Assembly (NCBI GenBank): GCA_029582155.1
Contig: CM055901.1
Span: forward strand, 24,771,657 to 24,835,656
Source: Panopea generosa
Lineage: Eukaryota > Mollusca > Bivalvia > Adapedonta > Hiatellidae
Reading direction: 5' to 3'
DNA: 64,000 nucleotides
The notes under the pieces were generated by a model. It ran no database searches. It saw only the letters and a program-made list of their open reading frames with translations, and was not told where the DNA came from. Position 1 is the stretch's first letter. Every line of letters begins with the position of its first letter. The translations under genes were made by a program, and so were the position numbers. Positions 1 to 64,000 of this stretch are shown here, piece after piece.

Positions 1-3000
1 TAATTAATCAGTTATAGCAGCAGTCATTGTCTGCCCAAGACATGTATCCCATGTGAAGTAATTATCAGTTATAGTAGCAGTCACTGTCTCCCATGTGAGG
101 TAATTAATCAGTTATAGCAGCTGTCACTGTTTCCCCAAGACATGTCTCCCATGTGAAGTAATTAATCAGTTATAGCAGCTGTCACTGTCTCCCTAAGAAA
201 TGTCTCTTATGTGAAGTAATCAATCAGTTATAGCAGCAGTCAATGTCTCACTAAGACATGTCTCCCATGTGAAGTAATTAATCAGTCATAGCAGAAGTCA
301 CTGTCTGCCCAAGACATGTCTCCCATGTGAAGTAATTAATCAGTTATAGTAGCAGTTACTGTCTCCCTAAGACATGTCTCCCATGTGTAATAATTAATCA
401 GTTATAGCAGCAGTCACTGTCTGCCCAAGACATGTCTCCCATGTGAAGTAATTAATCAGTTATAGCAGCTGTCACTGTCTACCCAAAACATGTCTCCAAT
501 GTGAAGTAATTAATCAGTTATAGCATCTGTTACTGTCTCCCTAAGACATGTCTCCCATGTGTGGTAATTAATCAGCTATAGCAGCAGTCACTGTCTGCCC
601 AAGACATGTCTCCCATGTGAAGTAATTAATCAGTTATAGCAGCAGTTACTGTCTCCCTAAGACATGTCTCCCATGTGAAGTAATTAATCAGTTATAGCAG
701 CTGTCACTGTTTCCCCAAGACATGTTTCCCATGTGAAGTAATTAATCAGTTATAGCAGCTGTCACTGTCTCCCTAAGACATGTCTCTTATGTGAAGTAAT
801 CAATCAGTTATAGCAGCAGTCACTGTCTCACTAAGACATGTCTCCCATGTGAAGTAATTAATCAGTCATAGCAGAAGTCACTGTCTGCCCAAGACATGTC
901 TCCCATGTGAAGTAATTAATCAGTTATAGCAGCAGTTACTGTCTCCCTAAGACATGTCTCCCATGTGTAATAATTAATCAGTTATAGCAGCAGTCACTGT
1001 CTGCCCAAGACATGTCTCCCATGTGAAGTAATTAATCAGTTATAGCAGCTGTCACTGTCTACCCAAAACATGTCTCCAATGTGAAGTAATTAATCAGTTA
1101 TAGCATCTGTTACTGTCTCCCTAAGACATGTCTCCCATGTGAGGTAATTAATCAGCTATAGCAGCAGTCACTGTCTGCCCAAGACATGTCTCCCATGTGA
1201 AGTAATTAATCAGTTGAAGTAGCAGTGACTGTCTCCCTAAGACATGTCTCCCATGTGAAGTAATTAATCAGTTATAGCAGCAGTCACTGTCTACCCAAGA
1301 CATGTCTCCCATGTGAAGTAATTAATCAGTTATAGCAGCTGTCACTGTCTCCCTAAGACATGTTTCCTATGTGAAGAAGTTAATCAGTTAGTAGTTAATC
1401 AGTTATAGCAGCATTCATTGTCTCTCATGTGAAGTAATTAATCAGTCATAGCCACAGTCACTGTCTCCCTAAGACATGTCTCCCATGTGAAGTAATTAAC
1501 CAGTTATAACAGCAGTCACTGTCTCCCAAAGACATGTCTCCCATGTAAAGTAGTTAATCAGTCATAGCCGCAGTCACTGTCTCCCTAAGACATGTCTCCC
1601 ATGCGAAGTAGTAAATCAGTTAGTAGTTAATCAGTTATAGCAGCATTCATTGTCTCTCATGTGAAGTAATTAATAAGTCATAGCCACAGTCACTGTCTCC
1701 CTAAGACATGTCTCCCATGTGAAGTAATTAATCAGTTATAGCAGCTGTCACTGTCTCCCTAAGACATGTCTCCCATGTGAAGTAATCAATCAGTTATAGC
1801 AGCAGTCACTGTCTCCCTAAGACATGTCTCCCATGTGAAGTAATTAATCAGTTATAGCAGAAGTCACTGTCTGCCCAAGACATGTCTCCCATGTGAAGTA
1901 ATTAATCAGTTATAGCAGCAGTTACTGTCTCCCTAAGACATGTCTCCCATGTGTAATAATTAATCAGTTAAAGCAGCAGTCACTGTCTGCCCAAAACATG
2001 TCTCCCATGTGAAGTAATTAATCAGTTATAGCAGCTGTCACTGTCTCCCTAAGACATGTCTCCCATGTGTAATAATTAATCAGTTATAGCAGCAGTCATT
2101 GTCTGCCCAAGACATGTCTCCCATGTGAAGTAATTATCAGTTATAGCAGCAGTCACTGTCTCCCATGTGAGGTAATTAATCAGTTATAGCAGCTGTCACT
2201 GTTTCCCCAAGACATGTCTCCCATTTGAAGTAATTAATCAGTTATAGCAGCAGTCACTGTCTCCCTAAGACATGTCTCCCATGTGAAGTAATTAATCAGT
2301 CATAGCAGAAGTCACTGTCTGCCCAAGACATGTCTCCCATGTGAAGTAATTAATCAGTTATAGCAGCAGTTACTGTCTCCCTAAGACATGTCTCCCATGT
2401 GTAATAATTAATCAGTTATAGCAGCAGTCACTGTCTGCCCAAGACATGTCTCCCATGTGAAGTAATTAATCAGTTATAGCAGCTGTCACTGTCTACCCAA
2501 AACATGTCTCCAATGTGAAGTAATTAATCAGTTATAGCATCTGTTACTGTCTCCCTAAGACATGTCTCCCATGTGAGGTAATTAATCAGCTATAGCAGCA
2601 GTCACTGTCTGCCCAAGACATGTCTCCCATGTGAAGTAATTAATCAGTTATAGCAGCAGTTACTGTCTCCCTAAGACATGTCTCCCATGTGAAGTAATTA
2701 ATCAGTTATAGCAGCAGTCACTGTCTACCCAAGACATGTCTCCCATGTGAAGTAATTAATCAGTTATAGCAGCAGTCACTGTCTCCCTAAGACATGTCTC
2801 CCATGTGAGGTAATTAATCAGTTATAGCAGCTGTCACTGTCTCCCCAAGACATGTCTCCCATGTGAAGTAATTAATCCGTTATGGCAGAAGTCACTGTCA
2901 GCCCAAGACATGTCTCCCATGTGAAGTAATTAATCAGTTATAGCAGTAGTCACTGTCTGCCCAAGACATGTCTCCCATGTGAAGTAATTAATCAGTTATA

Positions 3001-3929
3001 GCAGCAGTCACTGTCTCCCATGTGAGGTAATTAATCAGTAATAGCAGCAGTCACTGTTTCCCCAAGACATGTCTCCCATGTGAAGTAATTAATCAGTTAT
3101 AGCAGCTGTTACTGTCTCCCTAAGACATGTCTCTTATGTGAAGTAATTAATCAGTTATAACAGCAGTCACTGTCTCCCTAAGACATGTCTCCCATGTGAA
3201 GTAATTAATCAGTTATAATAGCAGTCACTGTCTCCCAAAGACATGTCTCCCATGTGAAGTAATCAATCAGTTATAGCAGCAGTCACTGTCTCCCTAAGAC
3301 ATGTCTCCCATGTGAAGTAATTAATCAGTTATAGCAGAAGTCACTGTCTGCCCAAGACATGTCTCCCATGTGTAATAGTTAATCAGTTATAGCAGCAGTC
3401 ACTGTCTGCCCAAGACATGTCTCCCATGTGAAGTAATCAATCAGTTATAGCAGCAGTCACTGTCTCCCTAAGACATGTCTTCCATGTGAAGTAATTAATC
3501 AGTTATAGCAGCCGTCACTGTCTCCCTAAGACATGTCTCTTAAGTGAAGTAATTAATCAGTTATAACAGCAGTCACTGTCTCCCGAAGACATGTCTCACA
3601 TGTGAAGTAATTAATCAGTTATAGCAGCAGTCACTGTTTGCTCAAGACATGTCTCCCATGTGAAGTACTTTAAATCAGTTATAGCATCTGTCACTGTCTC
3701 TCTAAGACATGTCTCCCATCTGAAGTACTTTAAATCAGTTATAGCAGCAGTTACTGTCTGCCCAAGACAAGTCTCCCATGTGAAGTATTTAATCAGTTAT
3801 AGCAGCTGGCACTGTCTCCATAAGCCATGTCTCTTATGTGAAATAACTTATCAGTTATAGCAGCTGTCACTGTCTCCCGTAGACATGTCTCTTATGTGAA
3901 GTAATTAATCAGTTATAGCAGCTGTCACT
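1..3929. repeat. 58-bp minisatellite with higher-order structure
   Basis: About 68 units of 58 bp with core TAATTAATCAGTTATAGCAG and ACATGTCTCCCATGTGAAG. The array runs to the left edge, so its full length is unknown. Variant units recur in order: the start at 1 is repeated at 2,073 (offset 2,072 bp) and the block at 121 is repeated at 701 (offset 580 bp, exactly ten units). Several shorter units (deletion of the middle) recur at the same places within the blocks. It lies downstream of E8 on the minus strand and is probably intronic. No coding function is seen. Confidence 0.98.
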
Positions 3930-6104
3930 TATTCTATATTTTATAAACAGTGCAGGTTGTCATTAGACTTATACCATTACTGACAATGGACTACAGACTA
4001 CAATTCTCCATATTCTTTAAATATTTTAATAACACAAGACTGGCATTATGTAATAATTTGAATAAAAAGTAGTTGATCCAGCTGGATTTAGATAATTCCA
4101 TATTTGCATTCCACAACACAATCGAGATTACATAATAACAGTGAGTGTGCTGAGATTTTCTTTTAAAAGAATCCCCAACAATTGGCTAAAGCTGATTGAA
4201 ATTGAATGATATTTGCAATTTCATAGTCGAAATTCAACTTAAATGTCAATTTCTCCCTATTTCTGCACCTACAAACACATCAGAGGGAGCAATTAATGAC
4301 TTTTAAGCTGGATTTCATTTCTTCTCTAAATGAGAATACAATTTGCTAATGTCTGCCTCATGAATTGAAAAATAAGATTTTTTTCAAAACACTCCACTAA
4401 TTACAGCAGATTATTAATGCAAACTTTGTCGTGAATTGTCCTGCAGTCCAAAATCAAAATGGTATAAAAAAAAATGTAGCATGATCGGATGACGACAATC
4501 GGCTATTGATGAGTCATGTAGTGTAAATCTTTTTCTGAATCAACACTTCTATCACAGGGAAGCAGGAACTTGTGCTCAGGGCACATGTGCCAGATAGGAA
4601 TTCTGGGTAATTAAATAGCAAACTGCTGATAATTAGAAAGTGCAAAGATTTTACTTTTGCCTACTAGTAGTATATCGTTTCCCCTGAGAGTCCCAATTAA
4701 AGTCTTTAAATGCAATGATGCAATGTTTGGGAAAAACACAAATTGTAAAATCATTAATTTTCGTGGGGGACTAATTGTTGTTGATTTTATGGGGAGTCTT
4801 GAAAACAAGAATTAAAATTCCCACAAACTGATTGTGGGGATAAATTTGTAACATCCATACTGTATAAAGTTTACCTATATCCAAAACATAGACCTACATT
4901 TCCTATTAGCTGTAAGTTATCTCATATTTTCTATCTAATGTGTATTTTGTGCCAATATTAACAGAAGTTAAATAGTTAATAATTAAAGTACATTGATTAA
5001 GTCTAACTGCTGTTACTGAATTTAAAGCTGGGGAGTATATCAGGATTTTTAAAAAAAAAAAAAATTGGCTGAAAACATATTTTCCCAATACATCATGGCT
5101 ATATATACCCACTGACCCCATATTGCCAAAAGGATATCTATTAAAACATGCCGGAATAGTATACTGAAAAGGGATTTCCTAACTTGGGCTTTGTGCCTGG
5201 GTTAGATTAAAATAGATTTCCAGCTTACAATTGCCACATATTTTGTGAAGTATCTAATGAGTTATGCGGTTTCATTTTGATATCAATTTGATACAGGTTT
5301 ACACGTAGAAACAATGTTTATCTTAGAAATAGTCCAAATGACAATGAGAAGGTCGCCAAACAGTATTTAAGTTCTGTCTATTTTTAGAATGGGGATTTCG
5401 TTTCAAGTTTACCACTCCAATTTTGTCACTTTTCGGTTGATTTGACAAACCAAACCATTCGGATTTTATTTATTAATGATAATGAGATGCTTTTTATCTC
5501 TTTTATTTTTTAAGACATTTCTAGCGCTTTTTGTTTTCTTCTCTTTAATTTTCCATCTGTTATATTACATAAAGTATGCATGTCATTGTCAGAAGTCAAT
5601 GTTTTAACTACCAGTAATTAGTGATTTTAATCAGTGAATTCCTATTCACACATTTCAATAATAATTAAGCACTCAGTTTATGACATGTTATTTTCCAATG
5701 TTGTTTGCATAGCATTTCAATCAAAACTTGTAGGACAAAAACGCCATCTAATTGACATCTCTCCCCACAATTACCCCATGTTGCAATGCGCATTGACTGT
5801 TGCGTGTGAGCATGCAGGGAGCCATACTAAGAAAACATAATGTAATTGAAATATTCGGATTTTAACAAGACGTAAATTTGAAATATTGCTGATATTTTTT
5901 TTCTTCTAAATTTGGTTTTCAACAGAATTAAATCCCAACAAATATCGTCCTTGACCAAAAACATCAAATATGAACCCATATGAAAATTGATGACTTTACA
6001 GAACTAATCTCATTTATTGATTTGTTGATTAATTATCATCATCTAATTTGCCTAACTTATATTTTCTACAGCATCTACTGTAAAATGCAACAACATAAGC
6101 TCGT
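3930..6104. other. Unique AT-rich sequence, no gene seen
   Basis: Single-copy-looking DNA with short poly(A) runs (for example near 5,050). Short open frames here have no recognisable homology and no convincing splice context. I looked for dystrobrevin coiled-coil coding on the minus strand and saw none. Confidence 0.6.
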
Positions 6105-6294
6105 TTCAATATTTAATGTCATTTTTATACCATCATGGGTTAACAGACAATTAGTTGAACTAACCATTCTTTCCTGGGATCCTGTAGGGTTAACAAGTAC
6201 TCGAGCACAGCTATCTTCCAAAGTAACTGATAACTTTCCCATTTGAATCAGCAGTGAGAGACGAATAACAATGAGATGCAATGTCATATATCAA
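6105..6294 (-). mobile_element. SINE copy, head truncated
   Basis: Body and tail of the tRNA-derived SINE family also seen at 51,700 and 59,957. Shared pieces read on the plus strand are TTTTTATACCATCATGGGTT, AACAGAC, TACTCGAGCACA and the AACTTTCCCA...TGAATCAGCAGTGAGAGACG block. The element is in minus orientation, and its promoter-bearing head is missing. Confidence 0.75.
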
Positions 6295-6320
6295 AGGACT
6301 CAAGGTCCTGAGAGGCGCCA

Positions 6321-6535
6321 TTTGTTTGTTTGTTTGAATATTTAGAGTCATTGCTATGCCATCTAGAGACACTCCCATCTCAGCAAGTAATGGATAAAGT
6401 TCCCACTTAAATCAGCGGTGAGAGACCTGACAATAAGACGTAATGTCATATATCAATCATCATGAATATTGTGGTCGGATGGGGATTCAAACTCATGAAC
6501 CAAGGATTGATAGTAATATGCTCGCCACAGTATCC
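6321..6535 (-). mobile_element. SINE copy with degenerate head
   Basis: It starts with TTTGTTTGTTTGTTTGAATA, the complement of the ATTCAAACAAA tail of the SINE at 9,577, and runs through the same body to GGGGATTCAAACTCATGAAC, which is the complement of a B-box-like GTTTGAATCCC. Part of the middle is deleted relative to the 51,700 copy. Confidence 0.78.
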
Positions 6536-7834
6536 AAAGATGCATTAATAGTGAATTTCAAGTATATGTTTTTCTATTCTATATTAAAATATTGTTGCCA
6601 TAAAAATATGGTATAAAAAGGGATTTTTTTAATTGGACAACTTTTCATATTTCAAAGTTAATACAATTGATAAGTTGTTGATTTAATGTTTGATTCTGTA
6701 ATGAAGAATATTTTCATTAGGTATGTGTATTTCGAAGTAAATATCAAATTCATAAAAGTAGACATTAATAATTAAGTCTTAGAACATCCCTAATAAACCG
6801 GACAGCAGTAACCTATGCGCTGACTTTTAGGATCCGATTTTTGAAGGTGCCGACTTTTAGATCGGGTTTCTCAAGGTAAGCGATCTCTCGTATTTTTTTT
6901 GCTTCAAATAAATTCTACGATTTGTTTACAAAATAAACCGTTTTAAGTGGTGATTTTATCCTATATTTGTTGAAATTAGACGCTCAGAAAACCTTTTATG
7001 ATTGCATTTGTTTACTTGTAAAATGGTCTCATTGATACACTACGATTAAAATTCCAGACACCCTTTATCAACAGCGTGTATGCGTAACTATAATCCCTTT
7101 AAATGGACTGATCTGAATCTGAATCTACACGACATATAGTCTATTAATACAGCATATTACAGAACTTTTCTGCAATAATGTTTAACATTTCTAAATCTAA
7201 CATAAATTCTAAATCAAACATAATTGATGACGACATAAAGAAAACCGGTAATATTACATTTGCTTCAGGGACTATTTTCATTGTCGATATGCTACTTAGT
7301 ATGGACACTCCTACAAGGGACTATTTTCATTGTTGAGCGAAATGCTAATAAGTATGGACGTTCCTACACTTCAGCCTTCGTAGAAAATAGCAATCCTTTG
7401 CAGACATCAGATATCAAAAGTAAAGATTCAAACACATTATCACGTCATTACTTTATTTTTCATACATTGAAAAGTTACCTTTATCCGACGGACACATAAA
7501 AAATCAAGAACTACTTTCTCTTGAGCAGTAAGACGGTGCATATGAAATGAGATGATTTTATCAACTAGTATGATTCTAAAGAGACGCCAGATGATCTGGC
7601 GCCTTTAAAAAACTTGTTTGCCGTGCTCCTACCTACTTACTCAAAATCGCAGCTACCCAATTTTTTTATTTTCTTTTAAAGTGTTTATTTTTTTTTTTAT
7701 GATTTCTGTCCATTTTCTTAAAAATGACTATGCAAAACCAAAATCTGGCAAAAAAAAAATAGCTAGCTACCTACCTACATGGGAGCACAGCAAAGTAACA
7801 TTTTTTTTAAGGATGGCCTCAAGGAAACTGTGGC
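6536..7834. other. Unique sequence with a short local duplication
   Basis: No gene recognised. About 50 bp beginning GGGACTATTTTCATTGT is imperfectly duplicated at roughly 7,268-7,364. A poly(T)-rich stretch lies near 7,690. Confidence 0.5.
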
Positions 7835-7950
7835 TGGACAGGTATTCAAACTCAAGACCCCTGGATTGAAAGTCATATGCTATACTAAGTTATGGACAGG
7901 TATTCAAACTTAAGACCCCTGGATTGAAAGTCATATGCTATACTAAGTTA
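7835..7950 (-). repeat. Two-copy 58-bp tandem duplication of a SINE head fragment
   Basis: TGGACAGGTATTCAAACT and CCCCTGGATTGAAAGTCATA occur in two tandem copies, 7,835-7,892 and 7,893-7,950. The sequence is the complement of the SINE head region (compare GGGGATTCAAACTCATGAAC at 6,481 and CCCCTGGATTGATAGTCAGA at 50,156). It shows a SINE head at the start of tandem amplification. Confidence 0.75.
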
Positions 7951-8339
7951 AAATAATGGGCCTGGCATTATAATGTAATGTATCCGAAGGATTCCTATAG
8001 ATTGACCTAGACCACTTATCCTTGATCATAATGAAAATAAACCAGAAATTGTTTTCAAAGAAAAGGTATGTCTCCCCACTGTCTTCTTTTTCTCAAATTA
8101 GTACCTGCACAGAGAAAACATATATTTTTTTAAAATCAGACATAACTGTCTTAAAAACTAACGGACAGGACAGCAATACCTACTTTACAACAAGACTTTA
8201 TACCAATATTGTCTACAGAGTTTTATCACAATCGAATGAACTGAAGTATGGACAATCTCTATTTTAAGATAATGAAAGAGGTATGACATTTTAAAATCGT
8301 CAGGTGGGATCTCTGTGATAATATGCACAACTATACTTC

Positions 8340-8590
8340 AACTTATCATACTTAACCCTTAACTTCATATAGATGCCTTTGAACACCTCTAATATTGAAA
8401 GCATTAATTCCCCACATGGGTGAATTATGTTTATATTAACTGACAGAGTGGAAAACAGTGCAGGAAGTGTTCAGATTACTCATTGTAACGATCAATCTGA
8501 ACTCTTCCTGCACTGTTTTCAAAGGCCTTCTATGATTGGTGCTGGAAAACGCATATCTATGGGGTAAAGGTTTAATACAAAGTTTCATTA
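8340..8590. repeat. Foldback (hairpin) dispersed repeat, copy 1
   Basis: Arms 8,451-8,477 and 8,494-8,520 are near-perfect inverted copies, with GAAAACAGTGCAGGAAGTGT on the left arm and a 16-bp loop. Flanks TGAATTATGTTTATATTAAC on the left and CAAAGGCCTTCT on the right are shared with a second copy at 26,010-26,225, so this is a dispersed repeat and not a chance palindrome. Confidence 0.85.
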
Positions 8591-9041
8591 AAATCCAATA
8601 AATGGCTAAGGAGATGAATGGCAGACAAGATATCTGTTTTAAAACATTAAAGGGGCATTGTGAACTGTCTAAAAATCATCGGACTGGGACCCAGAAAAGA
8701 TTATGCACAACTGGACATCACAATGGTACTTCCCAAAATATTTCATGGAATTCATGAGGAGTAGAAGCATTGGACATGGCTGATATTTTAAAACAGTGCT
8801 TACAGAATTGAGTACACACCTCCATCTGTATCAGATGTTGTATTACATGCTGCAACAAGGAAGATAGAGGTGGAATGGATGGATGTGCCGCAAACAATTC
8901 ATTGAGTAGTAGCTACATTTTTTGTAAAAGGAATGGGGGCGTAAAGGGAAGATAATCCTGAGATTAGATTTTTGGTTCCAAGTGCACTCTTCACTTCCAC
9001 ACATTGACCTCTATCCTCCATTTTCCAAGTAACGTTGAATT

Positions 9042-9081
9042 CCCCCCCCCCCCCCCCCCCCCACCCCCAACCCCCCTCACC
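9042..9081. repeat. Poly(C) tract
   Basis: 21 consecutive C followed by further C runs broken by A and T. The complementary strand is a long G tract that could fold as a G-quadruplex. Confidence 0.9.
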
Positions 9082-9082
9082 C

Positions 9083-9576
9083 CGACATACTTTTGAAGAT
9101 ATGCTCCAGACAAGTAAGCTTAAACTAAATTTCAACCAACTTTATATATGCCAGACCAAAACAGATGGAATTAGTCTGACCCCACCACGGAGGAGGGTGT
9201 AGCTCAAATTTGGTGGGTTTTATATTTAAGATTTTGCCATAGATTGCATTTTTTGACAGTAGGTTGGTCTGGAATGAAAGTAATATAGAAAACTGTTGAA
9301 TGTGTCATCGCTGCCTAATTTCTGCTCATCCTTTGGGATTAACCAACAAAATGTCAGCTGATATTTTCATAGACTTTGTATGTCAAACTTGCATGATGGG
9401 AGATTCCACACTTCTAGATCACCATGACTCAACCCGCCATCTAGTGGGATTAACTATTAATGAATGTTGTACTGTATCCATTACTTCAACTTTTACTTGG
9501 TAATTATCAACGATGAATCATATAGACTTTTCTGGCCCTTTTCTGTTTACCATTCCATTATCACTTATAACAGCCA
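9083..9576. other. No gene seen
   Basis: Unique sequence; the 67-codon open frame at 9,300-9,503 has no recognisable product. Confidence 0.5.
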
Positions 9577-9823
9577 GGCCCGGTTAGCTCAGCCGGTTTA
9601 GCACCTGAATAAATTGAATCCCCACCAAATCTCAGTCTCCCTGATGACTGATAATTATGACACTGATTGCAGTGGGAATGTTATCACCTACTTGCAAATA
9701 TGAGTGTGCTCATTCAAATACTGGCTAACCTTCCAGGATCCAAGGAAAGAGTGGTTAGGTTAAAGTGATTGTCTGTTAGCCCTCGATGGCATGAAGTAAT
9801 TCTAAATATTCAAACAAACAAAT
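9577..9823 (+). mobile_element. tRNA-derived SINE, plus orientation
   Basis: The head GGTTAGCTCAGCCGGTTTAG carries a good pol III A box (TAGCTCAGCCGG). A weak B box, ATTGAATCCCC, follows at shorter than usual spacing, suggesting a small head deletion. The body contains GTGTGCTCATTCAAATACTG, CTTCCAGGATC and GATTGTCTGTTAGCCCTCGA, and the tail is TATTCAAACAAACAAAT. It is the same family as the copy at 59,957 and is consistent with molluscan SINEs; I cannot assign a named family. Confidence 0.85.
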
Positions 9824-9984
9824 TAATTTATAAGTCTGATAACAGAGAGAGAGACCTCATCCATAAAATGACTGTCTGCGATTATAATCATACTTAATGT
9901 AGTCTCACAGAAAAGCATGTAATTTAAAGATATCTGTGCAGTCTTCTCCCACAGCTCTTGTTACTTTCTAGAAATATGTGTTTT

Positions 9985-11275
9985 TAATAGTTCATCTAAC
10001 AGCTGCTGTATAAGTGAGGTCATCTAACAACTGTTGTATAAGTGAGGTCATCTAATAACTGTCGTATAAGTGAGGTCATCTAACAACTGTTATATAAGTG
10101 AGGTCATCTAACAACTGTCGTAAACGTGAAATCATCTACCAACTGTTGTATAAGTGAGGTCATCTAACAACTGTTGTATCAGTGAGGTCATCTAACAACT
10201 GTCGTATAAGTGAGGTCATCTAACAACTGTCGTATCAGTGAGGTCATCTAACAACTGTCGTATAAGTGAGGTCATCTAACAACTGTCGTATCAGTGAGGT
10301 CATCTAACAACTGTCGTATAAGTGAGGTCATCTAACAACTGTTGTATAAGTGAGGTCATCTAACAACTTGTATCAGTGAGGTCATCTAACAACTGTCGTA
10401 TAAGTGAGGTCATCTAACAACTGTCGTATCAGTGAGGTCATCTAACAACTGTCGTATAAGTGAGGTCATCTAACAACTGTCGTATCAGTGAGGTCATCTA
10501 ACAACTGTCTTATAAGTGAGGTCATCTAACAGCTGCTGTATAAGTGAGGTCATCTAACAACTGTTGTATAAGTGAGGTCATCTAATAACTGTCGTATAAG
10601 TGAGGTCATCTAACAACTGTTGTATAAGTGAGGTCATCTAACAACTGTCGTAAACGTGAAATCATCTACCAACTGTTGTATAAGTGAGGTCATCTAACAA
10701 CTGTTGTATCAGTGAGGTCATCTAACAACTGTCGTAAACGTGAAATCATCTACTAACTGTTGTATAAGTGAGGTCATCTAACAACTGTTGTATCAGTGAG
10801 GTCATCTAACAACTGTCGTATAAGTGAGGTCATCTAACAACTGCTGTATAAATGAGGTCATCTAATAACTGTCGTATAAGTGAGGTCATCTAATAACTGT
10901 CGTATAAGTGAGGTCATCAAACAACTGTTGTATAAGTGAGGTCATCTAACAACTGTCGTATAAGTGAGGTCATCTAACAACTGTTGTATCAGTGAGGTCA
11001 TCTAACAACTGTTGTATAAGTGAGGTCATCTAACAACTGTCGTATAAGTGAGGTCATCTAACAACTGTTGTATCAGTGAGGTCATCTAACAATTGTCGTA
11101 TAAGTGAGGTCATCTAACAACTGTTGTTTAAGTGAGGTCATCTAACAACTGTTGTATAAGTGAGGTCACCTAACAACTGTCGTATAAGTGAGGTCATCTA
11201 ACAACTTTTGTATAAGTGAGATCATCTAACAACTGTTGTATCGGTGAGGTCATCTAACATCTGTCGTCTAAGTGA
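9985..11275. repeat. 28-bp minisatellite
   Basis: About 45 units with core GTGAGGTCATCTAACAACTG. Units alternate between ATAAG and ATCAG variants in the middle, giving a 56-bp dimer rhythm. The block with AGCTGCTGTA at 10,001 recurs at 10,531, a higher-order period of about 530 bp. Confidence 0.97.
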
Positions 11276-12074
11276 AACTAATTTTGGACAAGACCCCAAG
11301 TACCAGAAATCAGGTTTATTATTATGTCCTTATGTAATTGTTCATTCAAGAATGAATGGACTGTTTGTATGGTTGTTGTAGACTGAACAGGGGTGTGGAC
11401 TGTTTGTATGGTTGTTGTAGACTGAACAGGGGCGTGATAAAGGAGAAACACATATTACAGAAGCAGAGACATATTTCATACACAAATTATATAATACACC
11501 ATAATTAATTTCAGATATCAATGACATCAATGGGAAGGGCTGTTGCTAAAGTTGATAAAACTTGTAGCCCAACCCATGATTTGCACTATATATAAACATA
11601 AATGTGTTGTTATTATTCATGTAATTTTATATAATAGATGCAATAAAATATTATTAAACTAATATTTTGTCTGACATTTGAAAGTAAATGCTACTTTCCA
11701 TGAATTTAAATTATGCATGTGCAAATTTATCATAATAAGTCATATATAAATATATATTATATGCTATAAAAGGCCAGTTTTATTTTGTTTGTTTGTTTAT
11801 GGAATTGTTTCAACAATTATTGGATGGTTCCTTTGTCAAATGTATGTCAAACAAAGCTTAGTAATGTCCGTAAAACAAAAATTGGAAAATTCTGTACAAA
11901 AGGAGGAATGTGTTACAGATGAAACATAGAAGTCAAATTTGGTCATTTTCTTAGTATAATTAGATATTTGCATGACAATGACTACTTTGTATTCAGTATC
12001 TTTTCTAAAGAATACTGCAGTTTCTTTTACCTTTCCTCAATTTATAGTTTAAGTGGCAGAACGGAAAAAAACAA
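11276..12074. other. Unique AT-rich sequence with a 39-bp tandem duplication
   Basis: The segment beginning GGACTGTTTGTATGGTTGTT is present twice in tandem (11,358-11,396 and 11,397-11,435). Otherwise nothing recognised. Confidence 0.6.
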
Positions 12075-12262
12075 AAAAACACAAGAAATGTCACTGTTAA
12101 GTGTCACATGTCCCCCTACATGTCATGATGTTATGTTGATCATTTGTAGCAAGTATCATTAAAATTCATCTATGCGTGACAAAGTTACAGGCCGGAAATG
12201 AAATACCAGACGGACAGACGGACGGACGCTGCAATTACTATATGCCACCCAAAAAATTGGGG
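12075..12262 (+). mobile_element. Short Pearl-like dispersed repeat without core modules
   Basis: It starts CAAGAAATGTCACTGTTAAG and ends with GACAAAGTTACAGGCCGGAA, the ACGGACGGACG tract and CGCTGCAATTACTATATGCC. Both ends match the long element at 62,738-63,670, which carries several ~165-bp modules between the same termini. The architecture resembles the bivalve Pearl family; that name is an inference. Confidence 0.7.
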
Positions 12263-12439
12263 AGACGGTTTCTGTAATCCAACAAATAAAAAACATCTGG
12301 CCTAGTATTCAATTTGTGCATCCTTTGGACTTTATACTATCTGTATACTATTCAGTAAAGTTGATATATGCATAAACTACTTAAAAAAAAAAGAACTAAT
12401 TTCTATGAAAAACTTTATATTCACATAATAAGATATGAT
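12263..12439. other. No feature seen
   Basis: Short unique spacer between the dispersed repeat and the 61-bp array. Confidence 0.5.
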
Positions 12440-15400
12440 GGGAAAATGGTATAAAATGACCTTTAAAATACTTCACATCATTTGGATAGGGGGGAGAGTT
12501 AGGAAATATGGTACAAAATGATCTTTGAAATACTGCACTTAATTTGGATAGGGAGGGAGTTAGAAAATATGGTATAAAATTACCTTTAAAATACTGTATA
12601 TTATTTGGATAGTGGGAGAGTTAGGAAATACGGTAAAAAATAACTTTTAAAATACTGCACATTATTTGGATAGGGGAAGAGTTAGGAAATACGGTATAAA
12701 ATTACCTTTAAAATACTGTATATTATTTGGAACGTGGGAGATTTAGGAAATATGGTATAAAATTACCTTAAAATACTGCACATTATTTGGATAGGCCAGG
12801 GAGAGTTAGGAGATATGGTATTAAATTACCTTTAAATTACTGCACATTATTTGGATAGGGGAAGAGTTAGGAAATACGGTATAAAATTACCTTTAAAATA
12901 CTGCACATTTTTTGGATAGGGGGAGAGTTTGGAGGTATACAATATAAAATTACCTTTAAAATACTGCACATTATTTGGATAGGGGGAGAGTTAGGAAATA
13001 CGGTATTAATTACCTTTAAAATATTGCACATTTTTTGGATAGGGGGAGAGTTAGGAAATATGGTATAAAATTACCTTTAAAATACTGCACATTATTTGGA
13101 TAGTGGGAGAGTTAGGAAATACGGTATAAAATGACCTTTAATATACTGCAAATTATTTGGATAGGGGGAGAGTTAGGAAATATGGTATAAAATTACCTTT
13201 TAAATACTGCACATTATTTGGATAGAGGGAGTCAAGTTAGGAAATATGGTATAACATTACCTTTAAAATACTGTATATTATTTGGATAGTGGGAGAGTTA
13301 GGAAATACGGTATAAAATAACTTTTGAAATACTGCACATTATTTGGATAGGGGGAGAGTTAGGAAATACGGTATAAAATTACCTTTAAAATACTGTATAT
13401 TATTTGGAACGTGGGAGATTTAGGAAATATGGTATAAAATTACCTTAAAATACTGCACATTATTTGGATAGGCCAGGGAGAGTTAGGATATATGGTATTA
13501 AATTACCTTTAAATTACTGCACATTATTTGGATAGGGGAAGAGTTAGGAAATACGGTATAAAATTACCTTTAAAATACTGTACATTTTTTGGATAGGGGG
13601 AGAGTTTGGAGGTACAATATAAAATTACCTTTAAAATACTGCACATTATTTGGATAGGGGGAGAGTTAGGAAATACGGTATTAATTACCTTTAAAATATT
13701 GCACATTTTTTGGACAGGGGGAGAGTTAGGAAATACGGTATAAAATTACCTTTAAAATACTGCACATTATTTGGATAGTGGGAGAGTTAGGAAATATGGT
13801 ATAAATTACCTTTAAAATACTGCACATTATTTGGATAGTGGGAGAGTTAGGAAATATGGTATAAAATTACCTTTAAAATACTGCACATTACTTGGATAGG
13901 GGGAGAGTTAGGAAATATGGAATAAAATTACCATTGAAATACTGCACATTATTTGGATAGTGGGAGAGTTAGGAAATATGGTATAAAATTACCTTTAAAA
14001 CACTGCACATTATTTGGATAGGGGGAGAGTTAGGAAATACGGTATAAAATTACCTTTAAAATACTGCACATTATTTGCATAGGGGGAGAGTTAGGAAATA
14101 CGGTATGAATTACCTTTAAAATACTGTATATTATTTGGATAGGCGGAGAGTTAGGAAATATGGTATAAATTACCTTTAAAATACTGCACATTACTTGGAT
14201 AGGGGGAGAGTTAGGAAATATAGAATAAAACTACCATTGAAATACTGCACATTATTTGGATAGTGGGAGAGTTAGGAAATATGGTATAAAATTACCTTTA
14301 AAACACTGCACATTATTTGGATAGGGGGAGAGTTAGGAAATACGGTATGAATTACCTTTAAAATACTGCACATTATTTGGATAGGGGGAGAGTTAGGAAA
14401 TACGGTATGAATTACCTTTAAAATACTGCACATTATTTGGATAGGGGGACAGTTAGGAAATATGGTATAATATTACCTTTAAAATACTGCACATTATTTG
14501 GATAGGGGGAGAGTTAGGAAATATGGTAAAAAAATTACCTTTAAAATACTGCACATTATTTGCATAGGGGGAGAGTTAGGAAATACGGTATAAAATTACC
14601 TTTAAAATACTGTATATTATTTGGATAGTGGGAGAGTTAAGAAATATGGTATAAAATTACCTTTAAAATACTGCACATTATTTGGATAGGGGGAGAGTTT
14701 GGAGGTAAAATATAAAATTACCTTTAAATTACTGCACATTATTTGCATAGTGGAGAGTTAGGAAATACGGTATAAAAATACTTTTAAAATACTGCACGTT
14801 ATTTGCATAGGGGGAGAGTTAGGAAATATGGTATTAATTACCTTTAAAATACTGCACATTATTTGGATAGGGAGAGAGTTTAGAAATATGGTATAAAATG
14901 TCCTTTAAAATACTGCACATTATTTGCATAGGGGTAGAGTTAGGAAATAGGGTATTAATTACCTTTAAGATACTGCACATTTTTTGCAGAGTGGGAGAGT
15001 TAGGAAATAGGGTATTAATTACCTTTAAAATACTGCATATTATTTGGATAGGGGGAGAGTAAAGAAATACAGTATAAAATTACCTTTAAAATACAGCACA
15101 TTATTTGGTTAGAGGGAGAGTTAGGAAATATGGTATTTAATTACCTTTAAAATACTGCACATTATTTGGTTAGGGGGAGAGTTAGGAAATATGGTATAAA
15201 ATGTCCTTTAAAATACTGCACATTATTTGGTTAGGGGAGAGTTAGGAAATACGGTATAAAATGTCCTTTAAAATACTGCACATTTTTTGGATAGGGGTAG
15301 AGTTATGAAATACGGTATAAAATTACCTTTAATATACTGCACATTATTTGGATAGGGGAGAGTTAGGAAATACAGTATTAAATTACCTTTAAAATGCTGC

Positions 15401-15598
15401 ACATTATTTGGATAGGGGAGAGTTAGGAAATACAGTATTAAATTACCTTTAAAATACTGCACATTATTTGGTTAGGGCAGAGTTGGGAAATATGGTATAA
15501 AATGTCCTTTAAAATACTGCATATTTTTTGGATAGGGGTAGAGTTATGAAAAACAGTATAAAATGTCCTTTAAAATACTGCACATTCTTTGGATATAT
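12440..15598. repeat. 61-bp minisatellite
   Basis: About 51 units with core AGAGTTAGGAAATACGGTAT and AAATACTGCACATTATTTGG. A variant unit with ATAGGCCAGGG occurs at 12,793 and 13,471, and neighbouring variants repeat in the same order, so part of the array was duplicated as a block of about 677 bp. Confidence 0.97.
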
Positions 15599-17220
15599 TT
15601 GATGATTCAAAAGTTAAAGACATAATAAAGAGAAATAATGCCTGTTCCTAAATCCTTACCAAACTTATAAAACAAGCTGCCAACAGAAGTCTTACATAAC
15701 ATATTTTATTGTGATGATTTATCTTCTGAACAAGATAGAACCTTCATACAACCCTACAGAGAGGATTAAAATGAAACTCCTGAAAATCTTTTCCCAAGTA
15801 CAGCTCATCATTTATAGCAAAGCTCACTCTCACAGTTTCTCCCTCACAGTTGACCTAGCTTGTTTTTCATCTTGATGATACCATTTACAAATATGTAAGA
15901 CACAGATCAGCTGGCAAGTATAATGTCCAGTCTGACCAATAGGGCTGTGCACTGGCACTTTTTTTCATTTCCAATGCTTATCGCGATGCTTCATTTTCAG
16001 AGCGATACGTATCACGATACATATTGCCTGTGAAAATAAAAGGCGATGCATATTGCAATATTTAAGTCACGATGCAATGCGCAACACGATACTTATTTTT
16101 AAACTGTATCTTATGCAATCACCATGATTGTTTAATAAGGTGTATGTTACGAATAACTATGCTCGTATGCAACTTAAAAGTATCTTTATTAATAGAGAAC
16201 AACAGAATTTATTACACTGCATAACTGCAACAACGACGAAATAAACATAGTGGGATAGTACCTGATGTTGAAGGAAATGGTGTCTGTAAAAATAAAAAAT
16301 TCCGAAAATTCGTCTTGCTTTTAAAAAAAAACATTCTTTTTTGTTTGTTAATTTATATGTTTAATCAAGAATTGAATTGCGATTCAGGATATCTGGCAAT
16401 CATACCAATGCATCGTAGGTCTAAAGAATGCTCTGCATCATGATCTATTTGAAGTCTTACTTAACACCTGATACACACATCCAGCGCTGCATCGATAAAG
16501 TGTTAAACCTCTTCTGACCAAGGACTGTGTTAAGTTGGTAAAAATATATTCTACATAAAATACCTTCAAAAGGAAAATGGACTGGTTCAAAAAAAATATC
16601 GTCTATATCGTCTGTTATAGAAATTTTCTTTTTTAACCAGCAGCAAGGCATAACAATAACAATAGATACTGTGTAGACAGAACCTCATTTCTGAAAGGAA
16701 ATACCTAAAGAAAGGTTTCAGAAATAAAAGATTTTGTTCCAGTAAACAATTTTAAAACTCACCAAGATTCAATCATATTTAAACCCACTACTGCAGATGC
16801 AACTGTGAGGTTATACTCCTTGTTTAAACAAAATAATGGAAATGTCACTATCATGTTCTGGGAAAAATGCAAATCTAGGTTTTTAGCGATAACTTCAGTT
16901 TCACTGGATAAAGATTTTGTGCTGATTCAGAAAACCAAGTCACGATTTGATACTGTATTGTATGTCTGGTGTTTAGCATTGTTTTCAGTGATTTGCTCGA
17001 GATAGTATTAAAGGGTTGTCATACTGAAACATCTTGCCTCAGACACATGGTATTATACCTAACCCAGCGGCATTATAATGAAACTGGGCTACAATTTTAG
17101 TACAGGTATGTCCCACTAACAAACTCAGGACCCACATGTGAAGTGGACGCTGTACCACCTGATAATAGCTGGTAAACAGAAGACTGGAGTTCACATGCTT
17201 CAAACTTCAGACAATGCAGG
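15599..17220. other. Mostly unique; one CGATAC-rich stretch
   Basis: At about 15,945-16,120 CGATACGTATCACGATACAT and related words are crowded after TAGGGCTGTGCACTGGC, a composition I associate with remnants of hAT-type DNA elements. No matching right end was found, so the family is unproven. No gene recognised. Confidence 0.4.
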
Positions 17221-17286
17221 GCGGTAGTGTAACGGATAGGGTGTTGGCGACTATGCCAGAGGTTGTACGTTTGATCAGATGACCTC
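17221..17286 (+). mobile_element. tRNA-like head (SINE or tRNA pseudogene)
   Basis: GGGCGGTAGTGTAACGGATA has an A-box-like TAGTGTAACGGATAGG, followed at tRNA spacing by GGTTGTACGTTTGATCAGAT as a degenerate B box. There is no acceptor-stem pairing good enough for a working tRNA and no body shared with the other SINEs here. Confidence 0.5.
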
Positions 17287-17604
17287 TTGAAAGAACAATA
17301 GTCATAAAAAATGAACTAGAGAACGATTCACAAAAGCTCTAAGCTTAGGTTGCAATCAAGTGAAAATAAATTACTACAAATCAAATTACAGACAATCTAA
17401 TACTTTCTTCAAACAACATATTTTTTACCAGCTTAATTGTACAAAACACATCCATACCTATTGATAGTATCAGTTAATCTGGAGTAAATTAAATAATAAT
17501 TTCAGATATCTTTACAGTTACAGCATTTCCGTAGCCATACATGTAGCTATAATTTTCTGACACCTTCTAACGGTAAAAATACTTTCACCACAACTATTAT
17601 ATAC

Positions 17605-17790
17605 AGTCAAACCTGGCTAAATGGCCACCTCTATTTAGAGCAGCCATTTGCCTTAAGCAGCCATTTGCTTTTTCCCATTTCTATGTTTTCAGAGCAAAAT
17701 AACCTGCATTATTTAATTAAGCAACAACCTGTCTTAAAAGGCCACTTTTGCACCTTCCCTAAACTGGCTGCTAAAGACAGAATTAGCTGT
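17605..17790 (+). mobile_element. DNA-transposon-like remnant
   Basis: ACAGTCAAACCTGGCTAAAT followed by repeated GGCCACCT and GCAGCCATTTGC words is a widespread invertebrate repeat motif resembling a TIR end. No second end was found. Low certainty. Confidence 0.35.
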
Positions 17791-19387
17791 ACTTGTAATC
17801 CTTTCTTTATTAAAAAACTAAAATTAAATCCACATAGAAACCTTTCAAAATATTGACTTGCACCAAACCTCATTCCGGTACCCAGCAATTAAAGATTCTG
17901 ATTATATAGTAAACTGTTGCACTGTTGGGAAGGTCAATATAATTTGAAAAGAATTTCCTATACAAATATGTATCCTAATATACGACATGGGGCTGATATT
18001 GATATTTCTTGTAAATCTATATTCTCTCAATGAAATGTCATGTTAATTACGGTTCCCTGTAGAGGCCATCAATCAATTAAGAGTAGGTTTCTATCATGAA
18101 AACCAATATATGGTCAGGTGAATGTGTCATACAAAGAACTGAGACTCGGGTATTTTACTTCTCAGCAAAATCTGAAAAAAGGTACTTAACTGTGTATTGA
18201 AGTGTGCATACTTTAGTGAAGTATACCAACTTCACCAAATATGTAATGAAGTGAACAAATGTGACCACTTTGAAGTTGATCTGTAATTGACCATACAGTA
18301 TTTGTAAGCGAAAAACCTTCTGAACATTTAGTAACTTTTCAATATGTTCAGACTATTTCTCACTTCAAATAATTTTGCTCTATTTTCCTAACACCAAAAT
18401 GCAATATCTGAATGAAATATCACCAATTCTTCAATCAGTAAAACTGTTCAAACATCAATTCTTAAACCATGAAAAGAACAAAAACAATAATTGAATTGAA
18501 TTGAAAGTAGATTTTTTTTCTCGAAATAACTTTGAAATTCAGTAATTTGAATTAAATATTAAAATCAAATTATTACTGAGAAAAAAAACAGCAAAATGGT
18601 TTTGCACTAAAGTGAAATCTATAGGAAACTAATCGTTCATTTTAACCAGACAATGCACTGTTATCATTGAAAGCAAATTCATCTATTACTTTTTTATATC
18701 TTGCAATGAAACTTAGAACCCATCCCTACATTTCACTTCTGACGGGTAAACAAGTTTATCAGGTAACTAAATGATATATGATTCTGTTATATCTTCTACA
18801 TAAACTGTTATACAAGTTCAATTTAATTCACTTAAAATGAACTTGTTTAATATGGTTACTTCCCTGAGGAAGATTTTTGAATGAAAATATTAATAAACTG
18901 TTATATACCTCAGATTTAAGACATTTCACTTGGAATTAACAAAATGCACAAAAAAACTAAAATTGATTTGTTAACTTTGTAACATGTAAGTTCAGATGAA
19001 CCTATGATTGGTAAAGTCGTAACATAATCTATAATCATTTGTAATGTGTCTTCGTTGGACTGACATGATTTCAGATATAATCAACATGTAAGCAGTGAAC
19101 ATGATTGTAATTTTATCCGTGAGGAACGAAACTGGCGTTAATAGTGAATATAATGTTCTTACTAACAAAAAGTGTTTAAAGGTATGTATGCATGAAACAA
19201 ATATCACAGCTTCAGTAACAGTAAGGTGATCAAAAATTCAGTGATAATTATTTTAGAAAAAAAAAATTCACATTGCAAGCACTCTGTAATCAATATAGCA
19301 GAGATCTCAGAGCTCTTGTGCTCCAATTACCCTGAATTAATATTAATAGTAGTAGACAAAATGAAAAGTATTCGAATTAATCATCAG
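17791..19387. other. Unique AT-rich sequence, no gene seen
   Basis: Nothing recognisable on either strand. Probably part of the last visible dystrobrevin intron. Confidence 0.5.
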
Positions 19388-21955
19388 CCTGTAAACACCA
19401 GAATACTTTGTAAAGGCTGGTAAACATCAGAAGACTTTGTAAAGGCTGGTAAACATCAGAATACTTTGTAAAGACTGGTAAACACCAGAATACTTTGTAA
19501 AGGCTGGTAAACATCAGAATACTTTGTAAAGGCTGGTAAACATCGGAAGACTTTGTAAAGACTGGTAAACATCAGAATACTTTGTAAAGACTGGTAAACA
19601 TCAGAAGACTTTGTAAGGGCTGGTAAACATCAGAAGACTTTGTTAAGACGGGTACACATCAGAAGAATTTGTAAAGACTGGTACACATCAGAAGAATTTG
19701 TAAAGACTAGTAAAATCAGAAGACTTTGTAAAGACTGATAAACATCAGAAGACTTTGTAAAGGCTGGTAAATATCAGAAGACTTTCTTAAGCCTGGTAAA
19801 CATTAGAAGACTTTGTAAAGACTGGTATATATCAGAAGACTTTGTAAAGACTGGTAAATATCAGAAGACTTTGTAAAGGCTGGTAAACATCAGAAGACTT
19901 TGTAAAGAATATATTGTATATCTGAAGACTTTGTAAAGGCTGGAAAACTTCTGAAGACTTTGCAAAGGCTTGTAAACATCAAAATACTTTGTAAAGGCTT
20001 TGTACAGACTATTAAACATCAGAATACTTTGTAAAGGCTGGTGAACATCAGAAGGCTTTGTAAAGGCTGGTAAACATCAGAAGACTTTGTAAAGACTGGT
20101 AAACATCAGAAGACTTTGTGAAGGCTGGTGAACATCAGAATACTTTTGTAAAGGCTGTTAAATATCAGAAGTCTTTGTAAAGACTGGTTAATATCAGAAG
20201 ACTTTGTAAAGGCTGGTAAACATCAAAATACTTTGTAAAGGCCTATAAAATCAAAAGACTTTGTAAAGGCTGATAAACATCAGAAGACTTTGTAAAGACT
20301 GGTAAACATCAGAAGACTTTGTGAAGACTGGTGAACATCAGAAGACTTTGTAAACGCTGGTGAACATCAGAAGACTTTGTAAAGGCTGGTAAACATCAAA
20401 ATACTTTGTAAAGGTTGATAAAAATCAAAAGACTTTGTAAAGGCTGATACACATCAGAAGACTTTGTAAAGACTGGTAAACATCAGAAGACTTTGTGAAG
20501 GCTGGTTAACATCATATGACTTTGTAAAGCCGATAAACATCAAAAGACTTTGCAAAGGCTTATTAACATTAAAATACTTTGAAAAGACTGATAAACATCA
20601 GAACACTTTGTAAAGACTGGTAAACATCAGGAGACTTTGTAAAGGCTGGTGAACATCACAATACTTTGTAAAGGCAGATAAACATCAAAAGACTTTGTAA
20701 AGGCTGATAAACATCAAAATACTTTGTAAAGACTGGTAAACATCAGAAGTCTTTGTAAAGACTGGTGAATATCAGAAGACTTTGTAAAGACTGGTAAACA
20801 TCAGGAGACTTTGTAAAGTCTGGTGAACATCACAATACTTTGTAAAGGCGGATAAACATCAAAAGACTTTGTAAAGGCTGATAAACATCAAAATACTTTG
20901 TAAAGGCTGGTAAACATCAGAAGTCTTTGTAAAGACTGGTAAACATCAGAAGACTTTGTAAAGACTGGTAAACATCAGAAGACTTTGTAAAGGCTGGTAA
21001 ACATGAAAATATTTTGTAAAGGCCGATAAACATCAAAAGACTTTGTAAAGGTTGATAAACATCAAAATACTTTGTAAAGACTGGTAAACATCTGAAGAAT
21101 TTGTAAAGGCTGGTAAACACCAGAAGACTTTGTAAAGGCTGGTATATATCAGAAGACTTTGTGAAGGCTGGTGAACATCAGAAGACTTTGTAAAGGCTGG
21201 TAAAGATCAGAAGACTTTGTATGGGCTGGTAAACACCAGAAGACTTTGTAAAGGCTGGTAAATATCAGAAGACTTTGTGAAGGCTGGTGAACATCAGAAG
21301 ACTTTGTAAAGGCTGGTAAAGATCAGAAGACTTTGTATGGGCTGGTAAACATCAGAAGACTTTGTAAAGGCTGGTAAATATCAGAAGACTTTGTAAAGGC
21401 TGGTTAACATCAGAAGACTTTGTAAGGGCTGGTAAACATCAGAAGGCTTTGTAAAGACTGATAAACATCAGAAGACTTTGTGAAGGCTGGTGAACATCAG
21501 AAGACTTTGTAAAGGCTTGTAAACATCAGAAGACTTTGTAAGGGCTGGTAAATATCAAAAGACTACTTTGTAAAGGCTGGTAAACAGCAGAAGACTTTGT
21601 AAAGGCTGGCAAACATCAGAAGACTTTGTAAGGGCTGGTAAACATCAGAAGACTATGTAAAGGCTGGTAAATATCAGAAAACTTTGTAAAGGCTGGTAAA
21701 CATCAGAAGACTTTGTAAAAATTGGTAAATATCAGAAAACTTTGTAAAGCCTTGTAAACACCAAAATACTTTGTAAAGACTGGTAAATATCAGAAGACTT
21801 TATAAAGGCTGGTAAACATCAGAAGACTCTGTAAAGGCTGATAAACATCAGAAGACTTTGTAAAGGCTGGTAAACATCAGAAGACTTTGTAAAGACTGGT
21901 GAACATCAGAAGACTTTGTAAAGGCTGGTAAACATCAAAAGACTTTGAAAACTTT
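19388..21955. repeat. 29-bp minisatellite
   Basis: About 88 units with core GGCTGGTAAACATCAGAAGA and CTTTGTAAA. Units vary at several positions (GGCTG/GACTG, GAAGA/AAATA), and longer blocks recur (for example near 20,640 and 20,800). No spacers, so not CRISPR. Confidence 0.97.
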
Positions 21956-22570
21956 TGAACAAAAACATACTTTTTAAAGTTTTCTCTTTATAACACAATG
22001 TTAGACTGTGACCTCTGTGGTGGTCCCAAATTTGATCCAGAGATTGGGCTTGAACAAAACTGGCAAATGCAAATACATCAGCTAATGCAAATATTTTCAA
22101 CAAAAAAATATCTCTGTAATATAGTCTCCTACACAACAGAAACATACATGTGAAGTTTGAGTTTAACTGGCTTGAGTGGTTACAGAGAAAGTGCTGCTAA
22201 CAGACGACAGCTAGATGACGGATAACACACCATCACATAAGCCCCTGTAACCTTTGACAAGTAGAACTAGAAATCATCTTCAATAGACCCCAGCCCCTTT
22301 TTTTGAACAAACTTGAAATCCCTACTCATAGGGATCTTTAATACCTGTTGGAATATCATTAGGTGATACTGCATGCAAAATATCAAAACTGCAGACATTG
22401 TAGTTTCCAATATGAACAGTCTGGGTCTTCACTTTAATAAACATCAAAGAGTTTTTTCATACCAACTTTGGTAAAAATCTGTTTAAGAGAAGAATTTGTT
22501 GTAGCAAGACAGACAAACGACAGACACAGGGTGATCAAAATAGCTCACCTTGAGATATGCTCGGGTAAGC
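21956..22570 (+). mobile_element. Two Pearl-like repeat ends
   Basis: GAAGTTTGAGTTTAACTGGC, GTTACAGAGAAAGTGCTGCT and AACAGACGACAG before 22,250 match the right end of the repeat at 25,240-27,040. A second end follows at about 22,260-22,570, with GACAAACGACAGACACAGGG and AATAGCTCACCTTGAG. Fragments only. Confidence 0.6.
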
Positions 22571-23462
22571 TAACAACCCAGTCTCTAAACTCTAACACAC
22601 ACTAATAACTTTGTTCCCTCACTGCATTTCAATTTTGAAAAGCAGTTTTTTCAGCAGAGATAAGCTACCTTTATTCATAAGGAGATGTTTCCAACACCTA
22701 CAAAAGTTTCACCAGCTGCTTCATCTTTCCATTATCTTAAAGATAGACTAAGATTATGTTTATATTCATTTTTAGCATTCACCCATTGTAAGATTCATTT
22801 GAAGTAAATTTTATTCAAAGCCTTATTGTCCCCAAATATTGACATTCAGACAGCGTTTATTGCTCAGTTCAAACCGAGACAGATAAAAAATTAAACACTG
22901 TCAAGATGTCATCTATTATTCGTCAGGAGATGGGATTCATTACAATAACATTTCCAACATCTCAGAACAATCCTACGACATCTCAGAATATGTCAGATCA
23001 GTGTGTAATTTGATACTTTATTTTTAAAACACCATGTTTCCCTTTTGCATTTGTTTTATAATTAAGCCGAGTGTGTAAATTTATGATTAACTTTACAGTA
23101 AAGGTCATGGACTAAATATCATTGATAATTACAACATCGCATTGGGATGTATCATAGAAAAAGTGGGTCCCCTCAAGGAATTATATAGAGAAAGAGTGGC
23201 AACTGATCGAGATTTTGTGAATGCTACCCCTTTCAAACCAACACAGATGTTATTGCAGTCAAAGGTCAGACTAAGATGTTGTGGTGGAATACTAAGATGT
23301 TGACAGGTGTGGTCACGAGCAAATCATAGCGAATATGGTTTAAAGAATAATGACTGTGGTAGCCCCATGACCTGTACCTTTGTCCTTATGACTGCAAAAT
23401 ATCAAAACTGTATATGCCACCCCAGACGTAATATATGAATATAATACAGATATACAACTTAC
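22571..23462. other. Intron after E8, no feature seen
   Basis: Unique sequence. The expected coiled-coil exon was looked for on the minus strand and not found. Confidence 0.5.
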
Positions 23463-23574
23463 AGCATTTTTGGAATCTGCTGCTAGTCTCGCTGCATATC
23501 TAGCTATGAGTCTGTGTTCGTCATCCATACCTGGGCCTGTCACACTTGTGAGTCCTACACTTGATTTCCCAGGG
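23463..23574 (-). CDS. DTNB: Dystrobrevin exon E8: conserved HRLIARYAARLAA block
   Basis: 112 bp: C completes Ser, then 37 codons. It reads PGKSSVGLTSVTGPGMDDEH followed by RLIARYAARLAADSKNA. DDEHRLIARYAARLAADS is almost identical to vertebrate DEEHRLIARYAARLAAES, the segment just before the coiled coil that binds dystrophin. The acceptor is TTTTTTGCAG. The donor is AATGCT|GTAAGTTG with GT at 23,462-23,461. The longer vertebrate segment LLARAAPAFLKGKGIQYSLN through VLIGLYVNML, which in some isoforms lies between the linker and this block, is absent here although E7 and E8 join in phase. The coiled-coil exons that should follow were not recognised below 23,462. Confidence 0.94.
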
Positions 23575-23942
23575 CTGCAAAAAATAAAATATGCAAACAT
23601 GTGCAATTATAACATGTCAGTTTTCACCCTGACATGGATAATGTTTCACAAGATGGAATGGATTGCAGCAGTGGTAGTTGCAAATGTTATATGTGTGTGT
23701 ATTAAATTACACTGTGTTTAGCATGTTTTAACTACAGCACAGATTACACTAAGTGCTGTCACACATGATAAATGAACTATAGTCATCACCAGAGCCTCGG
23801 TATCAAAACCTCTGATTGGAGTATTCTTTTCACAACTTAACAACTATTCAATCTTCTTATAATTTTCTAGATTGGTGGATCCACTTGAAACAACAGTGAC
23901 TGCTCAGTTTATACTGAACTGTTAACAAGATTTATAAATTTG

Positions 23943-24455
23943 CTGTATGGTTGTTTCACTATATGTTTATGGTTGGTTTGCTATATATTCATGGTTGGTT
24001 TGCAATATGTTTATGGTTGGTATGTTTATGGTTGGTTTGCTATATGTTTATGGTTGGTTCGCTATATGTTTACGGTTGGTTTGCTATATGTTTACAGTTA
24101 GTTCGCTATATGTTTATGGTTGGTTTGCTATATGTTTATGGTTGATTTGCTATATGTTTATGGTTAGTTTGCTATATGTTTATGATTAGTTTGCTATATG
24201 TTTATGGTTGGTTTGCTATATGTTTATGGTTGGTTCGCTATATGTTTACGGTTGGTTTGCTATATGTTTATGGTTGGTTAACTATATGTTTATGGCTGGT
24301 TTGCTATATGTTTATGGTTGGTTCGCTATATGTTTATGGTTTGTTTTCTATATGTTTATGGCTAGTTCGCTATATATTTATGGTCGGTTTGCTATATGTT
24401 TACGGTTGGTTCGCTATATGTTTACGGTTGGTTCGCTATATGTTTATGATATCAA
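23943..24455. repeat. 22-bp minisatellite in the E7-E8 intron
   Basis: About 23 units of TTTATGGTTGGTTTGCTATA plus TG. The period is not a multiple of three, so every frame cycles through the same peptide. It lies about 370 bp upstream of the E8 acceptor and does not include it. Confidence 0.96.
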
Positions 24456-25031
24456 TTAGCTTCAGAACTTCTTTTCTTGACCTCAATCACAAGATGAAAC
24501 AGTACATAAAAAGACAAATGTAGAAGTAGTTAGATAGTGCATCTTATTTGTGTTTTGTTGTTGACACTTTGCATTTACAATCTCATTATAGCTGATCAGT
24601 TCACATTTATCCCAGGTCTGATATATGCAAATATATCTCTCATAATCACTGTCTGAGACTGATCAACTGATTAGTCAGATATGGATTAGCCTTAATGCTA
24701 ACTTTCTGAATAATCATTTAAATGGTACACAGGAAGTTTAAATATATAAATTAATACTATGTACTGATATTGTACTGATATTTGAATAAATCATTTAACA
24801 GTCTGCAAGTGAACCACAAATTAAATATTAATCAAACTACATCAGCGCAGAATCCAGATACCTCATTAAGTCATACCATTTAAAATTATAGAGTTATTTG
24901 TTTGGTAACACAATGTTTTGTTATCGGTAATTATATCCATATAACATTAGCCAACACACTAAACGTGTGCAGTTACTGAAATCCAACCCTGGTGATTGAA
25001 GCCAATGTGACAACTATGAACATTTAAATAC
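24456..25031. other. E7-E8 intron, unique part
   Basis: No repeat or additional exon recognised. Specifically, no coding for the vertebrate segment that precedes the RLDEEHRLIARY block. Confidence 0.5.
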
Positions 25032-25121
25032 CTTCTGTGGATTAGAGAGCTGTCTAGTGATCCTACATCTGGAGATATGTCCCTATGGAAACCATTCCTC
25101 ACTGTACTAGGTGTGGCTGGT
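25032..25121 (-). CDS. DTNB: Dystrobrevin exon E7: proline/serine-rich linker
   Basis: 90 bp: A completes Val, then 29 codons, then AG. It reads PATPSTVRNGFHRDISPDVG followed by SLDSSLIHR. The match to the vertebrate segment VPPRPVTSMNDTLFSHSVPSS is weak but collinear, and it lies where that segment is expected. Support comes from the TATTTCAG acceptor, the AGAAG|GTATTT donor (GT at 25,031-25,030), perfect phase with E6 (GT|A) and E8 (AG|C), and an open frame. The exon follows a 12.7-kb intron full of dispersed repeats. Confidence 0.85.
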
Positions 25122-25239
25122 CTGAAATATAATATAGGAAAACAATTGTAAAGGCCATAATAAATTGATTCTTAGATTTTCATCCTAACCGCCTATTTTT
25201 TTTTACCAGTCCCCGTCAAATTCTATTATCAAAAATAAG

Positions 25240-27040
25240 AGGCACAAGAGGACCTGAGGACGCTCTACTGGCTCAAAGTGGCAATAGCTAGCACCTTTTG
25301 AAATTTCACAATATTAACCCTGTTAGGGATTTGCTATGAGCAGACAATGCTTAAGATTTTAAATAGAAGTTTTTCATACACATGGATGTGAAAATGAAAA
25401 ATTTCAGTTTTTCCCATAAGATTACTATGTAAAAGTAAGTCACCTTACAGTCTTTATACATCCCAGCCGCTTCATTTGCCAAATATTCAACCCTTGTTGA
25501 TGTAAGGATAATTCATATCAAACTCATATACGGTATGTTTGACAGAAAGGTTATTGAGAGGAAGATTTTTGAAATTTCTCAATTTCAACTCTTTTGATGT
25601 CCTTTGGGCCCTTTTTGGAAATTCCATCCTCATTATTGAACCAAACTAATTTGCTAAGACAGATATGAAACTATCAATTAGTATCAAACAAATGGATAAA
25701 AAAATAGAATCTTTTCATTTTCCCATAATATTCGTTTGTAAAACTCAAAGTTCCCTTACAAGGCTCCTGTTTTAAAGCTTCAGGTGATAATTATATCAAT
25801 TATGAACATATTTGACTGACTGGCTGTTGAAAAAAATCCATTTATAAACTTTCCCAATTTTGACCATATTGGTCCTCCATGGCCCTTAATGGAAATTCAT
25901 TCCTCTTTATTGAACAATTCAAATTTACTGTTGCTAGACAATGCTTTAGATCTCAAATTAACAACATATTTACACAAAGGGACAAAACTCTTAGAACTCT
26001 TAACCCTCTACTTCAAATAGACTCCTTTGGACACCTCTAATATAGACTCCTTTGGACACCTCTAATATAGAAGGCTTTTGAGTTATTGGGTGAATTATGT
26101 TTATATTAACTGACAGAGTGGAAAACAGTGCAGGAAGTGTTGAACTCTTCCTGCACTGTTTTCAAAGGCCTTCTGTGATTGGTGTGGGAAAACATGTATC
26201 TATTGAGTAAAGGGTTAATCACTGGGATAAGATTATCGAAAATTTTCCATTTTAACAATTTTGTGACCCCAACTGACTCCTTATAGAAATTCAATCCTGC
26301 TTATTGATCTAAATCTTATTTGTTATGACTAGATCTGATGATGCTTCAGAACACAAATAGAATAATAATTTTGCATAAATGGAAGAATAAATGAGAATTT
26401 TCTGTTTTCCCATAGTATCCCTATGTAAAATTCTAACCCCCTTACAATCCCCTATAAATTATAATTAGAGTTAATAATTCTTATCTTCATTCAAACCCCT
26501 TCACATAGGGATATTATTTTACCATTTTAGAGCCCGTTCTGAGCCCTTAAACCCCTAAAAACAGTGGAATCCAGGCATTTTTACAAATCAGAACCTGCTT
26601 GACAAAACAATGCTTCTGTAAAAATATAGGAAAAATCAGACACTGTTTGAAAAAAAAAGTTTTTTTTATACATTTGTCCCCTAATTAAACTCTCATGCCA
26701 GAGTCATTTTTAACCCCAGAGGCACCATTTGCACAAATATAATATAGCTATAGTTGTTTATCATTACTACATTAATATTTTTGGGCAGTTCAGGAGCAGA
26801 TTTTTGAATTTTTTTTTTTAATATTTTTAGTAATAGAGGCAATCTTGAATTTCAGATCAAAAAAAAAAGGAAATTTTCTGTATATTCTTCTATGTAACAG
26901 AAACATCCAATTGAAGTTTGAGTTAAATCGTCCTAGTGGTGTCAGAGAAAGTGATGCTAACAGACAAAAGATGATGTACAGCAGACGACAGACAACTCGC
27001 CATCGCAAAAGCCATTATGGCATTGGCCAGTAGGGCTAAA
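25240..27040 (+). mobile_element. Long Pearl-like dispersed repeat, degenerate modules
   Basis: It starts at AGGCACAAGAGGACCTGAGG, continues with irregular repeated modules (AAATTCCATCCTCATTATTG near 25,618, a related copy near 25,893 and another near 26,287, each preceded by a GGCCC word), and ends with AACAGACGACAGACAACTCGCC-like sequence near 27,000. A foldback repeat (26,010-26,225) is inserted in it. Confidence 0.6.
26010..26225. repeat. Foldback (hairpin) dispersed repeat, copy 2
   Basis: Arms 26,121-26,141 and 26,143-26,163 pair almost perfectly with practically no loop. The left arm is GAAAACAGTGCAGGAAGTGT. Flanks match copy 1 at 8,340-8,590. Compared with copy 1, the middle of the hairpin is shorter by about 27 bp. 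Confidence 0.85.
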
Positions 27041-27129
27041 AACAAAAAGGAACCGCAAAGGCACAATATTTTTAACCTTTTTATCTTTCATAATTTTCTT
27101 TTGTTTCATGCCTAATACAAAACTAACGT

Positions 27130-27223
27130 TTTAATATCTGAAAAATAAAAACTGCAGCCTCGCTCCTATTTTACAAAAAAATTGGATGAAAATCTATGAA
27201 TTAATTTATTATTGCCTTTAAGA
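27130..27223 (-). mobile_element. Fragment of the TA-flanked MITE family
   Basis: AAATTGGATGAAAATCTATG followed by TTTATTATTGCCTTTAAG resembles the right ends of the elements at 32,225-32,476 and 37,056-37,277. It is diverged, and its other end was not found. Confidence 0.45.
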
Positions 27224-28101
27224 CAGTCATACATTCGCATCAAACACCTGGGAACACCAACATCACAAATAGTTTAATAAGGAAAATCACAAATATATTT
27301 TGTGTAGCAGTGTAGAAGTACAGCTAGTTTATATATCAATACCTACTTTTTCTTCAGTGTCTTTTATACAATTAATGATAATTGTTATGAGGTTTGGGAA
27401 ATCGTGTTATCAATAGAGGGAAACTGAGACAAGCAAGCAAACCGAGACAATGATCTATAGAAGCAAATGCAGACAATGTTCTATAGCAACAGATTAGTCT
27501 GATTCAAACATGTAAAACACAAATACACAATGGCTTATTAAGTGATTATTTTCGTTTTTTATTCGAAAAACGTGCAATAACAATGTGGCCCGGAGTAAGT
27601 AGATATCTATGTCACATGTAACAGAATACCAAGTCGTCTAACAAAACAACGTAGCGGACAGATCTGTCTGTCCTCATAAATTAGATCACAAATCAGTTTC
27701 TTAATCACTGTTGATATTTTTATATTTAGGATCTCCCCTATTTCCATATTTATAAGAAATGAATATTGATGACATTTAGGATTGGAAGCTGTACGTGCAT
27801 GAGTAATGACAGAGAGAGATAAATGACAACAAGTCTACAGGAGTAAACAATCAGTTGACTGGGTATGGAAGTGAAACTGTCAGCCGTATCTTTTGTTTCT
27901 GCACGTATCTCACTATTACCATAATTGTGAGTTGGAAATAATAAGGCATGCTATATTGGGAGATACTGATATAAAGATTTGTCCGCTGTTTTTTTAGATC
28001 TATAATCTGTATCCTGATTATCATGTGGGCACAGAACTAATTTGCAATTATCTAACAGAAATTGAACAAATAAAGCAGATTAAAATATATCCTTCATTTT
28101 C
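27224..28101. other. Intron, unique
   Basis: No feature recognised. Confidence 0.5.
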
Positions 28102-28370
28102 AAATAGACACATAAATATTTCTCTGAATCCTAACATAGTCTATATGTTATATAAAAAGGCACATAAATATTTCTTTGAATCCTAACATAGTCTATATGT
28201 TATATAAATAGGCACATAAATATTTCTTTGAATCCTAACATAGTCTATATGTTATATAAATAGGCACATAAATATTTCTCTGAATCCTAACATAGTCTAT
28301 ATGATATATAAATAGACACATAAATATTTCTCTGAATCCCAACATAGTCTATATGTTATATAAATAGAAC
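28102..28370. repeat. 52-bp minisatellite, five units
   Basis: Units begin CACATAAATATTTC at 28,109, 28,161, 28,213, 28,265 and 28,317, exactly 52 bp apart, and differ at few positions. Confidence 0.95.
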
Positions 28371-28774
28371 TCATTTATAGAATTGTCAACATATTTACTG
28401 AGTATGAATCTGCATGTTCTAGGCTTACCCTAATCCATTTTATGATTGCAACGATTGACTCAGACAAAATGTGATGTTCTAATCTATGGGGTTTAAGGGC
28501 TTTTTTGTTGAACACAAGTTGGTACCAGTTTTGTTTCACCCATAAACTGATGTTTAAGAGGCAATAATATTATAACTCAAATTTTAACTGGGAAAAGCTA
28601 TGCTGAGCTTAACTTAGGCAGGCCTTAAACAAGAATTTTAAGTTTGATTTCTAAATAATTACAAGTATTTTATCAATCAAAAAAGGATCTTTTCTTGAAT
28701 TCGAAATCATTTCATTGTTTAATATAAGGTTATCATACAGTTCACTGTACAATATGGATTTATGTTATACAAGT

Positions 28775-28851
28775 CAATGTTGTGGTTAAAACCTGTATTG
28801 GGTGAGACGCCACAGACGCCAAGTCCAAAACAGGTTTTTACCACAACATTG
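28775..28851. repeat. Inverted repeat (hairpin)
   Basis: Left arm CAATGTTGTGGTTAAAACCT at 28,775-28,796 pairs with AGGTTTTTACCACAACATTG ending at 28,851, with a loop of about 33 bp. Confidence 0.8.
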
Positions 28852-29158
28852 ACGAGTACAATAAACTTTTCCTGGGTATTAAAGATTATTTCTGACAGTA
28901 TGTCAAAATGTTGAGAAAAATGACATAACATTGTATACTTAAATGAATTAAAAAATTTCAGGACATATAAACAAAGATGGACAAATACTCTCTCTCTTTT
29001 ATATTTCAAAAAAAAAACAACCTAAAGAATATCGATATCAAATATCAATACATGTATATCTGTTAGTATTATACAGGATTCTTTTTCTTATAATATTATC
29101 CAATACATCTATCAAAATGTAATACAGACAAAAATCTTACATGTGTTGCTTGCTATTT

Positions 29159-29257
29159 AACAAATAATACATGGTGTTTCAGTCCATATACAAGTTTATG
29201 GACTGCCCAGTCCGTAAACTTGCATTTGGATCAAAACACCATGTTTTATTTGTTACC
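29159..29257. repeat. Imperfect 50-bp inverted repeat with almost no loop
   Basis: The left arm contains AACAAATAATACATGGTGTT and CCATATACAAGTTTATGGAC. The right arm has the complements GTCCGTAAACTTGCATTTGG and AACACCATGTTTTATTTGTT. It probably is a small foldback element. A shorter palindrome (TATTGGAC ... GTCCAATA) lies near 29,400. Confidence 0.75.
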
Positions 29258-30499
29258 AGTATATTATACCAAATGTAATGAATCAGAGGTACAGAACCAA
29301 TGGCATGGCAAACAGCTTCATTTTTTTTGTCGTCTGACAGTGTGGAGGTCACCATATAGGTGTCATGAAATAAGCACATCCGCGAAATTAGCACTTTTAT
29401 ATTGGACCGAGGCCAGTCCAATATACTATTATATTGACCGGATGACTGATTGAACATAGAAGGAAATAGGCAAATGAAGCATAATATACACTGTAACTAC
29501 CTCAGCCCCAATTATAATATGAAAGACATTTCAGACTCAATTCAAAGTAAACTCTGCAGGGCTTCAGACACAACCTGTAACAGCTGATGCCACTGATGGA
29601 CTGCCACCACTGTTATAAGACATTTTCTTGCCTTGTATATTTTGAACATTATTTGTCATTTATAAGTATTATATCTGAATGTCCAGACATACTATTCAAA
29701 CTGTATTTATCAACGTCATTGCAAAACAAGTTGTTTCAGAGAAAAGGCTGAGATCGACCATGAATGAGCAGACCAACGGACGAAAAATTATCACAAAAAC
29801 TCACTCAGGTTTCTGGCTGAGATGAGTTAAAAAAAATTATACAAAAATAATGTTTTCTTTCATACTCTTGAAGGTCTACATAGTCTGGCTCTCAGTAAGT
29901 AAAATCCTTCAACATCCCTTTATTTTCTAATGCAATGGTCCAACAGGATGAAAGAATCTATCAACTTTTGTGTTAGTAAAATCAATTTGAAGTAATCCAT
30001 GCATTATATTTGATAAATCAGAAATACAGAGTTATCCTTCTTGGAAAGTGAAAAGGAAACATAATAGAGTTGAAGGCCCAGGTTGTCCACTTGTCAACAA
30101 GAGACCGTGTCAATTAATTTTTTAAAAAGTTATTTTTGACAATACATGTGTGACAATTCAGACATTGGAAATGAAAAGATCTGGTGACATATATCCAAAT
30201 AAAATGGTTGTACAACTACTCTAGAAGTTTTGTCAAGATCAAAATTGAAAAATGCCAGTGCTAGAGTAAATACAACCCAAAACTAACAAGTGAACAACAG
30301 ACACAGGGTCAGAATAGCTTGCCTTCGGGTTAATACTTTTGCCTACAACATGTTTACCATCAACTCTTTATTATGGTCCCATAAACTTTGTATTGGATTT
30401 CATTTTCCACCCAGACTCAAAGTCTCAAAAATAACCAATTAAACAAAAAAATCATAGTATCTAATTAGAATTAATTTAAATGGTAGTGGTACAGAAAAA
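29258..30499. other. Intron with one Pearl-like end
   Basis: Mostly unique. At about 30,290-30,330, AACAACAGACACAGGGTCAG and AATAGCTTGCC match the right end of the dispersed repeats at 21,956-22,570. Confidence 0.45.
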
Positions 30500-31690
30500 G
30501 AGTAACAAGAGGTCCAAAATGGCCCACCATCGCTCTCTTGTAGAGAGAGAGAAAATAAGCCATTGCTGTCATCACCAGGCGAAAATCCCAACGGAGTGAG
30601 TAACCTTGGTACAAGACCACCAAAGGAACATTTCTGTACAGTATAATTCAAAATCAAGCCAGCCATTTCTGACTAGAAGATCCTTCAAGTTTTCCCTTTC
30701 CCTTGCCATGGCAACCAGAGTTCTGCAGGAAATGAAATTCTTTGAAAAACTTTTAAAGAGGTTTCTATGAATGAAAAGTTTCATCAACTTTGGTCAAGTG
30801 GTTTAAATGGAAAATGTTATCTGAAGTTTTCACTATAGCTATATAGATAAACCAGCCCTGCCCCTTGGCAGCCATGTTTTTTGACAAATTGCAACAGCTT
30901 GTAAAATCTTGGTAGAGGGTCACTCAAGACAATTTTTTTCCATATTATATTGAAATCCGGTCAGTAGTTTTAGACGAGAAGATTTTTTAAGCTTGGCTAT
31001 AGCCACACAGGAAAAAGTAACCCCACCCCCTGGCAGCCATGTTTTTTATGAATCATAACAGCTTGAACAATCTTGGTAAAGTGTTATTCAAAGAGCATTT
31101 ACACCAAATTATGTTTAAATATGGCCAGTGCTTACAAGATATTTTAAGTTTTCACCAAATAGACAAACCAGCCCCCACCCTAGCAACCATATTTTTTTTA
31201 AAAATACGGTAGCAACAGCTTGAACAATCTGGTAGAGGGTCTCCCAAAGACATTTTGGCAAAATATACTAAAATCCAGACAGCGATTTCAAACCAGAAGA
31301 TTTTAAAGTTTTTACTATAGCCATAAAGGTATAACCAGTCCTGCCCCCTGGTGGCCATGCTTTTTTAAGAATTCAAATGGCTTGAACAATCTTGGTCACC
31401 CAAGGAATATTTTTGTGAAATTATTTCAAAATCAGGCTAGTGGTGTCTAACAAGAAGATTTTAAATGTTTTTCTTTTTCATTGACATGGCAATCAGTGTT
31501 AAGTATGGAATTCAATTCTTAAAACAATATTTAAAGGGAACACCCAAGGAATATTCCTGTGAAGTTAATTGATCGTGGCTCAGTAGTTTAGATGATGTTT
31601 GAAGCAATTGTTGTTGATGTGCCATCAGATGTTATGGACAAAGGGCAATCACAATAGTTCACCATGAACACAAGTGCTCAAGTTAGCTAA
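30500..31690 (+). mobile_element. Pearl-like dispersed repeat with ~160-bp modules
   Basis: It starts AACAAGAGGTCCAAAATGGC. Internal modules each contain GGCAGCCATGTTTTTT-like words at about 30,871, 31,035, 31,186 and 31,353, spaced about 160 bp. Modules share CTATAGC...ACCAGCCCTGCCCC and GCTTGAACAATCTTGGTAGA. The distal end near 31,690 has CAAAGGGCAATCACAATAG. Confidence 0.7.
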
Positions 31691-32224
31691 AAATCACATA
31701 TCTTTTTTTTTGTTTTGATGGCTATAACAGAATTTGCTTTTTCTCTATAGTTTTACAGCATATTCTGAAAGTTGTGTGAAGCAGTTATGCATTAAGTTAC
31801 AGACAGGACAAAAAATTATGAACCGAGTAAAAGATCAACGTTCTAACAAATGGGTCTCTAAGTGACTTCTCTGCGCCCAGCTGATGACTTGTGTGGTCAC
31901 ACAACAGCTTGTATCCACATAAAAGCATATTTCAAGTGTCTACAAACAGCCACATCATTTTATTTCAACTGTCAAAATAAAATTACTAACCCTAAACATA
32001 AATACCAATTTGTGTGTGCAGAGACATAGATGGATTAGCGGACAGACAGTTGGACTTGTTGATACTTACATGTCTCCACCACCATGTTGCTGTCAGAGCC
32101 GTCATAAAAACCAATAGTGACCAACACTTGCAAAAATTACATTTTTATGTTGTGCCACTATGTTTTGGCAGGTTTTTGCACATACCACAGTATTTTTGTC
32201 TTCCATTCATAAATCATTTGTTTA
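31691..32224. other. Intron, unique
   Basis: No gene or repeat recognised. Confidence 0.5.
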
Positions 32225-32476
32225 AGTCCATTATAAATTAAATGCTAGATTATCATCCAAATTTTTCTTAAAAAAAGGGAGGCCCGGGCGGAGGATTTTA
32301 TTTTTCCTTTTTGATTTTTATTAATAAATTTTTTTTTATGTTTTTTTAATAATTTTTTCTTTTTTTTTTTTCTTTTTTTTCCTTTTTTTTTTCCTTATAA
32401 AAATAAAAGGTTTGGGCTGCATGAAAATTAGGATGCGGATGGGAATGATAATCTAGCAATTAGTTTATTATGGCCT
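32225..32476. mobile_element. MITE with ~30-bp TIRs, family shared with 37,056
   Basis: The left end carries ATGCTAGATTATCATCC and the right end GGGAATGATAATCTAGCAAT, inverted to each other. The inside is T-rich and A-rich and flanked by GGAGGCCCGGGCGGAGG. The same ends and inner GGAGG/CCTCC words occur inverted at 37,056-37,277. The outermost sequence is AGTCC ... GGCCT. Confidence 0.8.
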
Positions 32477-32698
32477 AAGTCATTTTTTTTTTAAAGAACT
32501 GGGTCAGTAAATAAGCACATTTCCCTAAACAATCAGAAAGTCTTAAATAGAACTTGATTAAACTAAATTTTAATATAAAGTTTTAAAAAATTGGGTCAGG
32601 GTTTTGTTTGGGGCGTCGTAACATTCTTGTTAATATATCACACATTCATGCATCATGCAAGTATACCAGACTTATGCTACAGTCAGTTATAACCTTAA

Positions 32699-32974
32699 AG
32701 GGACACATGGCGATGATTTTTATAAACTAGTGTGTCAAAGCAGCTTTAAAAATACGATTTTTTTAAAAACAACACACTTTTAAAGGTATCACAGTATATT
32801 TTTGGACTTTCTGTCACTGTCACATGACCAGAGTTATCCCCCTTCCAAAATATAAATGAAATTAAAAGTCTTAATACAAACTGATGTGTTTTTATTATAT
32901 ATTTGCATCATGTATGGTTCAATTTTCAAAAATAATGTCAAGTGATAATTTATCATATTTACCATAATGTCCCT
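32699..32974. mobile_element. MITE with TTAA target duplication
   Basis: TTAA (32,695-32,698) precedes AGGGACACATGG, and the right end CCATAATGTCCCT is followed by TTAA (32,975-32,978). A TTAA duplication with AGGGACA termini fits a non-autonomous piggyBac or Kolobok-type element, 276 bp long with no coding. Confidence 0.85.
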
Positions 32975-33339
32975 TTAAACATGTTATTTACATTAATGAA
33001 TCCCATCAGCAAACCACTCAGCAAATCAGCAGCAGCTTGAAGTCTGATCAAGGTTTGCAGTATTTGGATTTTAGTAATTAAATAATTTAATAATTTAAAT
33101 AATAATAATATGGTTGAAACGAAAAAATGTTATTACAGAAACATTCAGCAGTATCAATGTTTATAAAACAAAATAAAATACAACGTTGCTCACTGTTACT
33201 AAAGGTGAGTTGAAGCAGGGGCGTCGCTTAGTATACACTTGACAGAATTGTCGTTAATAAAGTTCCTAAACTTTTCACTAAAGGTTACTTGAAAACACCT
33301 CTTTTAATTCCACTTGGCTCACAGGATACTTATGTAGAA

Positions 33340-34030
33340 GGACACCTAACTAGGTAGTAGGTCTCTTAGCTAGCATGAACTTAGCTAAAAGGACACTTAA
33401 CTAGCAGTACACTACACTGGCAGGAAACTTAAGATATCCAGACACTTAGCTAGGACATCTGGCTAAAAGGTCACTCAGCTAGCAAGACACTAACCTGACT
33501 AAAAAGACATTTAGTAGGATATTTATCTGGCATGACATTTGGCTAGCAGGACATCTGACTTGTAGGACATTAGGTAAGCAAAACACTTGACTTGTAGGAC
33601 ACTTGGTTAGCAGGACACTTGGCTTGTAGGACACTTGGTTAACAGGACACTTGGCTAGCAGGACACTTGGTTTGCAGGACACTTTGCTAGCAGGACACTT
33701 TGCTTTTGCAGGACACTTGGCTAGCAGGAATCTTGGCAAGCAGGACACTTTGCTTGCAAGACACCTGGCTAGCAGGACACTGAGGACATTTGTCTAGCAG
33801 GACACTTTGCTAGTCAGACACTTGGCTAGCAGGACACTTGTCTAACAGGACATTCGGCTAGCAGGACACTTGGCTAGCGGATCACTTGGCTTGCAGGACA
33901 CTTGGCTAGCAGGTGACTTGTCTTACAGGACACTTGGCTATTAGGATACTTGGCTACCTGATCATTGGCTTGCAAGACACTTGGCTAGCAGGACACTTGT
34001 CTGGCAGGACACTTGTCTACCAGGACACTC
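33340..34030. repeat. 16-bp minisatellite
   Basis: About 40 degenerate units of GGACACTTGGCTAGCA. Variation (TTGCA/TAGCA, TTGG/TTTG) and single-base length changes are frequent. Confidence 0.93.
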
Positions 34031-34599
34031 AGAACATGGTTGCAAAAATGGCATGATAATGATTAGCATCCCCGATTTCCTACAAAAAAACTATTGACCA
34101 ATTTTCTTTTTCTTTCAAAAACATACGGAAGAAATGTAAATTTCTTATTGTTTACTACTTGGTGACATTTCTTTTGCGAAAAGTTACAAGAAAATGAGCT
34201 ATTTCATTGACATAATAAACTCAACATATGCAAAACACATAAAACATTTCAGCTAATGTCATTAGCCACATAATTACTATGGCATAATATTTTCTGGTAA
34301 ATTCAGTACAGTTTTCTTTATTCAACGCACCAAAAAGGTGTTAAAGTGGTAAAGAAATAATGACATAAGAAGCCCAAACCTGCTATCTTAGTATCTCAGT
34401 AATTTACTCCATTAATGAAAATACTCAAATTAAGTAGTTTTTTACAGGGACAGTTAGCTAGCGACGACCCCCAATATGCACATAAAAGAGTCATGCAACG
34501 TTACAACAGTGTGAAAACCTACGTGACTAATACTGGAAGGCACTCTTCAGAGGATTCGTGACTGAAATCACAAACACGTTCACATAAAGCCTACAAAGA

Positions 34600-34912
34600 C
34601 CATCGTCGGATACCCGTAGTTGTCAATTCTGATACTCTCCATCCATCACCAAACACGCTTAGCTCTGCATCGTTTTATTTGAATAGAACTGAACAAAATA
34701 CAGCTAACAATAACGTCTTATTAAAACGTTTACATGAAACTAGCATGCAATTGGATAATGTTCCCTTCATGAAATCGTGAACGAACCAATTATATGATTG
34801 CATCGTTGCTTGCAAGAAATGATGCAAAACTAGTGTAATATCCCACGGGTGATAAATGGAGAGTATTTGGATGGATCACACGTGGGTATCCGATGATGAC
34901 AAACACGTGTAT
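34600..34912. repeat. Imperfect inverted repeat
   Basis: CATCGTCGGATACCCGTAGT with ACTCTCCATCCATCACC on the left is inverted at 34,850-34,912 as GATAAATGGAGAGTATTTGG and GTGGGTATCCGATGATGAC. Probably an old foldback element; ends not defined. Confidence 0.65.
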
Positions 34913-35863
34913 AACAAGAAAATATGTACAAGATATGGATGCCCCATCCTCTTGAGCTGTGTGGAAATCTTTGATTGCTGCAGACATAATCTATTCTTAA
35001 AATATTCTTACATGACATGATGCATTAGAGACAGAAAATTTAAAGTTTATTATTTTACATAGATGTGGATTTAAGTTAGTACACCATCAGAATTAATCAC
35101 ATTTAATGTCTTCCTGGGTAGAACCAGTACAAGTCAGTTCAAACACCCTTCCTAAACTATATTTTACCATTAGACCATGGGACAAAATTTATTTATTTTA
35201 TGCTTTTTGATGAATTATAGATATTTCTCAGCGGATCATTTATGGTAATCCACTGTTTCAAACAGTGAAATTATGGGGGACAATTTTTTTTCTTCATCTC
35301 CACATTAATTAAAAAAAAAATGTTTTTTATTAATCCAATAATATCTAAAAATACGTTAATGCATAAATAAAAGGAAAATTTGTTTGTTTTGGTTTAAGAT
35401 CAAATGATATTTCATCGTGTGATAAAAAAAAAGATATTCTGAGTCTCATGGTAAGTCACTCGTGAGAATATAACTTTTGGTGATCACTGGTTGAAATATA
35501 ATTCGATCTGTAACACCAAAACAAACAAATATCTTCTATATCTTTCTACTAATTTCATTATAACTTTTGGTATTAAATAGGGTGCAGTATAAGAAGTACA
35601 TGTCTTTATACCATAATACTGAAAGATTAGTTACACAGACAAGAGTAACTCTGTTTTACCACTCCATCTGTCCATAAGACAGGAATATGTCAGAGCAGAA
35701 GAAATAGGTAAATGTAGCAAAAGTGAAACCTCACAGATTAAATGCTTTTTAAAGGTTGTGTGTTGTTGGGGAGCATCATTTTTTTTTTCAACACATTATT
35801 ATTAGGTTACCTTATAAGTGACAGACAGTTTTATGGTGGAGAAAAGAAACAAACAAATATTTT
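34913..35863. other. Intron, AT-rich
   Basis: No feature recognised. Confidence 0.5.
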
Positions 35864-36077
35864 ACTTGGATCCAGAGTAGTACCACCATTCTTGTTCTTT
35901 GGAAATGTTAATACTAAGCTGGGCTCAAACCCGTAACTTCTGTAGTGAGAGGGTGGGGTCTGGTGACATTACTTGGATCCAGAGTTGTACCACCATTCTT
36001 GTCCATTGGAAACATTAATACAAAGCTGGGCTCAAACCCGTAACTTCTGTAGTGAGAGGGTGGGGGTCTGGTGACAT
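35864..36077 (-). repeat. 107-bp tandem duplication of Leu/Ser-type SINE sequence
   Basis: ACTTGGATCCAGAGT...GTACCACCATTCTTG starts at 35,864 and again at 35,971. Each copy contains GCTGGGCTCAAACCCGTAAC, the complement of a B box (GGGTTTGAGCCC), and the body word ACCACCATTCTTG. The SINE at 54,600-54,776 has the matching ACCACCGTCCTTCCCC. Confidence 0.75.
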
Positions 36078-36190
36078 TGCTTTAGATCCCAAGGAGGACC
36101 CTGCTTTAAAATTAAGTCACACTTATAATAATCCCCAGGCGCGTAGTGTGGCATACTCAGTTACTCTGCTGAGCTAAAGGGTAAAATGAT
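36078..36190 (-). mobile_element. tRNA-like SINE head
   Basis: The complement of TCTGCTGAGCTAAAGGG gives CCCTTTAGCTCAGCAGA, an A box. The complement of AATCCCCAGGCGCG lies at B-box distance. Remainder degenerate. Confidence 0.5.
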
Positions 36191-37055
36191 GATAGAAAGA
36201 ATAAAAATAACAGAGACCAGTGGTAGGGGCAATATCACCCAATGAAGTATAAAAAGTTGAAAACTCACCATATTTGCCACCATTTATACTAATATTTCTA
36301 AATAAATCCAAGGTGGAGTCCCTTCACACCCCACCAGCAGAAGTGAGATACTTTACAGTGTAACAGTGTAATAAATACCTCCCCCTCACCTTATTCCTGA
36401 GTAACTTCCAATTTTGTGATGCTACGTCCCTGGTCCCACAGCTAAGACAATTATTCAACATCTATGCAGTATAATTTACATTACAACTCATAATAGTTTC
36501 TTGTCTGTTAGCCCATGATAGTAAAAATGATGCTAAATATTCAAACTGTAATATAACCAATGAATACAGAAACATTGAGGAGGAAGAGTAGCACATGATA
36601 AAAAAATAAATGTGTGCAAGGAATATATATCTACAAAACAGAGTAACTACACTGAGGGGATAAATGTAAGAGAAGAATAAATTTATACAGGTAAGGGAGA
36701 TAATCAATAATGGTAATACATAGAAAGGGAGATAATCTATGAGGGTATACATAGAAAGGGAGATAGCCTATGATGGTGTATAGTTCATTCAACCATAGGT
36801 CTTATTATCAGCAAAATTCTGGGCCCAGTTGTTCAATGCACTGTTAGCTTCATGCCATGTTAAACGGAATGAAAATTTATGGTATTTTTAGATTTAATAT
36901 GTTTAAGGTAACAATTTATTAACAATGCTGACAAAATATTATTCTAGTTCTATAACCAATTGTACCCGATACAAAACTTTTAAAGATAATGAACATACAA
37001 ACTTTCACTTATCGGTGTAAAGCTAACAGAACTTTGAACAATTCAGCTAAGGCTA
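36191..37055. other. Intron
   Basis: Three short repeats of AGAAAGGGAGATAATC type, about 41 bp apart, lie at 36,660-36,780. Otherwise nothing recognised. Confidence 0.5.
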
Positions 37056-37277
37056 AGGCCATAATAATATAATTGCTAGACTATCATCCCTGCCTACCCC
37101 CGATTTTCATGCCACCCAACCCGTTTTATTTTCATAAAAAAAATAAAAAAATAAAAAAATAAAAAATTCAAAAATTCAAAAAATATAACTAAAAAATAAA
37201 AAAATAAAATCCTCCCGTCCTCCCCATTTTTGAAGAAAAATTTGGATGATAATCTAGCAATTCATTTATAATGGCCT
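37056..37277. mobile_element. MITE with TA target duplication
   Basis: TA precedes AGGCCATAATAATATAATTG, and the right end GCAATTCATTTATAATGGCC T is followed by TA. The inner TIR parts are CTAGACTATCATCC and GGATGATAATCTAG. The interior is A-rich with CCTCCCGTCCTCCCC near the right. A TA duplication suggests a Tc1/mariner-type non-autonomous element. Confidence 0.85.
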
Positions 37278-37818
37278 TATTGTGTGTATACAGTAGAGTC
37301 ATATCAAGGAGTGTTTAATCAGTCTAGGTATCCAAACGCGGGGTGGAATAAATATTTTACTGAAAAAAACCCAAAACACACACCCTTTTGTTCTGCTTAA
37401 ATGGAAAGACAATTAATTTTATTTAAACACAAAAGAACATAAATTAAACGTTTGGAAAAATGAACTATTCATCACAATACATTTTTTCCCCCATAAATAT
37501 TATTACTATGTATTTTTTTCTGTAATGTAGCTAAAATTTGTAAAATAATTGAATTACATAATTGGTTACTTGTAACAATATTCTGTATGTTTTAACTCAA
37601 AGTTTGCTGTTCATGACACTGAAACTATAAACAAACACTTTGATCTTCTGGTCTAGATATACATTATTTAAAGTGTTCACATAGATGCTTTTCAAGAAAA
37701 TCTTGCTTGAAGTAAAATGAAAAAAATCTGTAAATTCTTCCGGGCTCAATAATAACTTTGGTAGTGCAGAACATTGTAGAGTATGCCCTGAAGGCAATAT
37801 TGAGGATAGGGCACTTAC
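37278..37818. other. Intron downstream of E6
   Basis: Unique; no feature recognised. Confidence 0.5.
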
Positions 37819-37946
37819 ACAATATACGACAGATCCACCGTTTTCTCAGGCTGTTCTGGAAAGTTGGGTTTCTCATCAAGAGATTTACTGGGAACACAGC
37901 GGAATGATTTCTTTATGGAATGCCCAATCTGCTTTGCAGGCGATTT
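37819..37946 (-). CDS. DTNB: Dystrobrevin exon E6: linker after the ZZ finger
   Basis: 128 bp: 42 codons in phase 0, then GT. It reads KSPAKQIGHSIKKSFRCVPS followed by KSLDEKPNFPEQPEKTVDLS and YI(V). Vertebrate dystrobrevin has WKSPAKKLTNALSKSLSC ... PMFPDQPEKPLNLAHIV, so the KSPAK start, FPEQPEK and the final IV are all kept. The acceptor is GATTACAG. Two overlapping GTs exist at the end; the consensus GTAAGTG at 37,818 down is chosen because it gives the right phase into E7. Confidence 0.92.
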
Positions 37947-38161
37947 CTGTAATCATAAATGCATATCGATGAAATAATTATATTTATTTTGTACTATGAA
38001 AATCTACAAGACACAACACTTGAAGATGAGCCATTACAAGTTTCAAGTCTGTTCCATGTCTTCATTGCTAGGCTTGTTGACATCTGTGGCTGCTGAGGTC
38101 ACATGACAGGTCATGTTTTCACTTACCTAAGCCAGTAGTGCAGTAGCACCTGATGTAAACC

Positions 38162-38410
38162 TTACCAGTACTGTGTTCAGTTCGCTTAAACGTTTGCAAA
38201 CGTTTGATAACAGAAGTGATTTGCACGACATGTTTGCTTTAAATGTTTGCTAACAGATTAAACACCTCCGCAAACTGTGTTTAGTTACATGACTTCATGA
38301 GAAATGGAGGCCAATTAGACCAACTTCTGTTTACTTTCCATTTGTTTGGTCACCATTTGCGTTTATAAACACAGTAAACATGTTAAACCATGCTGAACGC
38401 AGTACAGGTA
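38162..38410. mobile_element. MITE-like TIR element
   Basis: The left end TTACCAGTACTGTGTTCAG is the near-complement of the right end CTGAACGCAGTACAGGTAA. The interior has CGCTTAAACGTTTGCAAACG and other AAACGTTTG words. No coding; the target duplication is unclear. Confidence 0.7.
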
Positions 38411-39429
38411 ACTTTATTTAAGGAAATAAATGAACAAAAGACTTTCCTAATTCAAAGATAGATAACTGTGTCTTAATGTTTTCAACAACACTGTACATGA
38501 TAGTCTCCCTTGAAACGACAAGGGCACCAAATCAATATGGCATAATTATTCTTTGCTCTGTTTGTAATTATACAGATAATGTGGTAAATTAGCAGTCATA
38601 GTATGTACAGCAGTCCTGTAATGTGACAAACCGTAGGATGCGCTCTAAGAGACAATAATCTGAATGCAGCTTTGGATTGATTGTTCAGATTTAGAAGTTG
38701 GGTTTATGTGTTCAATGTATTGTATTTATTGCCCTGGATAGTGAACAATAAATTCACAATATGCATTATAATATATTTCAATATGTGTAACTATGTATAT
38801 AACTACAAATTAGTCATCATATAATTATGACCCTTTATATGCGAGATTTGTGATTTACCATAGTGACCTGCATATGGAATTATTCCTCACATATATATAA
38901 CATATGACATATGACTGTGATATATTAGACTGAACATATGTAGCTAAATATTTAATTTAATAACATATCTGTGTAATATAATATGATAATATATAATGAA
39001 ATTATTATTTCAATATAATCTAGACTGTGATATATTACACTGAATGTGTGTACCTAAATATGTCATATTATATGTAAAACATCACAGCTATATTACACAT
39101 GAACTTTTACATATTACAATGTATAATGTGTCCACCTAACCTAAGTGTTTTATAATAAAAGCACTTTTAAATCTATTGTAAGTAGTGGCTGGGAATTTGG
39201 TTTAGTTCTGAATAGAGCACATGTTTATGTATTACAGTAACACATACACTTTATTATCACATACTTTACAGTGTAACAGTGTGATAAACACATGCCATAT
39301 TTTTGATAATAACCCAGTGTAATATCAATACTGATTTATTGCTCAATGTTTTCCTTAAATAGCTTGGCCCTAAAACATAAGTTCTGAGTTACTTTCTGAC
39401 TGACAGGAACATATTAATTACATTAATTT
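38411..39429. other. Intron E5-E6, very AT-rich
   Basis: TGTGATATATTA...ACTGAA blocks recur at about 38,920 and 39,029. No gene recognised. Confidence 0.5.
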
Positions 39430-39545
39430 GTAAGGTAAAATTATGTCAATTTGTCAGGTAAATTATGTCAATTTGTCAGGAAAAATTATGTCAATTTGTC
39501 ATGTAAAATGATGTCAGTTTGTCAGGTAAAATGATGTCATTTTGG
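39430..39545. repeat. Short 20-bp tandem repeat
   Basis: About six units of TATGTCAATTTGTCAGGTAA, the last two changed to GATGTCAGTTTG/GATGTCATTTTG. Confidence 0.85.
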
Positions 39546-39794
39546 TATATTATGTCATACTATGACCAACATATGACAGATGGAAGATAATATATATAAA
39601 TGCTATTTAAAAACGTCTTTTATTATTTCTTATAAAGAGTATATGAAAAAAATGTTGTTTTTCGTGTAACTTTTTTTCTAAGTTATACAATAAAAAGAAT
39701 CTTATATTCATGTTCATTTATTATTAATTGAACTGGATACTCAAATCAGATCCTCTGTATACTTTCACTCAACTATTATATAAAAGATTAAATG

Positions 39795-41012
39795 AATACT
39801 TGCTCAATACAATTATATCATATGATACTTACATAGGTGAATACTTGCTCAATACAATTATTTCATATGATACTTACATAGGTGAATACTTGCTCAATGT
39901 AATTACATCATATGATGTATGCACCTGTATAGGTGAATACTTGCTCAATACAATCATATCATATGATACTTACATAGGTGAATACTTGCTCAATGTAATT
40001 ACATCATATGATGTATGCACTAACATAGGTGAATACTTGCTCAATACAATCATATCATACGACACTTACATAGGTGAATACTTGCTCAATACAATCATAT
40101 CATATGATACTTACATAGGTGAATACTTGCTCAATACAATCATATCATATGATACTTACATAGGTGAATACTTGCTCAATACAACTATATCATATGATAC
40201 TTACAAAGGTGAATACTTGCTCAATACAACTATATCATATGATACTTACATAGGTGAATACTTGCTTAATACAACTATATCATACGATACTTGCATAGGT
40301 GAATACTTGCTCAAAACAACTATATCATAAGATACTTACAAATGTGAATACTTGCTCAATCTAATTATATCATATGATACTTACATAGGTGAATACTTGC
40401 TCAATCTGATTATATCAAATGATACTTACATAGGTGAATACTTGCTCAATACAACTATATCATACAATACTTACATAGGTGAATACTTGCTCAATACAGT
40501 TATATCATACGATACTTACATAGGTGAATACTTGCTCAATACAACTATATCATACAATACTTACATAGGTGAATACTTGCTCAATACAGTTATATCATAC
40601 AATACTTACATAGGTGAATACTTGCTCAATATAGTTATATCATACGATACTTACATAGGTGAATACTTGCTCAATAGTTATATCATACGATACTTACATA
40701 GGTGAATACATGCTCAATCCAATTATATCATACAATACTTACATAGGTGAATACTTGCTCAATACAACTATATCATACGATACTTACATAGGTGAATACT
40801 TGCTCAATACAACTATATCATACGATACTTACATAGGTGAATACTTGCTCAATCCAATTATATCATACGATACTTACATAGGTGAATACTTGCTCAATCC
40901 AATTATATCATACAATACTTACATAGGTGAATACTTGCTCAATACAACTATATCATATGATACTTACATAGGTGAATACTTGCTCAATCCAATTATATCA
41001 TACGATACTTAC
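39795..41012 (-). repeat. 45-bp array of the ZZ exon's splice donor
   Basis: About 27 units. On the minus strand each reads GAGCAAGTATTCACCTAT then GTAAGTATCGTATGATAT and a short AT-rich tail. The exon E5 end is TATCTCACCTAT|GTAAGTATCGTATGATAT, so every unit repeats the last ten or so exon bases and the whole donor region. The array touches the exon with no spacer. On the plus strand the 45-bp period keeps a frame open (15-residue repeat), which is a by-product. Confidence 0.95.
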
Positions 41013-41179
41013 ATAGGTGAGATATTCCTTCATCTGATGATCCTGATTGTGGTGACCAGATGTACGACCTCGCCAGAAGCAGTCCTGACACAGTTGGTAG
41101 TTCTGACACCGTTGGCACCGATAACGAAATCCCATAAATGACTCCCTGTGACATCCATCACATTGTACAGGGTGAAACA
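41013..41179 (-). CDS. DTNB: Dystrobrevin exon E5: ZZ zinc finger; founder of the 45-bp array
   Basis: 167 bp: TG completes Val, then 55 codons. It reads [40 protein letters not shown] and GHHNQDHQMKEYLTY. This is a complete ZZ-type finger with paired cysteines CDGC, CQRC and CQDC and downstream histidines in GHHNQDH, the usual Cys/His zinc ligands. Vertebrate dystrobrevin is nearly identical in [21 protein letters not shown]. The acceptor is CTGTTTACAG. The donor is CACCTAT|GTAAGT with GT at 41,012-41,011. The intron opens directly into about 27 tandem 45-bp copies that each repeat the last exon bases and the donor. In-frame read-through past the real donor meets TGA after five codons, so downstream donor copies would truncate the protein. 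Confidence 0.96.
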
Positions 41180-41378
41180 CTGTAAACAGAAACAAAAGAC
41201 TCATTAGCATTGACAGTCCAACTTGCCCAAGACATTCATTACAATGGAAAGTTATCTACAATGTACTCTCAGGGATTATCTATAACAAGAGATCATACTA
41301 CTACTAATAATAACTTTTTACGACAGGACTTCCTATATACATTTAATTCCTGAGCTGACTCACTGGATTGAGGATCAG

Positions 41379-42229
41379 GGTGTCGCTTCATGAAACAGCG
41401 TAAACATACACAAAAAATTATTGTAAATTTCTAACTTACGAAAAAGTTATTCATTTTGCGTTTCATGAACATCAACGTAAGTTTTTTGTGTATGCTTACA
41501 AAAAAAAAGTCTGTAAGTTTTTCATAGAATACTCTTTATTAGGAGATAAATAACTGGCCAAAGAAACATCAACAGCCAGCATGAATGGTAGAACACCTGC
41601 CAAACATAAATGGCTATTATTTTTTCATTCCATAAAATCCATTTTACCTTCTGAAAACACCACTTCCTACTGCCTTCATCTTAATTTGTTTTGTATAAAG
41701 GATTTCAGTATTCCTTTCAGTTGTACACTGTCTAAGAAATAGGCAATCACGGTATCTATCATTTTCATACTCAATTATGAAAGCAGAAAATCGATCGTTT
41801 TCAGGTTCTGACACAATGAAAACTGTGATTTTTGCCTAATTGAAATCCAGAATGATAATCTTTTTTTCTGTTTATGCTAGTATACATCTTTATCTTTTGG
41901 TCACTAAACACTGACAATGCATACAATGAACTAATGACATGCCTTTGATTAATATAAAATCATTTTTCTCAATGCAAAGTGGTGAACACACAGATATCCA
42001 TAATTCCTAATATGTATTTTTATAAAGATGAAAAATAAACAATGTTGCATATTTGTTTTCATCAAATTACGTAAAAAAAAATTATGCCAGCCAGGGAGAT
42101 AGCGTTAATTTACATAAAAAGTTATTTTTAAGAGAATTCTTAGGTTTTTTTCTTCGTGAAATGGTCTAGTTAGACTAATTTTAAAACTTACGTTAAAAAT
42201 TTGCGTACAATGATTCGTGAAACGGCACC
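41379..42229. mobile_element. ~850-bp TIR element, non-coding
   Basis: The left end GGTGTCGCTTCATGAAACAG and the right end GATTCGTGAAACGGCACC are inverted to each other. Subterminal words AACTTACG and CGTAAGTT also recur inverted inside. No transposase frame seen. Confidence 0.7.
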
Positions 42230-42231
42230 AA

Positions 42232-42435
42232 GGTCCAAGTTTTACTAAACATCTCAACTCTGATTTTCACAATTCTGTAACTTTGATAATATATTTTTGA
42301 TCAGTTTGAATATTAACCATTTGTTATGAGAAAAGATGTCTTCAAACTTAAAAATTCTGTGTGCTCATTTAGGTGAATCATTTGAGAAGATTTTGAGTTG
42401 AGGCTCGCGATGTTTAGTGAAACCAAACCCAGGAC
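42232..42435. repeat. ~200-bp inverted-repeat element abutting the previous one
   Basis: CCAAGTTTTACTAAACATCT plus CAACTC on the left is inverted in GAGTTGAGGCTCGCGATGTT and TAGTGAAACC on the right. It lies only a few bases from the end of the 850-bp TIR element. Confidence 0.65.
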
Positions 42436-42595
42436 ATCAAAAAAGTCACCAAGTAGAGAAGAATTCAGCATTTGATACCAATACCTCCCATATAGTTTTT
42501 ATTAAAATCTAGCGGGAAAGCATACAAGCAGTAAAAGTGGCACACCAAACATTTTGATAAATGTTCTCTTTACAATATTTTGGAAATAATATATA

Positions 42596-43375
42596 AACAA
42601 GAGGGCCTGAATGGCTCAATACCCCTCACTTGTGGCCAATGAGACATTAAAAATCTCATTTGGCCAGTTCAAAACTTGTTTGAGATATTATGGTTATATA
42701 ACAACTGTGTAAGTTTGATGAGAGTCAAATGAAAAAAGCGGGTGCTTGAGTGCACACAAGGTCGAATAGTGCATTTTTTAATGTTTCAAGGGCCATAACT
42801 CTGACATTAATTATCTGATTTGGCCTGTTCAAGAACTTGTCTGAGATATTGTGGTTATATAACTACTGTGTAAGTTTTTAGAGAATCAAATGAAAAATAC
42901 AGGTGCTAGAGTGCACACATGGTCAAATAATGATTTTTTTATTAATTCAAAGGCCATAACTCTGACATTAAAAATCCTATTTGGCCAGTTTAAGAACTTG
43001 TTCGAGATAATGTGGTTATATAACTACTGTGCAAGTTTTGTGAAAATCAAATAGAAAATGCGGGTGCTAGAGTGCACACATGGTCCAATAATGCATTTTT
43101 TAATATTTCAAGGGCCAGATCTCTGGTATTAAAAATCTGATATGGCCAGTTCAAAAAATTGTCCAAGATATTATGGTTATTTAACTAGTGTGCAAGTTTG
43201 GTGAGGATCAAACGAAAAGTGCGGGTGCTAGAGTGCACAAACGGTCAAATAGTGCATTTTGGCCAGTTCAAAAACTTGTTCGAGATATTATGGTTATATA
43301 ACTACTACATAAGTTTAGTGAAGATCCAATGAAAAATGCGAGTTCTAGAGTGCACACAAAAAAGTTCACAACTAA
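42596..43375 (+). mobile_element. Pearl-like dispersed repeat, ~161-bp modules
   Basis: It starts AACAAGAGGGCCTGAATGGC. Modules share GGCCATAACTCTGACATTAA (42,791; 42,952; a changed copy at 43,113), GAGATATTGTGGTTATATAA and GGGTGCTAGAGTGCACA. The spacing is exactly 161 bp. About four and a half modules. Confidence 0.8.
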
Positions 43376-43440
43376 AAAGATGCGATTATCAAATTGAAAT
43401 ATGCCTGTAGGAGATCCACTGTTTTGTTTCTATTTTAGAA

Positions 43441-44533
43441 GGGGTTATAACCTTAGTATATGGATGAAAGAATCCTTTTGTAGATTTGTGGTGATATTTG
43501 ACAAAGAGTAACTCTGGTTCATTGATAAAAGTATCCTATTGTAGATTTGTGGTGATATTTGACAAAGAGTAACTCTGGTGTATTGATAAAAGTATCCTAT
43601 TGTAGATTTGTGGTGATATTTGACAAAGAGTAACTCTGGTACATTGATAAAAGAATCCTGTTGTAGATTCGTGGTGATATTTAACAAAGAGTAACTCTGG
43701 TGTATTGATAAAAGAATCCTATTGTAGAATGGTGGTGATATTTGACAAAGAGTAACTCTGGTGTATTGATAAAAGAATCCTATTGTAGATTTGTGGTGAT
43801 ATTTGACAAAGAGTAACTCTAGTGTATTGTTAAAAGAATCCTATTGTAGATTTGAGGTGATATTTGACAAAGAGTAACTCTGGTGTATTGATAAAAGAAT
43901 CCTATTGTAGATTTGTGGTGATATTTGACAAAGAGTAACTCTGGTGTATTGATAAAAGAATCCTATTGTAGATTTGTGGTGATATTTGACAAAAAGTAAC
44001 TCTGGTACATTGATAAAAGAAGCCTATTGTAGATTTGTGGTGATATTTGACAAAGAGTAACTCTGGTATATTGATAAAAAATCCTATTGTAGATTTGTGG
44101 TGATATTTGACAAAGAGTAACTCTGGTATATTGATTAAATGTCCTATTGTAGATTTGTGGTGATATTTGACAAAGAGTAACTCTGGTATATTGATAAAAG
44201 ATCCTATTGTAGATTTGTGGTGATATTTGACAAAGAGTAACTCTGGTGTATTGATAAAAGAATCGTATTGTAGATTTGTGGTGATATTTGACAAAGAGTA
44301 ACTCTGGTGTATTGATAAAAGAATCATATTGTAGATTTGTGGTGATATTTGACAAAGAGTAACTCTGGTTTATTGATAAAAGAATCCTATTGTAGATTTG
44401 TGGTGATATTTGACAAAGAGCAACTCTGGTATATGGATTAAAGAATCATATTGTAGATTGGTGGTGATATTTGACAAAGAGTAACTCTGAAATATGGATG
44501 AAAGAATCCTATTGCAGATTTGTGGTGATATTT
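43441..44533. repeat. 61-bp minisatellite bordering a SINE head
   Basis: About 18 units with TTGTGGTGATATTTGACAAA and GAGTAACTCTGG. The last unit runs directly into the tRNA-like head at 44,534, on the side where the SINE body should be. The repeat may therefore be amplified SINE body (inference). Confidence 0.93.
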
Positions 44534-44611
44534 GGCTTGAACCTACAACCTTAGCAGTAAAAAGCTAATGGTCTTGGGATGGCGCCTTGGACCACTCAGC
44601 CACAGAGGACC
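44534..44611 (-). mobile_element. tRNA-Leu/Ser-type SINE head
   Basis: The complement reads TCCTCTGTGGCTGAGTGGTC, CAAGGCGCCAT and, after a long variable arm, AGGTTGTAGGTTCAAGCC. The A box TGGCTGAGTGG (44,592-44,602) and B box GGTTCAAGCC (44,534-44,543) are good matches to class II tRNAs. It sits exactly between the 61-bp and 92-bp arrays. Confidence 0.85.
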
Positions 44612-44712
44612 AGATTTAATGTATCAACTAAAGTAAAATGTTCTATTTGATATCTATTGGTGGCACTTTAAGATTATTACAAAAGTAACTGGTTGGAACT
44701 GGGTTCTTACTA

Positions 44713-47700
44713 GTGACCTAAGCAGTACAAGGTGGTATTGAGATAATGCCATATATCTTTCAGCCATGGAGGACCAATCTCCTGCTTGATATACTGAAAT
44801 GTTCATGACCTAAGCAGTACAAGGTGGTATTGAGATAATGCTATATATCTCTCAGCCATGGAGGACCAATCTCCTGCTTGATATACTGAAATGTTCATGA
44901 CCTTAGCAGTACAAGGTAGTATTGAGATAATGCTATATATCTCTCAGCCATGGAGGACCAATCTCCTGCTTGATATACTGAAATGTTCATGACCTTAGCA
45001 GTACAAGGTAGTATTGAGATAATGCTATATATCTCTCAGCCATGGAGGACCTATCTCCTGCTTGATATACTGAAATGTTCATGACCTTAGCAGTACAAGG
45101 TAGTATTGAGATAATGCCATATATCTTTCAGCCATGGAGGACCAATCTCCTGCTTGATATACTGAAATGTTCATGACCTAAGCAGTACAAGGTGGTATTG
45201 AGATAATGCTATATATCTCTCAGCCATGGAGGACCAATCTCCTGCTTGATATACTGAAATGTTCATGACCTTAGCAGTACAAGGTAGTATTGAGATAATG
45301 CTATATATCTCTCAGCCATGGAGGACCAATCTCCTGCTTGATATACTGAAATGTTCATGACCTTAGCAGTACAAGGTAGTATTGAGATAATGCTATATAT
45401 CTCTCAGCCATGGAGGACCAATCTCCTGCTTGATATACTGAAATGTTCATGACCTTAGCAGTACAAGGTGGTATTGAGATAATGCCATATATCTTTCAGC
45501 CATGGAGGACCAATCTCCTGCTTGATATACTGAAATGTTCATGACCTTAGCAGTACAAGGTAGTATTGAGATAATGCTATATATCTCTCAGCCATGGAGG
45601 ACCAATCTCCTGCTTGATATACTGAAATGTTCATGACCTTAGCAGTACAAGGTAGTATTGAGATAATGCTATATATCTCTCAGCCATGGAGGACCAATCT
45701 CCTGCTTGATATACTGAAATGTTCATGACCTAAGCAGTACAAGGTGGTATTGAGATAATGCTATATATCTCTCAGCCATGGAGGACCTATCTCCTGCTTG
45801 ATATACTGAAATGTTCATGACCTTAGCAGTAAAAGGTGGTATTGAGATAATGCCATATATCTCTCAGCCATGGAGGACCTATCTCCTGCTTGATATACTG
45901 AAATGTTCATGACCTTAGCAGTACAAGGTAGTATTGAGATAATGCCATATATCTTTCAGCCATGGAGGACCAATCTCCTGCTTGATGTACTGAAATGTTC
46001 ATGACCTTAGCAGTACAAGGTGGTATTGAGATAATGCCATATATCTCTCAGCCATGGAGGACCTATCTCCTGCTTGACATACTGAAATGTTCATGACCTT
46101 AGCAGTACAAGGTGATATTGAGATAATGCCATATATCTTTCAGCCATGGAGGACCTATCTCCTGCTTGATATACTGAAATGTTCATGACCTTAGCAGTAC
46201 AAGGTGGTATTGAGATAATACCATATATCTTTCAGCCATGGAGGACCAATCTCCTGCTTGATGTACTGAAATGTTCATGACCTTAGCAGTACAAGGTGGT
46301 ATTGAGATAATGCCATATATCTCTCAGCCATGGAGGACCTATCTCCTGCTTGATATACTGAAATGTTTATGACCTTAGCAGTACAAGGTGGTATTGAGAT
46401 AATGCCAAATATCTCTCAGCCATGGAGGACCTATCTCCTGCTTGATATACTGAAATGTTCATGACCTTAGCAGTACAAGGTGGTATTGAAATAATGCCAT
46501 ATATCTCTCAGCCATGGAGGACCAATCTCCTGCTTGATATACTGAAATGTTCATGACCTTAGCAGTACAAGGTAGTATTGAGATAATGCCATATATCTCT
46601 CAGCCATGGAGGACCAATCTCCTGCTTGATGTACCGAAATGTTCATGACCTTAGCAGTACAAGGTGGTATTGAGATAATGCCATATATCTCTCAGCCATG
46701 AAGGACCAATCTCCTGCTTGATATACCGAAATGTTCATGACCTTAGCAGTACAAGGTGGTATTGAGATAATGCCATATATCTCTCAGCCATGGAGGACCT
46801 ATCTCCTGCTTGATGTACCGAAATGTTCATGACCTTAGCAGTACAAGGTGGTATTGAGATAATGCCATATATCTTTCAGCCATGGAGGACCTATCTCCTG
46901 CTTGATATACTGAAATGTTCATGACCTTAGCAGTACAAGGTGGTATTGAGATAATGCCATATATCTCTCAGCCATGGAGGACCTATCTCCTGCTTGATAT
47001 ACTGAAATGTTCATGACCTTAGCAGTACAAGGTGGTATTGAGATAATGCCATATATCTTTCAGCTATGGAGGACCAATCTCCTGCTTGACATACTGAAAT
47101 GTTCATGACCTTAGCAGTACAAGGTGGTATTGAGATAATGCCAAATATCTCTCAGCCATGGAGGACCTATCTCCTGCTTGATGTACTAAAATGTTCATGA
47201 CCTTAGCAGTACAAGGCAGTATTGAGATAATGCCATATATCTTTCAGCCATGGAGGACCTATCTCCTGCTTGATATACTGAAATGTTCATGACCTTAGCA
47301 GTACAAGGTGATATTGAGATAATGCCATATATCTCTCAGCCATGGAGGACCAATCTCCTGCTTGATGTACTGAAATGTTCATGACCTTAGCAGTACAAGG
47401 TGGTATTGAGATAATGCCATATATCTCTCAGCCATGATGGACCTATCTCCTGCTTGATATACTGAAATGTTCATGACCTTAGCAGTACAAGGTGGTATTG
47501 AGATAATGCCATATATCTCTCAGCCATGGAGGACCTATCTCCTGCTTGATATACTGAAATGTTCATGACCTTAGCAGTACCAGGTGGTATTGAGATAATG
47601 CCAAATATCTCTCAGCCATGGAGGACCTATCTCCAGCTTGATATACTGAAATGTTCATGACCTTAGCAGTACAAGGTGGTATTGAGATAATGCCAAATAT

Positions 47701-48760
47701 CTCTCAGCCATGGAGGACCTATCTCCTGTTTGATATACTGAAATGTTCATGACCTTAGCAGTACAAGGTAGTATTGAGATAATGCTATATATCTCTCAGC
47801 CATGGAGGACCAATCTCCTGCTTGATGTACTGAAATGTTCATGACCTTAGCAGTACAAGGTAGTATTGAGATAATGCCATATATCTTTCAGCCATGGAGG
47901 ACCAATCTCCTGCTTGATGTACTGAAATGTTCATGACCTTAGCAGTACAAGGTGGTATTGAGATAATGCTATATATCTCTCAGCCATGGAGGACCTATCT
48001 CCTGCTTGATGTACTGAAATGTTCATGACCTTAGCAGTACAAGGTGGTATTGAGATAATGCCATATATCTCTCAGCCATGGAGGACCAATCTCCTGCTTG
48101 ATGTACTGAAATGTTCATGACCTTAGCAGTACAAGGTGGTATTGAGATAATGCCAAATATCTCTCAGCCATGGAGGACCTATTTCCCGCTTGATGTACTG
48201 AAATGTTCATGACCTTAGCAGTACAAGGTGGTATTGAGATAATGCCATATATCTCTCAGCCATGGAGGACCTATCTCCTGCTTGATATACTGAAATGTTC
48301 ATGACCTTAGCAGTACAAGGTGGTATTGAGATAATGCTATATATCTCTCAGCCATCGTGGACCTATCTCCTGCTTGACATACTGAAATGTTCATGACCTT
48401 AGCAGTACAAGGTGGTATTGAGATATTGCTATATCTCTCTCAGCCATGGAGGACCAATCTCTTGCTTCATGTACTGAAATGTTCATGACCTTAGCAGTAC
48501 AAGGTGGTATTGAGATAATGCCATATATCTCTCAGCCATGGAGGACCTATCTCCTGCTTGACATACTGAAATGTTCATGACCTTAGCAGTACAAGGTGGT
48601 ATTGAGATAATGCCATATATCTCTCAGCCATGGAGGACCAATCTCCTGCTTGACATACTGAAATGTTCATGACCTTAGCAGTACAAGGTGGTATTGAGAT
48701 AATGCCATATATCTCTCAGCCATGGAGGACTCATCTCATGGTTTATGTACTAAAATGTTA
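44713..48760 (-). repeat. 92-bp satellite amplified from a SINE head
   Basis: About 44 units of 92 bp with very little divergence. On the plus strand a unit has TGACCTTAGCAGTACAAGGT, ATTGAGATAATGCCATATAT, CAGCCATGGAGGACC and ATACTGAAATGTT. It aligns along its whole length to the SINE head at 44,534-44,640 (ACCTTAGCAGTAAAAAGC, CAGCCACAGAGGACCAG, AAGTAAAATGTT). The complement keeps TGGCTGAGAG as a worn A box; the B box is lost. It fills half of the E4-E5 intron. Confidence 0.92.
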
Positions 48761-49247
48761 TATGTCTCACTACGCAGTTATGCCCCTTTTTTCTCATGAT
48801 AACATGATTCCTACACTTAAAAAAATGTCTATGTAATTTGGTTTTGAAATATTTTTAAAATGGTTCATAGTGGTTGTGATTTTTTGCTGCAGATGAGTAG
48901 AGCAAAGTTGGCTGAGCATATACTGCAATAAGTCATCACTGATGTTAAAATTGTCGCTTATATAGGATTTCAACATATGCATTATTTATGAGCATTTGAG
49001 GATTTCTTTTTTCAAAAAAATCTTAGGGTGTCACTGCACTCTTAAAAAAAAAACAATCTAGTCAATTTACAAATTATTGTGCATTTTTATATGGGTATAC
49101 ATTCCTACTATGAAAAAAAAAACTTTTAAAAAAATTCTATGCGTAAATCTTTTTTTTACCATGGAAATCCTAGACCTTATTTTATATAGAACAAAGAACA
49201 AAATTCAACTTTGTAGTGAGACCTTATAATATAGTACCTGAACTCAC
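48761..49247. other. Intron directly downstream of E4
   Basis: Unique AT-rich spacer between the 92-bp satellite and the E4 donor; nothing recognised. Confidence 0.5.
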
Positions 49248-49356
49248 CATTTTCTACCTGGGCCATTCTATGTAGAATGGGCAGCCACATGAGACATTGA
49301 GGTCCTGGGTCAGATACCAGCACATTTAAAAAGTTGTTGATGTTCACACCACTCTT
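49248..49356 (-). CDS. DTNB: Dystrobrevin exon E4: end of EF-hand region, lead into ZZ
   Basis: 109 bp: 36 codons in phase 0, then one G. It reads KSGVNINNFLNVLVSDPGPQ followed by CLMWLPILHRMAQVEN. Vertebrate dystrobrevin has KKVTLNGFLDTLMSDPPPQ and CLVWLPLMHRLANVEN. The acceptor is ATTTTTCAG just above 49,356 and the donor is AAATG|GTGAGT with GT at 49,247-49,246. The exon lies about 500 bp downstream (minus strand) of the end of the 69-bp array and about 490 bp upstream of the start of the 92-bp array. Confidence 0.94.
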
Positions 49357-49950
49357 CTGAAAAATAATAATTAAAGGACTGAATTACTGCATACCAACAC
49401 AAAATGATTATATGAAGCCAACAGAGGCTGATAACACAGCTGAAAACAGAAGACAATAAACTTAAACATTAACACAGAAGGAAATGTATCATGAAATGTG
49501 TCAGCCCATAACACTTTCAACCTTCAAAGCTGATCTTGACCTTAAAACATACAAACCTTAATTTTGCATGTGATACACCTTCTATCACCTGTCTTTAGCA
49601 TTTGTGTGCAGTCTGTCAGTAGTTTTACACTAACAGCTGAGTCAAAAACTATTAACCTCTAAATACAAGATATCGGTGGAACTGATGGATGGTTCCTGAA
49701 CAAGTGCTTGATTGAGTAGTACCTCTATTGTTTGTAAGGAAAGGGGGTGTTTATTTTTTTGCTTTCACGTTTACCATGTTTTTAAAATGTATTACAGGCC
49801 CCAGTCCTACATTATTTAAATAAAAAATATTGTCTATTGTAAAACAAAATCAAGATTCCTTAATGCATTGCACCTAACATATCAAAACAAGCCCTAACTG
49901 ATGTACTGTTGTAGCCAGTTGATGGGCCTTGATGCATTGCACCTACCATA

Positions 49951-50183
49951 TCATTGATTTATTGACTGAATAGTTAGCGTCATTTTTATGCCATCGAGGT
50001 CTAACAGACGATCAGTTAATCAAACCAATGTTTCCTGGAAGTAACTGATAACTTTCCCACTTGAATCAGCATTGAGAGATGAATGATAATGAGACACAAT
50101 GTCGTATATCAATCATCGTGGAGACTGTTGCCGGGCAGGGATTCAAAATCATGACCCCTGGATTGATAGTCAGATGCGTAACC
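49951..50183 (-). mobile_element. SINE inside the 69-bp array, copy A
   Basis: Same SINE as at 51,700, lacking the 34-bp stretch with TACTCGAGCACACCC. Flanked by array units on both sides. TGACTGAATAGTTAGCGTC lies at its tail end and CCCCTGGATTGATAGTCAGA at its head end. Confidence 0.88.
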
Positions 50184-51699
50184 CTACCATATCAAAACAA
50201 GCCCTTACTGGTGTACTTCTGATGGGCCTTGATGCATTGCACCTACCATATCAAAACAAGACCAAACTGATGCACTATTGTAGCCAAATGATGGGCCTTG
50301 ATGTATTACACCAACCATATCAAAACAAGCCCATACTGATGTACTATTGTAGCCAAATGATGGGCCTTGATACATTGCACATACCATATCAAAACAAGCC
50401 CATACTGATGTACTATTGTAGCCTAATGATGGGCCTTGATGCATTGCACCTACCATAACAAAATGAGCCCTAACTGATGTACTATTGTAGCCAAATAACA
50501 GGCCTTGATGTATTGCACCTACCATATCAAAACAAGCCCTAACTGATGTATTATTGAAGCCAAATTACAGGCCTTGATGTATTGCACCTACCATAACAAA
50601 ACTAGCCCTAACTGATGTACTATTGTAACTAAGTAATGGGCCTTGATGTTTTGCACCTACCATATCAAAACAAGCCCTTACTTATGTACTATTGTAGCCA
50701 AATGATGGGCCTTGATGCATTGCACCTACCATATCAAAACAAGCCCTAACTGATGTATTATTGAATCCAAATGAAGGGCCTCGATGTATTACACCTACCA
50801 TAACAAAACAAGCCTAAACCAATGTACTATTGTAGCCAAATAATGGGCCTTGATGTATTGCCCTTACCATATCAAAACAAGTCCTAACTGATGTAGTATT
50901 GAATCCAAATGGCGGGCCTTGATGTATTGCACCTACCATATCAAAACAAGCTCTTACTGGTGTACTATTGTAGCCTAATGATGGGCCTTGATACACTACA
51001 CCAACCATATCAAAACAAGCCCTTACTGATGTACTATTGTAGCCAAATGATGGGCCTTGATGTTTTGCACCTACCATAACAAAACAAGCCCTTACTGATG
51101 TACTATTGTAGCCAAATGACGGGCCTTGATGCATTGCACCTACCATATCAAAACAAGCCCTTACTGATGTACTATTGTAGCCAAATGATGGGCCTTGATG
51201 TTTTGCACCTACCATAACAAAACAAGCCCTTACTGATGTACTATTGTAGCCAAATGACGGGCCTTGATGCATTGCACCTACTATGTCAAAACAAGCCCTA
51301 ACTGATGTACTATTGTAGCCAAATGAAGGGCCTTGATGCATTGCACCTACCATATCAAAACAAGCCCTAACTGATGTACTATTGTAGCCAAATGAAGGGC
51401 CTTGATGCATTGCACCTACCATATCAAAACAAGCCCAAACTGATGTACTATTGTAGCCAAATGATGGGCCTTGATGCATTACACCTACCACATCAAAACA
51501 AGCCCTAACTGATGTACTATTGTAGACAATTGATGGGCCTTGATGCCTTGCATCTTCCATATCAAAATAAGCCCTAACCAACGTACTATTGTAGCCAAAT
51601 GACGGGCCTTGATGCACTGCACCTACCATATCAAAACAAGCCCTAACTGATGTACAATTGTAGCCAGTTGATGGGCCTTGATGCATTGCACCTACCATA

Positions 51700-51966
51700 T
51701 CATTGATTTATTGACTGAATAGTTAGCGTCATTTTTATGCCATCGAGGTCTAACAGACGATCAGTTAACCAAACCAATGTTTCCTGGAATTAAATAGTAC
51801 TCGAGCACACCCAATCTCCGTAAGTAACTGATAACTTTCCCACTTGAATCAGCATTGAGAGATGAATGATAATGAGACACAATGTCGTATATCAATCATC
51901 ATGGAGACTGTTACCAGGCAGGGATTCAAAATCATGACCCCTGGATTGATAGTCAGATGCGTAACC
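51700..51966 (-). mobile_element. SINE inside the 69-bp array, copy B
   Basis: Read on the minus strand: the head with CCAGGGGTCATGATTTTGAA (B box TTTGAATCCC), the body with CACTTGAATCAGC complement and GTGTGCTCGAGTACT, and a tail ATTCAGTCAATAAATCAAT. More complete than copy A. Apart from the 34 bp it is almost identical, so the two arose by duplication. Confidence 0.9.
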
Positions 51967-53406
51967 CTACCATATCAAAACAAGCCCTTACTGGTGTACT
52001 TCTGATGGGCCTTGATGCATTGCACCTACCATATCAAAACAAGACCAAACTGATGCACTATTGTAGCCAAATGATGGGCCTTGATGTATTACACCAACCA
52101 TATCAAAACAAGCCCATACTGATGTACTATTGTAGCCAAATGATGGGCCTTGATACATTGCACATACCATATCAAAACAAGCCCATACTGATGTACTATT
52201 GTAGCCTAATGATGGGCCTTGATGCATTCACCTACCATAACAAAATGAGTCCTAACTGATGTACTATTGTAGCCAAATAACAGGCCTTGATGTATTGCAC
52301 CTACCATATCAAAACAAGCCCTAACTGATGTATTATTGAAGCCAAATTACAGGCCTTGATGTATTGCACCTACCATAACAAAACTAGCCCTAACTGATGT
52401 ACTATTGTAACTAAGTAATGGGCCTTGATGTTTTGCACCTACCATATCAAAACAAGCCCTAACTTATGTACTATTGTAGCCAAATGATGGGCCTTGATGC
52501 ATTGCACCTACCATATCAAAACAAGCCCTAACTGATGTATTATTGAATCCAAATGACGGGCCTCGATGTATTACATCTACCATAACAAAACAAGCCCAAA
52601 CCAATGTACTATTGTAGCCAAATAATGGGCCTTGATGTATTGCCCTTACCATATCAAAACAAGTCCTAACTGATGTATTATTGAATCCAAATGGCGGGCC
52701 TTGATGTATTGCACCTACCATATCAAAACAAGCTCTTACTGGTGTACTATTGTAGCCTAATGATGGGCCTTGATGCATTGCACCAACCATATCAAAACAA
52801 GCCCTTACTGATGTACTATTGTAGCCAAATGATGGGCCTTGATGTTTTGCACCTACCATAACAAAACAAGCCCTTACTGATGTACTATTGTAGCCAAATG
52901 ACGGGCCTTGATGCATTGCACCTACCATATCAAAACAAGCCCTTACTGATGTACTATTGTAGCCAAATGATGGGCCTTGATGTTTTGCACCTACCATAAC
53001 AAAACAAGCCCTTACTGATGTACTACTGTAGCCAAATGACGGGCCTTGATGCATTGCACCTACTATGTCAAAACAAGCCCTAACTGATGTACTATTGTAG
53101 CCAAATGAAGGGCCTTGATGCATTGCACCTACCATATCAAAACTACACCAAACTGATGTACAATTGCAGCCTAATGATGGGCCTTGATGTATTGTACCAA
53201 CCATATCAAAACAAGCCCTAACTGACGACTAATGTAGCCATATAATGGACCGTGATGTATTGCACCTACCATGTCAAAACAAGCCCAACTAATGTACTAT
53301 TGTAGCCAAATGATGGGCCTTGATGTATTGCACCTACCATATCAAAACAAGCCCTAACTGATGTACTATTGTAGTTAAATGACGGGCCTTGATGTATTCC
53401 ACCTAC

Positions 53407-53558
53407 CATATCAAAACAAGCCCTAACTGATGTACCATTGTAGCCAAATGATGGACCTTCGAACACAGCTGTAGGAAGAGACAATACTGCCTGTAAATAC
53501 ATCTCGAATTTCTCCCTCAGAAGCAGTCCACTTGAGTCGGAGATCTGTGTAAAAATAT
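53407..53558 (-). CDS. DTNB: Dystrobrevin exon E3: second EF-hand-like domain; founder of the 69-bp array
   Basis: 152 bp: AT completes Tyr, then 50 codons starting [20 protein letters not shown], continuing [20 protein letters not shown] and ending [10 protein letters not shown]. Vertebrate dystrobrevin has YIFSMISDSSG ... [15 protein letters not shown] ... SARSCF at the same place. The acceptor is TTCTTGCAG. The donor is ATATG|GTAGGT with GT at 53,406-53,405. It is fixed by homology because joining to E4 (KSGVNINNFL) aligns to the vertebrate protein with no gap. The last 51 bp of the exon plus the first 18 bp of the intron are the repeat unit that fills the next intron. Reading on past the donor stays open to 53,266, so the next donor copy (exon end 53,338) would add 23 codons in frame. 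Confidence 0.95.
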
Positions 53559-53996
53559 CTGCAAGAAACACAAATTAAGGTAAAAGGATGCACGAATACT
53601 GCACCAACATTTTTATATTTAGATACATGATACAGAATACAATGTTTTAATTCATAAATAAAGATCTTCAGCCCATTAAAAACAGATATTCATCTTCTAA
53701 CACATGAGAGTGATTGGCTGTTTGGCAATACAGGCATAAATGATTTTCATGATCAATATTTTGATGACGACCAGTTTCTATTTCTATCTTGTGACTGGAG
53801 CATTGAAAATGGGCCATTAATTTTTTATATAGAAACAGCAAGTCAACACATAAATATCTCTCTGCATTGAATAAGGTTTTATGATATATTTATATTCATC
53901 ATTTGCATCAATGCAACAGGATATAATTGACTTATCTTTGAAAACTATGTACATGACAAGAAAGGGTTTGTTATAGTAGTAAATTAAAGTACTTAC
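53559..53996. other. E2-E3 intron
   Basis: 438 bp, no repeat recognised; the only compact intron in the window. Confidence 0.85.
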
Positions 53997-54082
53997 ATCT
54001 AAGTTTATCCAGAAGTTTACCAGAACAAAGATGTGACAGCGCAACCTTCACAGCAAATACTTTAATTCTGCCATGACCAGAA
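53997..54082 (-). CDS. DTNB: Dystrobrevin exon E2: EF-hand region
   Basis: 86 bp: one base T joins E1's AG to make Ser, then 28 codons, then one base T. It reads SGHGRIKVFAVKVALSHLCS followed by GKLLDKLR and the first base of Tyr. This aligns without gaps to vertebrate EGHGKISVFAVKMALATLCG and GKIMDKLRY. It spans the boundary of the two EF-hand-like domains; as in the family generally, the loops are not obviously calcium-binding. The acceptor is ATATTTCAG just above 54,082. The donor is AGAT|GTAAGT with GT at 53,996-53,995. The following intron is only 438 bp, the shortest in the window, and shows no repeat. Confidence 0.94.
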
Positions 54083-54174
54083 CTGAAATATAAAGTTAAT
54101 ACAGTTAGTGATCATTTATATTGCATTATGGGGCTGCCTCAAGATCACTTACATCTCACAACTGAGGTCACAGG

Positions 54175-54897
54175 TCATTTTTATGCCATTGAGGGATAAC
54201 ACACTATCAGTTAAACTAACCACTGGCGGGTATTTTCAGAGAAAATGTTTTAAAATTAGCTTATAAGCCCTGTGGCAGCAGCAATAGAAGTCATATCATG
54301 CTGTTCAAGAACTCATCTGAATAACTTTGGATATTATATTGCAGTACAAGTTTAGTCTGCTGTGCAAGTTTAGTTAAGATTTAATGAATAATGGGGGTGT
54401 TATCACATCTACAACAAAATTTTAACATTTTCCCTCTTTAACTCTATATAAAACAGTGACCCCCTGTGGCAGCTCCAAATTCGATCCTGGGGACCTGACT
54501 TTGACAACCCTTTAAAGGACCCCCAAACAATGAACTTGACCTTTCAGAGAATCAGGTTTAACGTCATTTTCAACACATTTCTGGTTATAAATGGCATATC
54601 CAGTTTTACTGGTAGAGGAAGACCTCAGACTAAGTCAGACTGAGTAGAACCACCGTCCTTCCCCAAGTAACTGGAAACTTTCTCACAAAAAGATTATAGA
54701 GTAAGCAGGACTCAATCCTACGACCTTAGTGGTGAGAGGAAAGTGATCTTGAGATGGCACCTTAAACCATAGGACCCTACCTTTCAGAGAAAAAGTTTCC
54801 TTTAAAATGTGCTTTATATAATAAGCTATGTGGTGGAGGCATTTGTGGCTGAATCATGCTGGTTCAAGAACTTGTATGAGATCTTGTGATTATATAT
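54175..54897 (-). mobile_element. SINE fragments and Pearl-like remnants
   Basis: 54,175-54,240 is a SINE tail piece (TTTTTATGCCATTGAGGGAT). 54,600-54,776 is a Leu/Ser-type SINE in minus orientation, with GGACTCAATCCTACGACCTT as the complement of its B-box region and ATGGCACCTTAAACCATAGG as the complement of its A-box region. Between them are Pearl-like words such as CAAGTTTAGTTAAGATTTAA and GGGGGTGTTATCAC. Confidence 0.6.
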
Positions 54898-55145
54898 CGA
54901 GGGCTCGGCGCAAGACTATTCTAACTGACATTTCAGAAATTTTACAGGAGGTGGAAAAAACTTTTTTTTAGTTTCAATATTGGCTTAATAATATTGTATT
55001 TTCATATACATATCTTAAAACACCATATAAATAAACAACAATATCAGTATGTCATCAAATATAATTAATTTTGATTTTATAACACATTGATCAAGTTAGA
55101 ATAGTTTTGCAAGTGAAAAGTATCTTATTCTACAGCAATTGTTAT

Positions 55146-55181
55146 GCAAGACTATTCTAACTTAAGTTAGAATAGTCTTGC
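55146..55181. repeat. Perfect 36-bp palindrome of the TIR core
   Basis: GCAAGACTATTCTAACTT followed directly by its exact complement. Two head-to-head copies of the transposon's terminal motif, a possible double binding site (inference). Confidence 0.9.
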
Positions 55182-55859
55182 GATTATGTTTTCTCTTAAT
55201 GCAATAATTTCTTGTTGCAAAAGTATTCTAACTTGAATAAGAATGCTTGTAAAATAAACATCAAGACACATATATAAATGTTTGTTTACTTTTTAATAAT
55301 TCAAAATTATTACCTAAATTAGATATTGTCATATTTCTATCCAAATTGACACTTGCTGAGTATTTTGAGTTAAAAGGAGTGCATAAAATAGCAAATAAAA
55401 CTGCAAGGTATTATTATCCATTGTACTATCTATGTTTGATTCTAAACAGGCATTAAGATTAGGACTGCTGTACCTTATTAAGTGGAGATCAAAAATCAAC
55501 TACTTCACAATTCAAACATTTTTTTTCCCAAATGAAAATCAAATTATTTTGAGGGAAATTATTCTTACATTAGGGGATAAAAAATTTCAGGCAGGATATG
55601 TATTATTGTTGTTATATCTGATGATTAATTGTTAGAACATTATCTTAACAGTGCTGCACTTTATTTCCCAGTTTGGTAAAACCTTAAAAAATCCCAATTT
55701 CCACTGACAATCACCTGTTATTTCCATAAAGGCTTCCTAATATCCAGGATAAAAGCTCTGAAGATGAGCAGGCTTTAACTATTGTGGCACCACCTACTCT
55801 ACCAAGACCATGTAACATATGACTATATCGTCAACACTATATGGTCACAAATTAGCATA

Positions 55860-56870
55860 CTGCCATGATCTACCCAACCATTTCAACCTACAGTTTCATC
55901 ACAACAGCATCGCCAACTATGATACAACTACCATTACCACTGATTGTACCATCACCACCGATCACACTGCCACCACCTACCATGCCATCACTACTGATGT
56001 ACCATCACCACCAACAATACTGTCACCACCTACCCTGCTATTATCACTGGCATCATCACATGCCATACTGTCACTACCTATGAAAATGCCACCACCTACC
56101 CTACCATTACCATCTACAGTTCCATCATCATTCACAATAGCATCACCAACTATTATACAACCACAACTTACACTACCATTACCACTGACTGTAAATTCAT
56201 CACCTATCACACTGGCACCACCTATCCTACTGTCACAATTTACTATACTTTCATCATCAACCCTATTGTCACCCCAACCCCTCCTTCATTACATATTCAC
56301 AGTACAATCACCAACCACAATACCGTCACATCTACCTACCTTTCTATCAAAACTTATCATGACCTCATTACATGTTACCTGTCATACCATCAAGCCCTAC
56401 CTTACCATTATTGCAAACTAACCCTTCTCATCCACAGTACCATCCCTTACAGCAGTGTAATAGACTGCCTATTAAGTAATAACTATCAACAAAAGTATCA
56501 CAACTAACCATACTCCACCACCTACAGTACCATTGCCTACTGCTTTCACTTAAATTACCAACACCAACAATGTTCTCAATACCTGCGATAACTTTATAAC
56601 CAACCCAACCTACTGTACCATCACCACTCATTATGTGATTACTTTCTTGCTACCAAACTGCCACCATTTACCCTACCATCCCTACTTACCAAGCAATTGT
56701 CACTCAGAATATTACCACATAGCATACTGCCACCATACACGTCTACAGTACCATCACCATTAATAATGTGATTACCACCACTTGTATTATCTTCACCCAC
56801 AATGTTATTATTGCCTACCCGGTCTTTCCCACCATCTATCATACCTACATTCAGTCTTAACAGCATATTT
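55860..56870. repeat. Degenerate CCATCACCACC-type repeat inside the TIR element
   Basis: About 1 kb of short imperfect repeats of ACCATCACCACCTAC and relatives. It leaves open frames on both strands (for example 55,819-56,421 plus) of low-complexity Thr/Pro/Ser or Gly/Asp content, which I do not call genes. Confidence 0.7.
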
Positions 56871-58282
56871 TTCAAACTTGGTCTACTTGTTTTTGTTCTC
56901 TTGATTTTACCAGAACTGTTTTTATACCCTTTTGAATCTGATTTTCTAAATGTGGATACATAAAAATCATCACCATGGTTTAGTTTTCTTTCAAATGAAG
57001 TGAGTTTATATTCAGGTCAGAGCTATATATATATCTGAAACCTAGTCATTAGGTTCTAAAATATCATAATTTACATAAAGTTTTCTAACAAAGATACTGG
57101 TACATTATCACTAGATTCTGAGTCTTTGATCACATGCTTAGTTCAGGCTCAATGGATACAATGGTGTCCAGAGTTTCTTGTGCTATTTCCAGATAACAAA
57201 GTGGTGTCATGTCCTTTATATCATATTTGTTCATATGTGTGGTACCCATGTGTGATTCCAAGGTGTCAATAATGATGACAATAACAGGACCGCTAAAGCT
57301 CATGCATGGCATTAGAAGCATTAGTACATTAAATATTTGATAGAATTTACTGAAACTCTGCAGTTCTGCATGTGTCAAGGTTTAAGATTCATTCTTCATA
57401 CATTTGTTGATGTATGTTAATTTGTTGTTTTGTACACGGAGAGTGACTTTGGTATCTTTTTTTTAGTGTCATTTAACCTTTGTGTGCCATGAAAGCTCAA
57501 CTTATCCAATCTTACACACATTGTTCCACTTTCAAGCATAACTTTTAAACATGTGACAGTGTGCTAGTCAGTAATCCTATATCATCAGAACACAATATCC
57601 AAAGGTATGATCTCAAAGTCAAAGAGGTGATAACAACTATCTAGTTTCATAATTGCTACAATGCAAATCATTTTCAGGGAATTTAATGCATCATCCATGT
57701 ACTGGAATGGAATATCAAATATACTTCCTATACCATAATTTAATATATCTGAAATAGGTGACCAAAAACTTTAGTTTGAATATTACTTTAAAACAGTTCA
57801 TGTGTATCATTTAAAACAGTCATCTTATTGTGAAAATATATTTCTTTGTTTTTGTTTAAAACTAAAAAAAAAAAGGTTCTTCACGGTTTTTTAGAATGTA
57901 CCTTTATTACTTACCATTTGGAACTTGTCAAACTATTTGAGATTGGCAGTCTTAACAGGTACCAGAATGATAATTGGATATAAGTTTCAGAATCAATATA
58001 AAACTTCATGACCAAAACTGAAGATTTTGGAATTGATTAGCTCTTTAACCAATAGTAACAATGTGTTTAATATTAATCAGTCTCTTATAAGAGTCTTTAA
58101 AAGGGATAGCCCTGTCTGTGATACATTATTTTGGACTATTACTCTGAATTGATAATTCAGATACATCGAGATACAAATTACATTTTTGCTATTAAAAAAC
58201 CTACCTGTGTAAAAAATATCAGTGTGTTAGGATTTATGAAAAAGACAACTGAATGACAGCTGCAATATGACATACAAAATTC

Positions 58283-58450
58283 AATCTCTGCAAGTCACTG
58301 ATCACTTCCCAACATAATCAAAGGTGTCACAGTCCCAAAAGATCAAAATTCTTGGACAATCATCACAGAGATTATGGCTGGACAGAGATCTAAACTTCCA
58401 ACCCCTGGATTGACAGTAATATGCATTAACTACAGAGCCAACATAAGAGA
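58283..58450 (-). mobile_element. Degenerate SINE nested in the TIR element
   Basis: TCACTGATCACTTCCCAACA, ACAATCATCACAGAGATTAT and CCCCTGGATTGACAGTAATA line up with the SINE at 51,700. It is more diverged, so it is older than the copies in the 69-bp array or was under fewer recent duplications. Confidence 0.72.
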
Positions 58451-59780
58451 AATAATTCAATTGATATTCAATGAAGACGTAATGCCTTGTTGAAAGAGGG
58501 TCTAAACGAAGCTTTGAAAATTTCACAAAATTATTCAAAGTGGTTACAAAATTGTGACAGACATGAAATTATAAACATTGTCTTTTGCCCATTTCAGTAC
58601 ATTTAAGTGATTTGTTTTTTCAACATTGAAGTTAAGTATTTGGAATTTGCGCAAAACATATCCTTGAATGATAGATGTAGCTAAAAAATTTGCAATGGTT
58701 TGCATGGTAATGTGAGATGGTTTATACAGGCTGGACACTGTATTGTCATAGCATTAACAAATGGGTGAGCAGACATGCAGACAAATGACAATTTCATAGT
58801 AAAAAATATTAAGCTGGAGATTAAATGAAGGGGAAACATGGAAATTAAGTGTATATAAATTGGTATCATTTTTTTCCTTTTCCAGAATTTAGACTGATTT
58901 AAGCCCTTAAACAAAGGTTTGATAGACAATATTTCATATTTTGGCCAGATTCTTATCAAGTTAATCATAACCTTTAAGGTTTCAGTCTTCTCTTGCAGAG
59001 AAATCCTATATAAAACTATACAGTTATTTGTTTCCCAAGTCAATGAACCAACAGTCATATTTATAAAATAAGATCAGGTTTAAATTTACTGTAATTAGCC
59101 CCTAAAACCCATGTATCTGTTCTGGTAGACAGTGTGAATGAAACCAATACAGATCTCTTTCATTTGGTGCAATTGGGATTTAGGCAAATTTTACCAAATG
59201 ATTATAACTTTATATTTTCACAAATGATTTTGCAAGAATGCATTTTCATGAAATTGTTAGGCTCCAGTTTGGGAAACAGTGAGTTTCAATGAAAAATATA
59301 AACAAAAGCCATGAAATTTCACATAATCAATGAACATTATATCTAAACTGTCTAAAAAAAACTCCCAAATTATGTACAAATATTTAGAAAAAATGACAAT
59401 GACATCACAAAATGAAATTGTGATGTTATCTGAGTTCAAATAAGAATAGTTCTGTTCTTCAAATATAGAATTTTTAAATGTAGTTGATGTGTAAAATTAT
59501 TCTTATTTGAGTTAAAATAGTTTTGCATTAAATCAAATTACTTCTAAAGTTTAAAAAAAAGATTACAGGACAATTCTAACTTAAGTTAGAATAGTCTTGC
59601 GCTCAGAAAATTATCATTCCAAGATAGAATATTTTTTAATTATTTTAATAACTTAAAAAATATTTTGAATATAACTATAATATTTTTACAGGTTGTGTAT
59701 TTAAAGAATTGAAACCAAAAAATATCAAAAAAACATTTTCTGAAAAAATGAAGTTAGAATAGTCTTGCGCCGAGCCCTCG

Positions 59781-59956
59781 ATATGGGGGTGCTATTGTGT
59801 CTACAAGAAAAAGGTTAACAGACAGATGGATGACGGACAATTTACTATTTGGCCTTTGGCCATTACAGCTTAAATCAGTATTAATAGTTAAATAATAATA
59901 AAAATGTGATATAGTAATATAAATATCATAAATACACATCACTATAGTTAAAATAG
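59781..59956. other. Right side of the host repeat split by the TIR element
   Basis: ATATGGGGGTGCTATTGTGT, CAAGAAAAAGGTTAACAGAC and GATGGATGACGGACA form a Pearl-like right end that continues the sequence left of 54,898. Confidence 0.6.
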
Positions 59957-60242
59957 TTGTGCTCTTTAGCTCAGGCGGTAAAGAATCAAACTATCAATCC
60001 AGGGGTAGTGAGTTTGAATCTCCTTGGGGGCCACAGTCTCCATGACGATTGTTTACAACATAGTGAGAGTCATTGTCATTTGTCTTTCACCACTCACTTA
60101 AGTAAGAAAGTAATCAATTACTTGTGGAGATCGGTGTGCTTGAGTACTGGGTAACCTTCCAGGAGACCAGGTAAGAGCAGTAAGGCTACTGATTGTCTGT
60201 TAGTCCTTAATGCCATAAAATGACTAAATATTCAAACAAATA
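59957..60242 (+). mobile_element. tRNA-derived SINE, nearly full length
   Basis: The head GTGCTCTTTAGCTCAGGCGG has a strong A box (TTAGCTCAGGCGG). The B box GAGTTTGAATCTCC follows about 45 bp later. The body contains CCACAGTCTCCATGACGATT, GTGTGCTTGAGTACTGGGTA and CTTCCAGGAGACC, and the tail TAAATATTCAAACAAATAG. It lies in the E1-E2 intron, antisense to the gene. Best-preserved copy of this family in the window. Confidence 0.9.
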
Positions 60243-60349
60243 GTTAAAATAAAACTAGCAAAAGCAAAGTCTATTTAATGACAGATTTCAATCAAACAGG
60301 TGAATATTCCATAAAGCACTAAACAACAATACAGGCTTTACCACTTTAC

Positions 60350-60563
60350 CTGTCATAGGCACTAAGTAGCCAATTTAGTAGCATGTTCACACTGAGAGTT
60401 ACGTCCACCTGTTTGGTGATGGGAACTCTCTTATTTAGTTGTAGAAATATACTGGACAAGATGGCCTCCACTCGAGATGAATTCAATTCTGTCTCTGCTT
60501 CCAAAGTATTAAGACCATTTTCTCTAAAACATTCAATAATGTTCCAGATGTCCACCATATCCA
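60350..60563 (-). CDS. DTNB: Dystrobrevin exon E1: N-terminal EF-hand-like helical region
   Basis: 214 bp: two bases completing a codon (xTG), 70 codons, then AG. It reads DMVDIWNIIECFRENGLNTL ... VEAILSSIFLQLNKRVPITK ... LLNWLLSAYD. This matches the dystrobrevin segment LVDIWNVIEALRENALNNL ... LSTIFYQLNKRMP ... LLNFLLAAFD, the first part of the EF-hand-like module shared by dystrophin and dystrobrevin (Pfam EF-hand_2 type). The acceptor is TTTTCAG at 60,564-60,570. The donor is ACAG|GTAAAG with GT at 60,349-60,348. A tRNA-derived SINE ends about 110 bp downstream of the donor in the following intron, and a 39-bp minisatellite begins about 220 bp upstream of the acceptor. The preceding exon (RIRLSTYRTACKL... 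in vertebrates) was not seen up to 64,000. Confidence 0.94.
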
Positions 60564-60779
60564 CTGAAAATAATAAATTGGTAATGAAAATGTCAGCATC
60601 AAAGAAAATCATTGCAATTCATTCTCATTACAATTCTAATTATAGCGTGTCTATGAAAATGGTTTCATTAAAACTGACAACAAATTTGGTGTAAATATGT
60701 CACTGCATAAAAAGGTGAGTTATATCAAGGTCAGACAAAAAATTTCATTCATGACTGCATGGAAATATTTTCTGAATAT

Positions 60780-62120
60780 ATCTGAATGTGTCTTACATGG
60801 AAAAAAGAGTCTCAATAAGTCTGAATGTGTCATGCACAGAAAGATGAGTCCCAATAAGTCTGAATGTGTCATGCATGGAAAGATGAGTCTCAGTAAGTCT
60901 GAGTGCGTCATGTATGGAAAGATGAGTCCCAATAAGTCTGAATGTGTCATGCATGGAAAGATGAGTCTCAATAAGTCTGAATGTGTCATGCACAGAAAGA
61001 TGAGTCCCAATAAGTCTGAATGTGTCATGTATGGAAAGATGAGTCCCAATAAGTCTGAATGTGTTATGCACAGAAAGATGAGTCCCAATAAGTCTGAATG
61101 TGTCATGCATGGAAAGATGAGTCTCAATAAGTCTGAATGTGTCATGCATCGAAAGATGAGTCTCAATAAGTCTGAGTGTGTCATGTATGGAAAGATGAGT
61201 ATCAGTAAGTCTGAATGTGTCATACATGGAAACATGAGTATCAATAAGTCTGAATATGTCATACATGAAAAGATGAGTATCAGTAAGTCTGAATGTGTCA
61301 TACATGAAAAGATGAGTCTCAATAAGGTTGAATGTGTCATACATGGAAACATGACTATCAATAAGTCTGAATGTGTCATACATGGAAAGATGAGTCTCAA
61401 TAAGTCTGAATGTGTCTTACATGGAAAGATGACTATCAATAACTCTAAATGTGTCATGCATAAACAGATGAGTATCAATAAGTCTGAATGTGTCATACAT
61501 GGAAAGATGAGTATCAGTAAGTCTGAATGTGTCATACATGGAAAGATGACTATCAGTTAGTCTGAATGTGTCATGCATGGAAAGATGAGTATCAATAAGT
61601 CTGAATGTGTCATACATGGAAAAATGACTATCAATAAGTCTGAATGTGTCATGCATGGAAAGATGAGTATCAGTAAGTCTGAATGTGTCATGCATGGAAA
61701 GATGAGTCTTAATAAGTCTGAATGTATGTCATGCATAGGAAGATTAGTCTGAATATGTCTGAAGTGTCATATATGGAAAGATGAGTGTAAATAAATCTGA
61801 ATATGTCATGCATGGAAAGGTGATCTGAACATGTCTGAATGTTTCATACATGGAAAGATGGTCTAAACATTTCATGCATGGGAAGATGGTATGTTTCATG
61901 CATAAAAAAAGATGGTCTAAATGATTCATGCATGGAAAGATGGTCTGAATGTTTCTTGCATAGAAAGATGGTCTGAATGGTTCATGCATGGAAAGATGGT
62001 ATGAATGTTTCATGCATGGAAAGATGGTCTGAATGGTTCATGCATGGAAAGATGGTCTGAATGTTTCATGCATAGAAAGATGGTCTGAATGTATCATGCA
62101 TGGAAAGATGAGTCTGAATA
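60780..62120. repeat. 39-bp minisatellite upstream of E1
   Basis: About 34 units of AATAAGTCTGAATGTGTCAT and GCATGGAAAGATGAGTCTC. From 61,800 upward units shorten and degrade. The period is 13 codons and both strands stay open for over 250 codons, without any sign of coding selection. Confidence 0.96.
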
Positions 62121-62737
62121 TATCATACATGTGAAAATGACTTGAATATAAAGACCATAAATACAACTCAACTTTACAGCTGTACAACTCAACAGCTGTA
62201 TAATACAAGCCCTGTGTTCTGCCTCTGGCTATAAAGACCATGCAAACAACCACTACCAGCCAATTAAATATCTCCATAGTATGGCTGTGTGTATAAATAC
62301 ACAAAACAGCAACACAAACAAAATAAAACATCTATTGATTGTGTTCATTAAAGAATCATGGAATTAATTACTCCGGTCGACCACTTCCTAAAGTTTACCA
62401 TCATGTCCCCTATGTACTTTTATTGCTTTAAATGCTATACAAGATCTACGTATTGATAGAATAGTGCATTCTGGGCTGTATGCGTTTTTCTTCAAATGTT
62501 TATCGAGGCAACAATTTAGAGACAGGAAACAAGTAAAATTCCAAACAGTTTTGACAGAAAACATGAAATATTATTGACACAACATTATTGATTTAATAAA
62601 ACGAGCAATAAAAGTGCACCGGTTGTGCATCTGATCCAGATATAAAACATCTTCAAACATAAAGTATTGAAATATTAGGGACATTGTACATATGAGACAC
62701 ATTTAAGATACAAGCATATAATTATGTGAACGGTAAA
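62121..62737. other. Intron upstream of E1, unique
   Basis: No dystrobrevin upstream exon recognised here. Confidence 0.5.
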
Positions 62738-63670
62738 CAAGAAATGTCACTGGTAAGAGTCACATGCCACCCCCATCCCCAAATTGCCTGTTAAAATAAA
62801 AAAATATTTTATAATAGATACGGATTTAAATGTATCAATGAATATCAAGAGTTATAGACTGACATTTCGAACTAGATATGCAAATTCATGTTTTCTTACA
62901 TTAAAGTGTGACCTTGACCTTTGTGTGACCATGACTGGGTATTTCTACAAATAAATGAAGGTGACATCATCATGAACTGTTGATCACTTATGTAAAGATA
63001 TTTCAAAATCCCTCAATGTAAGACAAAGTTACAGGCCAGGAATGAATTAACAAACAAGTGACCTTGACCTTTAAGGTAAAGTTCCAGGTATTAGACACGA
63101 CACATCGTCATGTCATGTTGATCAATTGCGCCAAGTGTTTTTGAAATCCATTCATGTATGACAAAGTTACAGGCCTGACATGAAATCTCACACAGACTCA
63201 AAGTGTGTCAAATAAACTTAAAGTGTGACCTTGACCTTTGAGATAGGGCGTGGGGTTTTATGATCACTTGTCATCATGTCATGCTGATGAATGGAGCCAA
63301 GTGTTTTTGAAATTTATCCATAGGTGACAAAGTTACAGAGAGGACTCCAAATTTCAAACAGACTGAAAGTGTTGTCAAACAAAGTTAAAAGCTGACTTTG
63401 ACCTTTGAGGTGGAAGTTTGGGTTTTACAACCACACGTTGTCATGCTGATGAATTGAGCCAAGTATTTTTAAAATTTATCCAATAGGTGACAAAGTTACA
63501 TACTGGACACGAAATCTCACACAAGACTCAAAATGTTGTCAAACAAACTTAATATGTGACCTTGACATTTGATCATTTGCAGCAAGTACTTTTAAAATCC
63601 ATCTATGCATGAAAAAGGCTGGACAAGAAATACAGGATGGAAGGATGGACACTGCGATTACTATATGCCT
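62738..63670 (+). mobile_element. Pearl-like dispersed repeat, long form
   Basis: It starts AACAAGAAATGTCACTGGTA and ends GGATGGACACTGCGATTACT and ATATGCC, the same termini as the short element at 12,075-12,262. Between them are about five modules of 150-167 bp, each with TGACCTTGA or a one-base variant (62,909; 63,059; 63,226; 63,393; 63,557), CTGATGAATTGAGCCAAGT-like and GACAAAGTTACAG words. Confidence 0.8.
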
Positions 63671-63694
63671 GTACTATAAAAAAGATGAGATACA

Positions 63695-63850
63695 TTGGTC
63701 ACAATATACATAGGACACAAGATACATACTAAGGACACATGATACATTGGGGACATGATACTTAGGGGACAGGATACATAGAGGACATTATATATAGCGG
63801 ACAAGATACATAGAGGACAGGATATATAGGATAATGTTTTAAATACTTGG
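63695..63850. repeat. Short 17-18-bp tandem repeat
   Basis: About eight loose units of GGACACATGATACATAG type. Confidence 0.75.
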
Positions 63851-64000
63851 TACAAAGTGTATACTAGGTGATGAGGTTTATATGAAAAAAAGGTACATAG
63901 GGGATGAGTAATGTATGAAACGGTACAGGGTAGAGGACAAAATGTGCATAGTGGAAGTCCATATGGTACACAGCATATACTAGAGGATGTTTAAATCCTA

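Follow-up and report, generated by a model that had tools for sequence, protein, structure and literature searches.

The window analysed here, a stretch of 64,000 nucleotides from the bivalve Panopea generosa, contains a gene read on the minus strand, six exons of which (E1 to E6) can be joined with consistent phases and without a stop codon. A further match, to MDDEHRLIARYAARLAAD, lies at positions 23463-23528. In motifs given below, a slash marks the exon-intron boundary.

60350-60563, minus strand: dystrobrevin exon E1
53997-54082, minus strand: dystrobrevin exon E2
53407-53558, minus strand: dystrobrevin exon E3 (152 nt), whose final 51 nt are identified below as founder of a 69-bp array
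49357-53406, minus strand: E3-E4 intron (4,050 bp, phase 0)
49248-49356, minus strand: dystrobrevin exon E4
41013-41179, minus strand: dystrobrevin exon E5, with a ZZ-type zinc finger stretch and the donor TAT/GTAAGT
37819-37946, minus strand: dystrobrevin exon E6, with the least certain donor of the gene model

When E3 and E4 are joined at the first donor, 86 residues align without gaps to the dystrobrevin chains of structures 8yt8 and 9c3c. The E-values of this match are 3.5e-31 and 2.6e-30 for dystrobrevin and 2.4e-06 at best for dystrophin, and an EF-hand_3 region (PF09069; Pfam E-value 2.1e-25) runs continuously across both exons. Over E1 to E6, 282 residues align to an approximate sequence of human DTNA (dystrobrevin alpha) and 169 of them (60%) are identical, a comparison of which the match to 8yt8 and 9c3c is independent. 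These comparisons identify the gene as dystrobrevin, as the initial annotation had proposed, its EF-hand_3 region being closer to dystrobrevin than to dystrophin. The ends of E3 and E5 are supported by both homology and phase.

Two arrays across splice donors

The ends of E3 and E5 each recur as part of a tandem array that begins in the exon and extends into the following intron.

49859-53459, minus strand: 69-bp array, in which the final 51 nt of E3 and the adjoining 18 nt of intron form the unit, with 47 donor positions in register, among them the authentic one (G of its GT at 53406)
49953-50190: copy 1 of a dispersed-repeat insert inside the 69-bp array (taken as 238 bp, limits approximate)
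51702-51973: copy 2 of this insert, attributed to the block duplication described below (taken as 272 bp, limits approximate)
39793-41020, minus strand: second donor array, in which the final 8 nt of E5 and 37 nt of intron form a 45-bp unit

The 51 and 18 nt of the first unit are the last 17 codons of E3 and the 18 bp of intron from which the initial annotation had said it was made. TRF reports a period of 69 with 87-88% matches in two stretches, with 21.5 copies at 50220-51702 and 21.2 at 52003-53459. The 47 in-register positions, which correspond to the dozens of near-identical and closely spaced donors noticed earlier, comprise the exon itself and 46 intronic copies, 42 of them full-length and 4 partial, the partial ones adjoining the two inserts; at the far end of the array the last unit passes into unique intron. 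GT is kept at 45 of the 47 positions and ATG/GTAGGT exactly at 30 (the exon included in both counts), so that the earlier statement that each of about 45 copies keeps this motif is too strong. The intron has the length ascribed to it (4.05 kb), but about three quarters of it consists of repeat units rather than almost all, because 49859-53406 also holds the two dispersed-repeat copies. We read this dispersed repeat as SINE-like, and more copies or fragments of it lie at 6108-6521, 9614-9827, 58288-58424 and 59977-60239.

Alignment of the units to the exon end, which had been proposed as a check, gave identities of 61-93% (median 88%) for the 46 intronic copies. Without gaps, the exon unit matched the minus strand of window positions 1-40000 at 46% at most, and 20 shuffled exon units compared with the array reached no more than 55%. 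The exon is the original because the unit peptide belongs to conserved dystrobrevin sequence, 10 of its 17 codons encoding the vertebrate residue in the dystrobrevin alignment, and because splicing at the first donor restores the gapless protein. By these comparisons the end of E3 is identified as the founder of the array, which agrees with the earlier proposal that the array grew out of coding DNA. The tetranucleotide AAGG is common to the exon flank, the far array end and the unit junctions (flanks read by eye), as expected if one tandem duplication at a 4-base microhomology began the array; TCA is common to the unit junctions of the 45-bp array.

Mean similarity between 69-bp units stays at 0.87-0.88 whatever their distance but rises to 0.96 at a lag of 21 units, a peak that marks the trace of a block duplication. 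Blocks of 1,641 bp, dispersed repeat included, are 96.5% identical, and the 16 unit pairs at this lag differ at 10 of 1,103 positions. This pattern indicates that many of the 69-bp copies derive from one block duplication. Two haplotypes joined end to end during assembly would leave blocks just as similar, with the dispersed repeat common to both, and the 0.9% divergence of the 16 pairs falls within the range expected between haplotypes. Such inflation would, however, merely halve the E3 array; units inside one block differ by about 12%, so that copies are individually marked, and a second donor array sits elsewhere in the gene. We therefore regard an assembly artefact of this kind as very improbable and retain a block duplication as the preferred reading.

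Exon E5, 12 kb beyond E3, ends CTCACCTAT/GTAAGT, and the 45-bp array follows directly. Of its 25 in-register donor positions, with the authentic one counted, 22 are exactly TAT/GTAAGT (TATGTAAGT), 2 are TTTGTAAGT and 1 is without GT. Two more repeats, which lie in 96-bp gaps and have altered donors, are excluded from the 25. This second donor array in the same gene is an addition to the earlier finding, and suggests that the first is less accidental than it might look.

Donor choice and constraint on the repeats

The consequences of donor choice were followed by translating the forms spliced from E3 donors 1-8 and E5 donors 1-4. E3 donor 2, an exact ATG/GTAGGT 69 nt on and in phase 0, leaves the frame open and adds 23 codons. 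With donor 3 a stop arises at the junction after 45 extra codons, and with donors 4-8 one arises after 46, since a base is missing from the third copy; this latter stop lies upstream of donor 4 and would therefore be contained in every longer E3 form. At E5, donors 2-4 lead to a stop after four intronic codons, and since this stop sits in the first intronic unit, it should be present in every longer form as well, by deduction beyond donor 4. No translated donor keeps an open frame apart from the first two of E3 and the first of E5; the normal product thus needs donor 1 at both exons, and the sole additional protein-making choice found is E3 donor 2. On these results the first donor is probably the one mainly used at both arrays. 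The initial annotation went further in stating that the spliceosome must prefer the first donor: a preference can be inferred from the stops that come with E3 donors 3-8, but "must" is too strong, given that donor 2 is in frame and that the human IFI6 gene is reported to offer a precedent for the use of repeated donors.

It could accordingly be asked whether repeat donors are regularly used, as in IFI6, with E3 donor 2, exact, in phase and open as it is, giving rise to an isoform with 23 extra residues; in IFI6, excerpts of one report state, two downstream repeat units serve as donors and three mRNA species are formed (PMC4526556). All translated E3 forms beyond donor 2 carry stops, however, as do those of E5 donors 2-4, the 23-residue insert would interrupt the region that aligns gaplessly to dystrobrevin, and the units are under no clear coding constraint (see below), so that we consider a functional donor array unlikely. 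The arithmetic of the unit raises another possibility, namely that the array is part of a long coding exon with a repeat domain of 23-residue units, since 69 nt equal 23 codons, the E3 frame stays open into the first two copies, and open stretches of 297 and 254 residues occur within the array. This reading we find hardly credible and have rejected on account of its stops, frame breaks and want of a clear codon signal: the frame is lost near the exon through 68-nt copies and is further interrupted by stops and inserts, stops account for 3 of the 57 distinct derived codons, and known dystrobrevins are without such a domain.

Predominant use of the first donor, the reading that we prefer, does not follow from the strength of the sites. 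Many array donors tie with the authentic donor in score and two (ATGGTAAGG) exceed it, under a scoring matrix of approximate human frequencies, and the first E3 donor was tied as the least accessible of 30 tested when local folding was computed (0.21, against 0.21-0.77). Neither scores nor folding favour donor 1, so a preference for it would have to stem from its place where a defined exon ends, the explanation inferred for published cases of boundary-spanning repeats.

In the E3 intron 32 sites (7.9 per kb) equal or exceed the intron's own donor in score, whereas the E4-E5 intron has 2 such sites in 8.1 kb and the stretch from E6 to the next exon found has 6 in 14.2 kb. This density would suit a sink for U1 snRNP, in which unused donors recruit U1 and thereby slow or regulate intron removal, or guard against early polyadenylation. 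Against such a role, in neither unit does the donor rank with the best-kept windows, and the E3 intron (4.05 kb) contains AATAAA 3 times and the E5 intron (3.07 kb) 7 times, with no readable pattern; we give this explanation slightly less credence still than an assembly artefact.

Conservation within the arrays was examined both between duplicated units and along the unit. A first count found 20 duplicate pairs and used 19 (one partial pair was skipped), with 35 differences over 1,308 positions, distributed 11, 13 and 11 over the three codon positions; 6 were synonymous, 28 were not and 1 was unclassifiable. The pairs at 53269, 53201 and 53132, far more divergent than the others, were judged to lie beyond the block duplication and were dropped. 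In the 16 pairs left, the 10 differences fall 3, 5 and 2 on the codon positions, 2 being synonymous and 8 not. The observed counts are close to the expected synonymous fraction of 0.21-0.24.

Along the E3 unit, the donor 9-mer is exact in 27 of the 42 full intronic copies (the 4 partial units are excluded from all 42-unit counts), above the average window (22.6), and 18 of the unit's 69 windows are exact in more copies than the donor. The E5 donor 9-mer is exact in 18 of 21 units, where the average window reaches 12.8 and 14 of the 45 windows do better; for the deviations at E5 3 of the 25 units, which stand beside irregular spacing, were excluded, and for the window counts the exon copy too, which leaves 21. 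Raw deviations per column amount to 1.22 in the donor against 1.77 and 2.00 elsewhere at E3, and to 0.33 in the donor against 1.25 at E5. Counted as distinct alleles per column over 24 non-redundant E3 units, the rates are alike (donor 0.89, exonic 0.85, other intronic 0.92). By codon position, raw deviations at E3 number 29, 42 and 49, of which last figure two columns (9 and 12 deviations) contribute 21, and distinct alleles 20, 23 and 17. Selection on the E3 donors was rejected on the grounds of the similar distinct-allele rates and the 18 better-kept windows, although the smaller number of raw donor deviations hints at weak constraint on the donors. On the whole, the repeats of both arrays look like mostly neutral passengers, although the above-average donor windows, the lower donor deviations in both units and the rise by codon position at E3 hint at some departure from strict neutrality.

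Other repeats of the window and the origin of the arrays

Long minisatellites are common in the window. The E4-E5 intron holds 44 copies of a 92-bp unit (44714-48759), which are 71-73% similar over about 64 bp, among the best 12 matches, to the adjoining tRNA-like, SINE-type sequence at 44535-44620; this array may have grown from part of a SINE. Others, with units of 28-61 bp and about 18 to 88 copies, lie at 85-3929, 9992-11275, 12441-15595, 19391-21951, 43459-44534 and 60756-61864. Among the 17 arrays and sub-arrays of which the flanks were read by eye, only those at E3 and E5 are flush with a recognisable exon, by a form of recognition that may miss poorly conserved exons. A tblastn match at 19905-19952 (E-value 8.9), within a 29-bp array, was taken as chance. 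Searches of the window for tRNAs and against Rfam (gathering threshold) returned nothing; no relatives were found in viral contigs, and the one match in prokaryote contigs, of 14 residues and bacterial, was likewise taken as chance.

Two of the 7 recognised exon ends in the gene carry a donor array. In a Monte Carlo placement of 17 founder windows against the 7 donors, uniform placement gave 0.09 expected hits and a probability of 0.0036 for at least 2, a value that is post hoc, the E3 array having been picked for sitting on a donor; the fair test considers the second array only, with a probability of 0.088 for at least 1. This simulation misplaced three donor coordinates, those of E1 and E2 by 11 and 22 bases and another by 1, which is immaterial under uniform placement. 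It is a tentative and rather doubtful proposal that 5' donors are preferred birth sites of minisatellites in this genome and that such arrays recur by mutation bias, possibly outside lancelets; co-transcriptional strand exposure at exon ends may be named as an example of a cause. Were it true, the arrays would be natural experiments in the choice among dozens of near-equal donors.

The reading that we consider quite probable is that both arrays are intronic minisatellites founded on an exon-intron boundary, started by duplication at microhomology, grown neutrally and spliced mainly at the first donor. A tandem duplication across the splice donor, at AAGG for E3 and TCA for E5, would have placed a second donor just inside the intron, and unequal exchange or slippage would then have raised the number of in-register donor positions to 47 and 25. 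A block duplication that included the dispersed repeat would have doubled much of the E3 array, and the copies would since have drifted mostly neutrally with their donors as passengers. Main use of the first, exon-flush donor would yield the normal protein, and partial use of E3 donor 2, with 23 additional amino acids in frame, is possible.

Such a pair of long arrays provides a natural test of 5' splice site choice among 25 to 47 near-identical donors, in which the spacing is mostly 45 or 69 nt and the frame outcome of the first choices is known. It also suggests that boundary-spanning minisatellites can recur in one gene, which bears on intron growth and on the origin of new exon ends.

Comparison with known systems

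The initial annotation had presented a splice-donor array of this kind as undescribed, a view contradicted by the "mirages" of lancelets and by the human 6-16/IFI6 minisatellite. The latter was reportedly the subject of a 1995 paper by Turri, Cuin and Porter, titled as providing multiple splice donor sites. The likeness to the present arrays, a minisatellite that supplies multiple donors, is drawn from this title and a later summary. Zhuo is also said to have described, in 2007, introns that arose from tandem arrays or from tandem duplications in the genome. Cases of introns from tandem duplication appear in reports on the potato RdRp gene (PMC4974935) and on human paralogs (PMC2812944). There, as here, splice signals were carried to new places, but at the present locus an existing intron was enlarged, with no sign of a new one.

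Mirages, a term coined in cephalochordates, are tandem repeats spanning exon-intron boundaries, and excerpts of one report place them in lancelet Adh3 and globin genes, BflGb6 and BflGb9 among them (PMC3087553), to which a later paper, again in excerpt, adds troponin C and PGBD5 (PMC3902484). The same excerpts describe them as not disturbing regular splicing (PMC3087553, PMC3902484) and as unstable in length, at Adh3 even somatically (PMC3087553). Both arrays described here likewise are tandem repeats of minisatellite type (69 bp and 45 bp), with a unit that straddles an actual exon-intron boundary, so that the splice signal recurs along the array. They differ from the lancelet cases, as far as these excerpts go, in copy number, with 47 and 25 donor positions against 6 and 3 units in BflGb6 and 2-7 and 3-6 repeats in PGBD5, and in location, since some lancelet mirages lie at acceptors whereas here both arrays are at donors, two in one gene. 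No report of donor arrays this long, or of two per gene, was found in open-licence full text, a body of literature outside which the 1995 and 2002 source papers lie. The E3 and E5 arrays are a large new example of a known phenomenon rather than a new phenomenon.
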